In this document: piece after piece, positions 1 through 43,890 of the stretch | How the letters are laid out: every line of letters begins with the position of its first letter | Position numbering within the stretch: position 1 is the stretch's first letter | Assembly: GCA_947480055.1 (NCBI GenBank) | Contig: CANKBX010000005.1 | Location: 1-43,890, forward strand | Direction: 5' to 3' | Source: Planctomycetaceae bacterium | GTDB lineage: Bacteria; Planctomycetota; Phycisphaerae; Phycisphaerales; SM1A02 | DNA: 43,890 nt | Translations under genes and position numbers: made by a program | Notes under the pieces: model-generated | Databases searched by the model: none | What the model saw: the letters and a program-made list of their open reading frames with translations, nothing else | What the model was told of the DNA's origin: nothing

Positions 1-224
1 AATGTGCGCGTGGTCATGCCGGCCACTGAAAAAGATTCGCCAGAAGCCTTCACTTCATGTTGAAAGCGGCCGTGGTTGGTGTCGTACTGCAGGAGGTACG
101 CCAAGTTGTCCGCTGGCACCAAATCATTCACGCCAACAATTTCAAATCCGCCGCGCTGCACCGCCGCCCGATACACCAAGCGACCAATGCGACCGAAACC
201 ATTGATACCAATTCGAATTGCCAT
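1..224 (-). CDS. gap: Glyceraldehyde-3-phosphate dehydrogenase, N-terminal part (cut by window edge)
   Basis: Glycolytic/gluconeogenic enzyme that oxidises glyceraldehyde 3-phosphate with NAD(P)+ in the cytoplasm. Reading the minus strand from the ATG at 224 gives 74 residues that begin MAIRIGINGFGRIGRLVYRA, the hallmark nucleotide-binding start of the family, followed by the conserved VNDL and the YLLQYDTNHGRF segment. The catalytic Cys lies beyond the window. A good ribosome binding site (AAGGA, about 9 nt before the ATG) fixes the start. A promoter-like pair lies just upstream at 250-277. The family assignment is secure; only the 5' fifth of the gene can be seen. Confidence 0.95.
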   Translation of the reverse strand, partial: MAIRIGINGFGRIGRLVYRAAVQRGGFEIVGVNDLVPADNLAYLLQYDTNHGRFQHEVKASGESFSVAGMTTRT

Positions 225-249
225 GGCTGAAATCCTTTTGTTGTGAAAA

Positions 250-277
250 TAAATAACGTGTTCAAATAAAATGCCAA
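250..277 (-). promoter_or_regulatory. Candidate promoter of gap
   Basis: On the minus strand TTGGCA (277-272) and TATTTA (255-250) are separated by 16 nt and lie about 25 nt before the gap start codon. The spacing fits a housekeeping sigma promoter. The surrounding spacer is AT-rich compared with the genes. Prediction from sequence only. Confidence 0.4.
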
Positions 278-324
278 CGATGAAAGATAGTTGCCAATCG
301 CCCTGTTGGGAAACCAGGATTTAT

Positions 325-1188
325 CTATAAGTTTTCTAGGCTATTTGCGCGGATTTTTCGGCTACGCACCATGACCTTGGCCTGCTTGCGCAAGGCAATG
401 TCGTACATGCTTGGAAACGCGTTGATCAGACCCGAGGCCAGGCACACCGCAAGACTGGTCCACACTTCGCTCTTGGGCTTGCGCAGGCAACGCATAATCG
501 CGTTGGCAACTTGCTCCGGAGTTTGAATGAACATCTTCGGCGCGTGGTCGGGCAGCAGCTTTCCATTTGGATCCATGCCGCCGCGCAACGAAGCTTGCTG
601 AAAAAATTCCGTGGCGGTGCTCACGGGGTGCACGCTTGAAACTTCAATGCCGTGTGACGCAAGTTCAAAGCGCATGGAGCGCGTCACCATGGCTTGCGCT
701 GCTTTGGTTGCGGCGTACATGCCTAAATACGGAATGGTGAATTTTGACAAACAACTTGATGTCATCAGCAAATGTCCGCGTCGATTCTGCGCCACCATGT
801 CACGCGCCGCTAGCGTGATCAATTCCGTGGCGGAGAAAAAATTCACCTCAAACATTTCGCGTATCTCCAACATGGACATGTCGTGCACCGCCATCTCCGC
901 GCCGTAGCCCGCGTTGGCAAATACCACATCCACCACGCCAAATGCGCGCGTGGCGTGCGTTAGTAATTTTTCACTGGAGCCAGGCTGCCCGACATCTGTT
1001 TCTACAACAACCGCTTCGCCACCCCGCGCGCGAATATCCGCGGCCAATACCTCCAGCCGATCCGCGCGCCGCGCCGCAAGAACCACGCGCATTCCAGCGC
1101 GCGACATGGCCAGCGCCGTGGCCGCGCCAATGCCGCTGCTTGCGCCCGTGATCACCGCCACACGATTTTGTAGTTCACCAATCGCCAT
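325..1188 (-). CDS. Short-chain dehydrogenase/reductase (SDR family)
   Basis: A 287-residue classical SDR, a soluble NAD(P)-dependent oxidoreductase whose substrate cannot be told from sequence. The cofactor motif TGASSGIG is at residues 14-21, the NAG motif at 92-94, active-site Ser around 144-148 and the YxxxK pair at Tyr158/Lys162. An Arg-rich stretch after beta-2 (AARRADR) suggests a preference for NADP(H). The C-terminal tail of about 30 residues is hydrophobic then basic and may contact membrane, as in some SDRs acting on lipids. The gene diverges from the channel gene at 1219 with only about 30 nt between the starts, so the two promoters must overlap. No Shine-Dalgarno sequence is obvious. 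Confidence 0.88.
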   Translation of the reverse strand: MAIGELQNRVAVITGASSGIGAATALAMSRAGMRVVLAARRADRLEVLAADIRARGGEAVVVETDVGQPGSSEKLLTHATRAFGVVDVVFANAGYGAEMAVHDMSMLEIREMFEVNFFSATELITLAARDMVAQNRRGHLLMTSSCLSKFTIPYLGMYAATKAAQAMVTRSMRFELASHGIEVSSVHPVSTATEFFQQASLRGGMDPNGKLLPDHAPKMFIQTPEQVANAIMRCLRKPKSEVWTSLAVCLASGLINAFPSMYDIALRKQAKVMVRSRKIRANSLENL

Positions 1189-1218
1189 AAGTGGACAGCA
1201 AGCGTATCCTGCTGCGCA

Positions 1219-2523
1219 ATGCCAAGAGCGCGATTCTTTTTCCTTGTGATTTGCCTTCTAGCAATCAGTGGCTTCAACGCGTGGGGAAAAAATTTCGCGC
1301 CCACATTCAATCAAATCATGGCGCCAAATTTTTCAGCCGCATCACTTCAAGTTTCAGAACCCGCGCCCGCGCGCGATTCAACGACACCCACATTATCCAC
1401 TGCTTCCACCAGCACTTCGCAAGAAACTTTGTCGCCGAAACCGCCTGCCTCGCTCGCGCCTTCCGATCCAAATCCAAAATTGAAAATGCCCGTCGTTCAA
1501 AGACTGGAAAATCACGCGCCGTTTCGTGTTGGCGTATTCAATATGCCACCGTTTGCGTTTCGTTCCGGCGGCGGGCAATGGTCCGGTTTGGCGGTCACGC
1601 TATTTCAGCACATCGCAAATTCGAGCGGCTTGCGCTACTCAATTACGGAATTTGAGAACATGGATCGAGCGATCAACGCGGTTGAAAACAACACGATTGA
1701 TTTTGCCGCAATTGCGGTTGACCCCACGCCAGAATTTGAATTGACCATGAATTTCACAAACGCGTTTGAACTGAGCGGAACCAGTATCGCCATTGCCAAA
1801 CATACGCATTTACCCTTACTCAACCTCATTGAAAGTATTTGGCAATCAATCATTCCACGCTTTGTTGGGGTGGTTCTTTTCTCTCTTATAATTTTTGGAG
1901 TGATCGTGGGCTTGGTCGAGCGCAAAAAAAATACAAGTCAATTTGGTGGTGGTTTCTGGAGCACCATTGGCGAGGGTGTTTGGTGGAGCTCCGCCACAAT
2001 CAGCACGGTTGGCTACGGTGATCGTGTTCCCAAGACCAAGCGCGGCCGTTTCGCTGGGGGTCTTTGGATGCTGATCGCCTTCGCTCTCACCAGCCTTTTG
2101 GCTGGCTTGCTTTCCAGCGTCTTGACCGTAGCGCGAATCAATTCTGAAATTCACACCCCCACAGATCTGTTGCGTTTGAAATGCGGGGCCGTATTAAATT
2201 CCGCGGCCTTTGTGGACGGGGCGAATATGAAATACGACATGACTCCATATGCCTCAATGGACGATTGCTTGCGCGCTTTAGACCGCGGACAAATTGGCGC
2301 AGTGTTGGGTGAAAGCGTGCGCCTGCGCTGGCTGATGAATCAGCCGCAATGGCAAAACCTAATCATGCTTCCTTCGCCAATCGTAACGCTGTACTCTGTG
2401 TTTCCGGTTTCCAGCGAAGTGGACCCGCAAACATTGGATGTGATTAATTATCACTTGCTGAAAATCACCGACTCGAAAGAGTGGGAAGACATGCGACATT
2501 TATTTTTAGGAGATCAATCATGA
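1219..2523 (+). CDS. Ionotropic glutamate receptor-like potassium channel (GluR0-like)
   Basis: A 434-residue predicted ligand-gated K+ channel of the inner membrane. An N-terminal signal peptide (about 1-23) is followed by a Pro/Ser/Thr-rich linker (45-95) and the first lobe of a periplasmic amino-acid-binding domain (about 101-200). The lobe is interrupted by a pore module: M1 at about 213-233, a P-loop with the K+ selectivity filter TVGYGD at 263-268, and M2 at about 281-304. The second ligand-binding lobe follows (310-430). This split of the binding protein by an inverted-free two-helix pore is the architecture of prokaryotic glutamate receptors such as Synechocystis GluR0. The ligand is unknown. 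It lacks a Shine-Dalgarno site; TATCCT ends 8 nt before the ATG. The downstream btpA-like gene overlaps its stop by 4 nt. Confidence 0.88.
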   Translation: MPRARFFFLVICLLAISGFNAWGKNFAPTFNQIMAPNFSAASLQVSEPAPARDSTTPTLSTASTSTSQETLSPKPPASLAPSDPNPKLKMPVVQRLENHAPFRVGVFNMPPFAFRSGGGQWSGLAVTLFQHIANSSGLRYSITEFENMDRAINAVENNTIDFAAIAVDPTPEFELTMNFTNAFELSGTSIAIAKHTHLPLLNLIESIWQSIIPRFVGVVLFSLIIFGVIVGLVERKKNTSQFGGGFWSTIGEGVWWSSATISTVGYGDRVPKTKRGRFAGGLWMLIAFALTSLLAGLLSSVLTVARINSEIHTPTDLLRLKCGAVLNSAAFVDGANMKYDMTPYASMDDCLRALDRGQIGAVLGESVRLRWLMNQPQWQNLIMLPSPIVTLYSVFPVSSEVDPQTLDVINYHLLKITDSKEWEDMRHLFLGDQS

Positions 2524-3326
2524 GTGGAGATTTTGCGTTTCTTGGAGTTCCGCGTTGCCTCATTGGCATGGTGCACTTGGCGGCGTTGCCTGGCTCGCCA
2601 CGCAGTGAATTGCGTGTTTCGGAAATTGCGCGCCAAGCGGTGATTGAAGCCAAGTTGCTTGAGCGACTTGGCTTTGACGCCATCATGATTGAAAACATGC
2701 ATGATTTGCCTTATTTACGCCGCCATGTGGGTAGCGAAATTGTGGCGGCCATGAGCGCTTGCGTGCTGTCGGTGCGCGCGGCGGTGAAAATTCCAATTGG
2801 CCTGCAGATTTTGGCGGGCGCAAATCAAGAGGCCATGAGCGTGGCGCATGCGTGCGGCGCGGCGTTTATTCGCGCCGAAGGTTTCGCCCTTGCATCCGTT
2901 GCCGACGAGGGAATCTTTGACCAAGCCGATGCGGGACCACTTTTGCGCCACAGAAAAATGTTGGGCGCGCAACGCGTGATGATCGCCGCGGATGTGCTGA
3001 AGAAGCACGCCAGCCACGCCATCACCAGCGACCTGAACGCCGCCGAGCAAACGCGCACGCTTATTTTCTGCGGAGCCGACTGCATCATTGTCACTGGCAA
3101 AGCCACGGGCCAACCGGTGGACTTTGAGCAACTTGGCTTGGTGAAAGAGGCGTCGCGCGTGCCCGTGCTTGTGGGTTCCGGCGCGCGCGCCGACAACGCA
3201 AGCGAACTTCTTGAAATTGCCGATGGCATCATCGTTGGCAGCGACTTGAAGCGTGGCGGTCGTTGGCAAAATCCTATCGATCCCGCCCGCGCCAAGGCTT
3301 TCATAAAGGCGGCGCGCAAGAAATAA
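2520..3326 (+). CDS. BtpA/SgcQ family TIM-barrel protein
   Basis: A 268-residue protein of the BtpA/SgcQ family, TIM-barrel proteins named after a cyanobacterial photosystem I biogenesis factor; in non-photosynthetic bacteria the role is unknown. Recognisable segments are IGMVHLAALPGSPR near the N terminus, IMIENMHDLPY, the GAAFIRAEGF strand, TGKATGQPVD and the C-terminal phosphate-binding-like VLVGSGA and GIIVGSDLKR. I place the start at the ATG at 2520, which overlaps the channel stop (ATGA) and has AGGAG 8 nt upstream; an upstream in-frame ATG at 2481 lies inside the channel gene and adds non-conserved residues. Overlap suggests translational coupling with the channel. Confidence 0.85.
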   Translation: MSGDFAFLGVPRCLIGMVHLAALPGSPRSELRVSEIARQAVIEAKLLERLGFDAIMIENMHDLPYLRRHVGSEIVAAMSACVLSVRAAVKIPIGLQILAGANQEAMSVAHACGAAFIRAEGFALASVADEGIFDQADAGPLLRHRKMLGAQRVMIAADVLKKHASHAITSDLNAAEQTRTLIFCGADCIIVTGKATGQPVDFEQLGLVKEASRVPVLVGSGARADNASELLEIADGIIVGSDLKRGGRWQNPIDPARAKAFIKAARKK

Positions 3327-3406
3327 ATTACGACCAGCCCAACCGATCCATTTCACGGAGCAACTTTGACTCGGATTACGACTTGGATTATGGCTAGGAT
3401 CAAGGC

Positions 3407-4267
3407 ATGAACGTTTGGCTCAATGGCCACATACTCCCGCTTGAAAAAGCCCACATTAGCCCGCTTGATCGTGGCTTTTTGTTTGGCGACGGCATTTATG
3501 AAGTGGTGCGCTTCTTTGATCGCACAGGCATGGCCATGGATGCGCACATGCGGCGCCTTGAGCGCAGTTTGCAACTCACACACATCACCGGATTCAACGC
3601 GCGCGATTTGCCGTCGCTGTGCGAACAACTTCTTCAAGCCGAAAATTTGCGCGACGCGTGCGTGTATCTACAAATCACCCGCGGCGTCGCCGCCACGCGC
3701 GCGCACATGCCGCCCGAACATATTCAACCCACCGTGTTCGCCATGGCCCATGCGTACGGCGCGCTTGACACACTCACCACCGCCGCGCCCATTTCGCTTT
3801 CAATTCAACCGGACCTTCGCTGGCATCGCTGCGATATCAAGTCAACCAGTTTATTGGGAAGCATTTTGCCAATGCTTGATGGACGCGCCCACCACGCCGA
3901 CGAGGCGATTTTAATTCGCGATGGTTTTGTGAGCGAAGGTTCAAGCTCGAATATTTTTGTTGTGCGCGGAAATAAAGTCGCCACGGCTCCCATCAACACG
4001 GATCCATCAATCTTGCATGGCACCATGCGCACTCTGGCCATCGACGCGGCCAAGCAACTTGGCTTTGATGTGTCCATTCGCCCCATTGAAGAATCAGAAC
4101 TCGCCGCGGCGGATGAAATCTGGGTCACCAGTAGCGGCCGCGTGCTTGCCAGTTGCGTGTCCCTGAATGGAAATATGTTTGGCACCGGAAAGCCCGCAAA
4201 AATGGCTTGCGCCGTGATTAATTGCATGCGCCTTGCGGTGGAAAATCTCCTGGTCAAGACTCCCTAG
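3407..4267 (+). CDS. dat: Class IV aminotransferase, probably D-amino-acid transaminase
   Basis: A 286-residue PLP-dependent fold-type IV aminotransferase. The PLP Lys is Lys145 within RCDIKS, which matches the active-site segment of Bacillus D-alanine aminotransferase in both sequence and position. The family start (NG.....A.ISPLDRGFLFGDGIYEV) and EGSSSNIFVV segment are present. A D-amino-acid transaminase would interconvert D-alanine and D-glutamate for peptidoglycan; branched-chain aminotransferase or aminodeoxychorismate lyase are less likely alternatives. The gene lies 80 nt after the btpA-like gene and 12 nt before coaX, so it probably heads or joins that operon. The start ATG is preceded by TAGGAT, which could be a -10 element of a leaderless mRNA or a weak AGGA ribosome site. 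Confidence 0.87.
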   Translation: MNVWLNGHILPLEKAHISPLDRGFLFGDGIYEVVRFFDRTGMAMDAHMRRLERSLQLTHITGFNARDLPSLCEQLLQAENLRDACVYLQITRGVAATRAHMPPEHIQPTVFAMAHAYGALDTLTTAAPISLSIQPDLRWHRCDIKSTSLLGSILPMLDGRAHHADEAILIRDGFVSEGSSSNIFVVRGNKVATAPINTDPSILHGTMRTLAIDAAKQLGFDVSIRPIEESELAAADEIWVTSSGRVLASCVSLNGNMFGTGKPAKMACAVINCMRLAVENLLVKTP

Positions 4268-4279
4268 AATCAAATTCCC

Positions 4280-5086
4280 ATGTCCGCTCTACTCGCCATT
4301 TCAGTTGGAAATACCCGCACCTCGTTCGCGCGCTTTGTGGATCGCAAATTGATCGCGTCGGAACATATTGAGAACACCAACGAAAATAAAATAGTTGAGG
4401 GAATCGCCGCCGCGTGGGCGGAATTGTCCGACAGCGACGCCATTGTTGTTTTGGCCAGCGTGAATGACACATTCGCAAATCCGCTTAAAATTAAAATTGA
4501 GATGCGCTTGAAGACAGAGGTGCTGCGCATAGGAAAAGAGTTGCCCATTCCAATTGGCGTGTGTTTGGATGCTGGCGCAAATCCTGGACAAGATCGCTTG
4601 CTCGCGGCCGCGGCGGCCTACGACTCGCTCAAGCAAGCAGTTGTTGTGGTTGACGCGGGCACCGCCATGACCGTGGACTTTGTGGACGGCGAAGGCGTGT
4701 TCCACGGCGGCGCAATTATTCCAGGCGCGTCGCTGCAATTAAAATCACTGCATGAAAACACCGCCGCCCTTCCACGCGTGGCCTTCGCTCAGCCAGACCC
4801 CAAAGAACCGTTCGGGCGCAACACCGCGGCCGCCATGTTGCTTGGCGTATACGAAGGCTTGCGCGGCGCCATGCACCGACTTGTTGAGCGTTATGCCGAG
4901 CATTACAAGGCGTTTCCAATGGTGGTGGTCACGGGCGGCGACGCCGACGTGCTGTTTACCGGCGATGATTTGGTGGACCGGCATGTTGCCGACCTTGTGC
5001 TGATTGGCATTCGCGTGGCCGCTGAAAAATCCATCGAAGAAGATTCGCACGACACCAACGCGTCCATTGACGCGCACGAGGAATAA
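4280..5086 (+). CDS. coaX: Type III pantothenate kinase
   Basis: A 268-residue CoaX, which phosphorylates pantothenate in the first step of coenzyme A synthesis. It belongs to the ASKHA fold. The second motif GQDR is at 103-106, followed by the third motif around Asp125 (VDAGTAMTVDFV), and the GGAIIPG loop at 143-149. In the first nucleotide-binding motif, usually DxGNT, residue 8 is Ser instead of Asp (SVGNT at 8-12), an unusual change at a position that normally helps bind phosphate and metal. The rest of the family signature is intact. The next gene starts 1 nt after the stop, so the two are almost certainly co-transcribed. No Shine-Dalgarno site; TAGAAT ends 9 nt before the start codon. 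Confidence 0.9.
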   Translation: MSALLAISVGNTRTSFARFVDRKLIASEHIENTNENKIVEGIAAAWAELSDSDAIVVLASVNDTFANPLKIKIEMRLKTEVLRIGKELPIPIGVCLDAGANPGQDRLLAAAAAYDSLKQAVVVVDAGTAMTVDFVDGEGVFHGGAIIPGASLQLKSLHENTAALPRVAFAQPDPKEPFGRNTAAAMLLGVYEGLRGAMHRLVERYAEHYKAFPMVVVTGGDADVLFTGDDLVDRHVADLVLIGIRVAAEKSIEEDSHDTNASIDAHEE

Positions 5087-5087
5087 T

Positions 5088-6083
5088 TTGATTCGCGAGT
5101 TCGCATGCTGGCTCACAACCGCGGCCTCTGGCGCCGTGGGCGTATTGCACATGCGAGCGCAACCAGATCGCCTTGCAAAAACTCTTTCTATCGCGCTTCC
5201 AGAAATTGGCACCGCAAGTTTGCGGCGCATTTGCGATCTTGACGAGGCGCTTGTGCTTCGCGCCAGCGACAACACGCTCATTGTCACGCCTCATGGCGGT
5301 CCACGCCTGCGGCAACGTTTGGTGCGCGCCATAAGCGACGCTGGAATTTCTTTTGTATCCCCTCATCAACTCTCTCCCGCGGACATTTTCATAGAGACAG
5401 CAAACGATATTGAATCGCGCATGCTGAACACGCTCGCGCGCGCGGCAAGTCCGGACGCCATAGCGCTGTTGCTTGCGCAGCCACAGCGCTGGAAAAAATA
5501 TGGCGCGCCCACGCCCGCCGACGCTGCCCGAAGCAAGCGACTTTGCCGATTGATTGATCCGCCCACAGTGGTGATTGCTGGCGCCCCAAACGCCGGCAAA
5601 AGCACTCTTCTCAATGCGTTGCTTGGCCGAACCGCCGCGGTCACGTCACCCATTGCCGGCACCACGCGCGACTTTGTAAGCGCCAACATTGTGCTTGCGG
5701 GTCTTGCCTGCCGCGTGGTTGATGCGCCTGGCTTTACTCAAAAAAATCTTCCTGAAGAAGTTTTTGGCGCGACTCATTCAACTCCATCACCCGACTCGAT
5801 TGACCAAGCTGCAATCGCCCGTGCGCAACAAGAAATTCTCAACGCCGATCTTGTAGTTGCCCTCGCCGCGCCCAATCAAGAGTGGCCCGCTATTGAACAT
5901 TCGAAGATTATCCGAGTTCAATCCATGTCCGATATTTTAAAATCGAACGACTCTAAATTGAAAATCACATTGTGCATAAGCGCTCTCGCCGGCACTGGCC
6001 TAATTGAGTTTGCTCAGGCGGTGCGAGAAAAAATCGTTCCCGCTTCGGACATTGCCAACGATAGGCCCTGGCAATTTTGGTAA
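5088..6083 (+). CDS. MnmE/TrmE-like GTPase, shortened paralogue
   Basis: A 331-residue protein related to the tRNA-modifying GTPase MnmE (usual length about 450). The N-terminal part keeps the MnmE-like HGGP segment (near residue 68) but the following helical region is much reduced. The G domain has G1 GAPNAGKST (about 165-173), G2/switch GTTRDF and G3 DAPG. The G4 NKxD motif is not recognisable (the region reads SKIIRVQ) although a G5-like ISALAGTG remains. It ends WQFW and lacks the C-terminal CIGK motif whose Cys is needed for tRNA modification in MnmE. I chose the TTG at 5088 because GAGGA precedes it and it follows the coaX stop directly; an upstream in-frame start lies within coaX. Function other than GTP binding is unclear. 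Confidence 0.75.
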   Translation: MIREFACWLTTAASGAVGVLHMRAQPDRLAKTLSIALPEIGTASLRRICDLDEALVLRASDNTLIVTPHGGPRLRQRLVRAISDAGISFVSPHQLSPADIFIETANDIESRMLNTLARAASPDAIALLLAQPQRWKKYGAPTPADAARSKRLCRLIDPPTVVIAGAPNAGKSTLLNALLGRTAAVTSPIAGTTRDFVSANIVLAGLACRVVDAPGFTQKNLPEEVFGATHSTPSPDSIDQAAIARAQQEILNADLVVALAAPNQEWPAIEHSKIIRVQSMSDILKSNDSKLKITLCISALAGTGLIEFAQAVREKIVPASDIANDRPWQFW

Positions 6084-6090
6084 TTGCCAG
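6068..6090 (+). repeat. Inverted repeat across the stop codon of the MnmE-like gene
   Basis: CTGGCAATT (6068-6076) and AATTGCCAG (6082-6090) form a perfect 9-bp stem with a 5-nt loop that includes the last codons and the stop. The right arm is repeated directly once more at 6091-6099. No T-tract follows, so this is not a canonical terminator; it may protect the mRNA end or be chance. The rest of the 278-nt spacer to the first pilin gene is AT-rich. Confidence 0.4.
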
Positions 6091-6265
6091 AATTGCCAGA
6101 ATGACCTGCAAGCCAAAGCACTACACAGAAGTCATAAACCTCATCAAGAATTCAGTTCTCTAACTAATTTACCTTCGTTTAAGGTGCGATAACCATAGAA
6201 AATGCACCCTAAATTAGCTTTATTATGTGTATTTTATGAACTTTTACGTTTTTGCCAAGATTAAT

Positions 6266-6294
6266 TTGCATTCACTAAAATTAAATCGTAACCT
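6266..6294 (+). promoter_or_regulatory. Candidate promoter of the first Flp pilin gene
   Basis: TTGCAT (6266-6271) and TAACCT (6289-6294) are 17 nt apart in an AT-rich spacer, 68 nt before the pilin ATG. The -35 word resembles those proposed for the second pilin gene (TTGCAA) and the RNA upstream of efp (TTGCAT). The -10 word is weak. Confidence 0.33.
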
Positions 6295-6361
6295 GTTTCT
6301 GTAGCAAGTAGACAAATAGTCAAGTTGCATTAGATTGAAAACCTTACAGAAAGATACTTAC

Positions 6362-6547
6362 ATGACAAACTGGATTAAAAACTTCATTAATGACGAGCGC
6401 GGCGCTGAGAGCACCGAGTTGGCTGTTTCTGTTCTAGTGGTCGCCGGTGGTGCGATTGCTTCAGCTAAGACTCTTCGAAACAAGATCCAAGAGAAGAATT
6501 CCGATATGATCGAAGAGTTCGATACAACTGGCACAACTGGCCCTTAA
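6362..6547 (+). CDS. flp: Flp-type (type IVb) prepilin, copy 1
   Basis: A 61-residue small prepilin. A short charged leader ends DERG, the likely cleavage site for the type IV prepilin peptidase; the mature protein then starts AESTE with Glu at position 5, as required in type IV pilins, and continues into a hydrophobic helix (LAVSVLVVAGGAIASA). The C-terminal half is charged and ends in a TTGTTGP tail. This is the size and layout of Flp/Fap pilins, the major subunits of Tad pili. The start at 6362 matches the second copy; a TTG/ATG further upstream would add non-homologous residues. It differs from copy 2 only by Ser47 versus Ala47. It is followed at once by its own terminator. Confidence 0.82.
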   Translation: MTNWIKNFINDERGAESTELAVSVLVVAGGAIASAKTLRNKIQEKNSDMIEEFDTTGTTGP

Positions 6548-6568
6548 TTCTTAGTAATTTGTAATTTC

Positions 6569-6598
6569 CAAACAGCCCCGCTTCGGCGGGGCTGTTTG
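6569..6598 (+). terminator. Rho-independent terminator after pilin copy 1
   Basis: A 13-bp GC-rich stem (CAAACAGCCCCGC paired with its complement) capped by the very stable TTCG tetraloop, followed by TGTTTTT. It starts about 20 nt after the pilin stop, so this gene is a monocistronic unit. Confidence 0.93.
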
Positions 6599-6690
6599 TG
6601 TTTTTACCCTTAACAAACCCAAAGCGCCACAACAGTGCCGCATAGCCAGCTAGAAAAGTTATAGGCCACTTAGAAAATTTGATTTTGCAT

Positions 6691-6718
6691 TTGCAATTAG
6701 ATTTATGAATTGTATCTT
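6691..6718 (+). promoter_or_regulatory. Candidate promoter of the second Flp pilin gene
   Basis: TTGCAA (6691-6696) and TATCTT (6713-6718) are 16 nt apart, 70 nt before the pilin ATG and downstream of the terminator of copy 1. The copies therefore probably have separate promoters, because the upstream sequences of the two are not similar beyond about 25 nt from the start codon. Confidence 0.5.
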
Positions 6719-6788
6719 ATTTCTAGTCAATAACCGTCAAACAAGGTGTTTGGCGGAGAATTGCAAAAACCTTAGAAAGGATACTTAC

Positions 6789-6974
6789 ATGACAAACTGG
6801 ATTAAAAACTTCATTAATGACGAGCGCGGCGCTGAGAGCACCGAGTTGGCTGTTTCTGTTCTAGTGGTCGCCGGTGGTGCGATTGCTTCAGCTAAGACTC
6901 TTCGAAACAAGATCCAAGAGAAGAATGCCGATATGATCGAAGAGTTCGATACAACTGGCACAACTGGCCCTTAA
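6789..6974 (+). CDS. flp: Flp-type (type IVb) prepilin, copy 2
   Basis: A 61-residue prepilin identical to the gene at 6362 except for Ala47 instead of Ser47. The leader, the DERG cleavage site, Glu5 of the mature protein and the hydrophobic helix are the same. The site before the ATG (GAAAGG) is a better ribosome binding site than in copy 1. Having two almost identical pilins with separate promoters and terminators could raise dosage or let the two be expressed under different conditions. Confidence 0.82.
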   Translation: MTNWIKNFINDERGAESTELAVSVLVVAGGAIASAKTLRNKIQEKNADMIEEFDTTGTTGP

Positions 6975-6995
6975 TTCTTAGTAATTTGTAATTTC

Positions 6996-7025
6996 CAAAC
7001 AGCCCCGCTTCGGTGGGGCTGTTTG
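6996..7025 (+). terminator. Rho-independent terminator after pilin copy 2
   Basis: The same TTCG-capped 13-bp hairpin as after copy 1, followed by TGTTTTT. One base differs (C to T at 7014), changing a G-C pair to G-U, so the stem is kept. It also separates the pilin gene from the convergent TadG-like gene. Confidence 0.92.
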
Positions 7026-7098
7026 TGTTTTTACACTGCCAAATTAAAAGAACTACAAAATTACGGCAAAGCCACTTCAAACCACTTCACCATCACAT

Positions 7099-8382
7099 TT
7101 AACGCACCAAACGCGCCCGCCCGGGCATCGCTTGAGTAGTGAGTTCATCAATAACGTCGGTGAATTCAAGAAGAGCCGAACCATGCTCCTCTACAGATCC
7201 AAGAATCGCTGTTCCCAAACGCGCTTGGGCATTCAGTTCCATCTGAAGCGCCGTATCGGGGGCGTAGCAATGCGACTCAAAAGAAACTATCGCTGAGCCA
7301 GCTATTCTCCAAGGCGCTGTTGCGCCCCGTTGTATAAACCAGTACCCAGACCAATCGCCAATTCCGTCCGCGGGCGTTCCTTCCATCACACTGCTTTGGC
7401 CCACTCTCAACAATGCTGAATTTGCCAATTGAATTGTTGCGTGATCGAATTGCAAATTGCAAGTTCCACGAATAAATATCCCTTTCACAAATTGATGCAG
7501 GCCCGGGTCAAGAATGACGGTTCCACCACTAGCTTGCAGAAACCCATGCACGCCTGGAGCAACATGAGTCACGCCGATATTGTCATGATCGATGTCTGGT
7601 AGTTCCTCTGCAGGCACTACAAAAGCAGGCAAATCAATTGCATTCATGGGATCAGCAGGAATCACTTCAGACTCCTGCACAACGCCGTCCACAGCCAACT
7701 TGGTCTGTGGATCTATTGTTCCTGGCAGGCGCAACACAGTAAGTTGCATTGATGCATTAGGCAAAATCTGGCAAGCATTCGCGTTGATTGATCGCACCGA
7801 CACACCGCCCTTGGAAACCAGCCGGGCCTGATTATCTAAAGCAATCCCGCTAGATGTTTCCGCATTCAAAAGCAGTGAAGTGGTATTGCGCGGAGGGTTG
7901 TAAACGGCAATGCTCACGCGTTCAAATGCCATTGGCGATGTGCCAAAGAATCCGCCAAGCACCAAGCCAGGGGAACCATTGGGATGATCCGGCGCAAATC
8001 GCACACGCGCTCGAACAGCGGGCCCACCATCTGAGTCAACGGTAAAAACTCGAAGTTCATCGTCCCAGTGGCCAAATTCAACATCGCCTCCTCCACCTGG
8101 ACCGTTTCCAATAGTGACCACGATCGGACCATTTGGTCCCATATTGCCCGCAGCTGCTGCTTGGGCATCATCTCGGACATCATCGCCACTGTCCCTGTAT
8201 CGGGCCGCGGCGGCCAAAGCAACGGCATCCGCGGCAAACTTGGCGCTGGTTACTGAACGAACCGCCAATCCAATTTCCACGCCAAACCACGCCATCATTA
8301 AGACCACCGGTAGAAAAATGATCACGGTGGCCGTGGATGCGCCCCTTCTATTGGACCAAATAAGTTCAGTTGAATTACGCAT
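7099..8382 (-). CDS. TadG-like pilus assembly / Flp-associated membrane protein
   Basis: A 427-residue protein with an N-terminal pilin-like segment: basic NRRG, then ASTATVIIFLPVVLMMAWF as a hydrophobic helix, then AVRSVTSAKFAADAVALAAA, the typical start of TadE/TadG proteins. Most of the chain (about 75-427) is a periplasmic or exported part with many Val, Asp and Gly residues and no motif I can name. The ATG at 8382 is chosen over a TTG at 8391 because GGAA lies at a workable distance only for the ATG. It is divergent from tadV, with 81 nt between starts, so control of the two units may be shared. TadG-like proteins are thought to be minor pilins or anchors of Tad pili; the assignment rests on the N terminus and the location. 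Confidence 0.72.
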   Translation of the reverse strand: MRNSTELIWSNRRGASTATVIIFLPVVLMMAWFGVEIGLAVRSVTSAKFAADAVALAAAARYRDSGDDVRDDAQAAAAGNMGPNGPIVVTIGNGPGGGGDVEFGHWDDELRVFTVDSDGGPAVRARVRFAPDHPNGSPGLVLGGFFGTSPMAFERVSIAVYNPPRNTTSLLLNAETSSGIALDNQARLVSKGGVSVRSINANACQILPNASMQLTVLRLPGTIDPQTKLAVDGVVQESEVIPADPMNAIDLPAFVVPAEELPDIDHDNIGVTHVAPGVHGFLQASGGTVILDPGLHQFVKGIFIRGTCNLQFDHATIQLANSALLRVGQSSVMEGTPADGIGDWSGYWFIQRGATAPWRIAGSAIVSFESHCYAPDTALQMELNAQARLGTAILGSVEEHGSALLEFTDVIDELTTQAMPGRARLVR

Positions 8383-8463
8383 AAATTTCAAGTTCCACGT
8401 TGATTTTGCTACACTAGTTAGGATATTTCACAGAGTGAGATACCCACAAGGATAATAATATTA

Positions 8464-9111
8464 ATGTCTTCGATATTTCTAAATTTATTATGCTTTGACG
8501 TGCCTTTTGTAGGAAATGTGGCGCAATCAGAGCATGGACCCTCATTATGGGTCTGGATCTTGCTCATCGCAGCCGGAATCGTGGCAACCATTACCGATCT
8601 ACGCACTATGCTTATTCGAAATTGGCTCACTTTGCCACTACTAGTGGCAGGCCTTACTTACAGCGGTATTGTTGCCGGAACGCCTGGAGTTGTAGATTCG
8701 TTAGAGGGAGCCGGGGTGGCGGGAGGTGTATTTCTAGCTGCATATGCTTTCGCCCGCGGTGGCGCTGGCGATGCCAAATTAATGATGGCATTTGGATCAT
8801 GGGTTGGGTTTCAATGTTCGGCGGTGCTTTTATTAAGCGTGGCGATAGTAGGTTTTTTTGCAGCAATGGGGCTTATTGTTAAACGCTGCGGCATCACCCA
8901 AATTCCAAACGCTATTTTTCATCAAATTATGATGACCAGAATGGGCTTTTTACGATTTCTAAAGGGCCACAAGTTAAATCAAGATGAGAATGCCATCTAC
9001 CAAGCAGAACCTCAGCAGCGCCCTAAGTTATGGTTTCCATATGCTCCGTCCATCTTGCTTGGAACTATTGCCGCATGGTGGTATTGGGAACAATTTGGAG
9101 GAGTTCTATGA
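8464..9111 (+). CDS. tadV: Prepilin peptidase (A24 family, TadV/CpaA)
   Basis: A 215-residue membrane aspartic protease that cleaves and matures Flp prepilins and TadE-type pseudopilins. The two catalytic Asp residues are Asp45 (in TDLRTMLIRNWLTLP) and Asp103 (in GGAGD, the GxGD motif). About six hydrophobic segments are visible, as expected. The N-terminal methylase domain of PilD is absent, as in other TadV proteins. AAGGA precedes the ATG. The stop overlaps the tadE start by 4 nt (ATGA), so they are coupled. Confidence 0.9.
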   Translation: MSSIFLNLLCFDVPFVGNVAQSEHGPSLWVWILLIAAGIVATITDLRTMLIRNWLTLPLLVAGLTYSGIVAGTPGVVDSLEGAGVAGGVFLAAYAFARGGAGDAKLMMAFGSWVGFQCSAVLLLSVAIVGFFAAMGLIVKRCGITQIPNAIFHQIMMTRMGFLRFLKGHKLNQDENAIYQAEPQQRPKLWFPYAPSILLGTIAAWWYWEQFGGVL

Positions 9112-9524
9112 AATTGCACCGATTCAATCACTCTCGCCGCGGCTCTGAAAGTGCTGAGATGATTATAGCCCTTCCAGTGGTGATTTTATTGATTTTTGCG
9201 GGGTTTGAATATGGCTGGGTCGCCCTTAAATCAATCCAAATGGATCATGCCGCGCGCGTTGGTGCTCGAGTTGCGGCACTGTCTGGTTCCACATCTGCGG
9301 ACGTAGAAAATAAGGTAAATACAGCCCTTTTAAATTCTGGAATTGTGGGGGCAACACTTACCATTAATCCGCAAGATCCATCTACGGCACCACTTGGCAC
9401 CCCAATCACGGTTCTAATTGAGACCAATTATTCAAATGTGCAATTGCTTGGACTTAGCCGCATGATGCCACTGCCAGCCGTTCTGAAAGGGCGAGCCAGC
9501 ATGGTGAAGGAACCCGAGCCGTAA
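9108..9524 (+). CDS. tadE: TadE-like pseudopilin
   Basis: A 138-residue pseudopilin. The leader ends SRRG; the mature protein begins SESAE, with Glu at position 5, followed by the hydrophobic MIIALPVVILLIFAGFEYGW, a textbook TadE start. The remaining part is a small soluble domain. The ATG at 9108 has GGAGGAG just upstream and overlaps the tadV stop; an upstream in-frame start at 9030 lies inside tadV and would bury the leader. TadE is processed by TadV and is needed for Flp pilus assembly in the systems studied. Confidence 0.88.
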   Translation: MKLHRFNHSRRGSESAEMIIALPVVILLIFAGFEYGWVALKSIQMDHAARVGARVAALSGSTSADVENKVNTALLNSGIVGATLTINPQDPSTAPLGTPITVLIETNYSNVQLLGLSRMMPLPAVLKGRASMVKEPEP

Positions 9525-9671
9525 ATCACAGTTTGGGCAAGAACCGCTTGTCAATTCGGGGGCAAAATATTTCATTTCAACTCAGTTTCTGCATGATTTG
9601 TGCCGATAGTCACATGACTGTTGAATCAAGACTGAGCTTACGTAACTCCAGCAAATCGCAGAAATGTAACC

Positions 9672-12005
9672 ATGTCCACAACTCGTTTGATCATGATCGG
9701 CCTTGTCATGGCGGTGGTTGCCGCCCTGCTGGCTGTATTTGTGCAATTTGTCTTTGTCGCTGGCGGCAGTTCTGAAGGGCAGAGCTCTGCTCAAATGGTT
9801 GTTACTGCCCAGGAATTCCCCGCGGGGCACAAGCTTATTGCAAACGATCTTGTTGCCGCGCCAGCCAAAGCAATGGCCAATGGGAAAAAAGGGATTGCGT
9901 CAATGCAATCGGTTGTGGGTCGCACTTTGGTGATGCCCATGAAAAAAGGGCAGGCGATCACGGCCGAGGATCTTGTTGTGCAAGGATCTGGATCCTTGAT
10001 CGCCAGCCAAATTCCACCTGGATACCGCGCAATAGTTGTGTCGCTACGCGATCCCGCTCCAGGCGTTGTGCTTTACCCAGGTGCGCTTGTGGACATTCTT
10101 GCCACTATGGAAGCGCCGGGAACAGGAAATGCGCAGCGAGAAAAAATCACGCGAACAGTGCAGGAACGCATGCGTGTTCTTGCGGTGAATGACGAAACCG
10201 TTGGAGGCAAACCAAACGAAATAACTGATCGCCGCAATACAAACCAACGCAAACTTTCTGTAACACTGGCCGTGACTCCCGAGCAAGCTGCGCAAATCGA
10301 ACTCGCAAGCGCACGCGGCACAATTGGAATTACTTTGCGATCCGATGACGACGCCAATCCAGACTTGGGTCAATTTGCCACGGCTACAACAAAGTCGCTC
10401 ATGGGTATTGTGTCAGATGAAGCTGCGCCAGTCGCAGAAGACCCTGTGGCAAAGGGCACCAAAAAATCCAATGAAACCGCGCCAACGTATGCGCCCTCTG
10501 TTTCCAAGCAAACAAAAATGTTGGAATCCAAGATTTGCCGCATCTTTAACGTGAATCTTCAGGTTGAGGAAATTCAAGGAACCGTGGCGCTGCGTGGCAC
10601 TATGCCAGACATTGCAACGGCAAACTTAATCCAAGCCTTTATGACTGCCTCGGGATTAAAGTGGGTTGACCTCACCCACATCGCTGGCGTGCAACAAGTG
10701 CAATTGCGTGTGCGCATTGCCGAGGCAAGCCGATATGCATTGCGCGAGTTGGCATTTGGCGCGGTGGCCGGCGGCAATTCGTTTTTCGGTGGCTACCAAG
10801 CTCCGGGCGGAACCCCATTCCAACCAGTCTCAATTTCGCCGGGCGCTGGCGCGCAACAAACAGCCACCGTCGGTGGCAACGTCGCCACTGAAGCAAGCGG
10901 TGTCACCAGTCCAAACTTTGGATTCGATAAGAACGCAGTTACAAGCGCTGTGACTTTATTTGGAGGCGTTCCAGGCTCTGATTTGGAATTTTATATTCAA
11001 GCTCTTTCTGAGAATCGATATGTTCGTTTGCTTGCAGAACCCAACTTGGTTGCCATCAGCGGAGAACGCGCCACGTTTTTAGTTGGAGGCGCGTTTCCAA
11101 TTCCGGTTGTGCAAAACTCTGGCGCAAGTAGTTCGGTGACTATTGAGTACAAAGAGTTTGGTGTGCGATTGAACTTCCGCCCCGAAGTGCTTGGTCAAGG
11201 ACGCATTCGTTTAGAAGTGGCGCCTGAAGTCAGTGAGTTAAGCGAGATTGGTTCGCTGCGACAAAACGGATTCACCGTTCCAAGCGTGATTACGCGAAGA
11301 TCTAGCACCACCGTGGAACTGGGAAGCGGTCAATCTTTCGCCATGGCTGGCTTGCTTCGCACCAAGGAACAGGGACGCGTTTCAAAGGTTCCAATTCTTG
11401 GAGATATTCCCGTGCTTGGCGTGCTATTTCGAAGCGTTCGATATGAAGAGGATCAGACCGAATTGGTGGTGATGGTCACGGCTGAATTGGTTGAACCACT
11501 TGACAATGGAACCGTACGTCCGCTGCCTGGCGATCTGCATGAAGCTCCGAATGATTGGGAATTGTTTATGGAAGGTTCTCTCGCTGGGGCAACCAAAGCT
11601 GGCAAGCCGCTAGAGCGATTGAAAGCTCTTGGCTTGGCGGGTCTGCGTGGTCCAGGCGCTTTGCGCAGACCTGACGACGCGCGAGTTTCAGCCGCCGATG
11701 TATTTCCGGCAACAACAAGCGTTGAGGTTGAACAAAAAGTGCAACCTGAACCGTCAACAACCACTCCGGTTGTCAATGTAATTCCCGCCACGCTTGAGCC
11801 CGAACCATCTGCAACTACGCCAGTTGTCAATGAAATCCCCGCCACGTTTGAGCCGCAGCCATCCACAACCACGCCGATTTTGAATGAAATTCCCGCCACG
11901 CTGGAACCCCAGCCATCCATAACCACGCCAACTGAAAATCAAATTCCCGCCACGCTGGAAACTTTGCCTCAAGCCACGGTTCCCAACGAGACCAAGACCC
12001 CGTGA
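9672..12005 (+). CDS. CpaB-CpaC fusion: Flp pilus assembly protein and secretin in one chain
   Basis: A 777-residue protein that joins two normally separate Tad components. Residues 1-30 hold a transmembrane anchor; 38-110 form the SAF-like domain and about 115-235 the rest of CpaB/RcpC (QIPPGYRAIVVSL, YPGALVDIL). From about 282 a BON-like segment (CRIFNVNLQVEEIQGTVALR) leads into a secretin domain (about 325-605) with LLAEPNLVAISGERATFLVGG, the VTIEYKEFGVRLNFRPEV strand and VPILGDIPVLGVLF. The usual N-terminal pilus-associated domain of CpaC is missing. A tail with four 18-residue Pro/Thr repeats (693-764) ends the protein. There is no stop codon or frameshift between the halves. No clear Shine-Dalgarno site; 147 nt separate it from tadE. 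It overlaps tadA. Confidence 0.85.
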   Translation: MSTTRLIMIGLVMAVVAALLAVFVQFVFVAGGSSEGQSSAQMVVTAQEFPAGHKLIANDLVAAPAKAMANGKKGIASMQSVVGRTLVMPMKKGQAITAEDLVVQGSGSLIASQIPPGYRAIVVSLRDPAPGVVLYPGALVDILATMEAPGTGNAQREKITRTVQERMRVLAVNDETVGGKPNEITDRRNTNQRKLSVTLAVTPEQAAQIELASARGTIGITLRSDDDANPDLGQFATATTKSLMGIVSDEAAPVAEDPVAKGTKKSNETAPTYAPSVSKQTKMLESKICRIFNVNLQVEEIQGTVALRGTMPDIATANLIQAFMTASGLKWVDLTHIAGVQQVQLRVRIAEASRYALRELAFGAVAGGNSFFGGYQAPGGTPFQPVSISPGAGAQQTATVGGNVATEASGVTSPNFGFDKNAVTSAVTLFGGVPGSDLEFYIQALSENRYVRLLAEPNLVAISGERATFLVGGAFPIPVVQNSGASSSVTIEYKEFGVRLNFRPEVLGQGRIRLEVAPEVSELSEIGSLRQNGFTVPSVITRRSSTTVELGSGQSFAMAGLLRTKEQGRVSKVPILGDIPVLGVLFRSVRYEEDQTELVVMVTAELVEPLDNGTVRPLPGDLHEAPNDWELFMEGSLAGATKAGKPLERLKALGLAGLRGPGALRRPDDARVSAADVFPATTSVEVEQKVQPEPSTTTPVVNVIPATLEPEPSATTPVVNEIPATFEPQPSTTTPILNEIPATLEPQPSITTPTENQIPATLETLPQATVPNETKTP
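11748..11963 (+). repeat. Four 54-bp tandem repeats encoding a Pro/Thr-rich tail
   Basis: Four in-frame units of 18 codons (consensus EPSTTTPVVNEIPATLEP) form residues 693-764 of the CpaB-CpaC fusion. Units differ at several positions, in both the first and second base of codons, so the array is not very recent. Its composition suggests an extended, flexible segment at the C terminus of the secretin. Confidence 0.9.
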
Positions 12006-13312
12006 GTGACGCGAAGATCGTCAGCCCAATGAACGCCGCGGCGCTTGCCACACTGCGACGCGAACTGCACACGCGCCTTTTAAGCACATTTGATTTTGCC
12101 GCCGCGGACCAAATGAACCGCGATCAACTTGTCGCCGAGTGCAGCAAGCGCGTGGGAAAAATGCTGGAGCAAGGAACGCCTATTTCCAACCAAGAACAAG
12201 CGTGGCTTGTGCAAGGCGTGTTGGATGACATGTTTGGACTTGGGCCACTTGAGCCACTGCTCAGCAACGAATCGATCACCGACATTCTTGTTGTGAGTCC
12301 AGATCGAGTCTTCGTTGAGCGTCAAGGTCGTTTAGAAAAATGCGATGCGCAATTTCGCGACGAGGCACATTTGATGCATGTGATTCAGCGCTTAGTTCGC
12401 AACACGGGCCGACGCATTGACGAACTCAGTCCAATGGTGGACACGCGTCTATCCGATGGTTCACGCATCAATGCGATTATTCCCCCGCTTGCCGTGGATG
12501 GCGCCCAACTGAGCATCCGACGCTTTCCGAAGATCGCGCTTGGATTACATGGACTTGTCAAAATAGGAACGCTCACCAATGCCACCGCGGATCTGCTTCG
12601 AGCCATGGTGGCGGGTCGACTGAATGTGATCTTCTCGGGTGGTACGGGCGTTGGAAAAACAACAATGCTCAATGCCGCCTCGGTGGCCATTCCCACCACT
12701 GAACGCGTGATCACCATTGAAGATGCAGCGGAACTACGACTCGAGGGCGGCCACATTGTTCGTTTAGAGTCGCGAGCTGCAAATGTGGAGGGCGTTGGCG
12801 CCATCGAAACGAGAGAACTTCTTCGCAACGCGCTTCGCATGCGGCCCGACCGAATCATTGTGGGTGAATGTCGCGGCGCAGAAACGTTTGACATGATGCA
12901 GGCAATGAACACGGGCCATGAAGGCTCCATGACCACTTTGCACGCCAACAGCGCCAAAGACACGCTCACCAGACTTGAGTCCATGCTTTCCATGGGTGGC
13001 TTTGAAATGCCCATTCGAGTGCTTCGTGAATACATCGCATCAGCGATCGACGTTGTGGTGCATTTGGCGCGCCTACCTGATGGCCGGCGTGTGGTGAACG
13101 AAATTGTGGAGTTGTGCGGCAGCGACGAAAATGGAATTAAAATCGCGGTGCTGCAGAAATTTCAACTTGAAGGCGTGCGTGATGGCAAAGCCATTGGCAA
13201 ATTTGTGGCCACCGGAATTCAGCCACAGTTTCTAGAGCGCCTACAATCTCGCGGAATTATGCTTAGTCCTGCAGTATTTGCAGCCGGAGCGCTCCAAGCG
13301 GAGAACCAATAG
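12002..13312 (+). CDS. tadA: Tad pilus secretion ATPase
   Basis: A 436-residue hexameric ATPase of the VirB11/CpaF type that powers Flp pilus extension at the inner membrane. Walker A is GGTGVGKTT (213-221), the Walker B region IIVGE (285-289, preceded by RMRPDR), and the His box HEGSMTTLHA (306-315). The start is a GTG at 12002 that overlaps the stop of the CpaB-CpaC gene (GTGA), pointing to translational coupling. It is followed 2 nt later by tadB. Length is normal for the family. Confidence 0.94.
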   Translation: MSDAKIVSPMNAAALATLRRELHTRLLSTFDFAAADQMNRDQLVAECSKRVGKMLEQGTPISNQEQAWLVQGVLDDMFGLGPLEPLLSNESITDILVVSPDRVFVERQGRLEKCDAQFRDEAHLMHVIQRLVRNTGRRIDELSPMVDTRLSDGSRINAIIPPLAVDGAQLSIRRFPKIALGLHGLVKIGTLTNATADLLRAMVAGRLNVIFSGGTGVGKTTMLNAASVAIPTTERVITIEDAAELRLEGGHIVRLESRAANVEGVGAIETRELLRNALRMRPDRIIVGECRGAETFDMMQAMNTGHEGSMTTLHANSAKDTLTRLESMLSMGGFEMPIRVLREYIASAIDVVVHLARLPDGRRVVNEIVELCGSDENGIKIAVLQKFQLEGVRDGKAIGKFVATGIQPQFLERLQSRGIMLSPAVFAAGALQAENQ

Positions 13313-13314
13313 CA

Positions 13315-14169
13315 ATGACCTTGCAGACCCTGCTGCTGCCCATACTTTCGGCGGCCATTGCAATGACGGCGTGGATATTTTTTATGCGGCGAATGAGCAA
13401 CCGCGCCAACGCTCCCACTACCGCCACGGCAGAAACCCCGGAAAAAATCAAAGACAAGAACACGCGCTCGCCATTTCCTTTGGTCATTGGACTAGTGTTG
13501 GGGGGATTTATCTGGGTCATTGCCGAACGTCCAACATTGGCTATTGCCGCTTTCGTGCTGTGCTATGGCGTGAGCGAGATGCTGCGCATTCGCAAACAAA
13601 AAATACAACTGGTGCTCGAAGAGCAATACGCAATTGAAGCGGTTGGTGGCGCAAGCCGCTCATTGAGAGCCGGAATCCCTTTATCGGGAATGCTGCAGAT
13701 TCTTTCCGTGGAAACTCGTGGCCAAACGCAAATGGCGTTTCGACAAATCATTCAGCGCGAAGCCATGGGCGAAGAGTTGGCGATCGCAATTCGGCGTGTG
13801 TTGCTGCAATCGCCACTGTCCACGCTGCGTGCGTTTGGCTTGGCGTTGATCATTCAAATATCCGCCGGTGGAAATTTGGCCGACACCACCGATCGGCTTG
13901 CCCGCTCGCTAGTTGATCGCACAAGAGTGCTGCGCCGTTCCAAGGCGATTGTTGCCTACGCACGCGCGGCAGCCATTGTGCTTGCGGTGCTTCCGCCGAT
14001 CGTGGTTGCCTTGATGTGCGTGATGGTGGAAGGCTATAGCGAATTCTTGTTTGATCGAACCGAAGGCAACACTATTTTGGGCGTCGCGGTGGTTCTCGTT
14101 GTGATTGGGCTCACCTCTATACAGCGATTCGGCCGTATTGAATTGCAGAAAAAATGGAAGCCAACATGA
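13315..14169 (+). CDS. tadB: Tad pilus inner-membrane platform protein TadB
   Basis: A 284-residue GspF-type membrane protein that forms the platform with TadC on which TadA acts. Hydrophobic segments are at about 1-23, 56-84 and two near the C terminus (about 220-245 and 258-275), with the cytoplasmic T2SSF domain (about 110-215) between them. The segment AVGGASRSLRAGIPL is typical of the T2SSF start in TadB. It lies 2 nt after tadA and overlaps tadC. Confidence 0.88.
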   Translation: MTLQTLLLPILSAAIAMTAWIFFMRRMSNRANAPTTATAETPEKIKDKNTRSPFPLVIGLVLGGFIWVIAERPTLAIAAFVLCYGVSEMLRIRKQKIQLVLEEQYAIEAVGGASRSLRAGIPLSGMLQILSVETRGQTQMAFRQIIQREAMGEELAIAIRRVLLQSPLSTLRAFGLALIIQISAGGNLADTTDRLARSLVDRTRVLRRSKAIVAYARAAAIVLAVLPPIVVALMCVMVEGYSEFLFDRTEGNTILGVAVVLVVIGLTSIQRFGRIELQKKWKPT

Positions 14170-15035
14170 TCATGCTGCCGCTGATCGCAGGCTTCGCAAC
14201 CCTGGTTGCCGTGGTGGTGCTTGGCTTGAAAAGTCGATCCGCCGCGCAATTCAGTTCCAACATCACTGCTGACGCAGGAACCGAAAGTTGGATGCTTGAT
14301 GAAAAACCGATTGGTCTAACTTCATTGCTGCCAATTTCTTTGCGCACCAGACTCATTACCGCCGGCCTTGCGTCACCAACTCAGCAAATGAAATTTGTTG
14401 CCATTCACGTGCTGCTCACCATATCGGGGGCGTTGATATTGGGCTGGATGGCGTTTGACCAAGAGCCTTCACTCACGCCCACGGTTCTTGTTGGTTGCAT
14501 TGGTGGCGCCATTGGTTGGTGGCTGCCAAACTCATGGCTTGAAGTGCGCCTAGCACAGAGGCGCATAGATATTGTTTCGGAATTTCCTATCATGCTTGAT
14601 TTGCTGCAAATTTCTGTCCAAGGCGGCCTGGGACTTTCTGCCGCGTGGCTTGGCGTGGCGAAAACCTTGCGAGGCAGTGGCGACGCACTGGCCCAAGAAA
14701 TGAGGTTGGTTGAGTTAGAAGTGGGCTTTGGCGCTGGATGGAGAACAACCCTAGAAGCCACCACCGAACGAACTGGCGTGACTGAATTCCGATCCTTGGG
14801 CGCGCTGCTTGAGCAAACCGATCGATTTGGCACTGGACTTTCGCACATGATCCAGGTGCTTTCAGATTCCCTGCGCCATGAAGAACTTCAAGTTCTAGAG
14901 GAGCGCGCCCATCAAGCGTCGGTGAAAATGCTCTTTCCGCTTGCGGCCATGATGATGCCAGCCACACTTTTGCTGATTGTTGGACCGCTATTGTTGATGC
15001 TCTTTGAAGCACTTCAAGGCGCAGATGTGCGCTGA
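14166..15035 (+). CDS. tadC: Tad pilus inner-membrane platform protein TadC
   Basis: A 289-residue GspF-type membrane protein, partner of TadB. It has an N-terminal membrane segment, a paired hydrophobic region near 75-125, the T2SSF domain (EFPIMLDLLQISVQGGLGLS) and a final pair-like hydrophobic segment (LFPLAAMMMPATLLLIVGPL). I use the ATG at 14166, which overlaps the tadB stop (ATGA) and has GGAAG 5 nt upstream, rather than the ATG at 14154, which would use part of that site. It is co-transcribed with tadB. Confidence 0.88.
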   Translation: MIMLPLIAGFATLVAVVVLGLKSRSAAQFSSNITADAGTESWMLDEKPIGLTSLLPISLRTRLITAGLASPTQQMKFVAIHVLLTISGALILGWMAFDQEPSLTPTVLVGCIGGAIGWWLPNSWLEVRLAQRRIDIVSEFPIMLDLLQISVQGGLGLSAAWLGVAKTLRGSGDALAQEMRLVELEVGFGAGWRTTLEATTERTGVTEFRSLGALLEQTDRFGTGLSHMIQVLSDSLRHEELQVLEERAHQASVKMLFPLAAMMMPATLLLIVGPLLLMLFEALQGADVR

Positions 15036-15048
15036 ATCACCCAAAAAA

Positions 15049-15732
15049 ATGAAGAAATTCATCCGCAAGAGCACAAAGATGCCGATGAAAGAGACCATGA
15101 AAGCGTTCGTGATGCAAACCCAACTTCGCAACCAGATGCAGGCCCCAATCAATTTCAATTGTATACCTGGCGTTGCCCGCAATCTGCGCATGCCACTTGC
15201 ATTTACAACGCTCATTGCTGCCACTCTTTCGGTTGCTGCATGCAGCACTCCACCCAAGAAGCACACCGACAGTATTGTGATGAAAGACGAAGTGCAATAT
15301 GCCGTGGACAAAGAATTTGTGCGCGAGCCATTCAACGACCAAACTCGCTTGGGCGTGATTCGTCAGCGATCTCTGTACGAAGTTCACTTCAAACCAGATT
15401 CTGCGAAGTTGTCCAATCTTGGTCAACGCGATGTGGCAATTCTGGCCGAGGCATTGCGCAGCGAAGGCGGTCGCATTTCAGTGCCCAAAGGAATCGCCAG
15501 CGACACTTTGCATGCCGCAAGAATTGAGCAGGTTCGCCTGGCTTTGGTGGAGGCGGGTATTGACATGGCGCACGTGAAGATTGGCGATGAGGACGAGGGC
15601 GGCATTGGAAGCAGTACCCATGAAGCACTGCTTATCCAAGCGGACATACGCAAATCACCAATGAAAGAATCTGGTGGAAAGACTTTAAATAACACAGGTG
15701 ATGGCAAGCCTTCTGGTGGAGGCAACCCATGA
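15049..15732 (+). CDS. CpaD/OmpA-like pilus lipoprotein
   Basis: A lipoprotein predicted from the hydrophobic LAFTTLIAATLSVAAC segment, where the Cys would be acylated after cleavage. The soluble part contains VHFKPDSAKLSNLGQRDVAIL followed by an alternating region, which resembles the F..gSA.Ls.....L start of CpaD, a pilotin-like partner of the Tad secretin; an OmpA-like domain is the alternative. The last 25 residues are Gly/Lys/Ser-rich. The start is uncertain: 15049, 15097, 15136 and 15190 are all in frame, and the later ones would give a signal peptide of more normal length. It lies within the tad operon and overlaps tadD by 4 nt. Confidence 0.62.
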   Translation: MKKFIRKSTKMPMKETMKAFVMQTQLRNQMQAPINFNCIPGVARNLRMPLAFTTLIAATLSVAACSTPPKKHTDSIVMKDEVQYAVDKEFVREPFNDQTRLGVIRQRSLYEVHFKPDSAKLSNLGQRDVAILAEALRSEGGRISVPKGIASDTLHAARIEQVRLALVEAGIDMAHVKIGDEDEGGIGSSTHEALLIQADIRKSPMKESGGKTLNNTGDGKPSGGGNP

Positions 15733-16334
15733 TCAAGTTTCGAATGTTGCTTGCACGCGGCGCAACGGCAATGGCGGCAGCAATGCTTTTGCTTGCTCCG
15801 ATGAGTTGTGAATCAACGCCGGAAGTTTCCACCCCAGATTGGTTTGAAGGCGGCGCCATGAAGCCTGCTTCCGCGGAAACTCTGCAACTTACGGCGCGAG
15901 TGCTGGCCGCCAAAGGCGAAACCGCCAAGGCTGGATATATCTTGGATCGAATGTTTCAGCAATTTCCAAACTATCTAGGCACCTACACCGAGGGCGCCGA
16001 AGTGTTGTTGATCGACGGCCGCAATGCGGAAGCGATCAAGTGGCTGAATCGCGGACTTGAGAAATTTCCGAACCAACCCATTCTTATGAACAACCGCGGC
16101 ATGTGTCACTTGCTCGCCGCTGATCTTCCAGCCGCCACATCGGATTTTACCGCGGCCTACACAACGGATCCTGCCGATGCGGAATATGTTGCAAACCTTG
16201 CTCTAGTAAAGGCGCTTGGTGGAGACGATGCGGGGGCAACAGAACTTTGGAACCGCGTGCTTCCCCCAAGTGAAGTCCAGCGGAATATTGACATTGCCAT
16301 AAAGGCAAGACCAAACTTCCTGGTAAAAAAATAA
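15729..16334 (+). CDS. tadD: TadD-like TPR lipoprotein
   Basis: A 201-residue protein with a signal peptide ending LLLAPMSC, a likely lipoprotein site although the -3 to -1 residues are not ideal. The rest is helical and repeats the TPR pattern at about 53-85, 86-120, 121-154 and 155-187 (for example AEVLLIDGRNAEAIKWLNRGLEKFP). TadD proteins are TPR lipoproteins needed for assembly of the Tad secretin and pilus. The ATG overlaps the preceding stop. It is the last gene of the tad operon; a hairpin follows. Confidence 0.78.
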   Translation: MIKFRMLLARGATAMAAAMLLLAPMSCESTPEVSTPDWFEGGAMKPASAETLQLTARVLAAKGETAKAGYILDRMFQQFPNYLGTYTEGAEVLLIDGRNAEAIKWLNRGLEKFPNQPILMNNRGMCHLLAADLPAATSDFTAAYTTDPADAEYVANLALVKALGGDDAGATELWNRVLPPSEVQRNIDIAIKARPNFLVKK

Positions 16335-16350
16335 ATCCCGTGTGCGACTT

Positions 16351-16385
16351 GATGGACATGCATCAGTCCATCTGTGATTGTTTTT
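16351..16385 (+). terminator. Candidate terminator after the tad operon
   Basis: GATGGAC (16351-16357) and GTCCATC (16366-16372) form a 7-bp stem with an 8-nt loop, followed after 8 nt by TTTTT. It sits between tadD and the convergent fabI. The gap between stem and T-tract makes it a weak prediction. Confidence 0.4.
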
Positions 16386-16404
16386 CAACCACGCGGCGCG
16401 CTCA

Positions 16405-17184
16405 TTACACACCCATGATTGAGTAGCCGCAATCCACATAAATGGTTTGGCCAGTGACGCCGCTTGACATGCCGGAAAGCAACCACGCCGCAGTGTCGCC
16501 AACATCTTTGGTTGTGATGTTGCGCTTCAGCGGCGCCTTCTTCTCCACCCATTCAAGAATTTGACCGAAACCACCCACCGCCATGGCGCTGAGGGTCTTC
16601 ACTGGACCGGCCGAAATCACGTTGCAGCGAATATTTTTCTCGCCAAGTTCCATGGCCAAATATCGATTGGTGGCTTCAAGCGCGGCTTTGGCAACGCCCA
16701 TGACGTTGTAGGCGGGCACGGCTTTTTCCGCGCCGTAATAGCTCAACGCCATCATTGAACCGCCGTCGGTCATCAGTGGCGCCGCTCGATGCGCCATGGC
16801 TTGATACGTGTACGCCGATAAATCCATGGCCTGCGTGAACACTTTTCGCGGTGTGGCGGTGAAGGCGCCAATTTTCAACCAATCTTTATCCGCATATGCA
16901 ATGCAGTGCACCAAGAAATCCAACTTGCCAAAATCACTTTGAATTTTGGCGAACACCTGATCCAGTTGCTCGTCGCTGCCGGCGTCCATGGGCATGACCC
17001 ACGGATTTTTCACGCCCAATTCCTCCAGCGACATGCGAATACGCCGCTCCATTTTTTCGCCTGGTAAGTGGGTGAAAATACATTCACCACCTTGAGCCAA
17101 AACACTTTCAGTGATGCCGGATGCGATTGATCGATCGTTTGCGATTCCAACAATGAGTCCGCGTTTGCCTTCAAGTATTCCCAT
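16405..17184 (-). CDS. fabI: Enoyl-[acyl-carrier-protein] reductase (NADH)
   Basis: A 259-residue FabI that reduces enoyl-ACP in the last step of each fatty acid elongation cycle. It has the FabI-type cofactor start GIANDRSIASGI, the catalytic pair Tyr159 and Lys166 with the diagnostic six-residue spacing (in YNVMGVAK), and the NVISAGPVKTLSA segment. AAGGAA lies 5 nt before the ATG. It is the target class of triclosan and isoniazid-type inhibitors in other species. The gene is read convergently to the tad operon, with a 144-nt spacer to the DUF1573 gene upstream on the same strand. Confidence 0.95.
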   Translation of the reverse strand: MGILEGKRGLIVGIANDRSIASGITESVLAQGGECIFTHLPGEKMERRIRMSLEELGVKNPWVMPMDAGSDEQLDQVFAKIQSDFGKLDFLVHCIAYADKDWLKIGAFTATPRKVFTQAMDLSAYTYQAMAHRAAPLMTDGGSMMALSYYGAEKAVPAYNVMGVAKAALEATNRYLAMELGEKNIRCNVISAGPVKTLSAMAVGGFGQILEWVEKKAPLKRNITTKDVGDTAAWLLSGMSSGVTGQTIYVDCGYSIMGV

Positions 17185-17328
17185 TGCGATTCCTTTGCGT
17201 TTGAATTAATCGAGAGATTGAAAGAGTACACATGCGCGCATGAAGATGTGACCGAATCGCCCTGGCCAAGCGCGTGAATATTGCGGCGCATTCATTTTCG
17301 GCGCTTGATTGCGCCAAGCCACGCGAAT

Positions 17329-18414
17329 TCATTTCGCGGGCGGCGCGGTGATTGGCGCCGAATCTTTCACCATTCCATAGGCCCACAACAGTTGAACTTT
17401 GTCGCCGGTGTTCATTTGCAACTTGCATTGAAACAAACCACGCACGCTCGATGCTGGAGTCACTCGAGCGCGAACTTGCACATCCTTGCCCTGCCTATCT
17501 TGCGCCACAAGTTGCGCCGTGAATGAATCAGACATGCTGGTGATGCTGGTCACTGGATCCGCCCAATCCACAAGATCAAATGTGAACTCCTTGGCGCCAT
17601 TGGTTGGAATCAAACCTAAATTCAAGTTGTATTCCTTCATGCGAACCACTGGAACAATGTGGCTGGCGTCATTTCTAAATTTCACGGCCAACACCGGCGA
17701 ATTGATTCGATCTGTTTCAATCAACCACCACGCGGGCAGCGCGTCGCTGGCGATGCGAGTGAAGTCGTAGCGCACCAAATAGGTGCTTCGTGCGGCGTCA
17801 TTTGCGGGATCAAATCCAATGAAGGCTGGCGCTTTATTATCCGCTGAAAGAATTTGAAATGGTTTTTTATCAACGCTCTCAATCACAACCCGCCCAGCGA
17901 CTGGAACATTGGGCAGCACATTGATCGCCGGCGGAACCACGCGAAGTTCAACCACCACTTCGGCGCGCACGTCCACCTCCACGGGCTTGCTAAACCCCTC
18001 CACAATCACCTTCACCGTTGACTTGCGCGGACCGGTTGCCACGGCCGCGGCCAAACTGGCGTCGAACTGAATTGATTCACCCGGGGCAATCACGCGCCCC
18101 GACAGGTCCGTGGTGGAAGTGCAAGTGCAAGTGGGTTGCAGCGCGACAATGGTCAAAGGGAAATTATTTGGGTTCTTTAAGGTGAATATGCCTGTCTTGG
18201 ATTCACCTGGCGCAATGAATCCAAAATCCAACGCTGGCGGTTCAATTACGAGAGGTGGCGGTCCTATAATTACTCCCCTTGCAGGAACTGGTCCAGCTTC
18301 AACTGGCGGGTTCATTGCGATAGCTAGAGCATGGCTATTCAGGCCCACATTCAGGGCGCAAAAAACCAAGAAAATGCCGCAATACATACTAATTTGTTTG
18401 CAAAGTTGGGTCAT
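17329..18414 (-). CDS. Secreted DUF1573 protein
   Basis: A 361-residue protein of unknown role. A signal-peptide-like segment (about 10-33) is followed by a Pro-rich stretch and a DUF1573/ASH-type immunoglobulin-like domain (about 55-160): LDFGFIAPGESKTGIFTLKN, then PTCTCT, whose CxC is typical of DUF1573, and GESIQFDASL. The rest, about 200 residues, contains further beta-rich segments that may be divergent copies of the same fold. DUF1573 proteins are common in Bacteroidetes and Planctomycetes and are thought to act in the cell envelope. The ATG at 18414 is preferred to a TTG at 18423. Confidence 0.75.
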   Translation of the reverse strand: MTQLCKQISMYCGIFLVFCALNVGLNSHALAIAMNPPVEAGPVPARGVIIGPPPLVIEPPALDFGFIAPGESKTGIFTLKNPNNFPLTIVALQPTCTCTSTTDLSGRVIAPGESIQFDASLAAAVATGPRKSTVKVIVEGFSKPVEVDVRAEVVVELRVVPPAINVLPNVPVAGRVVIESVDKKPFQILSADNKAPAFIGFDPANDAARSTYLVRYDFTRIASDALPAWWLIETDRINSPVLAVKFRNDASHIVPVVRMKEYNLNLGLIPTNGAKEFTFDLVDWADPVTSITSMSDSFTAQLVAQDRQGKDVQVRARVTPASSVRGLFQCKLQMNTGDKVQLLWAYGMVKDSAPITAPPAK

Positions 18415-18527
18415 ATTCCTCAAGCAATCATACGAAATCCCGTGACAGAAGGCGCATCAATTTCGTGTTTCAAATTTTGGCTGTGTGAAACAAAAATAAG
18501 TTTTTTGGATTTTTTTAATATCTTCAT

Positions 18528-18555
18528 TTGCATCTTAAAAAACTTGGGTTAGTTT
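18528..18555 (+). promoter_or_regulatory. Candidate promoter of the structured RNA upstream of efp
   Basis: TTGCAT (18528-18533) and TAGTTT (18550-18555) are 16 nt apart. A start site about 7 nt further (near 18562) would sit just before the first hairpin of the RNA described at 18562-18716. The same -35 word occurs upstream of the first pilin gene. Confidence 0.42.
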
Positions 18556-18561
18556 GAATGC

Positions 18562-18716
18562 ATCTGAGAGGTTTGGAAAACGGATCTCAAAGATAAACTG
18601 ACGAAAGACGCTGGAAAGCCAGATCTTTCGTGTGTTTCGGTCACGCAAGTGACCAACTCAAATTGCCCTTTTCCCTCCCTCCGCCCCCGGATCTAGTATC
18701 CGGGGGTATTTTTTTT
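18562..18716 (+). ncRNA. Candidate structured RNA (sRNA or efp leader)
   Basis: About 155 nt without a gene but with four consecutive stems. A: TGAGA 18565-18569 with TCTCA 18585-18589. B: ACGAAAGA 18601-18608 with TCTTTCGT 18624-18631, enclosing CTGG/CCAG with an AAAG loop. C: GGTCAC 18639-18644 with GTGACC 18649-18654 closed by a GCAA tetraloop. D: a terminator hairpin 18684-18706 followed by a run of eight T. A promoter-like pair ends at 18555 and the strand is fixed by the T-tract. The efp start codon is 143 nt downstream of the T-tract, so this could be an independent small RNA or a leader that controls efp by attenuation. No family could be assigned. Confidence 0.6.
18684..18716 (+). 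terminator. Rho-independent terminator before efp
   Basis: CCCCCGGAT (18684-18692) and ATCCGGGGG (18698-18706) form a perfect 9-bp stem with loop CTAGT, followed by TA and eight T. It stands upstream of efp on the same strand with no gene before it, which is what implies an RNA or attenuator. Confidence 0.88.
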
Positions 18717-18858
18717 GGTGTTTATTTTTAAACCACGCCGCAAATCATCATATTTGTTTGGATTTGCCGCCAATCGGGCCGCCTTCATGGCGTCAGTCGC
18801 TAAACTCGCCTTTCTTTTCTTCTCAATTCGCCAATTTCTGGCCAGACTGGATCCAACC

Positions 18859-19413
18859 ATGAAGAGCACTGAATTACGCCCTGGCATCGCAATTAAAATG
18901 GATGGCCGTCTGTACCTGATCATGCACTACGCGCACGTCACTCCTGGCAACTTGCGGGCATTTGTGCAAGTGAAGATGCGCGACCTGAAAGCTGGCTCGA
19001 TCATTGACAAGCGCCTTCGCAGCGGCGAGGAGGTTGAGCAAGTGGAACTTGATCGCCGCCCAATGGAATACCTGTACAAAGATGGACCGAAGTTTGTGTT
19101 TATGGACAATGAAAATTTTGAGCAAGCCGAAATGACCCAGGAATTTGTGGGCGATTTGCCGTTGTACATGCTGCCCAACACCAATGTGGTGGTGAATTGG
19201 TGCGACGGCAATCCGATCGCGATTGAATTGCCAAACATGGTTGAACTTGTGGTGAAGGACACCGCCCCTGGCATCAAGGGCGCCACGGCAACCAATCAAT
19301 TGAAGGAAGCTGAAATGGAAACTGGCTTGAAGACCCGCGTGCCGCCGTTTATTGGAATTGGCGAGAAGCTGCGCATTTCTACCGAAGATGGCTCGTATCA
19401 AAGTCGGGCCTAA
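18859..19413 (+). CDS. efp: Elongation factor P
   Basis: A 184-residue EF-P that helps the ribosome through proline-rich stretches. The three domains are recognisable: the N-terminal KOW-like domain (1-63), and the two OB domains with LPNTNVVVNWCDGNPIAIEL and the C-terminal VPPFIGIGEKLRISTEDGSY. The tip of the domain I loop, normally the modified Lys (or Arg) after PG, reads PGNLRA at 29-34, so Asn31 takes its place; Arg33 lies two residues on. This loop form occurs in some planctomycete-type EF-P sequences as far as I recall. The start at 18859 gives the normal length; an in-frame upstream extension to 18715 is rejected. Confidence 0.93.
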   Translation: MKSTELRPGIAIKMDGRLYLIMHYAHVTPGNLRAFVQVKMRDLKAGSIIDKRLRSGEEVEQVELDRRPMEYLYKDGPKFVFMDNENFEQAEMTQEFVGDLPLYMLPNTNVVVNWCDGNPIAIELPNMVELVVKDTAPGIKGATATNQLKEAEMETGLKTRVPPFIGIGEKLRISTEDGSYQSRA

Positions 19414-19452
19414 GTAGCCAAACTTTCATCGCGGGGTGTGCTTCGGAGTAGT

Positions 19453-21264
19453 TCAATATTCGACGAGCAACGCTCCAACATCCGCCGAGTTCACCTCGCC
19501 GTTGTGATCCAGATCCGCTGGACAATTTGTTGGCACGGAGCACACGCCGAAACTGGACAGCATCAATCCCAAATCGGCGCTGTTCACAATTCCGTCAAAG
19601 TTTAGATCCGCCGGTCTGAAACACGGATTTGTTGAAGTGAGATTGAACGACGTCGGCTTGTTCAGCGGCGCGTGCGTGATGATGAATTTAGTCTCGGCCT
19701 CCACAAACCAAGAAAGTTGTGAAGCGCAAGTGATCGCGGGAAGCGAGGCGCGATATTTGTTGCTGCCAATGCTTGTCATGACGGCGCTTTGAATTGCGCC
19801 GCCATTCAGGCTCCACTTCAAGCGCACGCCGTTTGTGATCAACGTGCTGACCACTGGAACAGTTTGCACCTCGACTGTGGAAGCCGTGTTGTCGGCAACC
19901 ACGCTGCCAGGCGCAAGCGTGATTGTGATTGGACTTGACGCCAATAATTTCTCCATCATGGTCATGGCGGCGGCAAAATTTTCTTTGGCGTTGGGAAGAA
20001 TTTCGCTGGTTGGCATCACAAATCCGTAGGTGCCCGTGTCGCGCACTTCAATGGTGCCGGCCATCAGACCTTGATTGCCGTAGGTCCAATCATCAATGCA
20101 GCCAGCGGTTAATCCGTAGGTGGTACCGCTTGGGCCAGCCGTGTAATTTTTTCCATTGATCGAAGCGATCGCGGTTTGCATTGGAATACCAACCGCCGCC
20201 AAAGCGGTTTGGTCAGGCGACAACGTGGTGGTGTATGACCACGGCCACAGCCATAATTGGCTGTAACTATGAAAGTCAATATGACCAACCAAGTTGGGGT
20301 GCGCAATCACAAAGTCGCGCATGCCCACGCTTTCAGGTTCGCTAAATGCCGCAGTGCCGCGATATGTGTCGTTACTTGTTGTGCCACTTGAACCAGAACC
20401 GCCCCAACCCACGCTCCAGTTGCGGTTCAAGTCAACGCCGTACGTGGTGCCACTGATCAGTCGGCGATTCTTGCGCCACAAACGATTGCCGCCAGTGGCC
20501 CACGTGTATTCATAGCCATCGGGATTTTGTACGGGAAACACGTAGACCTCAGCGGAATCCAAAACCGCGGCGATGCGCGGATCGATTGTGTTGCTTTCAA
20601 CAAATTGATCGGCGATCCACATGGTGGTCATGGTGCTGGCCCACTCGCGCGCATGCATTGTGCCGGTGAAGATAAAAGCTGGCAATGCCGTGCCAGCGGG
20701 ATAGCGCGAAATGCGAATGCCGCGGATGGTGCGTCCTTGAATGGAAGTTCCAGCGTTGACAATGCTGACTAGATTTGGAAACGCCGCCACCATTTCATCA
20801 AGTCGCGCGTTCACGGCCGTGAGATTTTTAAAATCAGAGAACCAGGCGAGACCTTCCATGGGTTGCGCCAAACGTGTTTGCTCCGCGTCGATTCGATTTT
20901 GCAAATCTGGAATCATCACGCGAAATGGAATGCCAACTTTTTTGAGCGTGTCCAAACCAGCTTGCGACATGCGGAAGTCCGCTTCGCCGCCAACGCCGAT
21001 GTGGTGGCTCCACATGTCATCGCTCAATTGATTGACCAACATTAAATCTTGCGCGCTTCGAATCAAGACGCGCACCACAACATCACCGTCAAAGCGAACC
21101 GTGTCTATTGGCGCGGCCGCGGGCGCGGCGGCAAGCGCATCCGCAACAGTGACCGCCTTTGTGGCCGAGGCTTTTGTTGTGGGCGCTGAAATACTGATTT
21201 GCGGTTTGATTGCCGGCGGGGCAACCGCAAGCAAAGCGACAACCGCTAGAAAGCCAAGGTTCAT
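19453..21264 (-). CDS. Secreted M14 zinc carboxypeptidase with C-terminal dockerin-like repeats
   Basis: A 603-residue exported metallopeptidase that removes C-terminal residues from peptides. After a signal peptide (about 1-17) and an N-terminal propeptide-like region come the M14 residues: zinc ligands His204 and Glu207 (HAREWAS), NPDGY at 247-251, Arg281 in DLNRNW, the third zinc ligand His328 or more probably His332 region (HIDFHSYSQ), and catalytic Glu406 (IEVRDTGTYG). A beta-domain (445-545) follows. The last 50 residues hold two EF-hand-like Ca-binding loops (DLNFDGIVNSADLG and DLDHNGEVNSADVG), a dockerin-like pattern seen at the C termini of many planctomycete exported proteins. No sign of truncation. 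Confidence 0.9.
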   Translation of the reverse strand: MNLGFLAVVALLAVAPPAIKPQISISAPTTKASATKAVTVADALAAAPAAAPIDTVRFDGDVVVRVLIRSAQDLMLVNQLSDDMWSHHIGVGGEADFRMSQAGLDTLKKVGIPFRVMIPDLQNRIDAEQTRLAQPMEGLAWFSDFKNLTAVNARLDEMVAAFPNLVSIVNAGTSIQGRTIRGIRISRYPAGTALPAFIFTGTMHAREWASTMTTMWIADQFVESNTIDPRIAAVLDSAEVYVFPVQNPDGYEYTWATGGNRLWRKNRRLISGTTYGVDLNRNWSVGWGGSGSSGTTSNDTYRGTAAFSEPESVGMRDFVIAHPNLVGHIDFHSYSQLWLWPWSYTTTLSPDQTALAAVGIPMQTAIASINGKNYTAGPSGTTYGLTAGCIDDWTYGNQGLMAGTIEVRDTGTYGFVMPTSEILPNAKENFAAAMTMMEKLLASSPITITLAPGSVVADNTASTVEVQTVPVVSTLITNGVRLKWSLNGGAIQSAVMTSIGSNKYRASLPAITCASQLSWFVEAETKFIITHAPLNKPTSFNLTSTNPCFRPADLNFDGIVNSADLGLMLSSFGVCSVPTNCPADLDHNGEVNSADVGALLVEY

Positions 21265-21372
21265 ATAAGCAGATTATACAGAGACATCTTGAATGCAATA
21301 AAAAGATTGGAGATTTGAACAAATTGCTGAATTCAGATTGACCTTTGTGAAGTTCTGACGCACAGTACCTGC

Positions 21373-22128
21373 GTGCGAGACTTTCTAAGCAAAATTTGGC
21401 GCGGCGCATCACATACAAATCTGCGTTTATTGGACTGTGATTTGAGCTGCGACTTGGGTGGCAAAGTGCAGCGCAAATCCGCCGCGCATGAACGCGTGCT
21501 TGCATGCTTAGTTCGCGCGCTGCTATTGGGGGCGTTGGCTTTGCAAATAAATTGCACGGGTTCAATTCAATTGGCAAAGCCGTGGGCCGCGCCAATGCAA
21601 TATTCCACGGCGCTTGCCGACACGCCATATCCGCCGCGCGACTTTGCCATGTTTGACGCGGTCAATGGGCGCGTGCTGATGTGGAGCGACGTGATTGATC
21701 TGACCGCGTGGGCCGATGTGATTGTGATTTCGCATGAGAAAACTTGCCCGGGTGGTGTATGGATGCAGGACGCACTCACGGAAGATGTTTTGGCGGCGTT
21801 TCCACCGAGTTCATTTTTTGAATCCACAGGCGACCCGGCCACGGTTGTGACAGAATTAGACAATTCGCGCAAAGACAGTCGCCGCGTTGTGATTCACTAC
21901 ACGGGAACTGACCCCCTGCACGATGTTGCAACCGCTATTCGCAAGGCACACCGAACTGACAATGTGTTCACCATTGCGCTGGTGCCAAGTTCCGTGCGTT
22001 TTTTGCGCAATGAAGATGTGCGCAAGGCGGATGTTGTGGCGTACACCGCGCCCACGCGCGTGGTTCCGCCAAGCGATTTGCAAAGCGATCAACCGCGATC
22101 CCCGCAAGATTTAGAATTTAGAAAATAA
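21373..22128 (+). CDS. ChaN/Tiki-like protein, internally shortened
   Basis: A 251-residue protein starting at a GTG. After a basic N terminus, a hydrophobic segment (45-60) ends in INC, possibly a lipoprotein Cys. The segment FDAVNGRVLMWSDVIDLTAW followed by ADVIVISHE resembles the start of ChaN-type (haem-binding uptake, Tiki) domains, in which the last residues are usually GE.HD. The end, VFTIALVPSSVRFLRNEDV then RKADVVAYT, resembles the end of ChaN-like proteins (LTISL...EED..RADIVVYT). About 100 residues that would normally lie between them, including most metal/haem residues, appear to be missing. I therefore see it as a degenerate or minimal member; the function is unknown. Confidence 0.5.
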   Translation: MRDFLSKIWRGASHTNLRLLDCDLSCDLGGKVQRKSAAHERVLACLVRALLLGALALQINCTGSIQLAKPWAAPMQYSTALADTPYPPRDFAMFDAVNGRVLMWSDVIDLTAWADVIVISHEKTCPGGVWMQDALTEDVLAAFPPSSFFESTGDPATVVTELDNSRKDSRRVVIHYTGTDPLHDVATAIRKAHRTDNVFTIALVPSSVRFLRNEDVRKADVVAYTAPTRVVPPSDLQSDQPRSPQDLEFRK

Positions 22129-22185
22129 AATTTCACTCACGCATAGGCGCGCAAGTAAAATCACCGCTGATTGCACAACAGCTTT

Positions 22186-22578
22186 TTATTTGGAGCAGAT
22201 TTGTTGCAACTCGGCTTGCGTTTTGATGATGCGAAAAAGTTTCTCAATCTTCATCATGGCCATAAGCGCCTGCAATTCCTTGTTCAAACCAAAGAGCAAA
22301 GGCGTTGCGCCAAAGGCCGCCGCTTGATTGCGGCACGCAATGCACATACCCAAACCCATGCTGGCCATGAAACTCACGGTGGAAAGATCAAGCACAAGAA
22401 ACTTGACGGCTTTTCCATACTGCTTGAAGTACGGTGAAAATTCCTCGGTGATGATGGGGCTTTCGCGCTGGCCAATGTTGGGACCAGTTGGCCGAATCAT
22501 GAGGACCTTTCCATCCCAATTTAAATTTACAAGTGGCGTGGTTTTCTGCGCTGGCAAATTGATTGGTTCTGTGCTCAC
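22186..22578 (-). CDS. STAS-domain protein (anti-sigma factor antagonist-like)
   Basis: A 130-residue STAS domain. The segment LDLSTVSFMASMGLGMCIAC matches the core of anti-anti-sigma factors, in which the Ser after D/A is the site phosphorylated by a partner kinase; here Ser in MAS is at that position. The GTG at 22578 is taken as start because AAGGAA lies 7 nt upstream, whereas a TTG at 22614 would overlap the sixA end and has no such site. STAS proteins of this type work in partner-switching regulation of sigma factors or c-di-GMP enzymes; no kinase or phosphatase partner is in the window. It lies 32 nt downstream of sixA on the same strand. Confidence 0.83.
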   Translation of the reverse strand: MSTEPINLPAQKTTPLVNLNWDGKVLMIRPTGPNIGQRESPIITEEFSPYFKQYGKAVKFLVLDLSTVSFMASMGLGMCIACRNQAAAFGATPLLFGLNKELQALMAMMKIEKLFRIIKTQAELQQICSK

Positions 22579-22610
22579 GTGGTGATTCCTTGTAATGGAA
22601 GATACCAAGT

Positions 22611-23123
22611 TCAACGACGTTTCTTCAAGCGATTCAACACTGTGCTTGGCGATACGAAAGCCTGTAATTCGCCGCGCAATGGGTGCGCATTTGTGATTTC
22701 AATCACGGCCACCGCGCCCTTGGCAAAATCAATTGCGCGCTCACTGGCGCCCATCAGGCGCGAAATAAGTTCGCTGAGCACTGGCTCGTGCCCCACCAGC
22801 GCCACGCTTTTTTCATTCAGGTTTTTGCCCAGCAATTGCAGCAGCACTTCGACCGCGGCAAACCCGCCTTCCGTTTCAAGCGCTTCACAGCGCGTTGCGG
22901 CTGGCCATTTGGATTGCGATTGAAGAATGTCGGCGGTATCCCAAGCCCGCGTCCAACCACTTGCCAACACAAGCGACGGCGCCTCCAGCCAACGCGGAAT
23001 ACGCCGCGCGAACTTTACAAATTCACGGCGGCCGTTGGCGCTCAGTGGCCGCTGAGAGTCGTCGGGAAATCTTTTGGCGTCCTGTTCCTTGGCTTTGGCG
23101 TGGCGCACAACGATCAGTTTCAT
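22611..23123 (-). CDS. sixA: SixA-like phosphohistidine phosphatase
   Basis: A 170-residue histidine phosphatase family member. The phosphoacceptor is His8 in RHAKA, the signature of SixA (RHG in most other family members), followed by RPLSANGRRE and the VALVGHEPVLSEL segment with the second active-site His. SixA removes phosphate from phosphohistidine residues such as those of HPt domains or the nitrogen-PTS proteins. The start at 23123 is chosen because it gives the family start MKLIVVRHAKA; an in-frame ATG 9 nt upstream is possible. It is divergent from hutI with only 39 nt between the starts. Confidence 0.85.
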   Translation of the reverse strand: MKLIVVRHAKAKEQDAKRFPDDSQRPLSANGRREFVKFARRIPRWLEAPSLVLASGWTRAWDTADILQSQSKWPAATRCEALETEGGFAAVEVLLQLLGKNLNEKSVALVGHEPVLSELISRLMGASERAIDFAKGAVAVIEITNAHPLRGELQAFVSPSTVLNRLKKRR

Positions 23124-23162
23124 GCCGAGCATGTTACTTCAACGGGCACTACCTTTGCCACA

Positions 23163-24410
23163 ATGGGAACGCTTTCAATCATCAACGCGCGCGTGGTCAC
23201 CATGAATGCGCGCGCGCACAACGGCAACACTGCCGCGCAAATCGGCGCGCGCCACGGCGCCGCAATGAGCGATCTTGGCGTGATTGAGAATGGCCATGTG
23301 TGCATGCGCGACGGCGTGATCACTTCTGTCGCGCCTGGCCAGCCCGCTTCGCTTGTTGGTGAAGTGATTGACGCAGGTGGTCGCGTGTGCATGCCCGCGC
23401 TGATTGATTGCCACACGCACTTGTGTTTTGCCGGCAATCGCTGGAGTGAATGGGAGCAACTGCGCGCGGGCGAAAGTTATGAATCTATTTTGGCGGCGGG
23501 CGGCGGAATTATGTCAACGGTGCGCGCAACCAAGCAAGCCACAGTCACTGCGTTGGCGCAGGAGCTTGGCGATCGCTTGCGCGCGTTGGCAAATTTGGGC
23601 GTGGGTAGCGTTGAAGTGAAGAGCGGCTACGGACTTGATTGGCAGAGCGAAATGAAAATGCTCAACGCGATTGGCGAAGCCGCAAAAAATTCTCCGCAAC
23701 TTGTTGTGGCCACTTGTTTGGGCGGCCACGCAATTCCCGCGGACAACACGGCGTGGCCAGAGCAATTCGCCGCGCATGTCGCGGATTTGGCGCGGCAATT
23801 TCCTGGCGTGGCGGTGGACGCATTTTGTGAGCGCAGCGCGCTGAGCGTGCAGCAATGCCGCGAGATTTTTGCGCAGGCGAAAAAATTCAATGTGACGCGG
23901 CGCTTGCATACCGATCAATTCAATTCAATGGGCGGCGTTGCAATGGCGATTGAATGCGGCGCGACCACCGTTGATCATTTGGAAGCGGCCGATGAGAACT
24001 CAATCACGGCGCTGGCACAATCAAAAACAATCGCGGTGCTGTTGCCGTGCTCCGTGTACGCGCTTGGCGGCGCATACGCGCGCGGCCGATCCATGATTGA
24101 TCAAGGCGCGGCCGTGGCGGTTGCAAGCAACGCTAATCCTGGCAGCGCCCCCACCATTGACATGCGATTTGCAATGCACTTGGCGGTGCGCCATTGCGGC
24201 CTAAGCACCAACGAGGCGCTTACGGCCGCGACTTGGAACGCCGCGTGCGCGCTTGGCATTGAAACAAAAGTTGGAAGCCTGCAAGTTGGCAAGCGCGCCG
24301 ACGCCATTGTTCTAGAAGAGCGTGATGAACGCGCATTGACGCATGGTTTCGCTGGGCCACCGCCGCGCCATGTTGTGCTGGCGGGCAAACTGATGAGCTA
24401 TCGCCATTAG
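23163..24410 (+). CDS. hutI: Imidazolonepropionase
   Basis: A 415-residue amidohydrolase that opens the imidazolone ring in histidine breakdown. The metal ligands His84 and His86 (DCHTHLCFAG), the substrate-contact GGGIMSTVRATK segment, VKSGYGL, LHTDQF and VDHLE are all present. At the position of the fourth metal ligand, usually Asp in TDxNPGS, this protein has Asn323 (SNANPGS). No other hut gene is in the window. The start at 23163 is chosen as the family start; the longer in-frame reading from 22683 is antisense to sixA and is not conserved. No Shine-Dalgarno site; TACCTT ends 7 nt before the ATG. Confidence 0.9.
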   Translation: MGTLSIINARVVTMNARAHNGNTAAQIGARHGAAMSDLGVIENGHVCMRDGVITSVAPGQPASLVGEVIDAGGRVCMPALIDCHTHLCFAGNRWSEWEQLRAGESYESILAAGGGIMSTVRATKQATVTALAQELGDRLRALANLGVGSVEVKSGYGLDWQSEMKMLNAIGEAAKNSPQLVVATCLGGHAIPADNTAWPEQFAAHVADLARQFPGVAVDAFCERSALSVQQCREIFAQAKKFNVTRRLHTDQFNSMGGVAMAIECGATTVDHLEAADENSITALAQSKTIAVLLPCSVYALGGAYARGRSMIDQGAAVAVASNANPGSAPTIDMRFAMHLAVRHCGLSTNEALTAATWNAACALGIETKVGSLQVGKRADAIVLEERDERALTHGFAGPPPRHVVLAGKLMSYRH

Positions 24411-24449
24411 CGTGTTGCGGCTTGTGTAATACGCGGCGTGTATTTGCCC

Positions 24450-24485
24450 CAAATTCAAGAATCTGAATTTGCACTTTTCAAGTGC
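24450..24485 (+). other. Two abutting hairpins between hutI and map
   Basis: CAAATTCA (24450-24457) pairs with TGAATTTG (24464-24471), and GCACTT (24471-24476) pairs with AAGTGC (24480-24485). They share one base and lie 40-75 nt after the hutI stop. No T-tract follows, so these may be mRNA-end structures rather than an intrinsic terminator. Confidence 0.35.
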
Positions 24486-24520
24486 GTCAAGCCGCGCTTC
24501 AATGTGAGTAAGCGCCCCGC

Positions 24521-24547
24521 TTGAATATACATGGGCGCTACTATCTT
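24521..24547 (+). promoter_or_regulatory. Candidate promoter of map
   Basis: TTGAAT (24521-24526) and TATCTT (24542-24547) are 15 nt apart. The map ATG at 24555 begins 7 nt after the -10 element, where transcription would be expected to start, so the mRNA would be leaderless. This also argues for 24555 rather than 24531 as the start codon. Confidence 0.45.
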
Positions 24548-24554
24548 CCGCTTC

Positions 24555-25376
24555 ATGGTCGCAACTTCCCCACGAGATATTTCCGACGCGCGCGCCGCGG
24601 CTCAATGTGTTGTTGAAACACATCGACGACTTGCGAAGTGGCTGCGCGTTGGCTTGACCCTTGCGGAGGTGGATTCATTTTGCGTGGAAGTATTCCAAGA
24701 GTTGAAATGCGAAAGCGCTTTCAAGGGTTACAAAGTGCGCGGGCATCCGCCATTTAAAAGCCACACTTGTCTGAGCTTGAATGACATGGTGGTCCACGGC
24801 GAGCACGATTCCGTTGTGGAACCGCTGAAAGAAGGTGATTTGTTGGCGCTAGATATTGGCGTGAAGCACCGCGGATTTATTGGCGACGCCGCGTGGACCT
24901 ACTCCATTGGCTCCGCCACCGAAATGGGTTTGCGATTGCAAAAGTGTGGCCGCGAAAGTTTGCGCCGCGGTATCGCCGCCATTCGACCGGGCCGCCCGTT
25001 GATTGAATGGGCCAAGGCTGTGCAGGGATATGTGGAAAAAGAAAGTGGATTTTATTTAGTGCGCGGTCTTGGCGGCCACGGTATTGGTCGATCGCTGCAT
25101 GAATCGCCCTACATTTCCAACACCGCGCCAACGTATCCAGGCGAGTGGAATGAAGCGTGGAAGACATTCGAGCCCGGCATGTTGCTTGCGGTTGAGCCCA
25201 TGATTTCTCTTGGCACCAATGAAGTTCGCTCCAATGGAAGCGCGTGGCCAATTTATACGGCCGACGGAAGTTTAAGCGTGCACTATGAGGCCGATGTCAT
25301 GGTGACCGCGAATGGTTGCGAAGATTTAACCGCGGGCATGAGCGACTTGCCCGATGTGGTGGGATGTAAAAATTGA
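24555..25376 (+). CDS. map: Type I methionine aminopeptidase
   Basis: A 273-residue enzyme that removes the initiator Met from new proteins. The five metal ligands can be placed: two Asp in LLALDIGVKHRGFIGDAAW, His in GLGGHGIGR, Glu in LAVEPMIS and Glu in VHYEADVMVT. No N-terminal zinc-finger extension is present. The start is uncertain between 24531 and 24555; I prefer 24555 because of the promoter-like element just before it. The stop overlaps the serA start, so the two genes are linked. Confidence 0.92.
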   Translation: MVATSPRDISDARAAAQCVVETHRRLAKWLRVGLTLAEVDSFCVEVFQELKCESAFKGYKVRGHPPFKSHTCLSLNDMVVHGEHDSVVEPLKEGDLLALDIGVKHRGFIGDAAWTYSIGSATEMGLRLQKCGRESLRRGIAAIRPGRPLIEWAKAVQGYVEKESGFYLVRGLGGHGIGRSLHESPYISNTAPTYPGEWNEAWKTFEPGMLLAVEPMISLGTNEVRSNGSAWPIYTADGSLSVHYEADVMVTANGCEDLTAGMSDLPDVVGCKN

Positions 25377-26596
25377 AAAACGTGAATGAAAAAACCAAGC
25401 CGCGCGTGGCGCTGTTCGAGGCTGTTCACCCAGTTGCGGCGACCATTTTGCAAGAGCATGGGTTCGCCGTGGATTCCATAAATCACAGCCCTAGCGCGCA
25501 GGAATTAGCGGAGTGCGCCAAGACATACACGCTAATTGGCGTGCGCAGCAAAACAAAACTCTCGGCGCAATTGTTGCGCGACGCGCCGGCGCTTGCGGCC
25601 GTTGGATGTTTCTGCATTGGCACGGACCAAGTGGATACCTCCGCGGCGGCGTTAGGAATTCCAATCTTCAACGCGCCATTTTCCAACACGCGCAGCGTTG
25701 CTGAAATGACATTGGCGGAAATTATTTGTCTTTCGCGCGCGCTGTTTCAGAAAAGTTCGCAATTGCATGTTGGGCGCTGGGACAAAAGTTCCAAAAATTC
25801 GCGCGAGGTGCGCGGGCGCACGCTTGGAATTATTGGCTACGGACACATTGGAAGCCAGCTCAGCGTGCTTGCGGAATCACTGGGCATGCGCGTGGTGTTC
25901 TTTGATACCGCGCGCAAGTTGGCGCTGGGCAACGCGCATTCGCTTGCGAACATGGACGCGGTGCTGAGCGCTTCGGATTTTGTGTCGCTGCATGTGCCCG
26001 ACATGGCCTCCACGCGCAATTTAATTGGCGCGGCGCAATTGCAAAATATGAAACCCGGCGCCATGTTGGTGAACAACAGCCGCGGCAAAGTGGTGGACCT
26101 TGTGGCGCTGGCGTCGGCCCTGAAAAGTGGCCATGTTGGCGGCGCGGCGGTTGATGTTTTTCCAGAGGAACCCGCAGAAAATGGCGCGGGTTTTTCCACA
26201 CCTCTCGCGGGCTTGTCCAATGTGATTCTTACGCCACACATTGGCGGTAGCACCGAGGAAGCGCAAGAGGCGATTGCGATTGATGTGGCTGAAAAACTGG
26301 CGCGCTTCTGGACGCAGGGCTGCACCGCGACCAGCGTGAATTTTCCGGCGGTTGATCTTCCCAATGTGCGCAGTGGTCAAGTTCGCATTTTGCATGTGCA
26401 TAAAAACGTGCCTGGCGTGTTGAGTAAAATGCACACGTTGCTTGCCAATGCTGGCGTGAACATTAACGCCGAGCATTTGCAAAGCGACCAAAACACGTCG
26501 TATGTTATTTTGGATGTGGACGCATTTCAAGACGCAGACATTATGAACGCGTTGCGAACTCTTCCAGAGACAATTCGCATGCGCGTGGCGGGCTGA
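25373..26596 (+). CDS. serA: D-3-phosphoglycerate dehydrogenase
   Basis: A 407-residue enzyme for the first step of serine synthesis, oxidising 3-phosphoglycerate with NAD+. It has the E. coli SerA-like layout: catalytic and Rossmann domains (LGIIGYGHIGSQL at about 145-157, the Arg in NNSRGKVVD, Glu in FPEEP and His in TPHIGGST) and a C-terminal ACT domain (about 335-407) that usually binds serine for feedback control. The start is a TTG at 25373 overlapping the map stop; a GTG at 25382 is a possible alternative. Its last codons are repeated downstream (see 26579-26672). Confidence 0.92.
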   Translation: MKNVNEKTKPRVALFEAVHPVAATILQEHGFAVDSINHSPSAQELAECAKTYTLIGVRSKTKLSAQLLRDAPALAAVGCFCIGTDQVDTSAAALGIPIFNAPFSNTRSVAEMTLAEIICLSRALFQKSSQLHVGRWDKSSKNSREVRGRTLGIIGYGHIGSQLSVLAESLGMRVVFFDTARKLALGNAHSLANMDAVLSASDFVSLHVPDMASTRNLIGAAQLQNMKPGAMLVNNSRGKVVDLVALASALKSGHVGGAAVDVFPEEPAENGAGFSTPLAGLSNVILTPHIGGSTEEAQEAIAIDVAEKLARFWTQGCTATSVNFPAVDLPNVRSGQVRILHVHKNVPGVLSKMHTLLANAGVNINAEHLQSDQNTSYVILDVDAFQDADIMNALRTLPETIRMRVAG

Positions 26597-26672
26597 ACAT
26601 GCGCGTGGTGGGCTAAGTATGTGCGTGGCGGGCTAAAAATTCCGCGGTGGGCTAAAAATTCCGTGGCGCATG
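26579..26672 (+). repeat. Degenerate 20-bp tandem repeat starting in the serA stop region
   Basis: Five consecutive units of about 20 bp: 26579-26598, 26599-26618, 26619-26638, 26639-26657 (19 bp) and a partial unit to 26672. The first unit is the last six codons of serA (reading MRVAG then stop) plus two bases; later units keep the TGGCGGGCT or TGGTGGGCT core. The array runs into the non-coding spacer before the prolyl oligopeptidase gene. Confidence 0.85.
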
Positions 26673-26775
26673 TTGTGTGCAACTCACTTCAACAGACCCG
26701 CGACTTCTTTGCGCTCTATTGCAACCCCGCCATTCCTAGCACCGCGAGCGCGCAACATGGCACTATCATTGCCGC

Positions 26776-28971
26776 ATGCTTTCAACCATTGCCACTCACC
26801 TCGTTGGCCAACTTATTTCCACCACTATTTTTCTAGGCACGCTGGCGTTTGCTCCGCCAACCGAGCAAGCACCTGCGCCCATCATGGCGCCGGTTGTGGA
26901 AACCGTGCAAGGCGAGCAATTCACCGATGAAAACCGCTGGTTGGAGTCGCTTGAAAAAGATTCGCCCGCTGTGCGTGACTGGACCACATTGCAAATTGAC
27001 CGCACACGCGCCGCGCTTGACGCCCTGCCCTGCCGCGCCGCAATCGCCGCGCAACTTGAGCCGCTTATGAAATTGCCCGGAATGGGAACTCCCGTGATGG
27101 CTGGCTCGAATATTTTCTACGGCGAGCGCAGCGGCGATCAAAATCAAGGCGTGCTCATGACGCGCGCCTCCGCAACTGCAACGCCGCGGGTGTTGCTTGA
27201 TCCAAACAAGATGAATGAAAAAGGTTTGCTGTCGCTTGATTGGTGGCGGCCAACACAGGATGGAAAATTGCTCGCCTATGGCAGCAGCATGTCAGGCAGC
27301 GAGATGAGCGAACTGCGCGTGATTGATGTGGCCACTGGCGTGGCCTTGCCCGATGTGATCACTGGCAAGGTTGATTTCGAATCATGGACACCCAAGGGCG
27401 ACGGCATTCTGTACTCATCGTTGCGCGACGCGAAAGATCCCTACAGCCGCGAAGTGCGATTTCACACATTGGGACAACCTGTTGAAAGCGACGCGCTGTT
27501 GTTGAAGCAGACCGTGCCGAGCGATGTTCCATTTAGTGGTTTGAGCCGCGACGGCAAGTGGTTGATGTTGGGATACAGCCATGGTTGGCAAGCCAACGAT
27601 TTGTCCGTTGCGAATTTTCAAAACTGGATGCAAAGCGGCAAAAAAGATCTGAAAATTGTTCCCGTGGCGGTTGGCATCCCGGCCAAATTTTCGCCCGTGG
27701 AAGTTCGCGGCGACATCATGTTCATGCAAACCACGCTCAACGCGTCCAACGCGTGCTTGATGGCGGTGAACTTGAACCACACCGAGCAAGCCAATTGGAA
27801 AGTGATTATTCCAGAGCGCAAGGATGAAGTTCTAGAGAGCGTTAGTTTTTCAATGGACGAAATGATTGGTAGTTACACCAAGCATGTGTGCTCGCGGCTT
27901 GAGCGATTTGATTTCACGGGCAAGTCGCTGGGTGAAATCCCGCTGCCTGGTTTGGGCAGCGCCAGCATAAGCACCGATGAGGAACACACCGACGCGTACA
28001 TGAGCTACACCAGCTACGACGAACCGCGCACCATTTATAGAATTGAAAATCTTTCAAAGCCAACACTTTCCGTGTGGTGGAAGCCCAACATTCCGGTTGA
28101 TCTTTCCAAGTTCATGGTGGAGCGCGTGCGCGTGGCCAGCAAAGATGGAACCATGATTCCGCTGTTCATGGTGCGCAAGAAAAGTCTTTCACCCATGGGC
28201 GCATGTCCCACACTTTTGTACGGATATGGCGGCTTTAACGTGAGTTTAGAACCCGGGTTCAACCCCACGATTATCCCTTGGATTGAAGCGGGCGGCATCT
28301 ATGCCGTGGCCAACTTGCGCGGCGGCGGCGAGTACGGCGAGAGTTGGCACGAGGCCGGCATGCTTGGCAACAAGCAAAATGTTTTTGACGACTTCTACGC
28401 CTGCGCCGAATGGTTGATTGGGAATAAATGGACCGACTCATCGCACCTTGCAATTCAAGGCGGCAGCAACGGTGGATTGCTTACGGGCGTGGCAATCACG
28501 CAACGACCCGAATTGTTCGCCGCGGCCATTAGCGCGGTGCCGTTGCTTGACATGTTGCGCTATCAACAATTCTTGCTGGCTAAATATTGGGTGCCTGAAT
28601 ATGGCTCAAGCGAGGACGCCAAACAATTCGCATGGTTGCGCGCCTACTCGCCGTACCAGAACGTGAAGGCCAACACCAAGTATCCCGCGGTCATGTTCAC
28701 CGCCGGTGAAAATGACAGCCGCGTGCATCCACTTCACGCGCGCAAGATGACGGCGCGCATGCAAGCCATGAGCGCCAATCAAAAAGATGCCAAGCCGATT
28801 TATCTTTGGGTGGACCGCGATGCGGGACACGGCCAAGGAAAACCACTTGCCAGCCGCATACGGGAAAGCGTGGATTTGTGGTCTTTTTTGATGTCTCAAA
28901 CAGGTCTTTGCAATCAAGTTTCAACGGGCACTTCAGCGGCGATGGCGCCAGTTGGAACAAGCAAAAATTAA
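26776..28971 (+). CDS. Secreted prolyl oligopeptidase (S9A family)
   Basis: A 731-residue serine peptidase that cuts peptides after proline. The first 30 residues include a hydrophobic segment consistent with a signal peptide, so it is probably periplasmic or exported. The catalytic triad can be placed: Ser564 (GGSNGG), Asp647 (ENDSRVHP) and His685 (AGHGQG), in the alpha/beta-hydrolase domain; residues about 115-470 form the propeller that filters substrates. The GGGEYGESWHEAG segment before the Ser is typical. TATCAT ends 6 nt before the ATG and no Shine-Dalgarno site is seen. It converges with the helicase gene, with 15 nt between stops. Confidence 0.92.
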   Translation: MLSTIATHLVGQLISTTIFLGTLAFAPPTEQAPAPIMAPVVETVQGEQFTDENRWLESLEKDSPAVRDWTTLQIDRTRAALDALPCRAAIAAQLEPLMKLPGMGTPVMAGSNIFYGERSGDQNQGVLMTRASATATPRVLLDPNKMNEKGLLSLDWWRPTQDGKLLAYGSSMSGSEMSELRVIDVATGVALPDVITGKVDFESWTPKGDGILYSSLRDAKDPYSREVRFHTLGQPVESDALLLKQTVPSDVPFSGLSRDGKWLMLGYSHGWQANDLSVANFQNWMQSGKKDLKIVPVAVGIPAKFSPVEVRGDIMFMQTTLNASNACLMAVNLNHTEQANWKVIIPERKDEVLESVSFSMDEMIGSYTKHVCSRLERFDFTGKSLGEIPLPGLGSASISTDEEHTDAYMSYTSYDEPRTIYRIENLSKPTLSVWWKPNIPVDLSKFMVERVRVASKDGTMIPLFMVRKKSLSPMGACPTLLYGYGGFNVSLEPGFNPTIIPWIEAGGIYAVANLRGGGEYGESWHEAGMLGNKQNVFDDFYACAEWLIGNKWTDSSHLAIQGGSNGGLLTGVAITQRPELFAAAISAVPLLDMLRYQQFLLAKYWVPEYGSSEDAKQFAWLRAYSPYQNVKANTKYPAVMFTAGENDSRVHPLHARKMTARMQAMSANQKDAKPIYLWVDRDAGHGQGKPLASRIRESVDLWSFLMSQTGLCNQVSTGTSAAMAPVGTSKN

Positions 28972-28986
28972 TTGCGGGCGACGCAC

Positions 28987-31242
28987 TTAGCCAACAACTT
29001 GTAGCCGCGCGAATTCAAGCACCAGGGATTTCACGCCCACCTTTTGAAACTTCACACGCACCATGGTGCTGCTGCCGCGCGGCGACAGTGTTTCAATAAC
29101 GCCCAAACCAAACAGCGGATGTTGCACGCGCATGCCGGCCTTCATACCGCTTCCACCAGTTGGCGCGTCAACGCCATCATCGGTGGATTCACCTTGATCG
29201 GCGTCCATTTCATTTTCATCCCAGCGCTGCCCGCGGGCGCGGTCTTCGCGCTCCACGCTGTCGGGCAGTTCACGTATGAAACCACTTTCAATGCACGACA
29301 TGGGCGTGCCGCGCTGAGTCCGCACCGCCGCCGCGGTGATCAAAAGTTTCTTCTCCGCGCGCGTCATGCCCACAAACAACAAGCGCCGCTCCTCCTCCAT
29401 CTCCTCGGCGCTTTCAAAGCTGCGCACGTGGGGCAAACTTCCTTGCTCCACGCCAATGATGCAAACAAAGGGAAATTCAAGCCCTTTTGAAGCGTGCAGC
29501 GTCATCAGCGTCACGGCGCCAAGCTCCGGATCAAACGCGTCGGAGTCCGCCACCAACGACACTTGCTCCAGGTACGCGCGCAACGCGTCAAGCAATGTGT
29601 TCATGGGAGACACGGCTTCATCCATGTCGCCGCCGCTTTCGCGCTTGAGCCTGTCCACCACAAAATCAGCGGACGCGCTGACCACCTGCGCCAGATTTTC
29701 CGTGCGCGATTCATCAGCCTCCGTGTCGGTTCGATCGGCCAACAAGTAGTAGGACTCCAATCCGCTCTCCTTGAGAATGCGCGCGGTGAAATCTCCCAAC
29801 TCGTCTGGCAATCCATTTTCAGCCGCATGCCGCCACGACGCGATACGCGTGGCCAACTCCATCGCGCTGCCCGCGGCGCGCTTGGTGGCGCCTGAACTTT
29901 CCGCGTGACGCAAACCCTCAAGCAGAGTCACGCCATTTTTGGCGGCCCACAATTCAATCTTGTCGAAACTGGTGGAGCCCAAGCCGCGCGTGGGCGTGTT
30001 GGCAATTCGCCCTAGCGCCAAGTCGTCGCTGGGATTGGCCGCAAGGCGCAAATACGCCAGTAAATCCTTCACTTCCCGACGGTCATAGAACGCGGTGCCC
30101 CGCACCACTTGATACGGAATCGAACGCCGCCGCAGCGCCTCCTCCATCACCCGGCTCAGAGAATTCATGCGATACAACACCGCCATGCCGCGCCAAGTGA
30201 TTCCTTGATCAGTGGCCTGCGCGATACGGTCCGCGACCAACGCGGCCTCCGCATGTTCATCAGCGCAGCGCACATATTTTGGCGCTTCACCATCGCCCTT
30301 CATGGACTTTAATTCTTTGTGCCTGCGTTGGCGATTTCTGGAAATCAAACTGGCGGCCGCGTCGACGATGGGTTTGGTGGAGCGAAAATTTTCGCCAAGC
30401 GGAATCACTTTGGCGCCAGGAAAATGCTCCTCGAAGTTGAGAATATTTCCAATGTCCGCGCCACGCCAACCGTAGATGCTTTGATCGGGATCGCCCACCA
30501 CGCACAAGTTGCGGTGCGCCTTGGCAATCTCCAACACGATTGAAAATTGCGCGAAGTTGGTGTCCTGATATTCATCCACCGACACATATTGAAAGCGACG
30601 CTGAAGCGTCTCGCGAACGGATTGATTGCTCTGCAATAAAACCGCTAATTTGCCTAGTAAATCATCAAAATCAAGACTGGCGTTGCGCGCCATCACTTTT
30701 TGATACGCGTCAAAAATTCGCGCCACAACTTTGCTGCGCCAATCCGTCGCGGATGAAATTGCCTGGCTTGGCGTGATCAATTTATTTTTTAAATTTGAAA
30801 TTTCACTCAGCACGCTCGCGGGCGTGAAGCGGCTGTCGCATTCACCGGCATGCTTGATAGCGGCCTTGCACGCGGCGCGTTGATCATCCACATCAAGCAC
30901 ATTGAAATTTGGATCTAGATTTGCCTCCATCGCGAAGCGACGCAACACGCGCACGCCGAAGGAGTGGAATGTTCCCGCGAAAACTCGTCCACGATCTGGA
31001 AGATCTTGCGGCAGCAACAACTCAACGCGTCTGCGCATTTCGCCCGCCGCCTTGTTGGTGAATGTCAAAGACAAAATGCTCCACGGCGGAATTCCTTGCG
31101 ATACTAAATGCGCGATGCGGTGCACGATGACTCGAGTTTTTCCAGAGCCCGGTCCAGCCAGCACAAGCAACGGCCCATCGGTATGCAAAACAGCTTGGCG
31201 TTGTGGTTGTGTTAAGCCTTGGAGTAATTGGTTTTCAAGCAC
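28987..31242 (-). CDS. pcrA: UvrD/PcrA-type ATP-dependent DNA helicase
   Basis: A 751-residue superfamily 1A helicase that unwinds DNA 3'-to-5' in repair and in removal of replication blocks. Walker A is GPGSGKT (30-36), motif II VDEYQDTN (222-229), motif III VGDPDQSIYGWRGAD (249-263), and later motifs QVVRGTAFYDRREVKD, VTLMTLHASKGLEFP and EERRLLFVGMTRA are present. The C terminus ends in a Tudor-like beta segment (MRVQHPLFGLGVIETL) as in PcrA/UvrD that contacts RNA polymerase. The start is a GTG at 31242, with TAGACT ending 6 nt before it and no Shine-Dalgarno site. I cannot decide between the names uvrD and pcrA. Confidence 0.92.
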   Translation of the reverse strand: MLENQLLQGLTQPQRQAVLHTDGPLLVLAGPGSGKTRVIVHRIAHLVSQGIPPWSILSLTFTNKAAGEMRRRVELLLPQDLPDRGRVFAGTFHSFGVRVLRRFAMEANLDPNFNVLDVDDQRAACKAAIKHAGECDSRFTPASVLSEISNLKNKLITPSQAISSATDWRSKVVARIFDAYQKVMARNASLDFDDLLGKLAVLLQSNQSVRETLQRRFQYVSVDEYQDTNFAQFSIVLEIAKAHRNLCVVGDPDQSIYGWRGADIGNILNFEEHFPGAKVIPLGENFRSTKPIVDAAASLISRNRQRRHKELKSMKGDGEAPKYVRCADEHAEAALVADRIAQATDQGITWRGMAVLYRMNSLSRVMEEALRRRSIPYQVVRGTAFYDRREVKDLLAYLRLAANPSDDLALGRIANTPTRGLGSTSFDKIELWAAKNGVTLLEGLRHAESSGATKRAAGSAMELATRIASWRHAAENGLPDELGDFTARILKESGLESYYLLADRTDTEADESRTENLAQVVSASADFVVDRLKRESGGDMDEAVSPMNTLLDALRAYLEQVSLVADSDAFDPELGAVTLMTLHASKGLEFPFVCIIGVEQGSLPHVRSFESAEEMEEERRLLFVGMTRAEKKLLITAAAVRTQRGTPMSCIESGFIRELPDSVEREDRARGQRWDENEMDADQGESTDDGVDAPTGGSGMKAGMRVQHPLFGLGVIETLSPRGSSTMVRVKFQKVGVKSLVLEFARLQVVG

Positions 31243-31723
31243 TTCGAGAGTCTAGTGACCAAAAAAATTCATGTTTTGCAGGCAAAATCAATTACAAATA
31301 CCATTTGTGGTGTTACGTACCCCCAACGACAAGATTTACACACAAAATATGGTGCTGTTTAAAATAATTAACCGATACGCAAAGGTTGTTTGAATATGAA
31401 CTTGTATATTAAATTTACAAAATCACAATATTGTGTGTCCCTGCTACTTGCGCCCCCAACGGATAGGGGTAGGATTGAGATGAATCGTGGTTTTTGGGGT
31501 AATTTCCAATGCTTCGACTCAAAAAAGTGTTTATTTGTGGGTTGATTTAAATTTAAATTTTAAGCTTAAAACGTTACTTGGATTTTCTTTAAAGAAATAA
31601 GACAAATGAGTCAAAATTTGAATCTCAAACAGTTCACACTTCAAACGCCACGCACTCTCTAAATAGTCCACGCCTTCTGCTTTCTCCCAATATTTTCGCC
31701 ACCTCGTTTAAGGATTGCACAAC
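31243..31723 (+). other. AT-rich non-coding region upstream of the ribonucleotide reductase gene
   Basis: 481 nt without a convincing gene, clearly richer in A+T than its surroundings. It holds a 16-nt sequence at 31340-31355 that matches the NrdR box pattern (ACACwATATATwGTGT) at 13 of 16 positions by eye, a second weaker match at 31421-31436 that contains the perfect palindrome CACAATATTGTG, and a palindrome TTTTAAGCTTAAAA at 31558-31571. The divergent helicase start lies at its left edge. The B12-box of cobalamin riboswitches is not seen. An AAGGA ribosome site stands just before the 31724 start codon. Confidence 0.5.
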
Positions 31724-34700
31724 ATGAAGATCACGCCACGATTCACCCGTCCAGGACAAGACGTCTTCAGCACCGTTGAGTGGAGCACTCGCACAAGTCG
31801 CATAAGTAATAGCGACGGGTCGACGGTGTTTGAAATGAATGACGCTGAAATCCCGGCGTCGTGGAGTCAGTTGGCGACGGACATTGTGGTGAGCAAATAT
31901 TTCCGCAAGGCGGGCGTGCCGCAAGTTGACGCGGCCGGCAAGAACAAAGTGGATGCCTCTGGCAAAACCGTTCTTGGTCCAGAGCGATCTGTAAAGCAAG
32001 TGGTGCATCGGCTCGCTGGTTGCTGGAAACACTGGGGTGAAAAGTTTGGCTACTTCTCCACTCCGCAGGATGCGCAAGCGTTCTACAACGAAATTTCTTG
32101 GATGTTGCTCAATCAAGTCGCGGCGCCAAATAGTCCGCAATGGTTCAACACTGGTTTGCATTGGGCTTACGGAATTAATGGTCCCGCGCAAGGACATTGG
32201 ATCGCGGAACACGACACCGGCGCAGTTTCACTGGCCACCGATGCGTACAGCCATCCGCAACCGCACGCGTGCTTTATTCAAAGCGTGCGCGACGATCTTG
32301 TGGGCGATGGCGGCATCATGGATTTGTGGACGCGCGAGGCGCGCCTGTTTAAATATGGATCTGGCACTGGAACCAATTTCAGCCAACTTCGTGGCGACAA
32401 TGAGCCGCTTTCAGGTGGCGGTAAAAGTTCGGGCCTGATGAGTTTCCTGAAAATTGGCGATCGCGCCGCGGGTGCGATCAAGAGTGGTGGAACAACTCGC
32501 CGCGCCGCCAAAATGGTGTGCTTGGACGTGAATCATCCCGACATTGAGGCCTTTGTGAATTGGAAAGTACGCGAGGAACTGAAAGTGGCTGCGCTTGTTG
32601 AAGGCGCCAAAAAGTTCACGCCAGAGCAAGCGGAAATCGCCAAACGTCTGAAGTTGAAACTGGATTTCGATTTCAATGGCGAGTGCTATCAAACAGTGAG
32701 CGGCCAGAATTCCAACAACTCAATCCGCCTTTCGGACGAGTTCATGAACGCCGTTGAAACCAACGCGCAGTGGGATTTAATTCAGCGCACCGACGGAAAA
32801 ATCTCAAAGACACTTCCAGCGCGCGACCTGTGGCAACAAATTAATTTCGCGGCGTGGCAATGCGCCGATCCTGGACTGCAATACGACAGCACCATCAACG
32901 CTTGGCACACATGCCCTGCCGGTGGTCGCATCAACGCCAGCAATCCATGCAGCGAATACATGTTCCTGGACAACACCGCGTGCAACTTGGCCAGCATTAA
33001 TTTGCTCAAGTTCTACAACTCAGAAACGCGCGCCTTTGATCTAGAGGGTTACGAGCACGCGATCAACCTGTGGACCGCGGTGCTTGAAATCAGCGTGATG
33101 ATGGCGGCGTTTCCTTCCAAGGAAATCGCGGAACTCAGTTGGAAATATCGCACGCTTGGATTGGGCTACGCCAACTTGGGCGCCATGCTTATGCAAGCCG
33201 GCATTCCATACGACAGCGATCAAGGTCGCGCGGTGTGCGCGGCGTTGTCCGCCATTCTCACGGGTCGCAGTTACGCCGCCAGCGCGCTGCTTGCGGCGGA
33301 GCACGGCGCTTTCGCCGGCTACGGCGAAAATCGCGAGAGCATGTTGCGCGTCATTCGCAATCATCGCCGCGCCGCTTACGGCGTGGACCGCGCTGCAAAT
33401 GAGTGGGAAACGCTGGAAATCAGGCCTGTTTCAATTGATCACACCTTGTTCAAAGCTGGAAAAGTTTCGCTGTCAAACGCGAGCGACTTGCTGGCGCGTT
33501 CATTGGCGTGTTGGGACGACGCGTTGTTGTTTGGAACCAAGTTTGGTTTCCGCAACGCGCAAGTGACCGTGATCGCGCCAACCGGCACCATTGGTTTGCT
33601 CATGGATTGCGACACCACCGGTGTCGAGCCAGATTTTGCGTTGACCAAATTCAAGAAACTTGCGGGAGGCGGCTACTTCAAGATCGCCAATCAAAGTTTG
33701 CGCCCAGCCATCAAGGCACTGGGCTACAGCAATGAGATCAGCGACCGAATTATGACGCACGTCATTGGCACGCTGAGCATTGACACCGCGCTTCCAAGCG
33801 TGACAGGTGAAATTACAAATGACACCACCACCTTGCGCGAGTATCTCAGCGCCAAGGGCTACACCGGTGACGATTTGGTCGCGTTGGAAAATCAATTGCC
33901 AATGATGTTTGAATTGGGCTTCGCCTTCTCCGCATGGAGCATGCCGCAACACGTTCTTGAAAATATTGGCGTGAACGCAGATGCCGCCAAGAACGATCCA
34001 AAGTTCAACGGCCTGCGCAAGTTGGGTTTGAAGAAGAAGCAAATCGAAACGCTCAATCGCTTGATTTGCGGAACGCAAACCGTGGAAGGCACGCCGCTTC
34101 TCAAGGCCGAGCACTTGCCTGTGTTTGATTGCGCCAACAAGTGCGGCGCAACTGGCACGCGCTTTATCCGTCCCGACGGCCACATTCATATGATGGCCGC
34201 GGCGCAACCTTTCATCTCTGGCGCCATTTCAAAAACCATCAATTTGCCCGCTGAAGCCACGGTTTCTGATGTTGGCGCGTCCTATCGATTGAGTTGGGAA
34301 CTTGGCCTGAAAGCCAACGCGCTGTATCGCGATGGCAGCAAGTTGAGCCAGCCTTTGAACACCAAGACCGATGTGGAGCAAGAGGACGAGGACATGGACG
34401 GCTTGCAGTTGACCGAATCCACTTCCATCACAACCACCGTGATCCACGAGACGCTCTCATCAAGCACGCAGACAATTGATCGCGTGATTGAAGTGGCCGC
34501 GACCGAATCCGTTGTTGTGCCTTCGTCCACAAAGGGTGAATTTGTGGAACGCGTTGTTGAGCGAGTTGTTGAACGCATCATCGAGCGGCCACTTCGTCGT
34601 CGCTTGCCAGAAACGCGCGGCAGCATCACGCACAAATTCAACGTGGCCGGCCATGAGGGCTATCTGATTGTTGGCTTGTACGAAGATGGCCGCCCAGGCG

Positions 34701-35428
34701 AACTCTTTATCACCATGGCCAAAGAAGGTTCAACAATTGGCGGCTTGATGGATTCGCTTGGCACCGCGATCAGCGTGGCGCTTCAATATGGAGTGCCGGT
34801 TGAAAGTCTGGTCACCAAGTTCGCGCATCAACGCTTTGAGCCAATGGGAATCACATCCAACTTGGATATTCCGTTCGCCAAAAGTTTGGTGGACTACATA
34901 TTCAGATGGATGGGAATGCAATTTATTCACGGGTATCGCGAACAAAATTCACCGCGGCGCGGAGCTGCCGCGGCTTCATATCAGGCGCAGGATGTTCCCG
35001 CGCCTGGCTTTAGCAAACCTGTCAAGGAGGACACGCAATGGACACAACGCATGGAAGGCGCCGCGAATCAACCGGCGAATCGTTTTTCCGGAACGGACAC
35101 AACTGGAATTGGATCGAGCGGTTTGGCAGATCAAGTTTCCGCCCCGAACATCTTCAAAGACTCGGCGAAGACCGACGGTGTATTGAACAGAATGTCCGTG
35201 GAGGATCTTGGACGATTGACGGGAGAATCTTTGGCTGGAGTGACGTCGTCCGTGACGATCAAAGAAGAATTCACCAGCGGAGTATTTCAATCAGCATCCG
35301 TGCTTGACCAATCCAATGCCCAACTTATGGGCGACGCTCCGGCATGCGATGTGTGCGGAGCGATCACTGTTCGAAATGGAACTTGCTATCGATGTCTCAA
35401 CTGCGGCAACAGCATGGGCTGCAGCTGA
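31724..35428 (+). CDS. nrdJ: Adenosylcobalamin-dependent (class II) ribonucleoside-diphosphate reductase
   Basis: A 1234-residue enzyme that makes deoxyribonucleotides using a B12-generated thiyl radical, without need of oxygen. It carries the RNR barrel with [13 protein letters not shown] near 210, the active-site NPCSE (Cys near 408, Glu near 410), and [20 protein letters not shown], followed by a linker and the TSCPD domain (about 967-1065) typical of the large vitamin B12-dependent form. The last 30 residues form a four-Cys zinc-ribbon-like module (CDVCG...CYRCLNCG) thought to serve the reductive relay. The start at 31724 has AAGGA upstream; a TTG at 31715 would precede it. No intein or frameshift is seen. 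It is isolated from other nrd genes. Confidence 0.94.
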   Translation: [1234 protein letters not shown]

Positions 35429-35715
35429 TTCATCTTCACAAACATCTCCCGAGTCGTTGATCTCTCCGATAGCGACTCGGGCGTATGCACGCGATGGGGG
35501 TTTGACCCCAAAGGCACTAGTCGGCATGTGGATGGACCTCCTTGCACTGGTCGGACGAGCATGGAGACCGCTCTCCCGACCCCTTGGCTGCGGCTGATAC
35601 CGGAAGCCGTAAGATTTGGAATGGATTCCGAATCCGTCAAGGTGGCCTGCCTCCAAAGACTGCCCCCATCGCCCTTACGCACTTCAAATCCATCCCCTCG
35701 CTACAATCACATTTC
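35429..35715 (+). other. GC-rich spacer with several stable stem-loops
   Basis: 287 nt between nrdJ and the next gene, with no supported gene. Stem-loops: CCCGAGTCG 35448-35456 with CGACTCGGG 35473-35481 (9 bp, perfect); TGGGG 35495-35499 with CCCCA 35506-35510; GGTCGG 35549-35554 with CCGACC 35576-35581, continued inside by GAGC 35557-35560 with GCTC 35570-35573; CGGCT 35591-35595 with AGCCG 35605-35609. None is followed by a T-tract. The density is more than expected for an ordinary spacer and may reflect an RNA or a 3' UTR structure. TACAAT at 35702-35707 precedes the next ATG. Confidence 0.5.
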
Positions 35716-36492
35716 ATGGCTATTCGCACAACTATTCAACCATTTGTTTTGGGGCGCAACGCAATCTTCACGATCTTGTGCGTGGCATTCGGCCTTTGGG
35801 GTTGGTACGACTACTCGGTAAAAATTCCAGATCTTGAAGCCGACTGCGCGGCCTTGGACACGGCTAAAGAGCAGGTGAAGAAGTTCGAGACGCAATCTGC
35901 CACCGCCGATCTCAACGAGAACGAAAAAGCGCAGTGGAACGCCGCCAAAAAAGTGGTGGAGGAAATCACCCGCCGCAATGGTGGAGCTCCAACCAAACCT
36001 TCTCCTTATGACCGCACCATGCAAATGTGGCTGTACATCATTGGGTGCGGCGTGCTTGGAACCCCATTTTTTGTTTGGCCAATTCTGCAAATTGTGCGCA
36101 AGCAATTTGTGCTCGAAGATGACGGGACGCTGCGCACGCCCACTGGAACGTTTTCCGCCGCGCAAATCGTGGATATTGATATGAGTCGTTGGTGCGCCAA
36201 GGAAGGCGACAGACGCAGCACATGGACAGCGCACGTGGTGACCAGCGATGGCCAGCGCATTGTGTTGGATGACCACGATTTTAAGAATATGCATTTGATC
36301 ATTGGCGGCATTGCGCATCGCATGATGCCGGACCAGTGGACCGCCGATGCGAAACGCTGTGTCGAAGATACAGAAGGCCAAGATAAAGTTGATTCGACGA
36401 CGGAGAGTCCTTCAGATGAACCAATATCGCAGAATAAACCCGCCTCTCAAGAAGTTCACTCTAGAAATGGTCCTCCAAAACTTCTTGAGTAG
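35716..36492 (+). CDS. Two-helix membrane protein of unknown function
   Basis: A 258-residue protein that I do not recognise. Membrane segments are at about 16-34 and 104-126. Between them lies a charged, helix-rich stretch (about 38-90) with heptad-like spacing, which may form a periplasmic coiled coil. After the second segment, residues 128-210 form a compact beta-rich domain (FVLEDDGTLRTPTGTFSAAQ, then WTAHVVTSDGQRIVLDDHDF) likely in the cytoplasm, and the tail is acidic and Ser-rich. The start at 35716 follows TACAAT by 8 nt and has no Shine-Dalgarno site; an upstream in-frame ATG at 35542 lies within the structured spacer and is rejected. Confidence 0.7.
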   Translation: MAIRTTIQPFVLGRNAIFTILCVAFGLWGWYDYSVKIPDLEADCAALDTAKEQVKKFETQSATADLNENEKAQWNAAKKVVEEITRRNGGAPTKPSPYDRTMQMWLYIIGCGVLGTPFFVWPILQIVRKQFVLEDDGTLRTPTGTFSAAQIVDIDMSRWCAKEGDRRSTWTAHVVTSDGQRIVLDDHDFKNMHLIIGGIAHRMMPDQWTADAKRCVEDTEGQDKVDSTTESPSDEPISQNKPASQEVHSRNGPPKLLE

Positions 36493-36530
36493 AATTTCCT
36501 TGCTATTCAACTGAAACTGTCTTCCCATTT

Positions 36531-37658
36531 ATGCGCGCCACCACCGAACCCACAACAGCGATTGAGAAAAAAGATCGATGCGGCGGCTTGCCGCATCGTC
36601 CGCGGGTTTTGTTGGGCAAAATGGGTTTGGATGGCCACGACCGCGGCGTGAAATTAATCGCGCGGCTTCTGCGCGACAGTGGAGTGCATGTTATTTACAG
36701 CGGCTTGTGGCAAACGCCGCGCAGTCTTGCCATTGGCGCGCGCGACGAGGACGCCGATTGCATCGCGTGCTCCATGATGAGCAACAGTCACTTGGTGTTG
36801 GTGCCGCGTTTGCTGGATGAGTGCCGCAAAGTTGGCCGCCCCGACATGATTGTGAATGTGGGCGGAATCATTCCACAAGAAGATGTGAAAGTACTTTTAG
36901 CCGCGGGCGTGAACCAGATTTTTCACACGGGCGCCGGGCTTGATCCAATTGTTGAAAGCGTGCGCGTTGCGGTGCGCGATTACGCGCCTCTGCCATCAAC
37001 GCCAACGCCTCACCCAACCGCGCAACTTGGCCGCATGATTTCGTTGGCGCATGCCAATCGACTTGACCCGAAAACCACGCGCGCGAAACCGAAACGCGTG
37101 ATTGGAATCACTGGCGCGCCGGGCGCCGGCAAAAGCACGTTGGTTGCCGCCATGGCGCGCGAAAGTGTTTTGCGTGGCAGTAAGTTGGCGGTGATCGCCT
37201 TTGACCCCATGAGCCCAATCACCAGTGGCGCGCTGTTGGGCGACCGCTTGCGCGTGGACTTTAACGCCGTGGACGAGGGAATTTTCTACCGATCGCTGGC
37301 GATTGTTGGCGAGGACTATTCCACGCTGAACGACATTTTGGGTTTGCTTGGCGCGGCTGGCTACAACGATGTGATTGTTGAAACCGTTGGCGCGGGGCAA
37401 AATGATGTTGCCATTCGCCACCATGTTGATCGATGCATTGTTGTGGTTGTGCCTGGCATGGGCGACTCCGTGCAAATGGACAAGGCCGGACTGCTTGAGA
37501 TTGCCGACTTGTTCGTGGCCAACAAAGCGGATCACGCCGGCGAGGCCAAGTTAGTGCGTGAACTTCTTGATGTGGCCTCGGGCCGGCCCATTCTGGAAAC
37601 CATCGCCACCCAAGGCAAGGGTGTGGTGGAATTGTTGAACGCTATATTCCCTGTATGA
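36531..37658 (+). CDS. Fusion of a B12-binding domain and a MeaB/ArgK-type GTPase
   Basis: A 375-residue cytoplasmic protein. Residues 24-150 form the B12-binding domain of acyl-CoA mutases, with the cobalt-ligand His36 in LDGHDRG (DxHxxG) and the VGGIIPQEDV loop. Residues about 185-375 form a MeaB/ArgK-type G3E GTPase: Walker A GAPGAGKS (195-202), the FDPMSPITSGALLGDR switch region, ETVGAGQND, and NKAD for guanine. MeaB proteins load and protect the B12 cofactor of methylmalonyl-CoA mutase. The same two domains form the N-terminal half of the fused isobutyryl-CoA mutase IcmF, but here no mutase catalytic domain follows or lies nearby; the large subunit must be elsewhere or lost. The stop overlaps the PrpD-like gene. 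Confidence 0.85.
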   Translation: MRATTEPTTAIEKKDRCGGLPHRPRVLLGKMGLDGHDRGVKLIARLLRDSGVHVIYSGLWQTPRSLAIGARDEDADCIACSMMSNSHLVLVPRLLDECRKVGRPDMIVNVGGIIPQEDVKVLLAAGVNQIFHTGAGLDPIVESVRVAVRDYAPLPSTPTPHPTAQLGRMISLAHANRLDPKTTRAKPKRVIGITGAPGAGKSTLVAAMARESVLRGSKLAVIAFDPMSPITSGALLGDRLRVDFNAVDEGIFYRSLAIVGEDYSTLNDILGLLGAAGYNDVIVETVGAGQNDVAIRHHVDRCIVVVVPGMGDSVQMDKAGLLEIADLFVANKADHAGEAKLVRELLDVASGRPILETIATQGKGVVELLNAIFPV

Positions 37659-39202
37659 GTGAAACAACTTCGTCGCGCGTTTTGGCCCGCAACACAAACC
37701 AAGCTTTGGGCATTGGTCAATACGCGATTGATTTTCTACGCGACGGCAAGCCATCGCAAGCGGTGCTTGATCGAACCACCTTGTTCCACACTGACGCGGT
37801 GTTGTGCGGAGTGAGCGCGTTGGCGCTTGGAACCAACGCGCCAGTGTTGCTTCGCAAAGAGGCGCTGGGTTACCGCGACAAAAATGGCGTGCCCGTGTTT
37901 GGCGGCGACAAATTGGTGGCGCCAGAAAAAGCCATCGTGGCCAACTGCGCCGCTGTGCGCGAGTGGGACTCCAACGGAACCAACTTTGGCTATCGACCCG
38001 AACTCAAGCACACCGCCGGCGAGTTTGGACACAATGATTTTTATCCAGTGGCTATCGCCGCCGCGCAACTTGCGAAAGAAGACGGCCTGATGGCGTTGCG
38101 AGCGATGGTGTGCATTGATGAAATTCGCGGACGCTTGGCGGAAGTTTTTTCCCTGAAGACGTACAAGATTGATCACGTGGTGCACGGCGCAATCGCCAGC
38201 GCCGCGGTGTACGGCGCAATTCTTGGCGCCACTGCCGATGAAATCGAGGGCGCCATTGGCATGTTCGTGGCGCACGCCATTCCGTGGCGGGCCATCCGGG
38301 CTGGCAAACAACTCAGCGATTCAAAGGGCGCAAGCGCGGCAATCAGCACCGAGTTCGCCGTGCTTTGCATGCAGCGATCCATGCGCGGATTCATGGGTCC
38401 GCGCGACATCTTCCGCAATCCTGAAAATATGTTCCGCCAATTTCAACCCACGCAAGGCGACAGTCCATTTGATTTGCATCTGTCAATGTCAGGCGATGAT
38501 TTTGCGGTGATGGGAATGCATTTCAAACTTGGCTTGTATGAGCACCAGAGCGCGGGCGCGTTGCAAGGCGTGATTGATTTGGTGCAGCGCCATCCGGAGT
38601 TGGCCGAGAAGCCTGATTCCATAAAAAGTATTGTGATCACGGCGTATGAACCAGCGTTTGGAATTATTGGCGATCCCGCAAAGCGCGATCCCAAGACGCG
38701 CCAAAGCGCGGACCACTCCATGCTTTACATTGTGAGCACGTTGCTTCGTAAAGCCATTGAATGCGTGGCGTCAAATGGCCGCGCGGGCCTTGGCGCAAGC
38801 AGCGACGATGCGTGGAAAAATCTCATGTTGGAGCCGCAGGATTACGGATCCGAGGCCATCTTTAATCCCAACACGCGGGCGCTGATGGCCAAGATTCAAT
38901 TTGAGCATGGCGGCGCTGAATTTGATCGCCGATATCCAGAAGGTATTCCAACGCAAGTGAAGATCACAACTGATACGGGCACGCATGACAGCGGACTTGT
39001 GATGTTCCCTGGCGGCCACGCCCGCAACACCACTGCGAATTTAAATGACATTCTTGCAACCAAGTTCTCCATGATGGGCAAGTTGGGCGTGAAGAAAAGC
39101 AAAGGTCTGATTGCAACACTAAGCCAACTTGGATCGCTCAACCGCAAGCAACTTGCCGCGCTGTATGATTTTGAGTTGCTTGATCGCGGAACATTTGAGT
39201 GA
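37655..39202 (+). CDS. MmgE/PrpD family protein (2-methylcitrate dehydratase-like)
   Basis: A 515-residue member of the MmgE/PrpD family, whose best-known members dehydrate 2-methylcitrate in propionate breakdown. Typical segments are the long N-terminal helical domain with REWDSNGTNFGY, GEFGHNDFYPVAIAAAQ, KIDHVVHGAIASAAVYGAIL, AIRAGKQLSDSKGASAA and the C-terminal alpha/beta lid. It starts at the ATG that overlaps the stop of the B12-GTPase fusion (ATGA), so the two are probably translated together; TATATT, inside that gene, lies 6 nt upstream. The pairing with a B12-dependent mutase helper suggests propionyl-CoA metabolism, but the exact substrate is not certain. No prpB or prpC gene is in the window. 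Confidence 0.85.
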   Translation: MSETTSSRVLARNTNQALGIGQYAIDFLRDGKPSQAVLDRTTLFHTDAVLCGVSALALGTNAPVLLRKEALGYRDKNGVPVFGGDKLVAPEKAIVANCAAVREWDSNGTNFGYRPELKHTAGEFGHNDFYPVAIAAAQLAKEDGLMALRAMVCIDEIRGRLAEVFSLKTYKIDHVVHGAIASAAVYGAILGATADEIEGAIGMFVAHAIPWRAIRAGKQLSDSKGASAAISTEFAVLCMQRSMRGFMGPRDIFRNPENMFRQFQPTQGDSPFDLHLSMSGDDFAVMGMHFKLGLYEHQSAGALQGVIDLVQRHPELAEKPDSIKSIVITAYEPAFGIIGDPAKRDPKTRQSADHSMLYIVSTLLRKAIECVASNGRAGLGASSDDAWKNLMLEPQDYGSEAIFNPNTRALMAKIQFEHGGAEFDRRYPEGIPTQVKITTDTGTHDSGLVMFPGGHARNTTANLNDILATKFSMMGKLGVKKSKGLIATLSQLGSLNRKQLAALYDFELLDRGTFE

Positions 39203-39289
39203 TCATTGATTGTTGCTCACGCCGACGCCGTTGATGTGATGCGCATGCTTGGAGAGCCAACGCACCTATCACGTTCAAACCGCTTCAAC

Positions 39290-42200
39290 TTATTTCTTAA
39301 TTCGCACCGGCATTTCGTGCTGGGGCGGCAACTGCTTCATCAATATCTCCACGGCCTTCTCCAATTGCGTGTCGCGACCGGCTTGTTGATCTTGCGGCAA
39401 CCACTCCAACACAACATCGGGGGCAACGCCTTCGTTCTCCACTTTATAGCCGCGCTTTGGCGTCCAAAATCCGTAGCCCGGTTGAGTGGACATGCCACCA
39501 TCCACAAAATCCTTGTCGCCATCAATACCCACCACGCCGCCCCACGTGCGCGTGCCAACAAGCGTTGTCCCATTCACGGCGCGCATGGACTCAGGAAAAA
39601 TATCGCCGTCGCTTCCCGCGCCTTGATCCATCAACACCACAATTGGTCCGTCCATCACGCGGGTGGGATATGGCTCAATGCGTCCCTCGCGTGGAACGGT
39701 GTACGCCCACGGCTTGCGCGAAAGTTTTTCCACCAATAACGAACTGATGTAGCCGCCGCCATTTTCACGGATGTCCACAAGCATTCCCTTGCGATCAGTC
39801 TGCGGATAAAAAGTTCGCATGAATGAAATGAGCCCGTCGGAATCCATGTCGGGCAAATGAATGTAGCCAAGTTTTCCGCCGGACAATTTGTCGACCAGTT
39901 TGCGATTGCTCTCAACCCAGTCGAAGTAACGCAACGCGTGGTCGCTTGATGGCATTGTGATTTCTATGAATTTCGCGTTGTCGCCCGTTGCCGTATCGGC
40001 GATCATCAGTTGAACATCTTTGCCGCCCTTATCCACGAGCAACTCGGCGGGATCTTGCAGTGGGTTCACGCCTTGACCGTCTATTTTCAACACATACTGC
40101 CCCGCTTTCACTTCGCGAAATGGTTTCGCCAACGGACTTTCTCCACCGTTGATCGCGGAAAAATCAGGCAAAATACGGGCAATTTTCCATCCATCCGATG
40201 CCTGTTCCAAGTCCACGCCCAGCGCTCCAACGGATACGGGCGCCGTCTCTGAAAAGTCATCGCCACCCGAGACATACGCGTGGCTGTTGCGCAACTCCGA
40301 CATCATTTCTCCAATCACATCGTTCAACTCAGCGCGCGAACCAACCCTGTCAACCAGTGGTCGATAGCGATCGCGCATGCCCGCCCAATCCACGCCGTTC
40401 ATATCCTCGCGCCAGAAAAAATCCCGTTGCAGGCGCCACGCCTCCTCGAACATTTGTTTCCACTCGCTCTTTGGATCCACGCGAACAAATAGATCCTTGG
40501 ACTCTATGGTTTCGGGATCGCCTCCGGCGGTGTCAACGCTCATCAGCGCGGATCCATCCCACGCCACCACAATTCCACCAGTTGGATCCATGGTCCAAGC
40601 ATCCACGGGGTTGGCCAAGAGTGGCGTGGATTTATCATGCACCAAATCAAATCGCTCCAACTTGATTTCGCCTTGACCAAGTGTTGGAGTTGGCCACTGC
40701 TCATCAAGCACGCCATTGAGTGGACGACGACCAATTAAAACACCACCCGCGATCGCCTCGAATCCATCAAAATCTCCAGGCGCAATTGGAAGCAACGCCA
40801 CGCGATCCGTGATGCCATTCATATCAAAATTCCCGGTGCTTTCTTCCTCAACAACGTTGGCCACAACCGTATTTTTTTCGACAACCTCGCCTGGCTCTTG
40901 CGTTTCCGGCGGCACGGAATTCTTTGTCGCGCTGGCGGAATCATTGGTGGCGCTGGCGTCGTCGGATGCTTGCGCCGAATCCTCTGGCGCGCTGTCGTTA
41001 GTCGAAGGCAAATTTAATTTTGATTTTAATTTTGCCTCCAACTCGCCACGCTCATCCATTGGTGTCCGCAACAACATTCCAATCTCCTGCCATGTCTCCA
41101 AATTATTTCCACTCTGCGCCGCCTCCTTGCGAAGTGGCGGAGTCATGTCCGCATACAAGGGCACCACGAACACTTGCGTGGTTTTAAGATTTGCAAAATT
41201 CAACTCGGCGTGATCCGGCGTTGGATTGATGTGGCGATCCGAAAGAAAATACAGATACATGTTGGCGGGATCCCAGCGCGGGGCGAAATCATTTGTCATG
41301 CCATCACCGATCACCGTGGTCTTGCCACTTTCCAAATTGCGAATCACCACTTGCTGCATTCCGTTGGCAAGCGGCCTGACCCATGCCAACCAATTTGAAT
41401 CCACGCTAAATCGATAATCAGAAATCGGTCCGTTTGCACAAGCGTCCGCCTGCACAGAAGTCTTGGTTTCTATATCCAGCACACTTAATAATCCGGTCTT
41501 GGTGCTCCAGGCAATTTTATTCTGGTCCAAGCTTGCCACAGGTGGATACATCCACAAATCACTGCTCTGCACAACGGTTTCTTGCAACGTAGGCGCGTCC
41601 TTGGATGGGACTTGATCAGGAGATTTAGGCGGCGACCATCGTAAAGGTCGGATGATGATGTCAGACTTTCCATTCAGATCGCTGACATACGCCACGTTCT
41701 GATCACTCACCCAAAAGACATCGCGCTCGCGACTTTCACTTCGACCGGGAAATTGCATCGCGGTGGTGCTGATTTCGTTGTCCATCGCGTTCACCGGAAT
41801 CACAGTCACTTCGCCGCGCGACTCGATGGCCACACGTTTGCCGCCCGGGGCCACGGAAAATCCGCTCGCATGCTCCGTGACGGACTCAAAGCGTGGGCGA
41901 CTCTGCAAGCGGTCGCCAATCAGACGAATATCAAGCGCACGCATTGTATTGTTGGCGGTATCAAAGGCAATAATCTCACCGCCACGCGCGAACACAATCA
42001 AACTTCCATCAAGGGTTGAATCGGCGCTGGCCCAGCGCGGCTCAAGATCCGCGGCGGTGAAAAATGTGCGCTGTGTGCGCTCGCCACCTTGGGCATTCAC
42101 GCTCCAAAGATTCATCACGCCCGTGGTGTCGGAAAGAAACCAAACTCGTCCGCCAACCCACATTGGGAACAATTCATTTTCGGGAGTCTTGGTCAGCTTC

Positions 42201-42958
42201 GCGAAAGTTTTTCCATCCTCGCTTGCCAACCACAGATCGGGCGCGGTGCCGCCGCGGTAACCCTTCCAGTGCCAATTTTCATTTGACCAACGCGTGAACA
42301 CCATTTGCTTGGTGGTGGGATTGATGGAAACTAAACTGGCCTCGCCAATGTTCAATGGCTTTGCGGGTCCGCCAACAACTGGCACTTGCCACAACTCCAT
42401 GCGACCAAGCGGATTGGTGCGCGCCGAACGAAAGATGACAGATTGACTGTCGGGCGTGAAGGTCAGCGGTTGCTCACTTGAGTCGTGAAAGGTCAAACGC
42501 TTGGGCGAGCCACCGGTAATTGGCATGGCATAGATTTCTGGATTGCCGTCATAATCCGCGGCAAATGCCAGGGTTTTTCCATCGGGCGAAATCACTGGCC
42601 AACTTTCGCCACCTGCGCCACTGGTTAATCGAGCGGCTTCGTAAGGCGCGGCGCCGTTGATTTTTGTGGTCCATAAATCGCGGTCGGCGACAAAAATAAG
42701 TCGATCACCACAGATCGCCGGGTGTGACAAGTAGCCGCGCCCTGGCGCATCGGCGAGCATGGGCGGCGCTTTAGCGTCGCTTGGAAGCGGCGTGCTTTTT
42801 GCTGGCGGCGCTTTGGCGGCGCTTGAAACCGGCGCGCTTTTTGCGGGCGGCGCTTTGGCATCAACGCCCTGCTGCAAAGTTTGCGCGCGCGCGGCGAGCG
42901 TGAATAAAGACAAAATGAAACCCATTCCCACCATGAACGATAAAAAAGTGCGTGACAT
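39290..42958 (-). CDS. Tricorn-like S41 peptidase
   Basis: A 1222-residue exported protease of the tricorn type, which degrades peptides released by other proteases. After a signal peptide (about 1-25) an Ala/Pro/Lys-rich segment with three partial repeats (KAPPAKS) precedes two beta-propeller regions (about 75-420 and 425-690). A low-complexity Asp/Ser/Ala linker at about 655-710 divides them. The C1 helical region, a PDZ domain (about 905-990) and the S41 core follow, with His in NSHAYVSGGD (near 890) and nucleophile Ser1116 in GAGSDGDIF. AGAAAGAAA upstream of the ATG may act as ribosome site. The order propeller-C1-PDZ-C2 equals that of tricorn; no truncation seen. Confidence 0.9.
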   Translation of the reverse strand: MSRTFLSFMVGMGFILSLFTLAARAQTLQQGVDAKAPPAKSAPVSSAAKAPPAKSTPLPSDAKAPPMLADAPGRGYLSHPAICGDRLIFVADRDLWTTKINGAAPYEAARLTSGAGGESWPVISPDGKTLAFAADYDGNPEIYAMPITGGSPKRLTFHDSSEQPLTFTPDSQSVIFRSARTNPLGRMELWQVPVVGGPAKPLNIGEASLVSINPTTKQMVFTRWSNENWHWKGYRGGTAPDLWLASEDGKTFAKLTKTPENELFPMWVGGRVWFLSDTTGVMNLWSVNAQGGERTQRTFFTAADLEPRWASADSTLDGSLIVFARGGEIIAFDTANNTMRALDIRLIGDRLQSRPRFESVTEHASGFSVAPGGKRVAIESRGEVTVIPVNAMDNEISTTAMQFPGRSESRERDVFWVSDQNVAYVSDLNGKSDIIIRPLRWSPPKSPDQVPSKDAPTLQETVVQSSDLWMYPPVASLDQNKIAWSTKTGLLSVLDIETKTSVQADACANGPISDYRFSVDSNWLAWVRPLANGMQQVVIRNLESGKTTVIGDGMTNDFAPRWDPANMYLYFLSDRHINPTPDHAELNFANLKTTQVFVVPLYADMTPPLRKEAAQSGNNLETWQEIGMLLRTPMDERGELEAKLKSKLNLPSTNDSAPEDSAQASDDASATNDSASATKNSVPPETQEPGEVVEKNTVVANVVEEESTGNFDMNGITDRVALLPIAPGDFDGFEAIAGGVLIGRRPLNGVLDEQWPTPTLGQGEIKLERFDLVHDKSTPLLANPVDAWTMDPTGGIVVAWDGSALMSVDTAGGDPETIESKDLFVRVDPKSEWKQMFEEAWRLQRDFFWREDMNGVDWAGMRDRYRPLVDRVGSRAELNDVIGEMMSELRNSHAYVSGGDDFSETAPVSVGALGVDLEQASDGWKIARILPDFSAINGGESPLAKPFREVKAGQYVLKIDGQGVNPLQDPAELLVDKGGKDVQLMIADTATGDNAKFIEITMPSSDHALRYFDWVESNRKLVDKLSGGKLGYIHLPDMDSDGLISFMRTFYPQTDRKGMLVDIRENGGGYISSLLVEKLSRKPWAYTVPREGRIEPYPTRVMDGPIVVLMDQGAGSDGDIFPESMRAVNGTTLVGTRTWGGVVGIDGDKDFVDGGMSTQPGYGFWTPKRGYKVENEGVAPDVVLEWLPQDQQAGRDTQLEKAVEILMKQLPPQHEMPVRIKK

Positions 42959-43050
42959 ATATTTTTCTTTCTATTTCAATTTCACAAGTGCGTATTTAAA
43001 ATTCAATTTCCAATTTCCAAACTCTCAACGCATGCAATATGCGCTAACTT

Positions 43051-43890
43051 TTACCGCTTCACGCCATGTGCGATGCGCATGACATGATCCACCTCATCGG
43101 GCGAGCCCATGACCAACGGCGTGCGCTCATGCAATTGCTTTGGCACCACATTCATGGTGCGCTGTGAACCCGTTGTGCTTTTGCCGCCGGCCTGCTCCAT
43201 CAGGAAACTCATTGGGTTGGCCTCGTACAGCAGGCGCAATTTTCCTGCCGGATGTTTCTTGGTTGGCGGATACAAGAACACGCCTCCGTTGACCAACGTG
43301 CGATGCACATCCGCCACCATGCTGCCGATGTAGCGGCTTGAATATTGATTGCGGTGCGTCCACGCAACATAGTCGCGGTAGCCCTTTGGAAAGCCCTCTA
43401 GGTTCGCCTCATTCACTGAATACACCTTGTTTGCCGCGGGAATTTGCAAGTCCCGTTTGACCAACAGGAAACTGCCAACGCTGGTGTCCAGCTCGAACAT
43501 GTGCGTGCCGTGGCCGGTGGTCAACATGAACACGGTGCTTGATCCATACAAGACATAGCCCGCGGCGATCTGCTCCGCGCCGCGTTGACACACGGTCTCC
43601 ATGGCGCCAGGAATGTTGGGATCATTTTTAAGCACGGTGAAAATAGTTCCAACGCCCACTGCGGTGTCCAAGTTGCTGGAGCCATCAAGCGGATCAAACA
43701 GCACGCAATATTTTCCACCCTCAGTGCCCTTGCGCAAGATAGTTGGCTCTTGATCCTCTTCGCTTCCAAGAACGGCGATGGAAGGCCGCGAACCAAGCAC
43801 GCGCATAATGACTTCGTTTGAAATCACATCCATGCGAATCTGCGCCTCGCCTTGCACATTGGTCGAGCCCTCTTGACCGATCACGCCTTG
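43051..43890 (-). CDS. fbp: Fructose-1,6-bisphosphatase class I (5' end beyond the window)
   Basis: The visible 279 residues are the C-terminal part of a class I fructose-1,6-bisphosphatase, which removes phosphate from fructose 1,6-bisphosphate in gluconeogenesis. The N terminus lies beyond the right edge: the reading frame stays open to 43890. Metal-binding residues are in GSEEDQEP and in the diagnostic DPLDGSSNLD motif; the FPKGYRDYVAWTHRNQYSSRYIGSMVAD segment binds substrate, and Glu in LLYEANPMSFLMEQAGG is the usual metal ligand. It sits 92 nt downstream of nothing on its own strand; the tricorn-like gene follows it. Confidence 0.95.
   Translation of the reverse strand, partial: QGVIGQEGSTNVQGEAQIRMDVISNEVIMRVLGSRPSIAVLGSEEDQEPTILRKGTEGGKYCVLFDPLDGSSNLDTAVGVGTIFTVLKNDPNIPGAMETVCQRGAEQIAAGYVLYGSSTVFMLTTGHGTHMFELDTSVGSFLLVKRDLQIPAANKVYSVNEANLEGFPKGYRDYVAWTHRNQYSSRYIGSMVADVHRTLVNGGVFLYPPTKKHPAGKLRLLYEANPMSFLMEQAGGKSTTGSQRTMNVVPKQLHERTPLVMGSPDEVDHVMRIAHGVKR

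Follow-up and report, generated by a model that had tools for sequence, protein, structure and literature searches.

A GluR0-type K+ channel lacking the pocket arginine in a conserved planctomycete btpA locus

Introduction

Bacterial glutamate-receptor-like channels have been studied chiefly as ancestors of the synaptic receptors and are presumed to be amino-acid sensors. What, then, does such a channel respond to if the residues that grip the amino acid have been exchanged? This question is raised by a gene in the window, the whole stretch of 43,890 nucleotides analysed here, which an earlier note had described as a glutamate-receptor-like K+ channel of a likely planctomycete, with its pore placed inside a split binding domain. 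Assignment to a planctomycete host agrees with the nearest named records, which are metagenome-assembled genomes (MAGs) from Planctomycetia/Phycisphaerales.

GluR0 of Synechocystis, for which expression in the K+-uptake-deficient E. coli LB2003 has been used, conducts K+, is outward-facing and has an effect on cell volume when KCl is high (PMC13099474). In the prokaryotic receptors of Ger et al., an Arg in the S1 lobe, which binds the α-carboxylate, and an Asp in the S2 lobe, which binds the α-amino group, are reported to be totally conserved (PMC2950845).

Results and discussion

Architecture and membership of the glutamate-receptor superfamily

A Pfam search of the channel returned SBP_bac_3 in split form over residues 104–426 (1.9e-12), Ion_trans_2 at residues 219–303 (1.4e-11) and Lig_chan at residues 218–319 (9.8e-9), all over cut-off, with SBP_bac_3 lying on both sides of the pore. 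Hydropathy analysis resolved a hydrophobic stretch at the N-terminus plus two membrane segments, while no third membrane segment (M4) was found by this method in the 434 residues. Domain order (S1–pore–S2) and the K+ selectivity filter TVGYGD therefore confirm the core of the earlier description, and the domain search did not assign the protein to another family of K+ channels, one with no split binding domain, the outcome that had been named as its refutation. Signal peptide, S1, inverted two-helix K+-filter pore, S2 and lack of M4 are all shared with GluR0 (Slr1257, Synechocystis PCC 6803) and the other Group 1 receptors. The positions of the features are collected in Table 1.

Table 1. Positions in the window of the channel gene, its parts and its conserved neighbours
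Feature	Position	Strand	Evidence
Short-chain dehydrogenase, divergent, conserved upstream flank	325..1188	-	PF00106 4e-44; synteny
Channel open reading frame	1219-2523	+	434 aa, ATG start
N-terminal signal peptide, about residues 1-24, MPRARFFFLVICLLAISGFNAWG	1219..1290	+	Sequence; hydropathy peak residues 1-24; kept in 7 orthologs
P/S/T-rich spacer, residues 24-98	1288..1512	+	41% P+S+T; ortholog length variation; dN/dS 0.40
S1 lobe of split solute-binding domain, residues 99-198	1513..1812	+	SBP_bac_3, PDB alignments, column counts
Codon of Phe173, site of α-carboxylate-binding Arg	1735..1737	+	F in 7/7 window clade; R in 48/48 canonical
Pore module: outer helix ~206-237, pore loop, inner helix ~277-307	1834..2139	+	Ion_trans_2, hydropathy
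Selectivity filter TVGYGD, residues 263-268	2005..2022	+	Sequence; V264-D268 invariant in alignment
S2 lobe, residues 313-434, with Glu365	2155..2520	+	SBP_bac_3 second half
Codon of Glu365, site of α-amino-binding Asp	2311..2313	+	E in 7/7 window clade; D in 48/48 canonical
btpA (BtpA/SgcQ family), its start and the end of the channel gene share 4 nt (ATGA)	2520-3326	+	PF03437 4.5e-71; TIGR00259 over cut-off; synteny
Class IV aminotransferase, D-amino-acid-transaminase-like, next in conserved block	3407..4267	+	PF01063 1.6e-39; synteny

From a single sequence, the window binding domain matched its Nostoc homologue 2pyy at 4.4e-6 and GluR0 weakly, at 0.006. A profile built from 25 planctomycete relatives reached the ligand-binding cores of 2pyy (2.3e-40) and GluR0 (1ii5, 1.5e-33), as well as animal AMPA receptors across S1–pore–S2 at about 1e-29. 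The binding domains of the window channel and of GluR0 and Group 1 are thus homologous and, judged from these matches, the channel is a K+-filter member of the glutamate-receptor superfamily, comparable to Group 1 of Ger et al. (PMC2950845). A voltage-gated or other Ion_trans_2 K+ channel without split binding domain is excluded, since SBP_bac_3 flanks the pore; identity as a eukaryotic-type ionotropic glutamate receptor is excluded by the missing third membrane helix and the GYGD K+ filter.

The Pro/Ser/Thr-rich spacer ahead of the ligand-binding lobe, likewise reported earlier, is real. Its length differs by about 40 residues across orthologs and its dN/dS is higher than elsewhere in the protein (0.40 vs 0.20–0.23), so that it looks like a flexible tether, and a functional role for it was dropped on these grounds. 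The length of this spacer and the position upstream of btpA set the window channel apart from GluR0 and Group 1.

Exchange of the pocket residues

Structure prediction with AlphaFold from seven orthologs gave a pLDDT of 37 and the model was discarded as unusable, so the pocket is known by alignment alone. In contrast to GluR0 and Group 1, Phe173 occupies the site of the S1 Arg and Glu365 that of the S2 Asp, and both are invariant in the seven orthologs including the window channel, the latter being a conservative change. Animal AMPA receptors have Glu at this S2 position. The canonical planctomycete channels (e.g. L009, L013 and L152), which have the same architecture and filter and roughly 24–31% identity to the window channel, differ from it in carrying both Arg and Asp without exception (48 of 48). 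Asp168 in S1 additionally replaces the canonical pocket Thr (Asn in one ortholog), a position held by Thr, Ser or Ala in all canonical planctomycete rows counted except one, and at position 391 Gln/Glu has become Leu. Gating by amino acids, which the earlier note had implied, is consequently left unsupported, as the Arg that defines the known prokaryotic glutamate receptors is absent.

The exchange does not reflect decay of the binding domain, since dN/dS is as low in S1 (0.21) and S2 (0.23) as in the pore (0.20), compared with 0.40 in the signal and spacer part. The binding domain, like the pore, is under purifying selection.

Distribution and phylogeny

The statement that such channels are rare in bacteria fails for this family, where a K+-filter channel occurs in about 70 of 181 genomes. 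Among 53 btpA-locus channels, a count that takes in L098, a neighbour of the aminotransferase but with no btpA, both pocket residues are present in 7, Arg alone in 5, Asp alone in 8 and neither of them in 33; Arg is hence absent in 41. It should be noted that the Arg column is alignment-sensitive in some divergent members, and a tolerance of ±1 position raises the number of Arg-bearing btpA-locus channels from 12 to 14 of 53, leaving the window clade unaffected.

In a tree calculated after removal of the two pocket columns, with 46 of the 48 canonical channels kept, these group as a single clade (98/93) and every btpA-locus channel lies on the other side. The label canonical or btpA-locus thus switches once on this tree, whereas it takes a minimum of 7 changes for Arg and of 5 for Asp. 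Root and direction were not inferred by the tree program; we read the Arg changes as losses, not gains, because GluR0, periplasmic amino-acid-binding proteins and the canonical channels all have the Arg. Within the genus, Arg and Asp occur in other members, Tyr and Asp in G391 (L050) and Phe and Glu in the window clade; L008, a sister of the window channel, bears the Arg, and sister lineages display varied pocket replacements (N/S, Q/P, L/P and S/D). Genomes holding both a canonical and a btpA-locus channel were not seen in the family sample.

The family additionally contains a second S1–pore–S2 class without K+ filter (pore like MSVVMTGKTNYKG), comprising 22 loci (L105, L106 and L107–L126, e.g. 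G391:C2:264267-265346), most of them with Arg and Asp. This class resembles Group 2 of Ger et al., and several species hold both classes.

The btpA locus

The 4-nt ATGA overlap with the btpA-like gene, noted earlier, is real and occurs in 7 of 7 orthologs, in identical form in six from planctomycete MAGs at 72–87% identity. Across nine genera of one family, the channel lies directly upstream of btpA in 52 distinct loci; both genes share one strand in all 65 locus records (duplicates included), at an estimated gap of -19 to 138 nt (median 5). Where flanks are long enough, btpA is followed by the class IV aminotransferase, and the upstream side is taken by a divergent short-chain dehydrogenase, a GAPDH-like gene or both. 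The pairing, previously described as unfamiliar, therefore stands, but it is no one-off: it is an old, conserved arrangement found family-wide. In the flanks examined around canonical channels (500 to 1,500 bases, the extra phylum-level loci lying outside this check) no btpA was found.

btpA itself is present in 150 of the 181 family genomes, in many of them without an adjacent channel, and the block is retained in a number of channel-less relatives. We therefore reject the idea that btpA strictly depends on the channel, and channel and BtpA need not work together. A search for a solved structure matching BtpA by sequence found none, and a limited literature search on BtpA/SgcQ function and planctomycete glutamate receptors yielded nothing usable. 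In the channel-less relatives L129, L138, L142, L144 and L148, the place upstream of btpA is occupied by a minus-strand reading frame that, by eye, resembles an aldose 1-epimerase.

Proposed function and alternatives

While the architecture is a known one, the loss of the pocket residues and the conserved btpA locus are new. We propose, on the basis of the aligned sequences and at even chances, that the protein is a GluR0-type K+ channel derived from amino-acid-gated ancestors, which now answers a small ligand other than an α-amino acid. The exported subunit would carry an inverted two-helix K+ pore inserted in a periplasmic solute-binding domain, and four subunits would build a K+-selective pore that opens upon clamshell closure around the ligand; tetrameric state, outward orientation of the domain and gating are inferred from GluR0. 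With the carboxylate sub-site changed from Arg/Thr to Phe/Asp and the amino sub-site still acidic, the pocket would be hostile to an α-carboxylate, and free α-amino acids would no longer be recognised, because the positive charge of the carboxylate sub-site has gone and an acid has come in. A candidate ligand would be small and without α-carboxylate, perhaps an amine. The ligand-driven K+ flux might adjust membrane potential or turgor, and BtpA, probably co-expressed, may serve the same physiological process.

The main rival is a constitutive K+ leak, in which the hydrophobic pocket substitution would hold a closed-like state, leaving the pore open without ligand, and a ligand would act as blocker. 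We take this as a serious alternative, given that loss of a pocket residue in a placozoan AKDF1 receptor leads to constitutive, ligand-blocked leak currents, as summarised in the part of PMC12226733 that cites Seljeset et al., and that in the present channels Arg has become Phe or Tyr and Gln/Glu at position 391 Leu. However, S1 and S2 are constrained as much as the pore, and the diversity of replacements in the sister lineages fits changes of ligand at least equally well, which together make the leak doubtful. Degeneration of the gene, with a ligand domain losing its function and a vestigial channel, would likewise account for recurrent pocket changes in the btpA-locus lineage and for genomes in which no channel precedes btpA, yet reading frames and filter are intact and dN/dS remains at about 0.2 over S1, pore and S2; this explanation, already disfavoured, we regard as highly improbable.

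The channel could also still be gated by an α-amino acid or a dipeptide whose carboxylate is held by other groups. Some amino-acid binding could survive, since the exchange of Asp to Glu is conservative and the acidic residue for the amino group is thus retained as Glu365, and animal GluE2-α receptors without the Arg are nevertheless predicted to bind glutamate (PMC12226733). Against this, the change of Thr to Asp168 places a negative charge near the expected carboxylate position, and the Arg is present in all 48 canonical channels and described as totally conserved in the known prokaryotic receptors (PMC2950845), so that we consider continued amino-acid gating unlikely.

The btpA-operon lineage of this one planctomycete family could be a bacterial counterpart of the animal ionotropic receptors, having repeatedly left amino acids and diversified to other extracellular ligands, a suggestion which we make tentatively and would sooner doubt than assert. 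Arthropod IRs similarly have divergent binding domains in which some or all glutamate-contacting residues are gone (PMC2924276). They differ in being eukaryotic, in having non-K+ pores with M4 and in being proven chemoreceptors; the parallel is meant as an analogy, and a common origin of the residue loss is not claimed. The amino-acid grip appears to have been replaced stepwise under continued constraint on pore and binding domain, which would make this lineage a natural experiment on ligand switching, and the conserved pairing with the little-known btpA family offers a genetic handle on the purpose of the channel.

Genome context and other loci in the window

In the genome to which the window belongs (G000, 82% complete), the SBP_bac_3 domain of the channel is the sole one found; among control genomes, members over cut-off occur in 12 of 14. 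This genome, which contains one further Ion_trans_2 channel, may lack ABC uptake of polar amino acids.

Elsewhere in the window, positions 6705–16334 hold an apparent Tad/Flp pilus cluster with a small Flp-like pilin recognised by eye (6705–6974), a reading frame matching both RcpC/CpaB and secretin, perhaps two fused genes (9672–12005), and a type II/IV secretion ATPase (12002–13312). A tricorn-like protease with S41 peptidase, PDZ and PD40 propeller repeats is encoded on the minus strand at 39290–42958. At 31715–35428 lies a 1237-aa ribonucleotide reductase of the class II, B12-dependent type, in which the barrel-domain model matches two separate stretches; an intein or other insertion may divide the barrel.
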